A stretch of 64,000 bases of DNA, taken from NCBI RefSeq assembly GCF_004210375.1, contig NC_134831.1:46720035-46784034 (forward strand). Reading direction: 5' to 3'. Under the pieces are notes generated by a model. That model did not search any database. It saw only the letters and a list, made by a program, of their open reading frames with translations, and was not told the origin of the DNA. Positions 1-64,000 of this stretch are shown piece by piece. How positions within the stretch are numbered: the first letter of the stretch is position 1; each line of letters opens with the position of its first letter. The DNA is from Tachypleus tridentatus. Its lineage: Eukaryota > Arthropoda > Merostomata > Xiphosura > Limulidae. The position numbers and the translations under genes were made by a program.

Positions 1-63
1 CCACTCTTAAAGACGATTGCGTGAAATACGATACTAATTCAGAATTTCTTTTTTCTCAATTAG

Positions 64-297
64 ATCATTTGTCATCAAAGAAACCCGAAGTATCAAATAG
101 TTCTTCAACATACATCTCCGACCCGACTAGAGTCACAGACAGTCCGTTCTCAACTACCAGATCAGAAAATACATTTCAACCATCCAAGAACAGAACGGAA
201 GTAGTAATTTCTTCAAGAGACGAAAATGTTTTTAACACCACAATGCCAGTTGCTGATGATAATAGAACCATAGAACAAGAATCAACTTCACATAGAA
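64..297 (+). CDS. Exon A1, Ser/Thr-rich linker
   Basis: The exon lies between a polypyrimidine tract ending ATTAG and an AA|GTAAGT donor. It has 234 nt and is phase 1-1. The peptide is rich in Ser, Thr and Asn with sequons NSS, NRT, NTT and NRT and no cysteine, typical of an extended glycosylated spacer. It carries the DENV variant shared with A3. Confidence 0.75.
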
Positions 298-3200
298 GTA
301 AGTATGACACAATTAAACATTCAAACGTTCGGAACAACTTTGCGTTTTATAGTAATTGGCTACTATTAACAAATCTGAAATTTCATCGCGGTTTACGTAT
401 ATCTAAAAACATGATGGAGTTTTTTTTATATAGCAAATGTATTCATGACTCCACAAAAAGTAAAATTATATTGGAAAGTCTTTACATTTAGAGATGTGAG
501 TATGTTTTATTTATTTTTATTTTACCCTTTTAAGGTATCAGAACGACAACAATCGATCCATCCAAAGTGTGTCCTCCTCAAAACGGCAAATTTCCAGTTT
601 TTCTTCCTCATACTGAAAACTGCTCGTTGTACTATGTTTGTGATCATGGAATACCAAAATTAATGCGTTGCCCAGCTCCCCTTCACTTCAACCGAGAGCT
701 GAACGTATGTGACTATGAGTGGAGAGCTGGCTGTTCTACGAATGGTGAGCTTTAGGCCTTCTCTTCCTTTCCAGATCTTTTTCTTGGAAATTGAGGATCC
801 TGAGACAATTTTAACAAAACAGCAGAAGCTACTTTTCATTTGTTATCGTAAAGAACCCGATAAAAACATTTAAATTAAAAGAAACAATCAAAAAACGCGA
901 AACACGTTGATTTCACATAGTTTCTTTGAACCGTTTACAGTAATGCTAACCGCCGCTAGTACAGCGGTAAGTCTACGGACTTACAACTCTAAAATCAAGG
1001 GCTCCATTTTCCTCGGTGAGCTCAGCCGATAGCCCGATGTGGCTTTGCTATAACAAAACACACACACACACTAATTCTGTTCATAGCCTTACCCAACAAT
1101 GTATAATATATCTACACATTCACCCCAAAATATATTGAATTTCTATTCTTCCAACATACTCTATAAAATATCACACTATCTACAAAAACGGAATTTAAAA
1201 ATACTTTCTTATTCGTCAATGAAACTTTAAGGTTATTTTCTGACATATTTTTGTCGACAATGAATAAGTAAAACATAATGTTAATTTACATGAATTTTTT
1301 CAATATTAAATCACAAAAGAATGAATAAAAATATTCGAACACAAAAATCTCTCACAGAATAAAAAACAGAAAGGCCTGGATATCAATTATCAATTTATAA
1401 TTAACATGGAACTAAAATCGAAATGAATTGACAGTTTATTTTAAATAACATAAAATTAATGACACGTCAACTGCAGGTGTACGTGCTAAGAGTCAGTTTC
1501 AGCAACAAAGAACGTTGAAGAAAACATGGGAAAACATGTGACTACACCAAACAATTTTCAAGTGTTTTTTAGATCACAATAAAATCTCGTAGAACCTTTT
1601 CAATTGTTACAAGAACAAATTAATATGAAAACAATCTAAGAGTTCATTCGATCTTTCCATATGTCACGTTTTAAAACTGTCTTTATTTATCTGTTGACAC
1701 AAATGTTCTAAGCATCAATGTTACGCAAATACTTATACAATTATTTTAAAAGTATATATATTATCCTAACGTGCAATACATCGAAACGTCTTTTCGAAAA
1801 CAATATCTCATATTTTTAGAAAATTCAAAGTGTTATATAATATCGGTTATCGTATGAGTATGGTTTTGAGATGTCTTTTACGTACAGAGTAATCCTTCAC
1901 ACATATATATGCAGTACTGTCAAAAATATTCAACCTTAATGCCACGTCTTCCGAATTATTCCTTCGGCAAGATGTTTAACATAGCAAGGTAAGCGCGAAG
2001 TGTAAATCAGTGACAAATAAAAAAATCAAATAAGAGATCACCTTACGTTTATTGTTTTAAATATTCGTTCGATAACGTTACAAAACAATTTAATTAAGCG
2101 TGTCTAAGACACACCACTCTTAAAGACGATTGCGTGAAATACGATACTAATTCAGAATTTCTTTTCTCAATTAGATCATTTGTCATCAAAGAAACCCGAA
2201 GTATCAAATAGTTCTTCAACATACATCTCCGACCCGACTAGAGTCACAGACAGTCCGTTCTCAACTACCAGATCAGAAAATACATTTCAACCATCCAAGA
2301 ACAGAACGGAAGTAGTAATTTCTTCAAGAGACGAAGATGTTTTTAACACCACAATGCCAGTTGCTGATGATAATAGAACCATAGAACAAGAATCAACTTC
2401 ACATAGAAGTAAGTATGACACAATTAAACATTCAAACGTTCGGAACAACTTTGCGTTTTATAGTAATTGGCTACTATTAACAAATCTGAAATTTCATCGC
2501 GGTTTACGTATATCTAAAACATGATGGAGTTTTTTTTATATAGCAAATCTATTCATGACTCCACAAAAAGTAAAATTATATTGGAAAGTCTTTACATTTA
2601 GAGATGTGAGTATGTTTTATTTATTTTTATTTTACCCTTTTAAGGTATCAGAACGACAACAATCTATCCATCCAAAGTGTGTCCTCCTCAAAACGGCAAA
2701 TTTCCAGTTTTTCTTCCTCATACTGAAAACTGCTCGTTGTACTATGTTTGTGATCATGGAATACCAAAATTAATGCGTTGCCCAGCTCCCCTTCACTTCA
2801 ACCGAGAGCTGAACGTATGTGACTATGAGTGGAGAGCTGGCTGTTCTACGAATGGTGAGCTTTAGGCCTTCTCTTCCTTTCCAGATCTTTTTCTTGGAAA
2901 TTGAGGATCCTGAGACAATTTTAACAAAAACAGCAGAAGCTACTTTTCATTTGTTATCGTAAAGAACCCGATAAAAACATTTAAATTAAAAGAAACAATC
3001 AAAAACGCGAAACACGTTGATTTCACATAGTTTCTTTGAACCGTTTACAGTAATAATCAGTGAGACCCTAACCCGACTATAGAAATTCCCAGTAACCAGT
3101 TAGCAACCCTCATAGAATTCACCACGATAAAGACAAACTTCATGTTCAACAACCAAAACTATATACAAACAAATGGCCTAAGCATGGGCAACCCAGTATC

Positions 3201-6200
3201 ACCAGTTCTAGCCAATATTTTTATGACACAAGTTGAAACACATGCAATTAACACAGCATTACATCCACCATTATATTGGTACAGATATGTAGATGACACG
3301 GTTGCGGGATTCAAATTTACAGAACACATACTTAATTTTTTCAATCACATTAACTCTATACATCCCAACATCAACTTCACATGTGAACAGGAAGAAAACA
3401 AACAAATATCATTTCTTAACCTCAAAATTACAAGAACTGATACACAATTTCAAACAGAAATCCACCGAAAAATCACCCATACTGGACTATACATTCCTTG
3501 GGACTCAGCACATGAAACAAAACAAAAACTCAACATACTAAGAAACCAAATAAACACAGCCATAAAACTATGCTCACCAGATAAAATTAACCATGAATTA
3601 GACAAAATAAAACAATACTTCACCAACATCAATAAGTTTCCTCCACAAACCGTAGAAAACATTATACGCACACACCTAGACAGAAAGCAAAATCAACCAA
3701 CTAAAGTAAATACAGCTCACGAATCAAAACCACGAAACCACATACTGCTGTATACCATATATTCCTGACATCAGCAAACAAATAACCAACATTTGGCAAA
3801 ATTAGTAACAAAATATGACATTCAATTAATACTAAATTTATTCAAAAACCCGGCACAAAACTGAGGTCTATACTATGTAAAAACTACACTGACAAACACC
3901 ACACCAACATTATTTATAAAATACAATGTGATAACTGCCACGACTTCTATATTGGAGAAACAAGTAGAAAAATGGAAACCAGATTCAAAGAACATAAAAA
4001 GTCACCTTCACACGTTTTCGAACACTGCAAGTCAAATAAACACAACATAACCATAGAAAACACTCAAATACTAAATAAAGAAACAAACATAAACAAACGC
4101 AAAATTAAAGAAGCCTTACTTATACAACAACTTAAACCCATAATAAACCAATATAAAGGAACGCCTTTATACCTATATTAATAAAATAAATAAAATTATA
4201 TATTCAAACATCTAATACCGCCCTCTATATTTCGACACACAGTTACACAACCCCTTTCAAACATGTGGTGAGCATCCGGTCAGTTACCTCTTTCTTTGTG
4301 AACCTGACGATGACCGAAGAAGGTCGAAACGTTGTTCGCTCTTCTATGTAAAAGTGTTTTCTCAGCCAAAACGAGCCGTTTTTGCATATAAATTTCGTTT
4401 ACAGTGATGCTAACCGCCGCTCGTACAGCGGTAAGTCTACGGACTTACAACTCTAAAATCAAGGGCTCAATTTTCCTCGGTGAGCTCAGCCGATAGCCCG
4501 ATGTGGCTTTGCTATAACAAAACACACACACACACTAATTCTGTTCATAGCCTTACCCAACAATGTATAATATATCTACACATTCACCCCAAAATATATT
4601 GAATTTCTATTCTTCCAACATACTCTATAAAATATCACACTATCCACAAAAACGGAATTTAAAAATACTTTCTTATTCGTCAATGAAACTTTAAGGTTAT
4701 TTTCTGACATATTTTTGTCGACAATGAATAAGTAAAACATAATGTTAATTTACATGAATTTTTTCAATATTAAATCACAAAAGAATGAATAAAAATATTC
4801 GAACACAAAAATCTCTCACAGAATAAAAAACAGAAAGGCCTGGATATCAATTATCAATTTATAATTAACATGGAACTAAAATCGAAATGAATTGACAGTT
4901 TATATTAAATAACATAAAATTAATGACACATCAACTGCAGGTGTACGTGCTAAGAGTCAGTTTCAGCAACAAAGAACGTTGAAGAAAACATAGGAAAACA
5001 TGTGACTACACCAAACAATTTTCAAGTGTTTTTTTAGATCACAGGAAAATCTCGTAGAACTTCTACAATTCTTACAAGAAGAAATTAATTTGAAAACAAT
5101 CTAAGAGTTCATTCGATCTTTCCATATGTCACGTTTTAAAACTGTCTTTATTTATCTGTTGACACAAATGTTCTAAGCATCAATGTTACGCAAATACTTA
5201 TACAATTATTTTAAAAGTATATATATTATCCTAACGTGCAATACATCGAAACGTCTTTTCGAAAACAATATCTGATATTTTTAGAAAATTCAAAGTGTTA
5301 TATAATATCGGTTATCATATGAGTATGGTTTTGAGATGTCTTTTACGTACAGAGTAATCCTTCACACATATATATGCAGTACTGTCAAAAATATTCAACC
5401 TTAATGCCACGTCTTCCGAATTATTCCTTCGGCAAGATGTTTAACATAGCAAGGTAAGCGCGAAGTGTAAATCAGTGACAAATAAAAAAATCAAATAAGA
5501 GATCACCTTACGTTTATTGTTTTAAATATTCGTTCGATAACGTTACAAAACAATTTAATTAAGCGTGTCTAAGACACACCACTCTTAAAGACGATTGCGT
5601 GAAATACGATACTAATTCAGAATTTCTTTTTCTCAATTAGATCATTTGTCATCAAAGAAACCCGAAGTATCAAATAGTTCTTCAACATACATCTCCGACC
5701 CGACTAGAGTCACAGACAGTCCGTTCTCAACTACCAGAACAGAAAATACATTTCAACCATCCAAGAACAGAACGGAAGTAGTAATTTCTTCAAGAGACGA
5801 AAATGTTTTTAACACCACAATGCCAGTTGCTGATGATAATAGAACCATAGAACAAGAATCAACTTCACATAGAAGTAAGTATGACACAATTAAACATTCA
5901 AACGTTCGGAACAACTTTGCGTTTTATAGTAATTGGCTACTATTAACAAATCTGAAATTTCATCGCGGTTTACGTATATCTAAAAACATGATGGAGTTTT
6001 TTTTATATAGCAAATGTATTCATGACTCCACAAAAAGTAAAATTATATTGGAAAGTCTTTACATTTAGAGATGTGAGTATGTTTTATTTATTTTATTTTA
6101 CCCTTTTAAGGTATCAGAACGACAACAATCGATCCATCCAAAGTGTGTCCTCCTCAAAACGGCAAATTTCCAGTTTTTCTTCCTCATACTGAAAACTGCT

Positions 6201-9200
6201 CGTTGTACTATGTTTGTGATCATGGAATACCAAAATTAATGCGTTGCCCAGCTCCCCTTCACTTCAACCGAGAGCTGAACGTATGTGACTATGAGTGGAG
6301 AGCTGGCTGTTCTACGAATGGTGAGCTTTAGGCCTTCTCTTCCTTTCCAGATCTTTTCTTGGAAATTGAGGATCCTGAGACAATTTTAACAAAACAGCAG
6401 AAGCTACTTTTCATTTGTTATCGTAAAGAACCCGATAAAACATTTAAATTAAAAGAAACAATCAAAAAACGCGAAACACGTTGATTTCACATAGTTTCTT
6501 TGAACCGTTTACAGTAATGCTAACCGCCGCTAGTACAGCGGTAAGTCTACGGACTTACAACTCTAAAATCAAGGGCTCCATTTTCCTCGGTGAGCTCAGC
6601 CGATAGCCCGATGTGGCTTTGCTATAACAAAACACACACACACACTAATTCTGTTCATAGCCTTACCCAACAATGTATAATATATCTACACATTCACCCC
6701 AAAATATATTGAATTTCTATTCTTCCAACATACTCTATAAAATATCACACTATCTACAAAACGGAATTTAAAAATACTTTCTTATTCGTCAATGAAACTT
6801 TAAGGTTATTTTCTGACATATTTTTGTCGACAATGAATAAGTAAAACATAATGTTAATTTACATGAATTTTTCAATATTAAATCACAAAAGAATGAATAA
6901 AAATATTCGAACACAAAAATCTCTCACAGAATAAAAAAAAAGAAAGGCCTGGATATCAATTATCAATTTATAATTAACATGGAACTAAAATCGAAATGAA
7001 TTGACAGTTTATTTTAAATAACATAAAATTAATGACACGTCAACTGCAGGTGTACGTGCTAAGAGTCAGTTTCAGCAACAAAGAACGTTGAAGAAAACAT
7101 GGGAAAACATGTGACTACACCAAACAATTTTCAAGTGTTTTTTAGATCACAATAAAATCTCGTAGAACCTTTTCAATTGTTACAAGAACAAATTAATATG
7201 AAAACAATCTAAGAGTTCATTCGATCTTTCCATATGTCACGTTTTAAAACTGTCTTTATTTATCTGTTGACACAAATGTTCTAAGCATCAATGTTACGCA
7301 AATACTTATACAATTATTTTAAAAAGTATATATATTATCCTAACGTGCAATACATCGAAACGTCTTTTCGAAAACAATATCTCATATTTTTAGAAAATTC
7401 AAAGTGTTATATAATATCGGTTATCGTATGAGTATGGTTTTGAGATGTCTTTTACGTACAGAGTAATCCTTCACACATATATATGCAGTACTGTCAAAAA
7501 TATTCAACCTTAATGCCACGTCTTCCGAATTATTCCTTCGGCAAGATGTTTAACATAGCAAGGTAAGCGCGAAGTGTAAATCAGTGACAAATAAAAAATC
7601 AAATAAGAGATCACCTTACGTTTATTGTTTTAAATATTCGTTCGATAACGTTACAAAACAATTTAATTAAGCGTGTCTAAGACACACCACTCTTAAAGAC
7701 GATTGCGTGAAATACGATACTAATTCAGAATTTCTTTTCTCAATTAGATCATTTGTCATCAAAGAAACCCGAAGTATCAAATAGTTCTTCAACATACATC
7801 TCCGACCCGACTAGAGTCACAGACAGTCCGTTCTCAACTACCAGATCAGAAAATACATTTCAACCATCCAAGAACAGAACGGAAGTAGTAATTTCTTCAA
7901 GAGACGAAGATGTTTTTAACACCACAATGCCAGTTGCTGATGATAATAGAACCATAGAACAAGAATCAACTTCACATAGAAGTAAGTATGACACAATTAA
8001 ACATTCAAACGTTCGGAACAACTTTGCGTTTTATAGTAATTGGCTACTATTAACAAATCTGAAATTTCATCGCGGTTTACGTATATCTAAAAACATGATG
8101 GAGTTTTTTTTATATAGCAAATCTATTCATGACTTCACAAAAAGTAAAATTATATTGGAAAGTCTTTACATTTAGAGATGTGAGTATGTTTTATTTATTT
8201 TTATTTTACCCTTTTAAGGTATCAGAACGACAACAATCGATCCATCCAAAGTGTGTCCTCCTCAAAACGGCAAATTTCCAGTTTTTCTTCCTCATACTGA
8301 AAACTGCTCGTTGTACTATGTTTGTGATCATGGAATACCAAAATTAATGCGTTGCCCAGCTCCCCTTCACTTCAACCGAGAGCTGAACGTATGTGACTAT
8401 GAGTGGAGAGCTGGCTGTTCTATGAATGGTGAGCTTTAGGCCTTCTCTTCCTTTCCAGATCTTTTTCTTGGAAATTGAGGATCCTGAGACAATTTTAACA
8501 AAAACAGCACAAGCTACTTTTCATTTGTTATCGTAAAGAACCCGATAAAAACATTTAAATTAAAAGAAACAATCAAAAAACGCGAAACACGTTGATTTCA
8601 CATAGTTTCTTTGAACCGTTTACAGTAATGCTAACCGCCGCTAATACAGCGGTAAGTCTACGGACTTACAACTCTAAAATCAAGGGCTCCATTTTCCTCG
8701 GTGGGCTCAGCCGATAGCCCGATGTGGCTTTGCTATAACAAAACACACACGCACAGTAATTCTGTTCATAGCCTTACCCAACAATGTATAATATATCTAC
8801 ACATTCACCCCAAAATATATTGAATTTCTATTTTTCCAACATACTCTATAAAATATCACACTATCTACAAAAACGGAATTTAAAAATACTTTCTTATTCG
8901 TCAATGAAACTTTAAGGTTATTTTCTCTCATATTTTTGTCGACAATGAATAAGTAAAACATAATGTTAATTTACATGAATTTTTTCAATATTAAATCACA
9001 AAAGAATGAATAAAAAATATTCGAATACAAAAATCTCTCACAGAATAAAAAACAGAAAGGCCTGGATATCAATTATCAATTTATAATTAACATGGAACTA
9101 AAATCGAAATGAATTGACAGTTTATTTTAAATAACATAAAATTAATGACACATCAACTGCAGGTGTACGTGCTAAGAGTCAGTTTCAGCAACAAAGAACG

Positions 9201-12200
9201 TTGAAGAAAACATAGGAAAACATGTGACTACACCAAACAATTTTCAAGTGTTTTTTAGATCACAGGAAAATCTCGAAGAACTTCTACAATTCTTACAAGA
9301 ACAAATTAATATGATAACAATCTAAGAGTTCATTCGATCTTTCCATATGTCACGTTTTAAAACTGTCTTTATTTATCTGTTGACACAAATGTTCTAAGCA
9401 TCAATGTTACGCAAATACTTATACAATTATTTTAAAAATTATATATATTATCCTAACGTGGAATACATCGAAACGTCTTTTCGAAAACAATATCTCATAT
9501 TTTTAGAAAATTCAAAGTGTTATATAATATCGGTTATCGTATGAGTATGGTTTTGAGATGTCTTTTACGTACAGAGTAATCCTTCACACATATATATGCA
9601 GTACTGTCAAAAATATTCAACCTTAATGCCACGTCTTCCGAATTATTCCTTCGGCAAGATGTTTAACATAGCAAGGTAAGCGCGAAGTGTAAAATAGTGA
9701 CAAATAGGAAAATCAAATAAGAGATCATCTTACGTTTATTGTTTTAAATATTCGTTCGATAACGTTACAAAACAATTTAATTAAGCGTGTCTAAGACACA
9801 CCACTCTTAAAGACGATTGCGTGAAATACGATACTAATTCAGAATTTCTTTTCCTCAATTAGGTCATTTGTCATCAAAGAAACCCGAAGTATCAAATAGT
9901 TCTTCAACATACATCTTCGACCCGACTAGAGTCACAGACAGTCCGTTCTCAACTACCAGATCAGAAAATACATTTCAACCATCCAAGAACAGAACTGAAG
10001 TAGTAATTTCTTCAAGAGACCAAGATGTTTTTAACACCACAATGCCAGTTGGTGATGATAATAGAACCATAGAACAAGAATCAACTTCACATAGAAGTAA
10101 GTATGAGACAATTAAACATTCAAACGTTTGGAACAACTTTGCGTTTTATAGTAATTGGCTACTATTAACAAATCTGAAATTTCATCGCGGTTTACGTATA
10201 TCTAAAAACATGATGGAGTTTTTTTTTATATAGCAAATGTATTCATGACTCCACAAAAAGTAAAATTATATTGGAAAGTCTTTACATTTAGAGATGTGAG
10301 TATGTTTTATTTATTTTTATTTTACCCTTTTAAGGTATCAGAACGACAACAATCGATCCATCCAAAGTGTGTCCTCCTCAAAACGGCAAATTTCCAGTTT
10401 TTCTTCCTCATACTGAAAACTGCTCGTTGTACTATGTTTGTGATCATGGAATACCAAAATTAATGCGTTGCCCAGCTCCCCTTCACTTCAACCGAGAGCT
10501 GAACGTATGTGACTATGAGTGGAGAGCTGGCTGTTCTACGAATGGTGAGCTTTAGGCCTTCTCTTCCTTTCCAGATCTTTTTCTTGGAAATTGAGGATCC
10601 TGAGACAATTTTAACAAAAACAGCAGAAGCTACTTTTCATTTGTTATCGTAAAGAACCCGATAAAAACATTTAAATTAAAAGAAACAATCAAAAAACGCG
10701 AAACACGTTGATTTCACATAGTTTCTTTGAACCGTTTACAGTAATGCTAACCGCCGCTAGTACAGCGGTAAGTCTACGGACTTACAACTCTAAAATCAAG
10801 GGCTCCATTTTCCTCGGTGGGCTCAGCCGATAGCCCGATGTGGCTTTGCTATAACAAAACACACACACACAGTAATTCTGTTCATAGCCTTACCCAACAA
10901 TGTATAATATATCTACACATTCACCCCAAAATATATTGAATTTCTATTTTTCCAACATACTCTATAAAATATCACACTATCTACAAAAACGGAATTTAAA
11001 AATACTTTCTTATTCGTCAATGAAACTTTAAGGTTATTTTCTGACATATTTTTGTCGACAATGAATAAGTAAAACATAATGTTAATTTACATGAATTTTT
11101 TCAATATTAACTCACAAAAGAATGAATAAAAAATATTCGAACACGAAAATCTCTCACAGAATAAAAAACAGAAAGGCCTGGATATCAATTATCAATTTAT
11201 AATTAACATGGAACTAAAATCGAAATGAATTGACAGTTTATTTTAAATAACATAAAATTAATGACACATCAACTGCAGGTGCACGTGCTAAGAGTCAGTT
11301 TCAGCAACAAAGAACGTTGAAGAAAACACACGGAAAACATGTGACTACACCAAACAATTTTCAAGTGCTTTTTAGATCACAGGAAAATCTCGAAGAACTT
11401 CTACAATTCTTACAAGAACAAATTAATATGAAAACAATCTAAGAGTTCATTCGATCTTTCCATATGTCACGTTTTAAAACTGTCTTTATTTATCTGTTGA
11501 CACAAATGTTCTAAGCATCAATGTTACGCAAATACTTATACAATTATTTTAAAAATTATATATATTAAACTAACGTGCAATACATCGAAACGTCTTTTCG
11601 AAAACAATATCTCATATTTTTAGAAAATTCAAAGTGTTATATAATATCGGTTATCGTATGAGTATGGTTTTGAGATGTCTTTTACGTACAGAGTAATCCT
11701 TCACACATATATATGCAGTACTGTCAGAAATATTCAACATTAATGCCACGTCTTCCGAATTATTCCTTCGGCAAGATGTTTAACATAGCAAAGGTAAGCG
11801 CGAAGTGTAAATCAGTGACAAATAGGAAAATCAAATAAGAGATCACCGTACGTTTATTGTTTTAAATATTCGTTCGATAACGTTACAAAACAATTTAATT
11901 AAGCGTGTCTAAGACACACCACTCTTAAAGACGATTGCGTGAAATACGATACTAATTCAGAATTTCTTTTCCTCAATTAGGTCATTTGTCATCAAAGAAA
12001 CCCGAAGTATCAAATAGTTCTTCAACATACATCTCCGACCCGACTAGAGTCACAGACAGTCCGTTCTCAACTACCAGATCAGAAAATACATTTCAACCAT
12101 CCAAGAACAGAACTGAAGTAGTAATTTCTTCAAGAGACCAAGATGTTTTTAACACCACAATGCCAGTTGGTGATGATAATAGAACCATAGAACAAGAATC

Positions 12201-12660
12201 AACTTCACATAGAAGTAAGTATGACACAATTAAACATTCAAACGTTCGGAACAACTTTGCGTTTTATAGTAATTGGCTACTATTAACAAATCTGAAATTT
12301 CATCGCGGTTTACGTATATCTAAAAACATGATGGAGTTTTTTTTATATAGCAAATGTATTCATGACTCCACAAAAAGTAAAATTTTATTGGAAAGTCTTT
12401 ACATTTAGAGATGTGAGTATGTTTTATTTATTTTTATTTTACTTTTTAAGGTATCAAAACGACAACAATCGATCCATCCAAAGTATGTCCTCTTCAAAAC
12501 GGCAAATTTTCAGTTTTTCTTCCTCATACTGAAAACTGCTCGTTGTACTATGTTTGTGACCATGGAATACCAAAATTAATGTGTTGCCCAGCAACCCTTC
12601 ACTTCAACCGAGAGCTGAACGTATGTGACTATGAGTGGAGAGCTGGCTGTTCTACGAATG
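64..12660 (+). CDS. Multi-CBM14 (peritrophin-A) mucin-like gene, partial, 12 exons in six tandem units
   Basis: This is inferred to be a secreted chitin-binding protein of a matrix, cuticle or mucus layer. Twelve exons alternate A (78 codons, Ser/Thr-rich linker) and B (70 codons, CBM14): 64-297, 535-744; 2175-2408, 2645-2854; 5641-5874, 6111-6320; 7748-7981, 8219-8428; 9863-10096, 10335-10544; 11981-12214, 12451-12660. Every A ends AA|GTAAGT, every B starts after TTTTAAG and ends G|GTGAGC. All exons are phase 1-1, so any A-B order stays in frame and the six modules give 888 codons. Exon B has six cysteines spaced x16, x5, x9, x12, x7, the peritrophin-A pattern. Signal peptide and start lie left of the window, and I found no terminal exon to the right. 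It could be a peritrophin, a chitin-binding mucin or a cuticle-associated protein; expression is not shown by sequence. Confidence 0.8.
535..744 (+). CDS. Exon B1, CBM14 chitin-binding domain
   Basis: The exon has 210 nt, phase 1-1. Cysteines fall at exon residues 13, 30, 36, 46, 59 and 67, with aromatic residues Y33, Y34, F52, Y61 and W63 at positions typical of the peritrophin-A fold (CSLYYVC, LHFN, CDYEW). It is a complete single domain of the usual ~55-residue length. Confidence 0.88.
945..1071 (+). mobile_element. tRNA-derived SINE, family B, unit 1 copy
   Basis: The head has tRNA-like features (CAGCGGTAAG, then a GGCTC-type B-box region) and the tail ends in a CA repeat. Better copies at 24.1 and 35.2 kb keep GGTTCGATTCC, a canonical B box. 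Flanking TAATGCT and TAATTCT look like a target-site duplication. Confidence 0.75.
2175..2408 (+). CDS. Exon A2, Ser/Thr-rich linker
   Basis: Same structure as A1, with the DEDV variant that is shared with A4. The splice sites are intact. Confidence 0.75.
2645..2854 (+). CDS. Exon B2, CBM14 domain
   Basis: Six-cysteine CBM14 exon almost identical to B1; one nucleotide difference upstream of the domain changes IDPSK to IYPSK. The following intron carries the Penelope-like insertion, which leaves the exon and its GTGAGC donor intact. Confidence 0.88.
3064..3768 (+). pseudogene. Penelope-like reverse transcriptase, C-terminal fragment
   Basis: An open frame runs from the truncation point to a stop at 3766. 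It shows the motif NGLSMGNPVSPVLANIFM, then WYRYVDDTVAGF (the catalytic YVDD box), then FLNLKI. These are palm motifs of Penelope-type reverse transcriptases. The fingers and upstream palm are missing. The same frame continues past the stop with family-like sequence to 3864, so the stop is a decay mutation. The copy cannot be autonomous. Confidence 0.88.
3819..4181 (+). pseudogene. GIY-YIG endonuclease region of the Penelope-like element
   Basis: The frame is shifted relative to the RT. It reads a zinc-binding-like CDNC pair followed by FYIGETSRKMETRFKEHKK, the YIG half and the conserved arginine of GIY-YIG nucleases, and ends near a conserved Glu (KEALLIQQLKP). The GIY half appears as NIIYKIQC. 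The domain is known to supply DNA cleavage in endonuclease-bearing Penelope elements. It is split from the RT by a frameshift, so it is a relic. Confidence 0.82.
4298..4339 (+). ncRNA. Hammerhead-ribozyme-like motif (Penelope 3' tail)
   Basis: Core pieces occur in order: stem I strand GTGAAC (4298-4303), CTGACGA (4304-4310, fits CUGANGA), an unpaired T, stem II GACC/GGTC around a six-base loop (4312-4325), GAAACGTT (4326-4333), and closing strand GTTCGC (4334-4339), which pairs with GTGAAC with one G-T wobble. Stem III is almost absent. Hammerhead motifs in Penelope-like elements are established knowledge; activity of this copy is not shown. Confidence 0.72.
4409..4535 (+). mobile_element. 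SINE family B, unit 2 copy
   Basis: Same insertion as in unit 1. The Penelope-like element sits directly upstream of it. Confidence 0.75.
5641..5874 (+). CDS. Exon A3, Ser/Thr-rich linker
   Basis: Same splice sites and phase as A1 and the same DENV variant. It has one private change, TTRTEN in place of TTRSEN. Confidence 0.75.
6111..6320 (+). CDS. Exon B3, CBM14 domain
   Basis: Complete six-cysteine domain whose peptide is identical to B1. It uses the same TTTTAAG acceptor and GTGAGC donor. Confidence 0.88.
6519..6645 (+). mobile_element. SINE family B, unit 3 copy
   Basis: Orthologous within the array to the unit 1 insertion. Confidence 0.75.
7748..7981 (+). CDS. Exon A4, Ser/Thr-rich linker
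   Basis: Same structure, with the DEDV variant shared with A2. The splice sites are intact. Confidence 0.75.
8219..8428 (+). CDS. Exon B4, CBM14 domain
   Basis: Complete six-cysteine domain. It has one private replacement after the last cysteine, CSMN instead of CSTN. Confidence 0.88.
8630..8755 (+). mobile_element. SINE family B, unit 4 copy
   Basis: Same insertion. The CA tail is interrupted by a G. Confidence 0.75.
9863..10096 (+). CDS. Exon A5, Ser/Thr-rich linker
   Basis: The acceptor is ATTAG|GTC rather than ATTAG|ATC, so the junction codon reads Gly instead of Asp. Variants DQDV and PVGDD are shared with A6. YIFD replaces YISD. Confidence 0.72.
10335..10544 (+). CDS. Exon B5, CBM14 domain
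   Basis: Complete six-cysteine domain with the B1 peptide. Splice sites are intact. Confidence 0.88.
10746..10871 (+). mobile_element. SINE family B, unit 5 copy
   Basis: Same insertion. It is the last unit that carries it. Confidence 0.75.
11981..12214 (+). CDS. Exon A6, Ser/Thr-rich linker
   Basis: Carries the same Gly junction codon, DQDV and PVGDD variants as A5. Splice sites are intact. Confidence 0.72.
12451..12660 (+). CDS. Exon B6, divergent CBM14 domain with an extra cysteine
   Basis: Last recognisable module and the most diverged. CPLQNGKFSVF replaces CPPQNGKFPVF, and LMCCPATLHF replaces LMRCPAPLHF, which adds a seventh cysteine next to the fourth conserved one. All six framework cysteines, the acceptor and the GTGAGC donor remain, so the exon looks usable. 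Confidence 0.82.
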
Positions 12661-13145
12661 GTGAGCTTTAGGCCTTCTCTTCCTTTCCAGATCTTTTTCT
12701 TGAAAATTAAGGATTCTGAGACAATTTTAACACAAACAGCAGACGCTTCTTTTCATTTGTTATCGTAAAGATCCCGATAAGATAATTTAAAGTAAAAACA
12801 AAGTAACAACGCAACACACGTTGATTTCACATAGCTTGTTTGAACCATTTACACTTATGCTGTTCATAGTGTTACACAACTGTTTACGATATATCTGTAC
12901 ATTTACATGAAAAGTATACTGAATTTCTATTCTTCTAAGACATTTTATGAAATATTACATTTTTTACAGAAACGGAGGTTAAAAATACTTTTCCCTTTTC
13001 TTATTCGTTTGTGAAATTTTATGTTTAGTTTGTAACATATTTTTATCGGCAATAAGTAAGTAAAACTTAATATTAATTAACTTATTTTTAAAGATGGTAT
13101 CCGAAAACAAGCAATAAAAAATAATTATTCTTGAAAAATCTCTCA

Positions 13146-13962
13146 CGGAGGTTTAACGTCGTTATTATTGTTTTAATATTCTAAACTTTAACAAGATGTA
13201 GCTAATATTTGTCATTCTCATTTTCACTACTTTTCCATTTTTAACTATCTATAAGTCTTATGTTTCAAAGAAATTTCTGTCATCAAAATTGCCTACATAT
13301 AACAAGGTTTCCGTAATTCCCGTTATGTTAAAATTTTCTGTTCGACCAGTGCTCTTTCTTAAACCATTTTTTCTTGTTATTTTTTAATATTTCTAGCAAT
13401 ACATTAATAACTGTTTGGCCCACCGTTAAAATTACGTATGTGCTTTGTTTTTACATTGTGCCTTTTCCTTCACATTTTACCTTGATTATATGTATTTATT
13501 GTTTAAATCTTCCCTTACGAATTCGATAGTATCTCTTTTTTGAAAATGTAAAAGATTATTTTACTGATACAGCTTGTTAATGAGGTTTGTTACTTTTTAT
13601 GTTTATTTATTTTTTAGTGTAAATATGCAAAAATAGTATTTGTAGTGATTGTTAAAGGAACAACTAAAATCTTATGATATAGCTTACCTTTGATTTTCGT
13701 TTTGTTGTATAGGTCGTTGATCGCTCCTCTGTGTATGGAAGACTGTAACTGATTGTAGGCAAATGCAACTAAAATGACAGTTAGGTTAAGTCAAATAAAT
13801 ACGTATTAGCTGAAAGTATATTCCATCTGTGTTTTGGTTTTCTATAATGGTTGATTTTACTTTCTGTATAAATCGGCAAAGCTCTGAATGTTTGTAAAAA
13901 AATGTAATATTTCGTCTCTTTATTTCAGTTTTCTTCTCATGATAGATATGGCTCGATACATG
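13146..13962. other. AT-rich stretch, no gene seen
   Basis: I see no long open frame, tRNA or recognised repeat. It may be the intron or 3' flank downstream of exon B6; a terminal exon of the CBM14 gene could be hidden here but I cannot point to one. Confidence 0.5.
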
Positions 13963-14262
13963 CTTTAAAAGAAAATAATGAATTGCCTTATTGTCCTTGC
14001 GTATATCAGAATTTCGGTTTTATTCACATCTAATTGATTATATATATAGATATGTATATAACATTTAACTCTTTATTTCCTTCTTTTACAAAATAAATTA
14101 AAAATTAGTTCGCTTTAAAAGAAAATAATGAATTGCCTTATTGACTTTGCATTTATCAGACGTTCGGTTTTATTCACATCTAATTGATTATATATATAGA
14201 TATGTATATGACATTTAACTCTTTATTGCCTTCTTTTACAAAATAAATTAAAAAACTAGTTC
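13963..14262 (+). repeat. Tandem duplication, 2 x 150 bp
   Basis: The segment beginning GCTTTAAAAGAAAATAATG at ~13962 recurs 150 bp later with a few substitutions. Each copy holds a short TATATATAGATATGTATAT run. Confidence 0.85.
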
Positions 14263-15502
14263 TAAAACGTATATTTCAATTTGAAATAATTTGTATCTAT
14301 TTGATTATTTATACTTTTTCTTATTATTTTATATTTCTTTTCTTCATTTTACTAAGTAAATATTAAAACAGATAGTAAAGAATAACGTTTCTAACATTTT
14401 GAAAGTTAGGCCAACGTAAGTCAGAGCTGGTGTTTGATACGAACAACCACGACTTTTTGATCAGTGACCAAATTTATTGAATAAGCATTTGAAGATTGAT
14501 CTCTGTTATAAGGCTTTACAATGTTAATAAAACGAAACTTTGTTACTGTACTGTATTTAATAATAATAGAAATATTTCTCACTTTAATAAAGTATTCTTG
14601 AATTATTGATTGGTTCGTTAATATCAATTGTGTTTAACGCAAACTGAAGCTTATTACGAGATATTTCTGTTAAGGTAAATAAAATGACGATCTATACCTT
14701 CACAATGTATATTTATTAGTTCAGTATTTCTCTTTAAAAGCTTCATCAGATATCCTACAAGTTTACAAGTGATTCCGAAGTTTGGTCTTGTAAGTCCGTA
14801 AACTTGTTGCTGACCAATGAGGAATTTGATTTATAGAATATCTTTTAATAGAGGACTGAGTACGTTATATTAAAACGATTTTGAATAGGCAAAGCAATAA
14901 TTCACATGATAGTCATAGCCGATATAAAATCTCCGTGGAACAGGATCAATCAGAACTATATTTTGACATAGTTTGGTGTTACTTAAGTAATGTTGTGTCA
15001 CTGAAAACCTATTGCTTTTGTGAAGAGTATGTAACAGCTCTTTCAAACACAAGATATTCATTCTCTTAGATCATGAATATTTGTTCATATTTTGGGTTTA
15101 GACTTTTCAAAACTGAAATATCCTGTGTTTTTAATGACATTAGAAAATAAGTGAATATTAATCAAATTAGGGTATCAGGACCATTAATAACAGGAATTGC
15201 AACAAGTTGTACTCCAGCCTTGATACGTAACATGCGGAATTTTATAACAGTTGAAAATCCACAAACAGAAAATCAGTGACAAAAGCCATTCACCCAGAGA
15301 GCACAACGCAACATTGTCTAAAAATATATCCGATTAGAAAAGCAACACAAATTGCCTCTACGACACATCTATTTAGCCTTTCATACCTCAAGCATCTAAA
15401 GAAATGAAGGGTATTCATACCATTCTATATGGAAACATGTTGATTTCTGTGCAATCGGATTGTGTAAACGAACACTTATAAACCTTTGGCTTTGTACACT
15501 AA
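14263..15502. other. AT-rich stretch, no gene seen
   Basis: Only short open frames on both strands (60-68 codons), none with a recognisable domain or splice context. Confidence 0.5.
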
Positions 15503-15734
15503 GGGCCCAGCGTGGCCAGGTGGATAAGCACTTGACTCATAATCCGAGGGTCGTGGGTTCAAATCCCCGTCTCTTTAAAACATACTCGCCCTTTCAGCCG
15601 TGGGAGCGTTATAATGTATCGGTCAATCCCACTCTTCGTTGATAAAAGAGTAGCTCAAGAGTTGGCAGTAGGTGGTAATGACTAGCTGCAGATAGCCCTC
15701 GTGTAGCTTTGCGCAAGATTCAAAATCAAACAAT
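15503..15734 (+). mobile_element. tRNA-derived SINE, family A, internally deleted
   Basis: The tRNA-like head begins GGGCCCAGCGTGGCCAGGTG and has a TCAAATCC B-box variant. The body (CCCTTTCAGCCGTGGGAGCG, GTCAATCCCACT) is diagnostic of this family. It skips from ACTAGCTGC directly to AGATAGCCCTC, an internal deletion. Confidence 0.85.
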
Positions 15735-15844
15735 TGTACACTAAGTGTATTACTACGAAGCTGGAGTAGAATGCTTTTGATGCTAACCTTACGATGGAAC
15801 ATTTGCTTTAAAATCATACTCCTTTGTTATTTGGTCATCTGGAG

Positions 15845-15950
15845 AGTAAGCGATAAGTTTATGGACTTATAACAATAAAATCCGGGATTCGATTACTTGC
15901 GTTGGATATAGGGTACATGAACCATTGTGTAGCTTTGTTCTAAAACAGTG
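15845..15950 (+). mobile_element. Degenerate SINE family B
   Basis: Spaced similarity to family B: GCGATAAGTTTATGGACTTA, then a GGATTCGATT B-box remnant, then GTGTAGCTTTG. Old copy. Confidence 0.5.
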
Positions 15951-16400
15951 ACATCTATGCTCGAAAAAAAATTTTACACAAAAGTATAGAAATGTTAAAA
16001 GAAACCACGCATGCTTAGTTAATACTGTGATTTATTTTACTGTCTATTGTTTAAGTACATATAGAATTTCGCCTGGTTCCTAATTACTGAAATTAGATCA
16101 CGAAATCTTTTCTGAGAAGATGGATACTATTCTGTAGTAAATAATCAAACAATTGACATGGAAGTTGGTTGATTATGCTCTTCTATCATCCAATCAATAA
16201 AGCATAATATTATTCAAACCGTCACAACGTATATACTATACTATGGCTTTTAATATAGTAAAAAAATTCAGTCAAGATTCGTAATCAATTTTATGTTTAT
16301 TTCCAGTTGTAAATATATTTTTCGAAATCTTTAATTTATATTGAGTATAATTTCTCAAATAAATGTTCATAAATCATCATATAGTTTCATCACGTAAATA
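15951..16400. other. AT-rich stretch, no gene seen
   Basis: Nothing recognised on either strand. Confidence 0.5.
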
Positions 16401-16926
16401 CAGTGGAGCGCCGTTAAGCCGCGGTATTTGGGGGGTCAACCTGCTTAACCGCGGCTTAAGTGGTCCGCGGCTTAAACCTTTGTGACTGAAAAGCCGAAGT
16501 CGCCAACAGCTCCGCCGAGGAGCCTCATCCGGGCCATTATGTGATCATTATATCGGATTATCGAATTAAAAATAATACTTTAATTATTGATCACTTTTTT
16601 TCATGGATTTACCGCGGATTAACTTTAATGTATGGAGAGGCGTGATTCGGTAACAATGGCGGCCTCCATAAAGCTGACAAAGAGAGCGGATAAGGTAGAT
16701 TAACGGTCGATTTCTATTGTAATATATTTTATTTATTTCCCAAATTAAAACAAATCATTTTTAAATATCCCCTTGAAGTTATAAAGCCAGGATTAAATTC
16801 GTAAGCCGCGTTTTTACACGTTCTTAAATTAGCGGTGAGCCGCAATAATCCTCGCTCACAAGACTTGCTACAACGGCTTAAGCGATTTCGCGGTTTACTG
16901 GTCCGCGGCTTAATGGTGCTCCACTG
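16401..16926. mobile_element. pogo/Tigger-like MITE, 526 bp
   Basis: It begins CAGTGGAGCGCCGTTAAGCC and ends with the inverse, GGCTTAATGGTGCTCCACTG, flanked on both sides by TA. Imperfect terminal inverted repeats with a CAGTGG start and TA duplication fit the Tc1-mariner/pogo group. There is no transposase frame inside. The GC-rich ends (repeated CCGCGGCTTAA) stand out from the AT-rich surroundings. Confidence 0.8.
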
Positions 16927-17164
16927 TATTTGGTGAACGACTTTCCAGTGTCACGACGTCACTTTCAGGATGCGCTGGTAGAAAATGTATCATTCAAGAT
17001 TGTTTCCAATGGACATGCTTGCTTGAGAAATTAATTTGGCCACGGTATTGAGATACTATAACATAAAGTTTATAAGTGTAAAGGCTCTATAGCACGTTTT
17101 AATGATTATCTATATATATATATATATACGTTCTTATACAGTAACGTGTTTCTGCAGGAGAGCA

Positions 17165-17362
17165 TTCGCGCAAACTTCATGAGGGCTATCTACACGAACC
17201 GTCCATAATTTAGTAGTGTAATATTAGAAGGGCCTTCAGCTATTCATTATTATCCACCGCCAACTCTTAGGCTATTCTTTTATCAATTAAAAGTGGGATT
17301 GATTGTCACTTTATAATGCCACCATGACTGAAAGGAGAGCATGTTTGGTGTCACGGGGATTA
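17165..17362 (-). mobile_element. SINE family A, partial
   Basis: Reverse-strand body (GAGGGCTATCT, CCGCCAACTCTTAGGCTA, TTTGGTGTCACGGGGATT). It lacks the tRNA head beyond the B box. Confidence 0.8.
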
Positions 17363-19640
17363 AACGACCAAAAACAGAACTAAAAGAGTTAAAAAAAAAC
17401 TTAAATTTAATAGTAAAATTATGTCTAATACATCAAAGAGAATTTTCATTTGTTTTACGTTACATTATGAGGACTTCCAGTAAAGAAAAAAGAAACTTAA
17501 GATTGTTCAAACCATTTTGAATTTAAACTCCACAGAAGGTGATAATCACTATAAATGAGCTATAAAAGTTACTTGTTGACAACATCTCCATGTAAACCTA
17601 AAACATCTAACCAAAGTAAAGGATTCTTCGTTGCACAATTTACTGACAAAAATATAGAATTAGCTAGTTTATAATCTGTTGTTCGGAATAATTCCATACA
17701 TCAGTTATTTTCACAAATACAACTGAAGCACACTATCTTGATATAAACACTGCTGCTATCAATAACATATTCTTATACAAGGTTTACGATAAAACACAAT
17801 ATTTTAATTTTAAAGCTATATATTTTCCCAGCATAAACATCCAAAAGAGAATACGTTTTAATAATGGCCAATCACAACTCATTAGATATGATAAAATTTG
17901 TTCTAATTTGGAAGATTTTAAAAGGTTCGAACGCCAAAACATAAACTTTTTAGTAGCGATTTTTTATTTCGATAGATTACTAACGTCATTTTCTTTAATT
18001 GATAGTAAGCACAATTCATTTCTAACTGAAACATATAGCAGTGGCAAAACGATTTCACAAATTAAGAAAAAAAACAATGAATTGTACATAACTTTATTTT
18101 TACAAAAACCTAATCTTTTCATCTTTCAAAATTATTATTTTATTCAACTACATTTTGTAGTGTAAGTTATGTGAAGTCAAAATTTTTTCAAGTTGCTGTC
18201 GTTGATTCAATATAATTCATATAATTAGCATAATTATTACAGAATGTGAATGACTTTCTTCAAAATAAACATATATACCCCAACACAAACCTAAGCATTT
18301 AACCCTTTTCAGATACTGATAATTACATTAAATTCCACCAACATTTATGCTGGGTTAATCGTTTAGCCCTGGATGGACTATGCCTAAGTGTAGATCACAG
18401 AATCAACATTTTTTGTAGGATATCAATAAGTTTCTTCATCCTAAAGTAACCTACTTCTCCATCACAAGTCTAAGCTTTTATCGCACATAAGGAATTGAAA
18501 CGTCTGTTATTCTTGACTTTTCTTAAATTCTATACACAGTTTTCTTAAATCACCTTTCCACTTTCTGGAACTTGTCTCTTTTTGATTTTTCTTTAAGTCT
18601 TTTTTCAAGACTGGCTGTTGAGCAGACTCACTTTAACAAAGTTACCTTTAAACGCTAGTGGATTAAACAAGGCTTGAACAGTTGCACAAGAAGTCATATA
18701 CACACATGATGTGTTATTGTTTCATTGAACATGTAGAACATAAGACATAAGTTTATACGTGCTGGTGTACTTTAGAGTATTAATTTTACTAAATTCAATA
18801 TCTATTTTAATTACTTATGGTCCTTGATTAATTTAATATACAATATTAACGTTTTTAATATTAATAATTACATTGACTAAATAAGCTTGCTACTTGAAGC
18901 TTCACATGAGACAATTCATTTTCAGTGATTAAGTGCTTAGTAATTAGCTAAGTAAGCCTAGCCATTATTTAATGGCTCTTGGGACAAAAGCCATTAACAC
19001 CGCTAACAGCGCGAATAGCCAACTGATGACCTGAAGCACAGTAATCAAATACGCTTTTTATGGTTTGTCTGTTACTCATAATTAAGGCTATTTGACATTA
19101 ACTGTATTTTCATTGCAGATTTTTAGCAACTCTTCTGGTAAAAATTATCAAGAATAGTGTAAGACAAAATCGTTTTTACACATTGCTTTTATTGAATATT
19201 AGCATACACAATATTACTTCAGTCTAGAGTTTCTCAATAGTAAATAGTTGTGTAGAAATGTATTCGTGAGAATAAAAACATGATATATTGTTATTCAAAT
19301 AGCACATTTTGGAAGGTAACCTTTTTTAACAACGTCTTTTTTACTGGTAAATTGCAGATATGGCTACTTACCTTATGTTCTATAACTATTCTAAGTGGAG
19401 CTGTAAATCAGATATTACTATTCTATTAGGATGTAACCTAAAAGATGACACTGAGTACTGTTGACTAGCTATCTTCTCTGTAGTCTGTCCTTTCACTGTT
19501 TGGAACGGATAGTACAGATACACCTCGAAAAATTATGCGTGAATACCTTATAAAAACTAGAGTAGAAACTCGTCTAAATGCCCTATATAGCAAGGTTCCC
19601 TTAATATCCAAAATGAGCCATGAAAAGCCGGGTTCCATAT
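17363..19640. other. AT-rich stretch, no supported gene
   Basis: The longest open frame (17908-18165, + strand, 85 codons) is AT-rich with no domain or splice context. Nothing else is recognised. Confidence 0.5.
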
Positions 19641-19920
19641 TGTTTGTTTGTTTTGTTTTGAATTTCGCGCAAAGCTACATGAGGGCTATCTGCGCGAACC
19701 GTCCCTAATTTAGAAGTGTAAGACTAGAGGGAAAGCAACTAGTCATCACCATCTACCACCAACTCTTGGGCTACTATTTTACCAACGATTAGTGGGATTG
19801 GCTGTCACATTATAATGCCCACATGGTTGAGAGGGTGAACATGTATGATGTGACAGAGATTCGAATCCGCGAACCACAGATTGCAAGTCGAACGCACTAA
19901 CCACCTGGCCATACCGAGCA
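19641..19920 (-). mobile_element. SINE family A, near full length
   Basis: Reverse-strand copy from the TGTTTGTTTG tail (19641) to the tRNA-like head at ~19910. The B box reads as GATTCGAATCC in reverse. Confidence 0.88.
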
Positions 19921-21450
19921 TGGTTTTATATTGACTGGTGCTAACTTTTTGAATTTTAAGGCATCCCATTTTGTTTCGTTGAGTTATGCGTTGCCATGAC
20001 ATGGAGTGTTGTCAACAGGAGGTCTCAATGGGTGGAGTAGCTGTGTCCCTTTTTCTTTACTTTTAGTCTCAAATTACTTCTCTTCAGAGTTTTAACTGCT
20101 AAACGTTTCTCACTTATTTTCTGCTTTTATTTTACTTATAACGACTGAAGTAAAAAATCTGCTGAATATAATCAAATCATCTCTTGTGTCATTAGACTGT
20201 TTACATGACACTGTAATACGATACTCTCAAGAGAAACAATGAACATTCATAAAAATAAGTCGGTTTGGTTCCTTCTCAGAGAACACGATGTGGAATTTAT
20301 AAGCTTATGTAGCATACAGTATTTTAAAAGAATTCCCCAGACTCATAATAGTACACTTTGAATCTGTGACAACATCGCAAGTGTTTAAATATTGATCATT
20401 CTTTTGATGGGATATGTGAAATTCAGCGGTGTATCATACAAGCATACAAAGATAACTGCCAGTTTTGTTGAGTTCCTGCATAGAGAAGAGGACTAAAGAC
20501 ACTGCCCTTAATCCTGAATATTGAGGTGTCCGTTATTGCAAAATTAATTTTGGTTACAAAAGAAAGTGACTGAAAACGTCTGCCCTTAATGATATGGTGC
20601 CCATTGTTTCGAAATGTTTTTTAATCAAAGTTCTACTGTATATGCAGTTGCTTAGGGTTCTTGAAAATGTTCTGTTTCAAGAGCAGGTGAAAGCAAAATT
20701 AATAGTAACAAATATTTTTATTTCTTGCTCTTGAAGTTTATATGTCATGCTGTTTTGAAGCCTACAGAGTTCATAATTCTTCTAGTTTTTCATAGCATGC
20801 GCACGTTTTACTGACATCACGACTGAACAAATTGTAACGTTAAATGTCCCTTATATAAAGTCATTTTAATGTCTTTTGACTAATTGACGGATAACACATT
20901 ACAATCACTACCGTATAGTGCTGAGAATAGCTAAAATAAGTGGCACCTTTAAGGAGCCTCCAGCCTCCTTTCGGAAAAACAATCTTCTGACTGACTATGA
21001 TGTAAATTTGAACGGATTAAGTAGGTTCTGGTATTATAAGCAAACACTGTCCAATCAGTTCACCTTTCAGTAATTTCAAATATTTAAAGATAAAACTGTC
21101 TAATCATATTAAACACTTTATTTGTTTTCGTTAAATACAGATTAAAGTAGTCCTCAATTTATTTAAACTTTTACGTTAAAATTTTGAGCATCACATTTCC
21201 AAGATGATTACGGAAGATGTGAGTAAAAATTTGACAATGAACCAGAATTTTTCAATAAGTTATTAAGGGGTTGATGTATAACAATTTTATTTACAATATA
21301 CAGACTTGTTAAATTTTTTAGATGTTAAATTTTTCTGATGAATCAAAATATTGTGCGTGTTTTTTTTTCGATTTGCAATGCAATGTAAATGTAAAGTTTA
21401 AGATACAAACCTAACAATTAAAAAACAGCAAAAATATGTCGTGATACAGT
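19921..21450. other. Intergenic stretch, no gene seen
   Basis: No gene or family repeat recognised. A short GC-richer inverted element, AAGGAGCCTCCAGCCTCCTT, lies near 20952. Confidence 0.5.
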
Positions 21451-21716
21451 TTTTTTTTTAAATTTCACGAAAAGCTATATGAGGACTAGCTACGCTAGCC
21501 TTTCCTAATTTAGCAGTGTAATACTGGAGGGAAGGAGCTAGTCATCATCACCCACCGCCAACTCTTGGGCTACTCTTTTGTTACGAAAGAAAATTAGGAT
21601 TGACTTTACGTTATAACATCCCCGCGGTTGAAAGAACGAGCATGTTTGGTGTGACTGAGATTCGAACCTGCGACCTTCTGATCACAAGTCGAATGTCTTA
21701 ACCACCCGGCCATGCA
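21451..21716 (-). mobile_element. SINE family A
   Basis: Reverse-strand copy with T-rich tail, body and tRNA-like head ending ACCACCCGGCCATGC. Confidence 0.88.
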
Positions 21717-21783
21717 GTAATACAGATAATATGTTTTATAGATTTACAAGAATTAAAAAAAAATCTCAGTAACCTCAAAATGT

Positions 21784-22055
21784 TGTTGTGTGGAATTTCG
21801 CACAAAGCTACTCGAGGGTTATCTGTGCTATCCGTCCCTAATTTAGCAATGCAAGACTAGAGGGAAGGCGCTAATCATCACCACCCACCGCCAACTCTTG
21901 GGCTACTTTTTTACCAACGAATAGTGGGATTGACCGTCACATTATAACGCCCCCACGGCTGGGAGGGCGAGCATGTGTGGCTCGACTCGGGCGCGAAACC
22001 GCGACCCTCAGATTACGAAGCGCACGCCTTAACGCGCTAGGCCATGCCAGGCCCA
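21784..22055 (-). mobile_element. SINE family A
   Basis: Reverse-strand full-length copy only ~70 bp from the previous one, ending AGGCCATGCCAGGCCC. The B box is altered (GGGCGCGAAACC). Confidence 0.88.
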
Positions 22056-22506
22056 CCTTAAAGAGAAAACTAAAACTTTATATTAGCAAATCAATATACA
22101 TAACTTAAACTGAACGCAAGTTCAATATAAAACGTCGTAGCACGTACTGACTATAAATGGCAAATAAATTTAGTTGATATGAGTGAATTTAAATCTTATC
22201 ATGAAAGCACTAACTATAATATAATAGTTACAGATATTTCTAGTAAATATGTTTGGGCTGCTCCAACAAAAGTAGAAGTGGATAAAAGAAGAAAGTAGCT
22301 GATAAAAAAAAACCAACACTCAATAATTTCATAATATTCATTAGTTTAAGACTGAAAGCCTTGGTAAAGCTCAGATTGCTGAAGGATTAAAAATAACTGT
22401 GAAATATAAAATGTGGAAATATTTTACTGCTTATACTACGGGATATTGATTGATGTTTTAGATATGTTATTAAAAATATATAATAATTTGTATCGTAAGT
22501 CTATAG
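22056..22506. other. AT-rich gap between SINE copies
   Basis: I see nothing recognisable apart from short open frames. Confidence 0.4.
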
Positions 22507-22684
22507 TCGTTATAATGTGCAGTCAATCCCACTATTCGGTGGTAAAAGAGTAATCCAGTAGTTGGCGATGGGTGATGATGACTAGCTGCCTTCCCTTTAG
22601 TCTTACACTGTTAAATTAGAGAAGATTAGCGCAGATAGCCGTCGTGTTGGTTTCTGCGAAATTTAAAAACAAACAAACAAAAAA
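22507..22684 (+). mobile_element. SINE family A, 5'-truncated
   Basis: The tail half only, from CGTTATAATGTGCAGTCAATC to the AAACAAACAAACAA end. The tRNA head is missing, as expected for a truncated reverse transcript. Confidence 0.85.
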
Positions 22685-22850
22685 TTTTAACGTAGTGTTA
22701 GTTTTCTCTTATAAATGGAAGCCGTAAAATGGTCAATGCTATTGTAACATTTAAATATACTAAAACTTGTAAACTGAGAGGTCTGAGTCCGGGAGATGAA
22801 TTATCTGTCATTGAATTAAAAATACTTAATACTCAGTTTGGTAGTAGAAT

Positions 22851-23111
22851 TGTTTGGTTTGTTTCGAATTTCGCGCAAAGCTACACGAGAGCTATCTGCG
22901 TTAGCCGACCCTAATTTATCAGGGTAAGACTAGAGGGAAGGCAGCTAGTCATCACCACCTACCGCCAACGTTTAGACTACTCTTTTACCAACGAATAATG
23001 GGATTGACTGTACCATCATAAAGCTTCCACGGAAGACAGGTTGAGCATGTTTGGTGCGACAGGGATTCGAATTCGTGATTCTCGGATAACTACCTGACAG
23101 TGCCGGGCCCA
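22851..23111 (-). mobile_element. SINE family A
   Basis: Reverse-strand copy, from a TGTTTGGTTTGTTTCGAATT tail to a head ending TGCCGGGCCC, with a small deletion in the anticodon region. Confidence 0.87.
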
Positions 23112-24110
23112 GGCAGAATTGTAGCTGTGCTAATGGATGACAACTGGGATGAATTACAAATATGTTTTTCTTAACTGATTTAATAAAATATTAGCTAAGA
23201 AAGATATTGAGACAATAAATGAAATATAAATTTAATATTACTTGTAGCGGGATATAGAGTGCGAAAATTATCAGTAAGGTCATATTTATTCCTTATAAGT
23301 GATAATTGTTATTCTAAACGATTTTTACGTTTTTAACAACAATTGAAAATGTTTTCTATCATTTGATATATCATCTATTTTTGTGCTAAACAAAACACTT
23401 TTGGCATAGTTTCATGTACATAAATAAAATTTTTGAAAAAAGTATCAGTTATGTATAAAATGGAAGAATTGAAAGATTTAAAAGTTATTTTGATGAGTAT
23501 TTTAAAAGTATACTGCTATATATATAAGTAATTGTCGATAAGTTATACATATATATATATGTTGGGTAAAAAGTGACTGTGATAAGATGAAAGTAATATG
23601 CTTTGAATTTTAATGATTATTCAGTAGGAGATATGGAAAAAAATTAACTAGTTATATAACAGAAATTACTTTAATGATAAGAACAAAACCTTTAGTAAAA
23701 TGGTTAAACATTAATCTATATTTAACTCTACAAATTACTCTTTACTGGGCAAATGCTCATATTAATAATATTTTAAGGTATTTAACATAAAATATAATTC
23801 TTAAATTGCTAGGGTTATTTTAATTTCATATGTAAAATTGAGCATTTTGGATATTTTAAGATTTTGGATCTTAAAGATCCAAACATTCAATAATGTTTAC
23901 ACTTCTAACAATACTTTTTACATTTTTTGACCATTTTGAACTGTGTTCCTCTAAGATGACTTAAACCATTTTGTAGTATAAAAGTGATTTTTTTATCACA
24001 CTTTGGCCTACGATTTCAAAAAACTAAAAACAACACCAAATATTAGACTACATATCCAAGTTTGGGACAAAAATCACCGAACCCAAAAGTAACGAGAACA
24101 GACTTAGATT
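23112..24110. other. Very AT-rich stretch, no gene seen
   Basis: Contains short TATA microsatellites near 23.52 and 23.55 kb. No coding signal. Confidence 0.5.
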
Positions 24111-24232
24111 CCCCCGCTGAGACAGCAGTAAGTCTTCGGATTTACAACGCTAAAATCAGGGGTTCGATTCCCCTCAGTGGACTCAGTAGACAGCCGAATG
24201 TAGCTTTGCTATAAAAAAAAACATACACGCAC
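24111..24232 (+). mobile_element. SINE family B, intact B box
   Basis: CCCCGCTGAGACAGCAGTAAG head, GGGGTTCGATTCCCCT B-box arm, TAGCTTTGCTATAA body and an A-rich/CA tail. It is one of the best family-B copies and supports a tRNA origin. Confidence 0.85.
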
Positions 24233-24452
24233 TTTCAGACCTAGAAGAAATAGCAACGAAAACAAATGTATGACTTATTATTGTCATTTTCGATGTCTTT
24301 CAACGCTTATGAGTTATTTTTTAATTATTTTGGTCGTTGTTGTTTGTTTTCTTTTGTTACTTTTGGGAAATTTTCATTGTCCACAATACTTTTAAACTGT
24401 ACATAATTAGTTACCAAAGAGATTTGAACTTGTTTAGTTTTACAACCTTTTA
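24233..24452. other. Gap between SINE copies
   Basis: AT-rich sequence with nothing recognised. Confidence 0.4.
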
Positions 24453-24464
24453 GTTCTTAACATG

Positions 24465-24740
24465 GCAGGGCATGGCCAGGTGGGTTAAGGCGTTCAACTC
24501 GTAATCTGAGGGTCGCGGTTCGAATCCCTGTCGCACCAAACATGATCGCCCTTTCAGCCGTAGGGGCGTTATAACATGTGACGATCAATCCCACTATTCA
24601 TTGGTAAAAGAGTAGCTCAAGAGTTGGCGGTGGGTAGTGATGACTAGCTGCCTTCCCTCTAGTCTTACACTTCTAAATTAGGGACGGTTAGCGCAGATAG
24701 CCCTTGAGTAGCTTTGCGCGAAATTCAAAACAAACAACCG
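24465..24740 (+). mobile_element. SINE family A, full length with target-site duplication
   Basis: The head has A box TGGCCAGGTGG and B box GGTTCGAATCC. The copy is flanked by GTTCTTAACATG (24453-24464) and GTTCTTAACACG (24741-24752), a 12-bp duplication with one change. Confidence 0.92.
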
Positions 24741-24752
24741 GTTCTTAACACG

Positions 24753-25790
24753 TCTTGTCCTCTAGTGAACGAATTTAACAAATGTAGTATTTTGCATATG
24801 TATCTTAACTGTCTTCAACCTGTTAATTGTAGTTTGCTTTGACAGATTAATAACTGTTATCAAGATGTTTTAACATAAATCGATATGGTTAGAGGGTGAT
24901 GTTGACATTCTAACATATTTTTTTAAGTCACCTGCTTGTTAAATTCGAAAATGAAAAGAAACTTTAACATACGTGTAGGCTATTGCTTTGATCGGACAGC
25001 CAATATGTATTAACATTTATAATGAAAAAGAAATATATTATTACAAGAAAACGAATACAAGCATAAAACTGTATAAACATATAAACATGTTTTTTCTTTT
25101 TTACCTCTTAATACCAATAATATTCCCCTCTATCGTAGTTTTGGTATTCTCGTATTGTCCTGATTTCCCTCAGAATAACCTGTAATAACTGCAAAAAACA
25201 ATAAAATTCGATGGATGTGGTATCACAGAACAGTTTTGTATTTCAATTTGCTTAAGTTTAATTTTAATGAAAAGAAATAGCTTGAACATGTGAATTAAAG
25301 AATTAAATTCATAATTATACAAAATAAGTCAAATTCAAGTAGTTACAGTCCGGTAGGGAGAAAATAAGAGATTTATTTCTGCTCTCTCGCTTATGTACTT
25401 CTACTTCCATTAAGCTTAAGTTTAGATCATATTGAAATGACATGATATTCTAGCAAGAAGTGCATCTTGTCCAAAGATATTTCACAATACAAGCTGTCTA
25501 TAGAATCTTAATAAAAGATGCTTAGCAGGCATGTAGCCAATAAGAGTGTAGTATACAACATTCTCTAAAAGTCTATACTTGTCTCACCTAAACAAAGGAA
25601 CCATGTTAATCTGTGCAAAACTCTCGTTCCTCAGGCACAATAGAGACGTAACCAGGTACTTCCTTAATTCGTTGTTATAACAAACCATTGCTGCCATTCA
25701 TAGCACACTACAGTGATCATTTCGAAAGAAAAGACACATGCGACGAACTTCGTGACTTTTTGGCAATTCTGTGAATAACCAAGACGAAAG
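24753..25790. other. AT-rich stretch, no gene seen
   Basis: Short open frames only; nothing recognised. Confidence 0.5.
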
Positions 25791-26031
25791 GTTTGGTTTG
25801 TTTTGAATTTCGCTCAAAGCTACACGAGGGCTATCAGCGCTAGCCGTATCTAATTTAACAGTGTAAGACTGGAGGGAAGGCAGTCTATTTACCAGCAAAT
25901 AGTGGGATTGACTGTAATATTATAACGCCCCCACGCCTGAAAGGGCGAACATGTTTGGTGCGGCGGGGATTCGAACTCGCGACCCTCAAATTACAAGTTG
26001 AGTGCCTTAACCACCTGTTCATGCCGGGCCC
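25791..26031 (-). mobile_element. SINE family A, internally deleted
   Basis: Reverse-strand copy. It lacks the ACTAGCTGC to AACTCTTGGGC part of the body. The head ends TGCCGGGCCC. Confidence 0.87.
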
Positions 26032-29000
26032 AAAATAAAAGGAGCTTAGTAGTTTCCTTGACTAATGTTCTATACAAAAAATAAACCTGCAACACTGAAA
26101 ATGTTAAAACTCTGCAACAGTTAAGGGGGTAGGAGACATGATATGTATGCATATCACATTATTTCTTTCCTCACTTTATTTCCAGACCAACTTAGCCTTT
26201 CCTAGCTTTAAAACTTAAAGCAGATAAGCAACTTGAAAGTTAACTCGTGTGGTGATCGAGAAATCAAATAAACCTGTTCTTACTCCTATTATACAATACA
26301 GATACATAAAAAAGGGACTAAACTAGAACACAGAAAACACATTAAACATATTATTGTCAAAATACATAAAAGATGACCCTTTAACAATGAGATATTCACA
26401 ATATAGAAATAACTCGTAAACAAAGATCATATTAAAGTAAACATTTCATGAATTAAACCCTCTAACAAGGAAAGCGTGAAATCAGAAGGAATGTCATTAA
26501 TAAAGATTAATTACAAACAAAATTAAAATTAACATTTCACAACGACTAACATATCTAAATGAAAATTTTTTTATTAATAAAGATATGTGAATAAATTTCT
26601 GAAATAAAATGCTTTATAAAGCATCAAAAGCAAAATATGATTAAAATAAAAACTCTTTACACTCAACTGCAAAATTAAAGTGCATGGCAACTAAAATACG
26701 TTACATCATATAAAAAACAGCGCAAGACTCTATTACCAGAAATACACGTAATAGTGCTCTAGTACTATAAAAATAAAATTAATTAAATAGTTGAATTTAC
26801 AATGCGTATACAGTATACAAAGGGAAAGATAATGGCCTTCTAAATCCTGATAACAGGCCTTCCAATGCAATGTGATTGTCCTATAAATAATTTCTCAGGC
26901 CCTTACAAATGCCTACTGATTCCTTGTTGACACATTTTGGTGTCAAAACACTTCTCCATCTAACTGTGATGGAACCTCTATGTTTTAATAATTTATACTC
27001 CTCATAATTATATAATACCTTAGATTCCATCCACCTAGTTACACATTCCAATAAATATGTTGCAATGTGAATTTTTCCAAGAGTTCGGTTAGGAGTATGG
27101 AAGGCTTAAAAGTCTTTGTCTTCGTGGAGGATATGGGATCTTGGAAAGTACCTTGTAGATGGGATCTGAATGAGGTATAGAAATGTTATTGGCGCATATC
27201 ATTATGTGATTATTGGCCTATAGAAGGATGTGTAGAAGTGTTATTGACGCATATCTACACTGCAGTCTCAAAATGGGTACTTATACATAATTTCACGATC
27301 AGGCTTCACTTTGCGAATTGGGTTACAAGTTGGAAGGCAGTGAAACTCATCATGAACTGTCCCAAACCAGTGGACGTCTTCAGCTTCGTCAGAGTCCATC
27401 AACATTCTGATAGTGAGAAATGCTCGTGGAACCTCAGTTGACTACAAAAACTTCAAAGCGAGCACCGTGGCAGGCTTGGCAAGAATACATGTCTGATGCA
27501 CCCGTTCATCTGCGTTTTCTGGCTATTATAGTATGAGTGTAACCTATAGTACTACCTTTTTAACGTAACTCACTACCTGTTAAACATTTCAATAACAAAA
27601 CTGAAAGATTCTCTTTTCCATATAAAGAAAACATCTGGATAGGTGCATCTTCAAACAAAGCTTCGCAGCCCAACAACTCTACAATTAAACCCATACTTCA
27701 AAGTCTTAACATCATGATCAGAAACTTTACTTCATTCAAATGTTGTCTACTAGCTGTGTTTTTGTGAATGATTACAGTTTGCGATAAAACACTTGTGAAT
27801 TATTCTGTGTAATATGTTCTACACGTATGTAACACCCCACACGTATATTGATTACATATGTTACATTATACATATAATTTCACTGTGCAAAAATGATAAC
27901 ACATCATTACATACATTAGTTGTCGTAAATAGACCACCACTGACGTAATTTTTTGTTACTATAGAACCAACTTGAGACCCACATTGACGGTTAAGGTACG
28001 GCAGCATGCTACTATTTATTAGAAGTGAAACTCTCCTTATCATCATTTATCATAAAATAAGTAATCTGTTAGAATTCAACTAAGCCAAGACTTTTCAACT
28101 AAAATGTTCCTATCTAGGTTAACATTTGTATTGTTGCTATGCTATATATTAATCACGGACTCATACCAACTTAGGTTCAACACAATAGTACACAGTAAAG
28201 TATATCTTATTCCAACAATGGTAGCTAGCTTGTAATCTCATCATATTACTCTAAAATAGTCTATCCATTGGTTACTCTTAGTAACCCACGCACAAAAACA
28301 CATACAAACAAATCCAGTGAAATAATACAGATTTCATTCAGATTCACTTAAACCAGGTTCACTTTCTGTGTTGGCCAAGGGAGCAAATACATTTGGTTAT
28401 ATAAGGTGTCACTCATATTTATCTGTACTTTGGAATTATTTCATGCGATTCAACTAGAACAAGAGAATACCCAATGATGTAAAAGATGAGTGTTTCATCA
28501 GGAAAGGGTATTCAACAGCTCAGAAAGAAATAATCACAAATCTCTTTCAGTTGAAACGTAAAATTTCTTACCAAACTGGATATATATATTTGTAAGATAC
28601 TGTATACATCAAACAGTGAACATCACTGGACAACTTGAAAAGTAAGAATCGCTACTACCTTTCAGTTAGTGGTTCAGAATAAGTCACTGGACTTACTGCT
28701 GATAATTGTTTAGTTTGTCTGAATTCTGTTAATAATTGTTTATTTTATGAGACTTAAAATACTGTTAAGTTTCGTCACTCACAGATGGTGACGTGTTATC
28801 GAACCATGACAATAGTCATATAATTTATGAGATTACCTGAGTTAGTTACTATTGTAATGGTACACATGTAGTTGAAAGCTACAGGTGTGTGCGGTAATGT
28901 GTGTAAATTGGAAATAAAAATGTATGTAAACATCTTTTTGTGAATATATGTATAACGAATTGCACATATGTATGAAATTTTACGAAACATATGCATAAGT

Positions 29001-30899
29001 GTTATATAACACAAAATGAGTCAATTACTGAGAACACAGCTAGTAGGCAGCATTTGAATGAAAATATGAAAATTGATATAAAGATTAAGGCTTTGAGTTA
29101 TGAAGTTAACTGTGATTACTGACTTATAAAAGATTGTTTTAGAATATAGCGCACCTGTAGGTTTTATTGGTATCAGCGTAAAACGTTTCAATTCTGACTA
29201 GGCTCATGTTATATTTGTATGAAAACGCTATTTAATTTCTGTATCACAGTGTTGACAAAAACATTTCGGTTGGTTCAAATTAAAATGCGTGTGTGATTAA
29301 ATTGAAATTATCTATTGAACGTAAAACTCATAAACAGTAGTAAGTAGAGTAACAAACGTAAATTTTTTTGTATTCAATGCTTATATTTCCATAAGTATAC
29401 AGTATTCTGAATATGTTTCTAATATCATTTCAGAACAAAAAACAGTCACAACACATGAAAGTGGAAGCTGTAGATATGTATCTAAAGATAAGAAGCAACA
29501 ACTTAGCGATGTGGCTTGGCGTTTTCCTTCTCTGTGTTAAACTTGTATCTGAAAGGATGTTAAAAAATTCTATTTCTTTGAAAGTCTCAGCCTGTTTTGG
29601 AAGTTGGAGTCATCTAGTTAACTAAGGTACTGAAGCTGCATCTCCAGTATTAATCTCATGAAATATTTAGTTATTTGGCCTGAATCATAAAGTACACCAA
29701 AGTATATATCTTGATGTTCCGTAATCAAGTCATGTAACCTATAGCTCTTATTAGTTATCAGACCTTCACAGCTCTAGTTATACAGTAAGTACAATGGTAA
29801 GCTTTCTTTATTGTGAGGGCTTAATATCATACTTTCTAAATTTTGCCTCAAAGAAAACTGTTTCAGGTGATTTTTTGCAATGTCCCATCCAGACTCGGCT
29901 TTAGATTTTATGGTTCATCGAAACCACAGTACTAATGAATAAAGATGACATATTTATTCTCCAGATGTACGAAAGTTTATCAACCATAAATTCCTCAGGA
30001 CATTCTAGAGTATTTGGTCCTGTTATGCTCCAGTCACTAGATATGAATTTACTCCTAATAAGTCCTAGTGTGAATATTTTATTTCTTGGTTTACGCTGAC
30101 TGTTCTCCTCATTGTCATTGGAAGTTCAACTTCTATTGTAGTAATTTTCATATAGTTTACATGGATTTCCTGATAATAGTCTGTGAAGCTCCTTGAAGCA
30201 GACCTAATTTCAGCTCTATGTTTCCACATGATGTCAGTTCTCAACATGCATTATTTCTTGATATCAATTACTGACATGTCATGAGGTGTAATGAAGTTTC
30301 TTTCAGGAAGGATATCTACCAACTTTTCCTCATTGGAGCTTTATGTCCACCAGCTGTTTGCATCAATCCATCTTCTTTCTCTCATTTCTAGTGCCATCAT
30401 TCATTAACAAATCATATCTAACTACTGTTGTTTTAAAACCAATATCCGTCAACTAACTACTGTATTTTACTTCAGTAAACTTGCATAGTCTTGAATTTTT
30501 AGTGTAATAATGATCTTCATATCTCATTTGGGATAGATGGTGTATTTCCAGTTGAGCTTTGCTCCATACATTTAAATGGTTAACTCTTTGTTGTTCCTCT
30601 GATCTCATTGAGCGGTGAAGGTATTGTTACCATAATATATTAACAGTTGTTGATTTCTTACAATCTTAGCTGGTCTGGTTACGTTTGGCAAATATATCAG
30701 TTCCATTTTCCTGACATCTTTGGGAAGAAGATATTATTCAATATTTGCTTTTATCTGCAGTTGAGAGCAACACGTTCTTGAAACACTTTGTCTTTTGGCT
30801 TATTTTCTCTGTCCTAACTAACTATTGCTTAACAGATTGTTCATTTCTTCTATACTATCATAAAATGAGATTAATTTTTCAGTACTACTTGAGTTGATG
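26032..30899. other. Long stretch without a supported gene
   Basis: No long open frame. The 26.8-27.6 kb part is less AT-rich and has a minus-strand open stretch (27276-27447) that reads like protein but matches nothing I know. The minus-strand sequence at 30.0-30.9 kb may be the decayed downstream part of the gypsy-like element next to it. Confidence 0.45.
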
Positions 30900-31280
30900 G
30901 TTCTGTAATTTCTTATAAATGCTATTAGTGGTTTATCTGCGCCTGAAAATTTCACTTAGGGATGTACCTTGACTTTACTTAAACTTATTTCGAATATCCT
31001 ACTCTCTTATGGCATTTGCATATTGGTCACATTCCAATGAATCCATCATTTCATGTGGGGCATCAAGATGAGGTAAATGAGCAAGTCTTTCCAAATCCAT
31101 TACAGATTTAGCTAAGGTATCTTCTTTCTTCTGTATCCTGCTCTGTAACTTTAGTTTGGATACATCCTACTTATGTGCTACTCCAAACCTATTGTATAAG
31201 GCAAAGCTACATTATTTCTTACAGCTCTCAGATAAAAGGTTAATTAACTTCATTACAGCTGATCCCTTTATATCGATGGC
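30900..31280 (-). pseudogene. Degenerate gypsy-like retrotransposon gag
   Basis: Read on the minus strand from 31280, one frame with several stops gives IDIKGSAVMKLINLL, then ALYNRFG, then SRIQKKEDTLAKSVMDLERL, then ECDQYANAI. This order (K-G-A near a helix, L-x2-RFG, R-x-Q-x3-E-x-L, D-Q-x3-AI) is that of the Retrotrans_gag capsid region of Ty3/gypsy-type elements. The frame is interrupted, so it is a relic. Neighbouring minus-strand sequence at 31.3-31.9 kb may be its N-terminal part. Confidence 0.6.
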
Positions 31281-32311
31281 AAGATTTATAGAATTGTATC
31301 GACTATTCCGTTTTTTTCATTCTGAAATGTATTTTGAACTGAGTTTGATATGCCTCTTATTTTATCTTTCAATCGTAGCTCTTGGGTTCTCAATTTGGCG
31401 AAGTTCTTAAACCGACCAGCTAAATTTAGGAAGTGAATTTGGTGATCGCATAGATGAAGCAAAGTAGTAGTAGTAACAAGTGTAGACCAAATAGGTTATT
31501 TTATTCCATATTTTATAGTAAATGGTGTTATATATTAGAATTTTGGGCAGGAAACATGTAGTTAGTTTGATATTTGAGTTAACCAATTCATTTTTATGTG
31601 TTTTATTTTATCGGTTATTTCTTTTTCGACATCTTCAACTTTGTCATTATACTTATTTGGTGTTTTCGTTACACATTCAGATTTTTCATGACAGATTTCC
31701 TGTACTTTGAGGATATCTTTCTGCATTTCTTCAAGCTTTGTTGTTGTAATTCTTTAGCCTAACTAACCTTGAATTTACTCATATTTATTATTGTCCTTAT
31801 CTTTTTCTACATGTCATATTCTTTATATAATTAATATCTCTTAAATTCCTGTCTCTTCATTCTTGGTTTTCTCTTAATTTTCTTGCAAGCTTTGAATCTT
31901 GCTTTGTATTCAAGTCATCATCTTGCAGAATTTCAGTCACAAGCATAATAGTCTTTATTGTCTAACTCCAAATTAAAAACTGGCATGTGAACAAACTCAA
32001 CAATTCAATAAAAAGTATTGATTGATTAAAGTGTGTCTATAGTATAGACACTTAATAACGAGGAGTGAGGCAATAAGCCACATCACAATAGATATTTCAA
32101 ATATAATTTTAAAGTTTATCTTGTCATAAAATGTACACAAAAGTTTCCAGGGAATAATAATTCTTCCCAAGGGGTATCAGAAAGAGAAAACTCTTATAGA
32201 TATAGGGAACCTAACCATTACAGCCGAGACTGTAATGAACTAACAAATGTCAATACACCAAGAAAATGATAAGCACAGTGCCCAATAAGATGAAAGGAAC
32301 AACAAAGAAGT

Positions 32312-32541
32312 AGCTAGATATAAAACAAGGAACTAGCTGGATTTATGGATCAAAGTTCAGTTGGAAATACTTCATCTTCACCAAAAAGAAAAGAAGTTCA
32401 TTATTTAAAGAAGCCTAACCATAATTTGTGGATTTATTGAGTGCAAGATTTGTAGTGTATTGATCAACTCTGGTTCTACAGCCACCATTGCTTAGCCCAG
32501 TTCGTTCATTAAAGACTGTAACTTGCCTTCAACAATAATGA
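32312..32541 (+). repeat. Direct repeat copy 1 (230 bp, period 289)
   Basis: Almost identical to 32601-32830. Positions 32333-32399 are also the inverse of 32540-32606. On the + strand it contains a short frame CKICSVLINSGSTATIA, which resembles a retropepsin active site (LIDSGST) with Asp changed to Asn. Confidence 0.85.
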
Positions 32542-32606
32542 ACTTCTTTTCTTTTTGGTGAAGATGAAGTATTTCTAACTGAACTTTGATCCATAAATCC
32601 AGCTAG
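32540..32606 (-). repeat. Inverted 67-bp segment between the direct repeats
   Basis: Near-perfect reverse complement of 32333-32399 and of 32622-32688. With the second partner it can form a ~67-bp stem with a ~15-nt loop. Confidence 0.85.
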
Positions 32607-32830
32607 ATATAAAACAAGGAACTAGCTAGATTTATGGATCAAAGTTCAGTTGGAAATACTTCATCTTCACCAAAAAGAAAAGAAGTTCATTATTTAAAGA
32701 AGCCTAACCATAATTTGTGGATTTATTGAGTGCAAGATTTGTAGTGTATTGATCAACTCTGGTTCTACAGCCACCATTGCTTAGCCCAGTTCGTTAATTA
32801 AAGACTGTAACTTGCCTTCAACAATAATGA
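32601..32830 (+). repeat. Direct repeat copy 2
   Basis: Second copy of the 32312-32541 segment, with only a few substitutions, so the rearrangement is recent. Confidence 0.85.
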
Positions 32831-33582
32831 AATAAGATGGATTGAACATCAGGTTGGCATGAAGTTTCAGCAAAAGAAAAGATAAAAGTCAATTTTACTC
32901 TAGGAAACTACATATAATGAAGTGGGGGTAATTAACAAGGGATAGATCATGCTAAGAACTGACTCGTGAAGTTAGACTATCTTCAAATAATGTAGTATTA
33001 CAAAACAAGAGGTTAAACATCCAGTGACGATATGGAAAGGTTGTACCACCAAGGAAATATCAGCAATAATCCCTAATCTAGTGATTAGAGCTTAGTGGGA
33101 TGGGACCAAACACTTCTTCATATCCTAAGGAAGTAATGAATGGAAGAACTCGTGTGGAAGTGAAGAATAAAGATGTCATATATGACTGTACCCAGAAAAG
33201 ACTTAACTCAGCCTGTGATAAAATGAAAGGCTGCTATTATATTAAAGCGAATAAAACTAAGTTTCGTGAACTAGTAGACCTAGAATACCTACAATTCTGA
33301 ATAATGCCACGAAAATATCCTAACTTTAATGAGTATCTGGAATTGAGACATCAGATATAGATAGAAATGAACCAGTCAATTAGTAAGCTAATGCCGAATT
33401 ACTGAAACTTTGAGTCAGTATTTTGCTTTCAATTAGTATAGTGCCAGTAATTTAATAAAGTTCAATTTCAGTAAAATTCGAATCCGTGTTAGTTATCGCG
33501 CATATTCGCTTACTTGATTCAATGATTGTGCACAAGTTTGCTTTTATTTTAGTCATAGCAATATAAACAAATTGTTTGTGTT
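32831..33582. other. Stretch without a supported gene
   Basis: An open frame at 33100-33300 (+, 66 codons) has no recognisable domain. It may belong to the same decayed retroelement as the repeats to its left. Confidence 0.4.
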
Positions 33583-33594
33583 TCAATGTTATTT

Positions 33595-33872
33595 GGCCCG
33601 GCATGGCCAAGCGTGTAAAGACGTGTGACTTGTAATCTGAGGGTCGCGGGTTTGCATCCCCGTCGCGCCAAACATGCTCGCCCTTTCAGCCGTGGGGGCG
33701 TTATAATGTGACGGTCAATCCCACTATTCCTTGGTAAAAGAGTAGCCCAAGAGTTGGCGGTGGGTATGATGACTAGCTGCCTTCCCTCTAGTCTTACACT
33801 GCTAAATTAGGGACGGCTAGCACAGATAGCCCTCGATATGCTTTGTGCGAAATTCAAAAAACAAACAAACAA
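33595..33872 (+). mobile_element. SINE family A, full length with target-site duplication
   Basis: Head GGCCCGGCATGGCCAAGCG, full body and AAACAAACAAAC tail. It is flanked by an exact 12-bp duplication TCAATGTTATTT at 33583-33594 and 33873-33884, which defines the family's ends. Confidence 0.94.
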
Positions 33873-33884
33873 TCAATGTTATTT

Positions 33885-34762
33885 ATAAACACAGGCCTAC
33901 CAGCTACAATAGTGTACAAGAGAAAGCAACGTGTATAACGTTAAGGAAGATATTAACTAATTTGTTATCATTACATGGACTAGACTTCAAAGGCATCACT
34001 AGGTATTGAAAAGACTCTGGGCTCGGGCGCATAGCTCCCTTCCCATGAATAATTAGATATTAAGGTTTTAAATTCTCATTTTTTCAAAACACCAACTGGA
34101 ATCTCGAGGCACTGTCAAAACGAATTGGGGCATGGGCCCAGTGTGTCAATGTTCAGTAACCCATCTAATATACTCTAAATTATTTTCACCAAATAACTGG
34201 ACAGATCGCACCGAACGAAAGAACAGCGTCAGAAAAATAGGTTACAATATAATCTCAAAAATTTGATAAAGCATCAGAAACCAATAGGTATATTATTTGT
34301 TATAACAATTTTGTAAACTGCAGATATTTCTCCACATTTCTTTTACGTTGTTTATCTCTATTTCAAAATCAGTGAGTTGTGTTAAAAGTAGCATGTCAGG
34401 TCTATCTTTTATCTCACACAATTCACTGTTCAATTAAATTGAACGATAAACCTATTCAGCAAATGACTAAAAAAGTAAGACCAAATGATATGCAATTTCT
34501 AGGACAGAAGTAACATTAGCAACTTTCCAGTTCTTAAGCACTTGCTTATTGACTTAGCAAAAATGAAAAAGAAAGTGTTGCATATCTGACCTTTGGGCGC
34601 CTTAATTCCCTGAAAAAAAGTATTGCCTCGTCCTGGTATTTAATATATTTCTAATCGCTGAATCTATCTTTTACAGCCAAGAAATAATACCAATATCTAC
34701 ATTATTCAAGTCAATCACAATATATTCCATGTTTTAACCTCTAACGACACGTTTTTTCCATT
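33885..34762. other. AT-rich stretch, no gene seen
   Basis: Nothing recognised on either strand. Confidence 0.5.
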
Positions 34763-34774
34763 CAAGTATAAATG

Positions 34775-35038
34775 TTTATTTGTTTTTCAATTTCGCCCAA
34801 AGCTACACGAGGGCTATTTGCACTACGCGTCCCTAATGTAGCACTGTAAGACTAGAAAGTAGTCATTACAACCCACCATCAATTCTTGGGCTACTATTTT
34901 ACCAATGAATAGTGGATTGACCGTCACTTTATAATGTCCCCACGGCTGAAAGGGCGATCATGTTTGGTGTGACGGAGATTCGAACCCGTGACCCTCAGCT
35001 TACGAGTCGAGCACCTTAACCACCTAGCCATGCCAGAC
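34775..35038 (-). mobile_element. SINE family A, full length with target-site duplication
   Basis: Reverse-strand copy flanked by an exact 12-bp duplication CAAGTATAAATG at 34763-34774 and 35039-35050. Confidence 0.94.
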
Positions 35039-35159
35039 CAAGTATAAATGATTTTGCCATGTAGTCTAAGGTTAGTTTAAATTCTAATTTTGAATTAATA
35101 TAATATTTGAAGACTTGTAACTCATAATTTCATGCTTATCAGCCCGTTCAGTATAAATT

Positions 35160-35283
35160 GGCCACCCGCTCGTACAGCGGTAACTCTACGGATTTATAAC
35201 GCTAAAATCAGGGTTCGATTCCCTTCGGTAGGCTCAGCAGATAGCCCGATGTGTCTTTGCTATAAGTAAAAAACACACACACA
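35160..35283 (+). mobile_element. SINE family B
   Basis: CCACCCGCTCGTACAGCGG head, GGGTTCGATTCCC B-box arm, AGATAGCCCGATGTG body and CA-rich tail. It lies ~450 bp upstream of the USP32 start codon. Confidence 0.85.
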
Positions 35284-35728
35284 GTAGAAATTGATTCTGG
35301 CTTTAAAAGAATAATAAATTATTTCTGGTTGACACATAATAAGAATTTCTCGTTAAATAAAAAAAATAAATCTACCTTAATTGTAGAGTGATTAAACAGC
35401 GTCTGGTCACTAATACGTTGACGTTGATGATGTAAAAAGAGATTGATTTATATATTTAATAAACTATTTTAGTTTTAATTATCGTATATGATATACGCAT
35501 TTTTTTGTATATAGTCGCCATGAGCTTTCTTCGATTAAGGGCTTACATGTGGTGCAATGTGACTTAAATACCCGTATGTTTTAGTCATGTGACTAACTAA
35601 ATATTACAAATGATAAGGTGAAAGATGGATATCGTGCAGACGATCACCTAAATTAGTGTTAATGTTAATTATAGGAGTTATTATTTGCTGAAGCATTAAG
35701 ATTTTCAATATAAAAAAGAATTTTAACA
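35284..35728 (+). promoter_or_regulatory. USP32: Presumed 5' flank and 5' UTR of USP32
   Basis: This interval lies between the SINE and the start codon, so the promoter and leader should be here unless a further non-coding exon lies upstream. I see no clear TATA box or initiator and cannot place the transcription start. An ATGATATACGCAT-like palindromic patch lies near 35487. Confidence 0.3.
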
Positions 35729-35786
35729 ATGGGGAATAAAACAGTCAAATCTTATAGCATTCCATACGAAGTTGCAATTAAACGAG
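35729..35786 (+). CDS. USP32: USP32 exon 1, start codon
   Basis: Encodes residues 1-19 (MGNKTVKSYSIPYEVAIKR) and ends in phase 1 at GAG|GTAAGT. ATG context is ACAATGG, with A at -3 and G at +4. SIPYEVAIKR aligns with SYEEALRR of the vertebrate protein. Confidence 0.88.
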
Positions 35787-38700
35787 GTAAGTTTGTTTAT
35801 GCTGTTAGTAGTACTTCTTGTACCTCAAGTATCAGTACTACTAGTAATAGTATGTCGTTGTTAATGTTAGGCATATGTGTGATATTGTAGTACTAACGTT
35901 AAGCCTACATATTTGGTAAACACCCACTTTTAGTTTTTAGCACATCAGGTAAGTCCTAAATTCCTTGTCACAGCAGTTGTAGTTGATTATATGTTAAAGA
36001 ATAAATTACAAGTACTGAGAAATTTATTTAAAATTACTTTGGTTATGAAATCTATAATACTAATATTAGTAATAGATTGTAATAAATACAAAGCAAAAAG
36101 GTATTATTTGGAGTTGAAACTTGTAAGTTAAAAGTATTATTATATTTTCATCATATTTGCATTAATGAATAACTCATGCTGATGTATGGTGTGCTGTGTG
36201 TTAACTTTTTGGTAAGTCAAATTCTCTTTCACAATATCATTTGTCATGTATTTTTGTACTTTAGTTTAAAATATAGCAGTATAATTCTTTTCACTTTTAC
36301 TTTTTTATTCAAAGCTAATATAAGAGTCCTTTATAAGATACAGGAGTTAAGAATTTTTTCTTTTTGCCTTAATAATAATAAAAAAATGTTAATTGTATTG
36401 TTGTGTATTTTACTAAAAATTGTGAAGAAATATTAATCCTAACATTTATGTACAAAAAAGTAGTAGTGAGAGTTTAAAAGAATAAAATATGCTTATTTGG
36501 TAAATATGAGTAGATGTTTTATATGTTGAGTAATTTCAATGTAATAATAGAGGCATATACATGTAAAAACATCTTGAAGCATTAATTAGGAGTGAAAATG
36601 AACTGCACTCACATGTATCGTTATCATTCAGTGCAAGTGGTTGTATTATGCTTAAAATTACTTATCTATGTTTACAACTCGTATTCAATGTGTTTGTTCC
36701 ACCTGAAGCTAACTTTTCAACAAGTTAAATTCAAACATTTTGGTTCCTTTTATGTACTGTTTATCTGTACCATGTTTTGTTTTCTTATCTTTCACTTATA
36801 AAAAATGTAAGACATTTCAGTAAGTCATTTATGGAAACAGCAGTCTTTCCTGACCTGTAAGATACATAATTTTGAGTAGCTTAAAACATTAAAAATGATT
36901 TCTAAGAACCAATAAGACTGATCAACTATTATACTGATATAGTTTTCTTTTATGACATGACTTATTTCCATCCAAATTATTATGGTTCAGACTATATTAT
37001 AACCTACATGCTTTATCTTGCATTTATTTAATTTAACTAAAATTCATTTGCAATTTATTTGATTAACTCTAAATGATCTGAATCCTTTTGTGATTAATAT
37101 TATCTGCAAAAGTACACAATTTTTTTACAGTTACATTTATGTAAATCTGAGAGAGAAGGTTCTAAGACTGAGCTATGTTGTATCCCATTTGTAACATTAA
37201 TCCAGTTTGACTGGACTATGTAACAACCTTCTGCTTTCTTCCATCTTGCCACTCTTCTATAAGTTTCATCTCAAGTTCTATATAAGGAAAGATCTAAAGA
37301 GTTTTTGTGTAACTGGGCACTAAATGTGTTGTTTATGAAGACTTACATCTTATTTTGTATGATACATGAACTTGCAAGTAATATAATTTCAAGGCCACTA
37401 AACAACTATCAATTTATTTTGCACTTACAGGAATACAATATCATGAGAAATTATTTAAGTTTCTTATCAAATATTTACCTGGAAAAGCAGCCAAAAAAGT
37501 TTAATGAAACTCTGCTGTGGATCTTCTGTTTATTAACTACTGACTTTTTGTTTTGATGCATGTAAATTTAATAGTGTGAAGGTCATCAGAGAATTATTGA
37601 TATGTTTTGTGTTACATATTTACAAGAAGGGAGTACTATAATTCAAGGAAAGAGGAAGTATTATTGTAGTTTTTATGTTATGTTAATGTACTCTTTTATT
37701 GTAGTAAATGAAGCAGAACTGAAACGATTGAAAACAGCTTTTAAACGTGCATCAAACTTGCATGGACTGATATCAAAACAGGCTTTTCTCAAAGAAGTTT
37801 TGGGAGAATTTGTTCCAGTAAAATTAGCAGAGGTATTTGTTTATCACACAGTTAATAAGTAAAGCTAATTAAAATGAATTATGTTGCTGGTTTATTACAT
37901 CAGAATAGCTTATCATTTAAATTAAAATGAATTATGTATTTATTTAAAGAGATTTTGTAACCATACTGTTGTGCATTTTTGTTTCATTCTTAATATTTTA
38001 GCAATAAATGTACATAGATTATTCAGTACTTTGGTTTTGAGTTTATAATAATGAGTTGCAATTGAATTTAATATACATGTATGAGGCTAATGTTCATCTG
38101 TCTGCAAAATTCCTCCCACTCCCACATTTTAAAATGATTTTGGGTGAAACTAATAAACGTATAAAGGGAAGTTCCTAACAGTTTCATTACGACTGGGTGT
38201 CATTAAAAAGTTTGTTTATTTCATGTGTTCACTTTTGTTAAAAAGCTATATCAACTTTCATTTGCCCTCTAAGCATTGCTGAAATTTTTCAACAATTCAC
38301 CACTTTTTTATATCCCTTCATTTTTATGCCATTGCAGCAGTATGTACTCATCATTTGAGTACTTGCAACAAATCATACTGCACCACCTATACTAGTGCAG
38401 ATAGATCCCTCTACCACTGCAGCATGGATTAGCAATCTAGTGTATAGAAGTGGTGTTTTATAACATTCTCCATGCGACTACATGAGCTTGTTCTCAATTA
38501 CATGTGTGAGTTTCAGTATGTTGTGTTTAACTGTCATTGTTTATACTCATTTGAGTAAGAAATGTTTTTCCAAATTCTATTTTGTACATAAGAATTTAGG
38601 ATTTAATATAGCAGATGTTGCATTTCCTGCTGTAAGTTGACTGCCAAGTCTTAGGGTCGACAGTGTATGCTGGAGAAACATAGGCTTTAGTTATGTTCAG

Positions 38701-41700
38701 CTGATGATTTTTTCTACCACATTACGATTTTTATAAAGAGGGATACCACTATTGTGTAGAAATTGTCTACTGCACTCCCTATCTGTTAATGGTTCCACAT
38801 AAACTGCTTGGTTAGGTACTGTTATTTACCCCAGAGATTAGTGTGAACTTTTTCAGTGTGTACTTCTCACTCATATCAGTGTTCAGTGAAATTGTGAGCT
38901 TGTGTGGATGGACTTAATTTTCACACTTTATGATTTAGGTCATTTGTCTTCAGTGCTCAGTGTTAAATATTTTTACTTTAACCATCTAGGTAAATTTAGT
39001 TTAAACTTGCATTTGAAGTTTGATTATTCTTTTTGTTTTTGTTTGCATTTTTACTTTTCACTGTTAATGTTATTTTGTTTTCAAGTTCCTTTTTCTTTTA
39101 GTCACATCTACTTGAGGAGTAAAATTTCTTATTGTTAACTGCATACTTCTGTATTCTGATGTTCTGTACATCTGGTTTTATTTCCACATTCATATATGTT
39201 AAATATGTAAGGATTGTTTACCTACCGAGTTCCATTAGTGGTTTTGTACTTTGAGTGTTATTTACTGTTTTCTGTTTTAGGTTAAATTTCATAGGTTGGT
39301 TATTTTATGTACATTGTAGCCTTTACAATTTTGCATTTTATAAGTTCACTAGTAATAAATACTTTCTCAATGTTTAGTTTGTGTCTTTGGGATTGTATCT
39401 CATCCATTCATCTTGCTGAGTCCATACAAGACCTACTAGAGAAAGTAACTATTGACTGGGTAGTGCCTGCTTAACTGGGATTTTATTCCTGGGTATATGT
39501 TGTCTACAAAATACACAGGAGATTGTAATCCCATCACAGCTTTTTCCCAGCTGTATTCTCATCTGATGACACCTTGTTTCACTTTGGGGTTGTAACTATT
39601 GACTGGGTAGTGCCTGCTTAACTGGGATTTTATTCCTGGGTATATGTTGTCTACAAAATACACAGGAGATTGTAATCCCATCACAGCTTTTTCCCAGCTG
39701 TATTCTCATCTGATGACACCTTGTTTCACTTTGGGGTTGTAACTATTGACTGGGTAGTGCCTGCTTAACTGGGATTTTATTCCTGGGTATATGTTGTCTC
39801 CAAAATACACAGGAGATTGTAATCCCATCACAGCTTTTTCCCAGCTGTATTCTCATCTGATGACACCTTGTTTCACTTTGGGGTTGTAACTATTGACTGG
39901 GTAGTGCCTGCTTAACTGGGATTTTATTCCTGGGTATATGTTGTCTACAAAATACACAGGAGATTGTAATCCCATCACAGCTTTTTCCCAGCTGTATTCT
40001 CATCTGATGACACCTTGTTTCACTTTGGGGTTGTACCTCTCACATGAGTGGGTTTTTGCTTCAGTGTCAGTGTTTCTCTTCAGTTCATTCACAAAGGTAT
40101 TGTTTCCCAATTTGGTCTTTTTTTCAAATCTGAGTTTTTTTGAGTGGTATGCTCTCTTGCACATCATATTGTTCAGTCTTTGGATTTCCCATTACATGAA
40201 CGACCAGCTTCTGCTTGCCTTATCCTATGCCCAGTCAGTCACGCACACTTGTTTACTTCTTTGAGAAGATGCTCAGGTGAGGTTTCTCATGAAATTGGAG
40301 AATTACTTACCCTCTTACAGTATGTTATTCATGTGTGGGTTATTTCCATTTCCTCACTCAATCAAGCTCAGCCTTCTCCACTTTGACTCCAGCATAGGGA
40401 GTAGGCAGTCACAAAGACCTTACTTTCTCTTACTCTCTCTGCATGAGAAGTTCTTCCTTTTTTGGATTTATGGGTTTGTTTGGAAATTCCTTCCTTTATG
40501 TCAGGCATACATGCATTCCCTTCATTAGATGCTTCTAGCTCAGTGAAATTTCCCCACAAGATTTCTTAAACCATTGTCTTCATTCTTCCTGGGATCAAAG
40601 CTGACCTTACTTGGGTAAAAAATCCAAAATACAGAAGCACATTAAAATGATCACCAAGATTAATAGAGTTGTGAATTTCACTTGTGCAATAATAAGTGGG
40701 GTAACTCTGAAATTTCTTAATATATTTTCTCAAAAACTGGTAAAAATGCTTTAAATATCATAAGTGATGGTTACGTGACTGTTTATATCAAAAATGTTTT
40801 CTGTAGCAATTACTCATATTGCAACTATTAACAAATCAGGTACAAGGTGATTTTTCATTTTAAGTACAATAATACTTTTATTCATCCTATAGTTTTCATA
40901 TTTGTTGCATAATCTCTAGAACCACCTAAAAGGATATCACTTTTTTCAAGGTATATTTTTATATTTTTCATTTTCTTTATCATCATTAACTACAGTATAA
41001 TAAATTATTTTCTGTTTCCTAATTTTAATTATATTTTTAATGTTTTTGTACAATATCTTTAAAGAGTTTACTTTAAATTTTTAATTTCATTTCCTTTCCT
41101 TTTCACGTATAGTTAATTTTTAACATTTTATTTTCCTCACTCGTCTTTTGCAAGTTGTTATTCATCTCAATGCACATTACACTTCCTTTTTTAAGTTTGC
41201 ATAACTTCAGTAAAGTGTTCATTCAGCATGTAATATCATAAGCCTTAAGAATTGATTCAAAGTATGATGTATATATATTTTTAAATTACTCATTTAATTA
41301 TGCATTTTAAAACATAACTAATACATAGTTTACTAAAATATAATAGCAAGACTAAAATTGGAGTTTAAACTGTCTTAACTATAACATATTTAGGTAAGAA
41401 ACAACCTCAAGTGCTTTAGTCAATCAAGCAACCAACAATCCTATAGTCAAATTCATGCACACTGTGGGGAAGACTTGATGAAATTTAAAAATAACTAATT
41501 TTAGTTTATGCTGTAAAATGAATACTTTCTAATTGTTATATACATGTTTATGTAACGTCTATGTGGAAAGAATAAAATAATAAATCTGTTGAAGGTGGGA
41601 GTGGCAGCTGACTGAGGTTGAAAATAGTTATTACTTGTTTTAACTATATTCATTCAGAGTACTTTTAAAGGAATGAGTCAGAAAGTTGTGTAAGCATCTT

Positions 41701-44700
41701 AATAGTGAAGCCTACCACTATTCTATTACTGAAGATACATAGTCAAAGTAAAGATTTTTCATAGCTGTGGTCACATGGCTATAAACCTGAAGTTGTAAGT
41801 ATCATTTTAAAGGTTTATATTATGATAAAGGACTTAATTTCAAATCATAACAATTTTTATACTAAATTCTTTTCCTTAAATTGATATTAAAGACATTTAA
41901 TTAAGTTTTGAAAGTAACCCATACAGTTATTTAGTGTATTTATTAGATATTACTGATCTACTTTATTTCAACATTGTTTCTATTCATTCAGAATATCCCC
42001 TTTACTCACCATGCTAATGACCCTCTGTTGTATTCAGAGGCTAACCTTGCACCACTCTAAGATTTTGCTATATCTTACTTTGACTAAGTTTGGCAGATTT
42101 CATTAATTCACCAGATTTAGTTAAGTTGTATATTTATCTGTTACTTGATGCAAGGTTTTGTTCTTTTAAAGCCATTTACAAACTCTTAAACTTAAAGGTT
42201 ATTGATCTTGTTGTATTGAGATATTTTCATCAAAATATTATTGATTTGTTTCTAACTAACATTCATTATTTTTATAGAATTTTGGTTGAATGTCATATAA
42301 TATTTTTGTAATACATGCACAGACAGGGTACAGTGAAATTTTAGGTAAAATACTGCTTTGCAAAGTGTTCTTGATTAGTGGTTAAAAAGGAATGTTTACA
42401 GTTCCATCTTTATGTAAAGCTACTATAGTATGGTATAATATGGTTATAAAACAAGTTTATCTTTTTTCTTTTTTGTAGTTATCTGTTTGTTTATTTTATT
42501 GTACTGTAGGTAATATCTGCTGCTAAATTTAGTTAACTTTTCATAGTGTGAGCATGTGAGATTATATCAAATAATTTATGTGGCTTATATTTGTTAGTTT
42601 TACTTGATGAAATCTTAATTTGATTTTAATTGATAGCATATCTATCATACTTTTGGAGGAACATCTAAAGGAATCAACTTTAAGGATCTGCTGTGTGGAC
42701 TTGTACTACTCACTCGAACAAAACAAGATGAAAAAATCAAATGTAAGTAGACTTTATGCCATGTGTATTAATATCCATGTTGTATATTCTGTATTTTGTT
42801 AGGCTTAGTAGAAAGGAATGATTTATTTTTCATCTTTTTCAAATATCAAGTGTTTAGAAACTTTTTTGTGTGGTAAAAAGCATAGAAAAGCACTGAATTG
42901 GAATCTTTAATTCATTCAGAAGTTCATATTAAAAACAAGATTTAAAAAACCGATACATCTTACTAAAATTACTTCTTCACTTGTGTTAGAAAATCACCAA
43001 AGCAACCAAAATTTCCCTCTTACCATATAAATTGATGCTTTATATAGATCTTGTAACCCCAAAGTAAACATTAGTTTCTCTACAATAACTTTTAATATGG
43101 TGTGTATATTTTTATGAAATTTGTCAATTCTCAAACTAGGGAGACTGATTTTTAAAATATTTACTCATAACAGTAAGAACTTAAAATTGTATAATATTAA
43201 AATTTGACTTACAACCTACATTTTAATGGCAGTTATCTGTATACATCGATTAATAAAGTAAAGTAGTTCTGAGACCATACACACACTTCTGTGCAGAAGT
43301 AAGTTGCCTTCTGGGTATGTCTACCTTTATTGCTCTGCAGGCCTTTAGGTAACTTCCACACAACCTTGTGAGATTTCCCATGAATTTCATTAGAACATAA
43401 TGATATTATGTAGCAAAATCCCTTCACCAGTGGAAGATTAATATAATTCCTTGCTAATCAACCCTTTCACAACTGACTCAGTATAATATACAGAAGCTCA
43501 TTTACACATTTGCATACACAAAGTATTTATGCTATATCTTTTCATACAATATATGTATCTTCACAAAATTTGGTAGGCTTCTAGTAAGATTACAAGTTTT
43601 TTGTACAAAAAGTCAGATTTTTAATGAAATATTTTCACTTAAGATTTGTTTGTGAAAATATCAAGTCTGTTTCATAACTAGTTTCAGAGCAAAGTGATTT
43701 CATGCTATGATTTAAAAAAAAAATGTTCTTCATCCCCAAAATCTCGTATTATTTATATAATATCTGAAACCTCAATACATTTCAAACATTTTTTTTCCCT
43801 ATAACTTTATTTTGTTTTTTATACTATATATTTTTATATTATATTGACCTTCCAATCATGCCTAGATAAGTTACATAACTTGCATTGATGCAGTGCATGT
43901 GTACTTGTGTTACCATCTCTAATAATGTAAAACTGATCTTTAGTCATTACAAAGTGACTTGGCTGTGATTTAGTGGACTAGCATTTTGTAATATAGTCAC
44001 ATTTCAGTTATACATTATATATCTATATTGATTATTACTACATAGAAATAATACATGAAACTTGTTTTCTTAAAATATAGAACAATAAGTAAAGTAAAGC
44101 AGTGGTTCCCAACCTTTTTTATGCTCTGCACTCCTAAAAATTTTAATGTTCTCACACCCCTCACAGAAATTATTTATTTAAGAATAAAGGTGAAGGTGGC
44201 CAAAACAAATGTTATCTTGCACCCCTGGATGGGAACCACTGAAGTAAAGCAAATCATGATCTCCTCCAACTATGACTTTTGAACTTGGTTGCTGCTGGAA
44301 ATATGTTGCTGAGTTTTTTAAAATTCTGCATGTTTAGGAAATCAAGCATTTATTTTTTTAGGTTTTACACACGCGCGCGTGCATACAGTTGAATACTCAA
44401 AAAAATCAAATAACTAATACTATAAAATTACACTATAATTTATTAAGCTTACTAATTATGCTGTATTTAGGTCTTAAAAATATGAAATTTCAAACACTAC
44501 ACACAACCTGCCTCCTTAATCTTGGTTCAAAAGTACATAATCTTTTCACAGATTAAAATGACTGAGAATGCCACTTGAACATTCAAAGCTGTTGATTGGT
44601 TATTCACACATCATATATTGAAGTAACTGAATACAAAGCATTATTTCTAAGAATGGAAAGAGATGAACTGGGCAAATATGTTTTAATACATAAACCATAA

Positions 44701-47700
44701 CTCAGCAAATTAAAAGATACGAGGTTTGTGTTTTATATTTTAGCTTGCCAATATTGGTAATTTGAGTTCCATATTTGTATGAAATTATAGGCTCAGTATT
44801 TTGACACCACAAACATCTAATTTTAATCAGTGCTGGATTCAGTATACCACGTGACACATTAAAATCTATATTTAGGTGTGTTCTTTTAATATTTACTTTT
44901 AAATTTAGAAATTAATACACATAACATTAAAGTGTGATTTATAATCTAAAATTAGATTCCAAACTTACTGACATAAATTTATACAATAGTATCTCAAAAC
45001 AATTTGAAGGGAAGTTGCAAAAGGATTAACTCTCTTTCTACTTTTTCACTTTTGACTTTTAATTCTTCTCCTCAACATCGAACACACCAGAAAATTTTCT
45101 TCAGTTTGATAAGATGTGCAGTGTTTAAGGGACTCAATGTATTTCTTTCCTCCCTCCCCTCTCTGTGTGGATTCCTGTATGCGGTGAGGGGACTTCCAAG
45201 GGAAGGTTCTGTTTTTCAGTTTACCTCCTCTGGAATCTAAACATCCACTCAGGGGAGGAGAGGATCCTGGTGGTTGAGGGTTCCAACCCTAACACAGCAC
45301 TTTGACCTCGAATGCTGGTGTTTGGGTATAATGCTTGTAAAAACCTGGCATTGCTGCATTGTCCTTGTTTGGCATTGTAGTGCATCCCCTCGTAGGCCTA
45401 CATGGATTTGTGGGTCAGTAGGCACCAAAATATTACTTTTTTATATTATGGATCCTCCAAATAAAGTAGTGAAAAAATGGTCCATAGGTAAATGACCACA
45501 TCTTGAAGATTCTAAGCAGCAATCTTCAACATCTGTACCATCTGTTGTACCTCATTTTCTTATCCTACATTCCCTTTCAGACAAACCTTTTAGGGAAAAT
45601 GTCTGCCTTTTTCATTCAGAAGGGACTAGAGGGCCTTGCTGGTTCTCCAGAGTCAGTAAAGAAGCTTTGATTTGGTGACATTGGTGGAAACATTCATGTC
45701 TCAACACAGTGAATCCCTCCTGTATTCAAAGGCGATTGGGAATATAGCTATTGAGGTTACACCTCATACTGCTTTGAATTCATCATGAGAAGTTATTGTT
45801 AAGAGGGATTTGATGAACATTCCATACATGGCCATACATTCCAAACCCCTCAGATGTTTCCAGTGTCAGTGGTTCAGTCACTTGAATATGTCATGTTGTG
45901 ATTCCTTGGTGTGTGCTCATTGTGGTGGCAAAGACCACAATGCCACTGAGTGTGAAACAGATCCTTGTTACATCAATTGCAATGGCTCTCGCCCATCCTA
46001 CTTTCATTCTTGCCCTAAATGGTTGGAAGAAAGAGGTCCAGCATTTGAAAATGATTCATAACATTACTTACCCTGAGGCTCAAAAGTTGCTGTCCACCAC
46101 TTCATCTTGGACGTATGCTGCTGCACTTCGTTCCACTACGACAGTGGGAGTGCACACGGATCTCTCTGTGCCTTCAAAAGAATCATTCTTAAAACAAAAA
46201 AATCTTTTGACCTCCATGATTAAAAAAGTTGATAAATCAACTTCAACACTCATCTCTGTCTATCATATACATTCCAGCAAATCCCAAGATCCACTTCCTT
46301 TGAATCTGGGTAAGGGCATTTCCTCGGATACATCTTCTCCCACGTTAAGATGCAACACAATCATTAGTTCACGTCTTCAGTCGCTGGAATCCTTTTTCAA
46401 CAGCAAAGACATGCCCAATCGACCTAGGGTAGAATCCATGGAGGTTCATAGACCCCTTCAAATAAAGACAGTAAAGAAAAAAGACATCGTAAACAGAAGG
46501 GTTCTCCACCCAGTTCACCTACACATAAATAAAAATTGCCACCTTGATGCAATGGAACTGTTGAGGTTTACATTCTAATTTGAATGACATCAAAACACTC
46601 ATTGCTTCCTACCATCCTGTTTGTCTCTCCTTACAAGAAACATTTCTGCAACCTGCCAATGGCAGTTTTCTATGTATAGAAATGGCAGGCTGTATTATGG
46701 ATGAGTGCATGGAGGGGTGACAGTGTTGGTTGATTAGCATGTGCCCACCCTGTGTTTGCCACTCGCCACACCCTTGGAGGCCGTAGCCATCCATGTTTCC
46801 TTGGGTTGTACCATCACTGTTTGGTCTCTCTTCCTGTCTCCTGAAGAGACCTTTGATCAGTCAGACCTTGATGCTCTCATTAAACAGCTGTTGTCTCCCT
46901 TTTTAATCCTGGGGAACTTTAATGGACATCATCCCATCTGGAGAAGTGCTGATATTGATAGGAGGGGTTGCTCCTTTGAGTGCATGCTCTCTGATCACAA
47001 CCCTTTTTCTTTTCAATACTGGTTCTTCTACTTTCATATACCTAGTCAGTCCTTTACTGCTGTTGATCTCTCAATTTGCTCACCTTCACTATTCTCCCAT
47101 TTTTCATGGAGGATCGACAGTAATCCACAATGGAAACTGGATCAAGCAAATTGAACCTCTTTCACTGCTCTAGTAGAACTTGATCTTGCCATTGTCTGTA
47201 AGCCATCAGTAGATGACTGTTTTGCAGCAGTAAATGACTGTATTATACAAGCAGCTGCTCAGTGTATTCCTAAAACCTCAATATGTTTTCCATAATATCC
47301 TCGTCCATGGTGGAATCATGCCTGACACATGACTCAGAAGGCTGAAAAATAGTCCTGGGATACTTTTCGTAGGTATCCAACATGCTCGATGGGTAAGACA
47401 TCAAGGCCAGGAAGAATCTTTGATTACATTCACAACCGGCATATCTTCTTCCACCAGTTTCAAAGTGATATGGGACAACAATTGAAAGGTCAGTGGGTAA
47501 TATAATTCTGTACCCCTCTCGATTTTGCTCTCTGGCCAAGAAGTAGCTGATACCTGGAGCATTGCCGATACTCTAGGTGAAAGCTTTTACCAGGTATTTT
47601 GCACTTCTGCTTCTTCCTCCACCTTCTTAGCCATCAAGACTAAGAACGATCAACTCTTTCTTTTTGAACTGATTGTCTCTGTGACTATAATTGTCGCTTT

Positions 47701-50700
47701 ACACTGGTGGACATCAAACTGGCCCTTCATCAGTCAGACCTGATAAAGTACACTATGAAATGCTGTGCCATCTATCTCCTGCTTCTTTTGCTGTTCTTCT
47801 GATTGTTTTTAACTGGATCTGATGCCTGGTGCCAGGTTATAGCCTGGAAAGGATCTCATCTTGTTTGGTTCCTCAAATCAAAAAACCTCCTCTTGCTCAC
47901 CCAGTATGGGTTCCGACAACAGTGCTCCACCATGGACCACCTGATTCAACTTGAAACATCAATCAGAGAAGCCTTTCTCAAACAACAACATCTTGTATCA
48001 ATATTCTTTGACATTTGAGAAGATTTTCAAGATACAACATGGATGTATGGCATTTTGCAAGACATATATATATGGGTTACATGGCCATGTGCCCGTTTTT
48101 ATTACTTTTTTTAATTGACAGGTAATTCGAAGTTTGTGTGGGTTTGATACTTTCCCGTTCTTTTCTACAGAAACATGAAGTCTCTCAAGGCTGTGTTTTG
48201 AGTGTTTCACTTTTCAGTATAAACATAAGCACCATCATTGAACAACTCCCTCTTGCTGTTGCAAACATGGTCTGTGTCGATGACTTTCACATGGTCATAG
48301 TGAGTGGCAGCTACAGACTGTCCTCAATCATTTACTGAAGTGGACCACAGCAAACGGTTTTAATTTCTCTCTCTCTCTCTCTAAAACCGTTTGAATGCAC
48401 TTTTGGTGCCAGTGGGATAATCACCCTCATCCTGAACTCCATATTGGTGAAGTTGTGCTGCCTGTTGTCCCTGAGACAAAGTTCTTGGGACTTATCTTTG
48501 ACCGTAAGCTGACTTTCATACCACACATCAAGCAGCTACAGGTCAAATGCACAAGAACATCAAACATTCTTTGAGTCCTCTTTTCTACCACATGGGGAGT
48601 GAAGCTATGTTCTATGCTAAAGATATGTCATGCTTTTATTCAATCAAAACTCAACTATGTAACACTGGTCTATGGCTCTGCCAGGACCTTGGCCTTGAAG
48701 ATGCTGGACCCCATTCATCATCGTGGACTTTAGCTCTGCACTGGGGCTTTTCACACTTCCCCTGTTCAGAGCTTATACATAGTCTCATGAACCTTTTTTT
48801 GCACCTCTGCAGTTTGCAAATGTCTTTACTATATGCTTTTAATGCTATTTAAGTTTTTTAATTTATACATTAGACCCTTTTTAATGTGATTCCCCTTTAA
48901 GAATCAAAGTACATCTAGTTCAATTTCAAATTAGAAAATGGCCATAATGTCAAATAGTTCAAAACCAGGACTGGAAAGGCCAACTTCAGGTAACTAATGG
49001 TGGTTTTCAAACTTACCTGTTAATTTTAACTTTTTACTGGATGTTTGGAACAGATAGCCTAGTTGCTTTGTGCCATAAAATGCCAAACCAATCAACCAAT
49101 TTACACTGAAATATTGGAGGTATTCCTGGTTTGATTGATTCATGGGCTGAGACATCAATCCCACTTCCTAACTTCTATCTTCTACTCTTTTCATTTGTTC
49201 AATTCACTGTTCTGTGGGTGCTCAGCAGTCATTATTTGAATTCCTGTGTTAGGCTTTTCAGTGTGCCCAAGGATCCAGTATCACCTTCAGAGTTCTATTA
49301 TTTCTGCCCCAAATGGGCATGCAACTCTTAACTAAGGCTTCCTCCTCTGGTTTGAGAGCATCTATGATTGGTAATATCACATGTGGAATGTGAAACTAGG
49401 GTAAGTTCTTTCTCCATATCAATGCATCCAATCTTCTAGTAGTCCATCAGCATGCTCCCAGTTCCTCTCCATCATTATGCATCATTTTTTAAAATCCATT
49501 CTGATAACTCCTCAGTTTTACCCATATCAATTAATAAGGGTAAACTCAATCCAGAAGTACTTATTTCCAAACAATGGACCTTCTTTATTGGGCCAATGCT
49601 CTGTGGGTTCATTTTGTTGCCTTCCATGTACGAGGTGCTATGAACTGGTTTTTTAGCCTGACCATCTTCTAACCATGGAAGAGACTCTTGACCCCAGGTT
49701 TCGTACTGGGGGTTCCATTCATTGATCCCTTATCACTCCTTTCATTTCCAAGCTTCCTCTCGTCTAATACTGTCTTGCTGTATTTTACTCTAGGCCCTGG
49801 CCTTTTTTCAAGATGCTTCTTGTTATGTCTTGTTGATGGGTACCCCTCTGGCTGATTTAACATTTATTCCTACTTCTTTATCATTTGACAATCCAACACT
49901 CTCATCCTTTGCCAGTTATACTTTCTTTCTTCCCTGATTCAACCTCACATGTCAGTGTTCCATCACAAGATCTTGTCCTTCCACCATCATGTTTGGAATT
50001 GCCCAATGCATGTGGAATTGTGATGTGCTTTTCAATGTTGAAAATTACCATCCACTGCCATCTTCTTCTTGATCATCCTACTGTTTGCCATCTTTTTTCT
50101 CTTTACCTGGATGTTTGACAGTGAATCAGTTGTCTCCATCATTGCCAGTTATTGGATGGCCTGGTTTACAACAGTTTGCTTTTCTTGATACTGAAAGGTG
50201 TTTTTATCCCCAGTTCTCTCCACTTTCCTCTGGTCCTTTGTCATCAATATACCCACTTACCATATTCTCATGCCCAACTTTGACCTCACTGTTATTGTCA
50301 TGTGCATTCTTACCTGTGCCACTTGCAAGCTGTTGGTGACCAACCATCTGTCCATGCTATTAACTCTTCCTGTACCCCTTTCAATCATTCTTACATTCTC
50401 CTTTATTCTGTACTGTCCCTCCTTTGTAGAGCTATAGCCACTTGAAGGAGACTGCTCCCTTCCTTTTATTTCACACCTGTGATCAGTCAGACTTAGACAA
50501 GAGTTTTATTGCTCTGTTCATATCATTTGTTGCTGCTTGGTTCATATCTCTCACTTTGCTAACTCCCATCTTTGAACCTTCATTCCCAGGAACTCCTCTT
50601 TCTCCAGGAACATCTCTTTCTACCCTTACAGGTTGGGTCCATCAAAATGTATACTTGGTTTACTCCTCATTGGGGTAGATGCTTTCAGGTTGTTCTGCAT

Positions 50701-53700
50701 TTCATCCCATCAGATTCAACACTTCCCTCACTCCCTTGTCTCTTATTTTTTATCACAGCTAGATTAAATCCTTCAAACTTGTGTGTGGATCACTTCTCAC
50801 ATCTTTATCACCCACTCCATCTAATTGTTTCATCTCCTGAAGGTTATTGCCTGTATCTGTTTGCCATCGTACTGTCTACCCACCATCTTTAAACAGGTGA
50901 GTACATTTCCTTTTCTTTATTACAGCATTTACTTAAGATCCTACTAGGTAGCTGATGGTACCTTATAGATAATACTTATTTCCCAAAATTCTGCATCAAG
51001 CCAGAACAATAGAAAGAAGTTGTACTATTGATCCTATCTCTGTGATGCTCACTGTTGAGGTGGGTGTTATACAAGACCACTTGAAGTATCCTGATGATGA
51101 ATTTATATATCTGATTACTATCTAATCCAGATCATACATATTTTGTGTCATCATGAAAATAGCCAGCACCAAAGGGTAGTCTGTCTGCTTTCCTAACTTG
51201 TGCATGCTGGCTTTTCACAACATGGATGCATGGTCTCCCATTGTGATGTTTCCAGCAAAAGTCCATTCTGGTTGAAACAGGATTTATGGGGATTAAGGCA
51301 TTTTCTAAGGGTATCTCCACTGACTGGTACCTAATCATTGGGGCTAGAACAATGGATATCAAACTGTGGCAAATGGGCTAGTGGTGGTGATGTCCGTGGT
51401 AGTGCATATCATCCCATATAACTATACTTGCAGCCTCCTCCTCCAGTCTGAGCATGTACAGTAGAGATGAGGCAAGCACATTATGTGATATTGTGCATTC
51501 ATTCTGCACATTAGGGCTGTCTAGTTGAGATAAAAACATTATGGGATCTATCCTCCTGCTGTAGCCTACAACTGCCTTGTAGTTTAGGTGAACAAAAGCC
51601 ACTGTACTGTGTTGTCCTCCTGGAATCATATATGGTGAGTATAGTTAAGATAGTCACATTTTACAAATTTACCCATCTGCTTTGATCATTACTTACTTAT
51701 TTGATTGATGTAAGCATGTTCTTGGAATTTGCTCCTTCCCCCTGCATTGGTGTCTTTATTTCAGTACAGGTGTAAGCACGTGCACACGTATAGATTCTGT
51801 ATCCTCCTCTTACAACATTTGTCAGTCTTGGAGTCTATAATGTTTGAGTTAAGCAGAGGGTATGGTCTCAATGAACCACAACCATAATATACACATTGAT
51901 TCTCCACCTTCTTGTATGCAAATACTTGAAGAGCCATGTTTTTATTACACCCATCCATTCAACATATGGGGCTCATTTCCCTCGTGCTCTCTCATTCCTG
52001 GGCAAAGATTATACTATGGGAAAGGTGAGATGCACTCTCCAACTGGGTACCCCTATATAGCTAATGCCAGTGGGTGTCACACTCCATGGATTTTCTGTAG
52101 GCACTATCTGAAAGGAACTGACCCATGTAGATCTTTACACAACTTATCTGCTGTTTCAGTGTGGGATTTTAGCTACGTTATGTGAAGAATTGTATTGTTT
52201 TGGAAGTTAAAATTTGACTTACCTGAAAATCTATCTCCAATAAATACCTCTCGTACACATTCCCATCATTCCTCCACCCTTCTGATGCACCTTAGTATTT
52301 CTTACCTCATCAAAGAATGAAGATTCACAATTGCAAAGACAAGGGAATGAGCTTGCAAGGAGGTTTGTTGCCCTTTTATCGTTGGAGGGCTTATGGCACA
52401 TGTTAATGTCATTATGCAGTAATGCAATTCATGAGAAATTGTAAGATTAAAACAGAAGAAATTTCCCAAAGGCTAATGATATGCAAATATTTAAGGCAAA
52501 TGCATGTGGAAGATAGCTTAATTGTGAATGGTGGTGAGTATCTATTGGAAATACATTTTAAGGTAAGTAAAATATTAAATTTCATTAAATTTTGAATGTA
52601 GCCATGCTGTCACACTTTAATCTACCTATAGTAAGAGGATTAATATACCTCTTCACAATGAAAATGATCCAACCTAACACAAATGTATGTTAGTCTAACT
52701 TAAGATAACATAGAACAACAAAGGGCCATTAGATCCTTTAAGGCTATGTCTGTTTTACTTCCTACATTTAAAATAAATTCAACAACAAATCAGTTATTTC
52801 TATTAAATCAGTCTCTTCCTTATAAAATAAATTACTACAAGGTACTAGCCTATGCTATTTCCATTTATCAGTGCTGTATTTCTTATTAGGCAAACTAGAA
52901 AATTAAGAGCCTTACCATATTCAGGTACTCTGTGGCTGCAAATGCATACAGCTCTAACATATTGCAAAAATTAAAACAAAAGAAATGAGCAGTATAATAA
53001 TACATTGTTTTATATCAAAATATTATGCTAACAATACTAGAATACAGTACAGTATTTATACTATTTATGATTGTGTAATTGAGAGAAAAGTTCATACAAA
53101 GCCTCGTCTGCCTTCTGGGAATCGTATTGGTGGATCTCGCATTATTTGCTCAGGCATCACTTTCTGTGTAATCTTGCCCACTTCCACAGTTTCTGTGTAC
53201 TTCCCATATACAGGGATGGGAGGGCTCTTGAATCTATTCTGCTTAAGGCTGCACAAAAGCTAAAAAGAGTTGCTTATTGCAACTTATTGTGTAGACTAAT
53301 CAATCTTAAAATAATGCTACTAACTGTGACCAAACCAGTCTTTTCCAAATTTTAAGTATGTGTCCACTTCTGTTATCTTCATAATTCAGCCCAAAAACAT
53401 GAGTCTTTTTTTTTTTTCCTATCCACCCCCTGAATAATCAAGATTATCTCTTTCACTGATTTTTTTCCTAAGAGACTAAGAGGAATTTATCTTCATAAAA
53501 TGACCTTATTTTTAGAATTATCCTGCTAGTTCTCCACTGAATCCTTTCCAGTAATTCAGTATTTTTTCTCAGATAGGGAAACAAAAACTGCAAACAATTT
53601 TCCAAGATAGGCCTAACTAGTGATTATTGTAAAAGAGATAATTACCTCTTTTGACTTGTAATCACTGTCTAAAGTACACCACGAAAGTAATATATCCTTA

Positions 53701-56700
53701 CTACAGTGACTGAACACTTAATTATTTGAGTAACATCACCATCAATATGCCAAGCTTTGTTTCCTCAATCACATTCACGAGTATGTTTTCCTAAATATGC
53801 ACATCACTCAAATAATAACCTGAATGCTTAGTTTTTGCTTACTACACTATAATAAAGATTCATTTACATACTTATCAATTGATCTAAGTCAGTTTGTAGT
53901 AACTCGGCATCTTCAGTACAGCTGTAAATTAATGTATTCAGCAAACATTCTACATTGGACATTCTATCCTAGTAGATCTTCTGGTAGCAAGACAACTGTG
54001 GCAATTGCATTCTGCAAAATATTTTCAGCACTCCTGTGCAATTTCACATTGTTGTACAACACCATTTTCAAAATGTGACCCTGAACTGCAGAACTTGCTT
54101 TATATGCTAATTGTAACCAAAGCATCATTTCCTACATGCTAATGATGTAGCCAAAGCCATAATTTCCAATAACTCGCCATCAAAACTTCTAGTATTAGGA
54201 GCCAAATAAAACTGTATTGTTAATAATGTGGCTGAGATATTTTAAAAGTTGTCATCTGAATTTGACATCTTAACATTATGCTAATAGTAATGATACTATG
54301 TTACAATATTTGTTCAATAGTTTTTATTTTTGTTATACATTTTTCACTTTTTTCTCAAACTAGTATTCATTAAAAACAATTCCAGACTAGAACATCTATG
54401 CTTTGCAAAAGATTTTATTGAATAATACTTTTTTCGTTCATGCACATATAGTGATAAATTATTTCTGTTTTATAGTTATTTTCAGTTTATTTGCCAATGA
54501 AGCAGGAACACATGTTGTCAAAGAAGATTTGGTTAAAATGGTTCAAGCTTGTGATGGAGGTTTTGTCTCAGAAGCAGTTGCAAATTGTTTTGTTGAAGTA
54601 AGAAATACTGATTTTTGTACTATACATGTATACAGATACACTCTGAAAAAGTGGTCTTATTTTTTAAAGCTTTCAGTTGAGAATCATCAGTTGAACAGAT
54701 TTTGTTCACTAGTATCAAATATTAAGATAACAATAATCTCAGGTTACCTACATAAAAGTTGTCATAATGTAAATCCATGGTAAACAGTATTTAAAGGAAG
54801 AAAAATGTTATTTGTGCTTTTCAGAATGAAAAGGTAACCTTTGAAGAATTCCAAGCTTGGTTATTGCACAATGCAGATGCTTCCACTCTGACTCAGTGGC
54901 TGATGTGTAAACCAGACCCATTAAACTTGTCCAATAATTATGAAACCCCCACATTTTACCAGACATTGGCAGGAGTCACTCACCGTAAGTAAAGATTTTC
55001 ACTACAGAATTGAGTTTGTTGAAAACAGGTTTTTTGTGTTTGCTATCTGGTAACAACTACATTTTGTATTGTCTCTCCTGAAAATGGCTTGCTTTTGAAC
55101 AGGCGGACTCTGCACATTAGTTTAAAGTGTGAATGAATTTAAAAATTACTGTAACATTTTCTGGAGCAGGTAGCACCCTTGATTTGCACATCTGCATATC
55201 AAATTTTAAAATTTAATTATGAAATTACTTCTAAATATTCTAACAATTTTAATTCAAAAATATTTTAAATTTCTAGCATATCATAATGTTGTATTTATTT
55301 TGGTTAATTCTCAGACAGTAATTCAACTTATTTTTGTGTAACTCTGTGTAAGAAATGAGCATTCCCTGATTTTGTTTTTCATGACTCTTCTTTGTGTGTA
55401 ATTTTATTTTTAAATAGCCCTTTGTTGTCACCCTTTTATTGTGTAATAGTATATTGTTTAGTCAATAAGTAATGAAACTCGGCTTTGAAAGTACTTACAA
55501 CCAGTATCTAAAAATGATTGTAGAATAAATAGTGATTTTAGCATAATGTATGGTTTCTTGAGATAATAACTAACCAAAACTCCTATGGGGGTAGACAAAT
55601 GATTCTAAATAGAAGCTTGCACAAACCATGGATTCTGGGAATTTCTTTAACTTCTTTGTATGTATTTTTGTTCATGAAAATATTCTTTTATATTTTATAG
55701 ATTTCTTCCATGACAATTCATCCAGTAAACAAAGAAATAGTAACAAATATTCCACTCAGTGATGTTGAGAAAACTCAGTGATTGTAGAGAAATATATATG
55801 CAAAAACGGCTCGTTTGGGTTGAGAAAATATTTTACATAGAAGAGCGAACAATGTTTCGACCTTCTTTGGTCATCGTCAGGTTCACAAAGAAAGAGGTAA
55901 CTGACCAGAAGCTGACCCCATGTTTGGAAGGGGTTGTGTAACTGAGTGTCAGAATGTAGAGGGCGGTGTTAGATGTTTGAATATATAGTTTTATTCATTT
56001 TATTATATTAATATAGGTATAAAGGCATTCCTTTATATTGGTTTATTTTGGGTTTTAGTTGTTGTACAAGTAAGGCTTTTTTAATATTGCGTTTGTTTAT
56101 GTTTGTTTCTTTATTTAGTATTTGAGTGTTTTCTATGATAATGTTGTGTTTATTTTACTTGCAGTGTTCGAAAACGTGTGAAGGTGACTTTTTATGTTCT
56201 TTGAATCTGGTTTCCATTTTTCTACTTGTTTCTCCAATATAGAAGTCATGGCAGTTATCACATTGTATAAATAACGTTGGTGTGGTGTTTCTCAGTGTAG
56301 TTTTTACATAGTATAGACCTCATTTTTGTGCCTGGGTTTTGAATAAATTTGGTATTAACTGGAATGTCATATTTTGTTACTAGTTTTTGCCAAATGTTGG
56401 TTATTTGTCTGCTGATGTTAGACAAACCTGACGATGACCAAAGAAGGTCGAAACGTTGTTCACTCTTCTATGTAAAATATTTTCTCAACCCAAACAAACC
56501 TTTATACCTATATTAAATATAATAAAATAAAATTATATATTCAAACATCTAACACTGCCTTCTACATTTCGACACTCAGTTACACAACCCCTTCCAAACA
56601 TGTGGTCAGCTTCCGGTCAGTTACCTCTTTCTTTGTGAACCTGACGATGACCAAAGAAGGTCGAAACGTTGTTCACTCTTCTATGTAAAATATTTTCTCA

Positions 56701-59700
56701 ACCCAAACAAACCGTTTTTGCATATATGAATATTCCACTGACCCCAAATCCTTATTTACTGAATATTATCATACGTTTATGGTATTTAAAGAATTCATGT
56801 TAATAGAAGAACTTATTATTTAATGAGAACATACTACATTTATTAGATATTAATTATTTCAGCCAAGAACATTGTTAGTAAAATTAATAATACCTAACCT
56901 GATAAAGGTAGCAATGGAGCCATTTGAAAGTTACTATAAGGTCAGTAATAAATCTTTTGGTAGTTTTTGCCATGGATTTTAAGGTAAAAGAAAATTGAAA
57001 ATTTAGGATGTAAGGTAGTGTTTTTAACTGTATAGCTGCTGATTAATTTTATTTATACATAGCTTTGCTCTTGTAATATCTTTCCATAAATAAAACTAAT
57101 GAATGAATTTTTAAGATTTGATATAATTCCCTAAAATTATGTAGTTTCAGAAAAATAAAACTTAACTTTGATTCTTCTACTATTTCTGATAAATTACTTA
57201 TTAAATATGGTTATTTGAACTCACAATGTTGTGGCTTTCCTATAAGGTGACTTTTATATTAAAATTTAAAAATACTATTTGATGTGTGACAGTTTTTGCA
57301 TTTCATTTGTATAATCTCTAGAACCTTATAAATAATATGAAACGTTTTTAAGATAACTGTTTATATTTTATTTTATATTTTCTGTATTGTACCAATAGCT
57401 ATATTATCATCAGCATATAGTATAATAAAATGTTTGAAATTTAATAAACATAAATGTGTGTGTGTGTATTTTTATCAACTCTTCTTATAAATCCACTAGA
57501 ATAGTAATTTTTTTTATATGCATGATTTCAAGTTTCTCTTCACTTAGTTTATTTTTAATTTTCCTTTCAAATTCTTCATCTATTATAATTTATGCCAATG
57601 GAACTTTATGGAGATATTTCAGCAGACTCCCTGCAGAGATGTTCCCAAGATAAATGCTCATACGTGCAATCTTGTTTATAACCTTTCAAATTCTAAATAA
57701 CAAGTTAAACTGTTCAAATGTAAATTTTAAAAATACCAATACTTAATTAACTGAAATATAAGAGTGAAACCTAAATATAATTTAAATATCTCTTTAATTG
57801 TGGTATAATTAGGTAAGAAACCAGCATACATATTGTACTCCAACAAGCTGACAGTAGCTCAAATGACAGTGTAAGGAAAACTGCATGCCAAATTCATATT
57901 AACTGTTGTTAGAGTATGATATAAACTGAGCTCTTTCTGATAACTATACACTTTTCAACCAACTACATGTGCACTGTAGATCTCAAGACAAAGTATGATA
58001 GGTGTGGTAATTGTAAAGGTTGTAAAATTTGTTTACCAGAAAATTGAGGCTGCAGACTTTAGATATCTTATGTGAATTAGGTAAATATATACATTTAGTG
58101 TGTAGGAAATTCTGCATATGCCAGCTTGTATTTTAAGAAGAAGCTTACTCAACTAGTTCAAGTATTTTGTGAAAGGTTTCATTTGAAAAGAAGCAGTTAA
58201 AACTTAGATATAATTAAAAATGGAAATTTTAACAAACATTATAATATTAATTTCATTTTAATATATTAATATTAAAGTGGTTTTTATTAAATTTTGAATG
58301 TAACATAATACCATAGGCAAAAAGAAATTTAAAACCAGCACAAGAGCCACAGGGTTAGTTTTTTTTCAAAACAGACCCTAACAATGAAATCATGGAAATA
58401 CTAAATCAAATTTATTTTTATTACTAAATAAATTAGTTTAGGAAAATTTAGAAGCTGTCACCAGAAAAATGCAGATACACCAGTTTTTTAACCCTTGCTA
58501 GAGAACATGGGTATCACTGATATTTCTCATATTGAAATACTTACCAACTTGTATAAAAACCTGTTACAAGCTTTCTAGCTTCTGTTTTTTTCCCCTTTTT
58601 GAAAAATGTTGTTTGTTTTAACATAATTGTATTATTAAGAACTAGCAATTGAAAGTAGAATAGATAAGAAACTATACATTATTGAAACCTACCCTATATA
58701 ATAACTGCTTAGAACTACTTAATGTCAGTTTCCAAAAAAGTAATTTTGGTGTATTGGAGGTGATCCGTTTGCATCTCAGTTTTATTATTTAAATGTCATT
58801 TTCCTTCGAGCCTTATATACAATGTTTTAACTATTTTAATTACCTCAAAATGACCAAAAAATAAATCAGATGTGTGGTGTTTGGACAATGACATTTTGCA
58901 TCACACTTAATACTGTATTATAAAGAAAAATAGACCAAAAACTATACAATGCCATATGTTTATAGCATTAAAAGTTGTGTAAAAAGAAATGCACTTCTAA
59001 GAAAGTATCTTCATGTTTATGGTTGTACATGCAATGAAATATAGCAGTGATAGGGTGGTGAGGCAAACTAAATGATGGAAACTGAAATGTTGCATACGTG
59101 TTGTTTTCTTAACTTTAAAAATGCAAGTTGCAGTGAAGTTTATATTATATGAGAAATCTGCAGCATATATAAAGACCTATGGAAAAGCCTTTGCATTTTT
59201 ATTATGTTAAAGTCCTTATTACCAACAATGTCAATAGCAACTCTGCCATTTCTTGTCACATTAAAGTAAGTACACTGAGATATTGTTTAATATTGAAACA
59301 AATTTTAATCTTGTATATTAATTTATTAGTTTTTTGTTTTTTCTTTCTTTCACATGTACCTAAGGCAAAATTTGAGCACTTGTGATGTACTTGTTTTCAA
59401 AGACTATGTGACTTCTCTCTTTCACAATTGGTTTGGGTATTTGTTACTTGCTAACAGTTTCTTTTTCAAGGGGTTCCTGTATAACCAACTTGCAAAGTTT
59501 AGCAATTGTATCAACAGTCTTGCATGTTATATGGTACTGTTTAAATGGCTTACATTTTCCTATGGGTGTTATGGCAGTACAAATCAGTGTTATAGATAGT
59601 TATCTGAATTTAGTATGTTCTGGACTTTCCATTTCTTAGTGGTTGTACAATATGACTATCCTTCCTAAGAAGATATATTCTATGTCTTCCATTAGATTGT

Positions 59701-61458
59701 CAAATACTTGGGAATTTTATCTGATTGAATATGCAAGCTCTGAACATGCCATTCTTGGTCTCATGACTCGTATCCAAGACAACATACCACTTTATTTGCA
59801 CATTCGAATCGTTCTTATAAAATGTGATTAAACTTCTGTGATTAACTAAAACAATTAGTAATATTCAAATATGTTAATCTTAAATACTAAAAGGATACAA
59901 TGGAACTTGAGAAATAAAAATACTCCTTAAGGGTGTCTGAAATAAAAATAATTCCTCATGTTGAATTCAATTCAAGGAAATATTTATCAAGAAAAATCTT
60001 TTCAAATGTTGAGAAGTTTTACAAAGCTGTTTGTTCTTTAGTTGCGTTTAGAATTAACCATATAAAATGTCTCGTAGTTTACTGTATAATTTTAACACAT
60101 TTTGTTTCATGCCGTATCAAACTGTATATTGTTTTGTAGCTAAGGAAAGTTACTATGTGTAGTATGTTTTTTGCAGTTAAAAGTTATTACCAATATGCTG
60201 TATTTTTTTTTTTTAGTTGAAGAAAGTGATATTATTGAGTTAGAGAAGTGTTACTGGCTGTTGAAAACACAGTCTAAAACTGGAAGATTTGATCTTGAAA
60301 CATTGGTTTTGCTGATTAGCCCTCCAATTACACTCTCATTATGTGAAGGTAAAATACTTTTTAGATCTAATACCAAGAACCTATAACTTATATCATTATC
60401 TTTAGGTATATATAAGGTTTTTCTGTATTATACAAAATTCTTCCCAATATTTTGTAATAACCTTAATACATATTCCTTACAGTTTTCTGTTTTTATTCAT
60501 TCACACTCTTTGTCTCTACACTTGTGGTGTTTTCATTTTGAGTCAGTCCAGAGTAAAATTAATTTTCATACAGTATCCACCACAATTAAAATGTGTTGCT
60601 CTGGTTTAAGCATACTACAACTGTATTGAAATAAACAACCATATCTGAGAAATCAATTGCAAATGCTGATAGAGTTACTAACTTTATTTTATGAGCTTGG
60701 TATTTTATTATTATCATTACTTTGCATAATTTTATCTCATTATATACAATGTATGTTTGTACACATATATTTTACATTATTATTTTTAGTGTATCCATAG
60801 CATCAGTTGGAAATTGGCATGTTAATCAAAATAAAAAAAATGTCTAGTTTAATGTTACCTCTTGTAAAATTTGTTTTTAAAAACAAATTTAAATCATGTT
60901 AATATCTTAAGGTAAAAATGCTTATATATTATCTTCTAATAATCATAAGCTCAAATGACATAACTTTTTTCAAGAAGTTTTGATATTTAGCTTGCAGCTA
61001 TTCTTGCTGTTCAGTATATCAGATATTTATGTTGTAAATGGAGTGGTATAGAAATGCTGCAGCAAAAACCTGTAAAAATAAAAATTTCATTAAAAGTTGT
61101 TAATTTTAAGATTATTGATTATCACTGAAGATCGTGTTTTTGTAACTTTTATATAAATAGTAATTTGTGTGAAATGCCATGTGAGTAATCCATGTTATGT
61201 ACCAATTATTTAAACAAATTCCCATACTAAAGTACAGTACTTTATTGAATATTTATGTTAAAATTGTATTTTTTCTTTGTATTTACAATAAGTACTTGTA
61301 CCAGTAAACTCAACTGTATAACATAAAATACCAGAATATTTTTTTACCAGGTGTGTTCAATGCTTTTGATGAAAATCGAGATGGTCATATAGATTTCAAG
61401 GAGATGGCTTGTGGAATATCTGCATGTTGCAGGGGGCCTTTGGTAGAAAGACAAAAAT
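35729..61458 (+). CDS. USP32: Ubiquitin carboxyl-terminal hydrolase 32, N-terminal part (exons 1-7 of a longer gene)
   Basis: USP32 is a large membrane-associated deubiquitinase with N-terminal EF-hands, a DUSP domain, ubiquitin-like domains and a catalytic USP domain. Here seven exons (35729-35786, 37705-37832, 42637-42742, 54476-54597, 54825-54984, 60217-60348, 61351-61458) have consensus AG/GT borders and compatible phases (1,0,1,0,1,1,1) and join into residues 1-271. Segments match the vertebrate orthologue as I know it: ELKRLK.AFKR, FGGTSKG, GLVLLTR, FIFSLF, TPTFYQTLAGVTHLEESDII, YWLLK.QS.TGRFDLET, FNAFDENRD. A canonical EF-hand loop lies at residues 242-253 (DENRDGHIDFKE). The start is ACAATGG, the only ATG that gives an MG-initiated N terminus like the orthologue. 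DUSP and catalytic domains lie beyond 64 kb. Introns 2, 3 and 5 are swollen by repeats. Confidence 0.93.
35787..37704 (+). other. USP32: USP32 intron 1
   Basis: 1918 bp, AT-rich, GTAAGT...TGTAG borders. No recognised repeat; the open frames in it are short chance runs. Confidence 0.85.
37705..37832 (+). CDS. USP32: USP32 exon 2
   Basis: 128 nt after TTTATTGTAG, residues 20-62, ending GCAGAG|GTATTT. It contains ELKRLKTAFKRAS and LKEVLGEFVPVKLAE. The donor is GTATTT, weaker than the others. Confidence 0.92.
37833..42636 (+). other. USP32: USP32 intron 2
   Basis: 4804 bp. It holds the 147-bp tandem array. The 38.3-40.6 kb part is less AT-rich and T/C-rich, which suggests an unrecognised inserted element, but I see no conserved domain. 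Confidence 0.85.
39445..40032 (+). repeat. Tandem repeat, 4 x 147 bp
   Basis: Four near-identical copies begin GTAACTATTGACTGGGTAG at 39445, 39592, 39739 and 39886, spaced exactly 147 bp. Only one substitution is evident (TCTCC for TCTAC in copy 3). The array lies inside USP32 intron 2. Confidence 0.95.
42637..42742 (+). CDS. USP32: USP32 exon 3
   Basis: 106 nt after AATTGATAG, residues 63-97, ending AAAT|GTAAGT. It encodes FGGTSKGINF and LLCGLVLLTRTKQDEK, a strongly conserved stretch of the N-terminal EF-hand-like region. Confidence 0.93.
44100..44241. mobile_element. hAT-type MITE, 142 bp
   Basis: It starts CAGTGGTTCCCAACC and ends GGATGGGAACCACTG as an inverted repeat. It is flanked by an exact 8-bp duplication AAGTAAAG (44092-44099 and 44242-44249), the hAT signature. 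No coding capacity. Confidence 0.92.
45810..46578 (+). pseudogene. LINE ORF1 remnant with CCHC zinc knuckles
   Basis: Frame 45810-46061 shows CFQCQWFSHLNMSC and CAHCGGKDHNATEC (both C-x2-C-x4-H-x4-C) plus a third degenerate knuckle, then CPKWLEE. The reading shifts into the frame 45898-46578, which continues ITYPEAQKLLSTTSS and AAALRSTTTVGV. The RNA-binding ORF1 protein is thus split by a frameshift. Confidence 0.8.
46600..47154 (+). pseudogene. LINE APE-type endonuclease remnant
   Basis: Near 46620 the sequence reads VCLSLQETFLQP, matching the CLQET motif around the catalytic glutamate. The frame 46741-47154 continues with LILGNFNGHHPIW, the GDFNAHH motif with its Asp changed to Asn, and later SDHNPF. 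The catalytic change and frameshifts indicate decay. Confidence 0.75.
47803..48338 (+). pseudogene. LINE reverse transcriptase remnant
   Basis: The motif TQYGFRQQCSTMDHL at ~47900 and FFDIEK just after it are the RT fingers/palm motifs of Jockey-type elements. After a frameshift, VSQGCVLSVSLFSI and VCVDDFHM (degenerate F/Y-x-DD box) follow. Short T/C-rich microsatellite CTCTCTCTCTCT at ~48.37 kb interrupts it. Confidence 0.78.
54476..54597 (+). CDS. USP32: USP32 exon 4
   Basis: 122 nt, residues 98-138. The acceptor is TTTTATAG at 54475. A second AG (TTTTCAG) ten bases downstream would break the frame and drop the conserved FIFSLF, so the upstream site is chosen. Ends GTTGAA|GTAAGA. Confidence 0.9.
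54598..54824 (+). other. USP32: USP32 intron 4
   Basis: 227 bp, GTAAGA...TTTTCAG; the only short intron in this gene segment. Confidence 0.9.
54825..54984 (+). CDS. USP32: USP32 exon 5
   Basis: 160 nt after GCTTTTCAG, residues 139-191, ending CACC|GTAAGT. It contains EEFQAWL and TPTFYQTLAGVTH. Only 227 bp of intron separate it from exon 4. Confidence 0.94.
55795..56424 (-). mobile_element. Penelope-like element fragment, inverted part
   Basis: Minus-strand copy of the same family as the 3055-4395 element. Read on the minus strand it runs from an RT-distal segment through a GIY-YIG region (CDNC...FYIGETSRKMETRF, about 56203-56267) to the 3' tail with a hammerhead-like motif. The RT core is missing. 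Confidence 0.85.
55845..55886 (-). ncRNA. Hammerhead-like motif, minus strand, core variant
   Basis: On the minus strand: GTGAAC, CTGACGA, T, GACC-loop-GGTC, GAAACATT, GTTCGC. The usual GAAACGTT reads GAAACATT, a change next to the cleavage site. Confidence 0.65.
56428..56463 (+). ncRNA. Hammerhead-like motif with broken stem I
   Basis: CTGACGA, GACC/GGTC stem II, GAAACGTT and GTTCAC are present, but the upstream strand is GACAAAC at the junction instead of GTGAAC, so stem I cannot close fully. Confidence 0.6.
56635..56676 (+). ncRNA. Hammerhead-like motif, best copy
   Basis: GTGAAC (56635-56640) pairs perfectly with GTTCAC (56671-56676). Between them lie CTGACGA, an extra T, GACC/GGTC with an AAAGAA loop, and GAAACGTT. 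The 6-bp stem I is complete. Confidence 0.72.
60217..60348 (+). CDS. USP32: USP32 exon 6
   Basis: 132 nt after a T-run ending TTTAG, residues 192-235, ending GAAG|GTAAAA. It encodes EESDIIELEKCYWLLK and TGRFDLETL, near-identical to the vertebrate protein. Confidence 0.95.
60349..61350 (+). other. USP32: USP32 intron 6
   Basis: 1002 bp, AT-rich, no recognised repeat. Confidence 0.88.
61351..61458 (+). CDS. USP32: USP32 exon 7, EF-hand
   Basis: 108 nt after TTTTTTACCAG, residues 236-271, ending AAAAT|GTAAGT. It has a canonical calcium-binding loop (D1, N3, D5, G6, I8, D9, E12) followed by CGISACCRGPLVERQK. It ends in phase 1, so the next exon lies beyond the window. Confidence 0.95.
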
Positions 61459-64000
61459 GTAAGTTGTAAAGTGAATAAAGTACTATACATTAATCATGAC
61501 TCTTTCCAGTTCCAAGCATAGTAAATTAATTGTGTTAAGTGACCACTTTTTGTACTATTTCATGATTTTATAGTCTTACCAGTCATCCGTTAAACTTTAA
61601 TTCCCAACACAAGCTTGGTCAATTTGACCAACCGTGTGACCTTTTCGTACTCAGTCGTTATAAGTTTAAGAATAAAGTCTTTGATATTACTTTCAGTTGA
61701 CATAAGGCTTTCACATACAAAAAAACTTATTTTTGTAAAGTATTTTTAATAAACTGCAATAAAGATTTCTGCATGTGAATATATTTAGTATTTGTTTTTA
61801 GTAAGTCCATGTACAAAGTGAAAATACTTCACCTCAAAAATCTAATTTCATTTGTGTAATCCCTAAAACTTCCTAAATATACTTTACTTTTTTCAGTAAA
61901 ACTTCATATTTTATTCGTTATTTTCTCTACCCTAACTCTAAACATAATTGGTCAGTTTGACTTACCTCGCAACCACCAAAACAAAAATTGAAATAAGTTT
62001 AGATTACCCTTCTTTTCATTCTAGAATGGCTTCATATTGTAACATGAAACGACATTTGTTTATTATAAATGGCTTTAAGCTCATTATGGTATACATCTAT
62101 TTATAATTATATTTTATTATTTTATTGACCTTTGAACCATTTATGACTACTATTCATGCATTATAAGTTGTAACTCGCTTGGAACATGCAGCTTGTGTTG
62201 CACTATTGAATTATGTTACCCACATGCTACTCATGTGCATCTCATGAAACATTTGTATTATATTAATTTTACCTCATCTCATCTTAATTTGCCTATTAAG
62301 ATCATTTTTATATTTTTTAGCAACTTTTGTAATAAAGAATAAATATAAAAAAAGACAAAATATAGTACTCACCCAAACTTTTTTCTTGTTCATTTTCAGT
62401 GACATGTAAGCCTTTTTTTATACTGATATAGTAATGCACTAAATTTTAATTTTATTAAATAATGCAGAAATCAAACAATTTTCTCTAACAATCACAATTT
62501 TTCTAGGTTTGTAAATATGTGACAAGAACCATTACAAATTCATCCAACTTATTTCACTTCCAATTCAAACATTTTTCACACGGGAAATGCATTGAGGTAC
62601 TAAGCTGAATTTTTAATGGTACTTATGCTTAACTAGAAGGGTAGAAGAATTATGATAACTACAGAGCAATGTCTGCTTTTATGTATTGTTATTCAGGATT
62701 TTTAGTTACAACATATTTATTTAATTAAATAATACAGTGGTAACATTATCATAAAAAGTAGCTTACGTTCATTACATTTAAAAAAAAACAGGTAAGTACC
62801 ATATTTTTTGTTTTCATGTCTGTTCTTTATTATTATAAAAGTAACTAAAATTTAAACATTAGAAATCTATTAGGTTAAATAGGGAATATAAAGAAAATTA
62901 TGCTTGCAAGCAGCTTGTGCATTACATAATTTAAAAATCAATATGAGTTGCATGTTTGCTGAATGATTTACAATCATTTAATATTTAATTAGAAACAGGT
63001 GTATACTGTTACAAGTTTTAAGCTGTTTAGAATGAACAACTGTAGTTTTTTGTTATAATCTGAAGTCATTTACAATGAAGAAAAGGGTAATCCAGATTTA
63101 TATTTTTGTTTGGTGATTATGAGATAAGTAAAATTAACCAAACCTGTATAAAGTTAGGGTAGAGGAAATAACAGATAAAATATCAAGTTTTACTGAGAAA
63201 AAGAACTTTGAACTTTATGATTTCAAAAACCTAAATACAAATAAAATTTGATATTAGGGTAGAGGAAATAACAGATAAAATATCAAGTTTTACTGAGAAA
63301 AAGAACTTTGAACTTTATGATTTCAAAAACCTAAATACAAATAAAATTTGATAGTTTTCATAATTTTTTTTTTAATTTCAACACAAAAATCACTTTGTAC
63401 ATAGCAATCAATACTTTAGTTCTGTATATTCAACAAAACTTTGTAGTGAAAATACTTCATTAATAATTCTGAATATTTTTTGACTTAATTATTACTGAAA
63501 GCTTGCAACATTTTCTGAAGACACACAAAACACATTAGAAGTTAGTGTGAAAACTCTAAAAGGTCAATTTGGGATTGCAAACTTGGTCAAATCAAGTGCT
63601 AGCAAGATGTATAGTTAATTGCACATGCAGATAGTAAGCTTCAGCTGTGCATAATCTGTAAACAACATCAAATTTATTTTTCATTGAACAAACTAAACTA
63701 AACTTTTACTATGATGTGACCCATCTCTTACATTTTAATTATACTTTCATAAAATTTCAGTATATCTAGAAAATAAATGTTTTAAATAGTGGTATTGACT
63801 TGCTGAAGTGTTTTGTTTTCTTACCAGAAGGTAAAATTCAGATAACTATAATTGATAAGTTATTTAAAAAAAAGTCTAAAATGTGGGGGAGGGAAGACTA
63901 GTTTTTCCCAGAAAACTGAAAATAAATATTCTGATTTTTCATTTTTTAAGCTAAGCTTTCTTAGTTTATGAAAGAGTAAGAGAATAAAATGTACATGCAT
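61459..64000 (+). other. USP32: USP32 intron 7, incomplete
   Basis: Starts at GTAAGT and has no visible continuation exon before the right edge; I looked for the expected second EF-hand and did not find it. It contains the 100-bp duplication. Confidence 0.75.
63154..63353 (+). repeat. Tandem duplication, 2 x 100 bp
   Basis: The segment beginning TTAGGGTAGAGGAAATAACA at 63154 is repeated exactly from 63254, with no difference I could see, so it is very recent or an assembly duplication. Confidence 0.9.

Follow-up and report, generated by a model that had tools for sequence, protein, structure and literature searches.

Results

A tandem array of linker and CBM14 exons

The window, i.e. the whole stretch of 64,000 nucleotides of Tachypleus tridentatus DNA that was analysed (C7:46720035-46784034, in an assembly of 2.17 Gb and 205 contigs), opens with a tandem array. 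The original prediction was of six units, each with a linker exon (exon A) and a CBM14 exon (exon B), and all six were found, starting at window positions 1, 2114, 5579, 7687, 9801 and 11919. The unit length is ~2.11 kb; unit 2 measures 3465 bp because of an insert at 3055-4395, which we take to be a Penelope-like element. The five further copies are 95.5-99.5% identical to unit 1 (1-2113), and the similarity of unit 6 to the array ends near 12861. The features of the array and its 3' flank are as follows (window coordinates).

64..297, + strand: exon A of unit 1, Ser/Thr-rich linker; 234 nt, AG/GTAAGT, phase 1-1
535..744, + strand: exon B of unit 1, CBM14; 210 nt, AG/GTGAGC, phase 1-1; PF01607, E=5e-14
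953-1070, 24111-24233 and 35166-35283: copies, 80-85% alike, of a presumably SINE-like repeat; the first lies in intron 2 of the units
2175..2408, + strand: exon A of unit 2
2645..2854, + strand: exon B of unit 2, CBM14
3055..4395, + strand: insert in intron 2 of unit 2; RVT_1, E=6.6e-09 for 3064-3765 (3' part of a reverse transcriptase)
5641..5874, + strand: exon A of unit 3
6111..6320, + strand: exon B of unit 3, CBM14
7748..7981, + strand: exon A of unit 4
8219..8428, + strand: exon B of unit 4, CBM14
9863..10096, + strand: exon A of unit 5
10335..10544, + strand: exon B of unit 5, CBM14
11981..12214, + strand: exon A of unit 6, the 3'-edge unit
12451..12660, + strand: exon B of unit 6, the last CBM14 of the array
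12851..13078, + strand: leftover piece of intron 2 from an older unit (76% identity), following unit 6
13618..13810 (end approximate), + strand: possible but weak 3'-terminal exon; acceptor rich in pyrimidines, phase 1 to Val-stop, AATAAA 176 nt on

The exon lengths of 234 and 210 nt, flanked by AG/GT, are present in all six window units, neither exon containing a stop codon; because the reading frame enters and leaves each exon with one codon base, both are phase 1-1, as had been claimed. Exon A has no Pfam match, whereas exon B matches CBM_14 (PF01607, the peritrophin-A domain) with 52.6 bits against a cut-off of 22.1. The cysteine spacing of exon B, 16-5-9-12-7, fits CX11-17CX5CX9-14CX11-12CX6-7C, a pattern made by merging two ranges given in the consulted portion of a peritrophin study (PMC7663561); the first gap of 16 exceeds the narrower X11-15 range given there by one. 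Among solved structures, the best five matches by sequence are three chitinases, a 25 kDa polyphenol-binding protein and tachycitin (E 3.6e-06 to 1.9e-05). Serine and threonine make up 31 of the 90 linker residues, and each unit has five N-glycosylation motifs, of which all but one lie in the linker, the fifth being within the CBM14 domain.

A scan for the six-cysteine pattern, which would miss a domain split by an intron, found no CBM14 between 12660 and the end of the window. Within 8 kb past the last exon B there are six loose acceptor candidates (five at 12691-13946, one at 20067), none of which gives a convincing 3'-terminal exon; the acceptor at 13618 would be the likeliest, given its pyrimidine tract and a downstream AATAAA. 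Searches for tRNAs and against Rfam were empty, as was a phage collection search of window 12000-20000.

Several other features of the window were noted. An exon-like ORF at 37575-37859 (Pfam USP32_N, E=1.3e-06) is perhaps part of the next gene downstream, and an ORF at 54391-54780 has no Pfam match. LINE-like remains lie at 45789-47154, with an Exo_endo_phos_2 match at 46738-47151 (E=3.5e-08) and no Pfam match for 45789-46058. There are also a 147-bp unit in four copies (39445-40035, 99% matches) and a perfect tandem duplicate of a 100-bp unit (63154-63353).

Two runs of units, each ending at a gap

A genome search with exon B gave 27 places (27 candidates, all scored), all of them on the same chromosome, C7, and in two runs. 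The plus-strand run comprises 15 places (46697484-46732695) and the minus-strand run, which is inverted and 3.4 Mb from it, comprises 12 (43268431-43294508). Thus, the units of the six-unit array are real, but the array is far longer than was proposed and the window holds only its 3' end. Sequence amounting to 160 kb around both runs was examined. The minus run is here termed P, i.e. P00, which has a diverged exon B, followed by P01-P11; the plus run is termed D (D01-D15), with D10-D15 in the window. Two units are partial, i.e. P11, which is cut by a gap, and D15, in which similarity is lost after about 943 bases.

Run D begins directly at a gap of 500 N (46696187-46696686), and run P ends directly at another (43267781-43268280). 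The far sides of both gaps constitute another repeated region at contig ends. Comparison of these far sides (C7 46660035-46696186 vs 43230001-43267780) gave 22 matches at E up to 1e-20, with 79-94% identity and several of 1-2 kb; 20 of the 22 are in the orientation expected if the segment between the gaps is turned and two in the opposite one, and their order is scattered. As a reference, aligning the 5' flank with the 3' flank at a stricter cut-off of 1e-30 yielded 16 matches, shorter than these and about 290 bp at most. The far-side matches lend weak support to a turned segment.

The two runs have complementary ends. Upstream of P00 lies a first coding exon (C7:43295369-43295639, 271 nt of CDS) with a hydrophobic start (Kyte-Doolittle 2.47 over 11 residues) followed by a CBM14 domain, which ends in phase 1 at a GT and has a single match in the genome, upstream of run P. 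Exon B of P00 and then the A and B exons follow in the same phase, and a model joining the two 5' exons to one unit gives three CBM_14 stretches (E = 2.9e-34). The 799-base 3' flank after D15 (window 12862-13660) likewise matches at full length only once (40 of 476 candidates scored); of the other scored matches, 23 lie inside the arrays and cover bases 1-262 or 1-288 of the flank, which represent an old copy of the intron of the unit, and the remaining 16, elsewhere, are partial. Both runs together thus have one beginning (the 5' exon) and one end (the 3' flank), and P and D would come to lie head to tail if the segment between the gaps were turned. These features suggest that the assembly probably cut one array and set the segment between the gaps the wrong way round.

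Two CBM14-like cysteine patterns were also seen upstream of the gene on the P side (L042, 8259-8426, minus strand; L043, 8581-8748, plus strand); they are alike each other and unlike the array, and perhaps reflect a local CBM14 gene cluster.

Homogenization and collinearity of the units

The proposal that the array was homogenized recently is borne out: interior units differ from one another by 0.7-0.9% on average, and their introns are almost as similar as their exons. Among the interior full units (P01-P10 and D01-D12), two units of P are on average 0.93% apart in substitutions, two of D 0.73% and one of each 0.85%; because the between-piece distance matches the within-piece distances, the P and D units form one pool. 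Over the 24 full units, pi is 0.0083 for exon A, 0.0059 for exon B and 0.0103 for the intron, the closeness of intron to exon diversity being what whole-unit exchange predicts. The most diverged units tend to be those at the edges, i.e. P00 and D13 to D15.

The insert in window unit 2 occurs at an identical site in six of the 24 full units (P04, P07, D03, D07, D08 and D11). The scattered placement of the insert-bearing units implies that units were copied after the insertion and then rearranged by further exchange or conversion. Downstream of the reverse transcriptase match, the insert in unit 2 has an ORF (3819-4178) without a Pfam match, which, from its motif, we presume to be a GIY-YIG endonuclease; the insert lies close to the 5' border of the SINE-like repeat.

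The nearest D units of P02-P07 are, in order, D01, D02, D03, D04, D05 and D07, at 2.3-3.3 substitutions per kb. In a chain test of this P02-P07/D01-D07 collinearity, which left out P11 as partial and for which the threshold and gap cost were set after the distance table, none of 5000 shuffles of unit order reached the observed chain score (10.2, vs a shuffle mean of 3.5 and maximum of 8.5). Beyond the chain the order is less clear, P08 being nearest to D06, P09 to D05 and P10 to D07. There are no identical P-D unit pairs, so that P and D are not one allele read twice, unless the substitutions are also errors. The collinearity is consistent with overlapping alleles that differ in unit number and order or, equally, with a duplicated block of five to six units.

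Reading frame and differences between units

The original prediction that gain or loss of whole units 'never breaks the frame' holds, but not every copy outside the window is in frame as assembled. Splice dinucleotides are kept in all 26 units. Exon A is 234 nt in 18 of the 26 and 233 nt in eight (P01, P05 and D01-D06), and exon B is 210 nt in 24, with P03 at 207 (in frame) and P09 at 209. As assembled, 17 units are in frame in both exons and nine carry a 1-nt deletion; frameshifted copies were analysed as assembled, none being mended.

The 1-nt exon losses fall in runs of five T. Of the 24 full units, the mean number that vary at a given run of four is 0.27 for the 37 such runs in introns and 0 for the 5 in exons; at a run of five it is 4.36 for the 14 in introns and 4.50 for the 2 in exons. 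D13 and D14 have no run deletion, with one and two insertions, respectively (the 1-nt gap of D13 at unit position 54 lies outside the counted runs), and the interior unit D09 has no run-length change at all. The frameshifts probably stem from homopolymer errors in the consensus of a repeat that is beyond polishing with short reads.

Comparison of codons among the 26 units, leaving out the first, split codon of exon A (at which D14 and D15 differ), gave 5 synonymous and 18 nonsynonymous variants, where the ratio for all single-base changes is 295:961, i.e. no excess of silent changes between the units. Constraint is invisible between units, as expected if nearly all of the variants are young and also if constraint is absent. 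In the 3'-edge unit the exon differs less than the intron (8/210 vs 24/200, p = 0.003), a comparison confounded because divergence rises towards the array edge. At the 5' edge, any greater conservation of exon B of P00 over its intron falls short of significance (17/209 vs 19/170 differences, p = 0.38); in 193 nt compared with the unit, this exon has base differences of which 4 are synonymous and 9 nonsynonymous, with the six cysteines kept. Given the lack of a silent excess, the confounded comparison at the 3' edge and the p value at the 5' edge, we do not claim purifying selection.

Discussion

A probable single gene cut by the assembly

The reading that we favor, and in which we have good though not complete confidence, is that of one gene for a large secreted CBM14 protein, the array of which has been cut by the assembly, with P as its misplaced 5' part. 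The gene would start with the exon coding for the signal-peptide-like sequence and a CBM14 domain, followed by the diverged CBM14 exon and then by n repeats of exon A and exon B, with n no lower than 15 on one of the pieces, and no lower than 26 should the two pieces join end to end. Because every exon boundary seen is phase 1, splicing through would add 148 residues per unit. The shared insert, the similarities between units and the diverged edge units show that units were copied; whole 2.1-kb units, introns included, have been multiplied and homogenized, most simply by unequal crossing-over and/or gene conversion, a mechanism that we infer from these patterns. The valency of the protein may change between alleles. 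The inverted array 3.4 Mb away is best seen as the upstream portion of this gene, put in the wrong place during scaffolding.

It could instead be that recombination maintains the repeats, but that frameshifted modules lead to at most a short protein or none, a degenerate array that we consider unlikely. It would account for the 1-nt deletion in eight of the 26 copies of exon A and one of exon B and for the want of a silent excess; five-base runs vary alike in exons and introns (4.50 vs 4.36), with no constraint on exon length visible, and since the deletions of P01 and P05 are not beside a contig end and D09 is unchanged, a pure polishing artefact is alone insufficient as an explanation. However, leaving aside the insert and a single 3-nt deletion, the listed indels are of 1 nt and mostly in homopolymers, and the jump in intron-run variation from 0.27 to 4.36 between run lengths 4 and 5 is the mark of a long-read consensus that has not been polished. 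D13 and D14, the distinctive units at the edge, are without run deletions, six of the eight exon A deletions are in D01-D06, the units beside the contig end, and, indels aside, there is no stop, with the splice sites kept in 26/26 units.

The assembly can also be taken literally, since the order it gives is one of two real arrays, the gene having a second, inverted copy at a distance of 3.4 Mb. That each run stops at a 500-N gap, one run having a 5' end but no 3' end and the other the reverse, with each of these ends matching fully once, makes such a duplication very improbable, as does the orientation of 20 of the 22 far-side matches, although these are not all in one order. Least credible of all is a tandem series of separate small genes, in which each unit encodes its own secreted CBM14 protein. 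Where the donor after exon B goes unused, a stop follows as the fourth codon in all 26 units, which could end the transcript; against this, a phase-1 donor follows every exon B and one signal-peptide-like exon, with a single match, heads the array. Scanning of one unit, D10, found no plausible signal-peptide exon, the one phase-1 ATG-to-donor candidate lying largely in the SINE-like repeat and having a hydrophobicity of 1.46 vs 2.47 for the first coding exon.

Within the single-gene reading, P and D may be two alleles of one animal, already differing in unit number and order, such that the array is a live coding VNTR; we regard this as a real possibility, while leaning slightly against it. If it is true, the chitin-binding valency of each individual, and the length of a giant secreted protein, would be set by a VNTR.

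The predicted protein

In the gene model, the first exon contributes 90 residues, P00 70 and each unit 148, giving, with the last exon excluded, a predicted protein of about 2,400 residues with 15 units or about 4,000 with 26, and 17 to 28 predicted CBM14 domains. By family, the predicted product would be a complex-peritrophin-like CBM14 protein. It likely coats or cross-links chitin via many modules on flexible, perhaps glycosylated spacers, to judge by analogy; such a role is proposed for complex and repetitive peritrophins in the consulted portion of PMC7663561. The protein could gain or lose whole binding modules, like the kringles of human apolipoprotein(a).

The number of CBM14 domains varies among multi-domain peritrophins (PMC7663561), and the growth of such arrays is usually seen only long after the fact. 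The array described here is possibly a visible intermediate of such growth, with exon-pair units together with their introns, transposon-marked copies, diverged edges and a possible allelic length difference. It also serves as a warning that chromosome maps fail at such arrays, the gene here being seemingly cut in two and ~3.4 Mb turned.

Comparison with known systems

Complex peritrophins have at least three chitin-binding domains (CBDs) and a mucin domain, and the CBDs of one peritrophin tend to cluster together, not by species, with 1-24 CBDs cited for Bombyx mori (PMC7663561, in the portion consulted). The predicted protein would be like these in its many CBM14 domains and Ser/Thr-rich stretches. 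It differs in that the exons and introns of its gene are nearly identical in DNA sequence from unit to unit, in its strict two-exon unit and in its 17-28 predicted domains. Tachycitin (PDB 1dqc) matches exon B over 41 residues (E = 1.9e-05); unlike the exon B array, it is one small chain, with 74 residues in the entry.

The ingredients of the array are each known; their combination appears to be new. A homogenized CBM14 exon array was not described in the titles and abstract openings of the papers listed by the literature searches, and we do not claim its absence from print. Most likely, the locus is a single CBM14 gene with a VNTR-like array of coding exons.

By analogy, the closest known system would be the human LPA KIV-2 repeat, which the array appears to resemble in mechanism and not by homology. 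In the consulted portion of PMC11462820, KIV-2 is described as encoding each domain by a pair of exons (about 160 and 182 bp) in a 5.6-kb unit, with 1 to about 40 units per allele and proven polymorphism. Both systems have two short exons per unit of several kb with introns, near-alike units and the addition (here predicted) of whole modules to one protein, and both, as far as that portion of the source goes for KIV-2, lie in regions that evade conventional sequencing. The proteins are unrelated, the domain being CBM14 and not a kringle, and the unit is of 2.1 kb as opposed to 5.6 kb; moreover, exon B alone holds the domain, with exon A as a linker, whereas in KIV-2 two exons make one domain. 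If P and D are indeed alleles, then the horseshoe crab array would be a counterpart of LPA, with CBM14 replacing the kringles.
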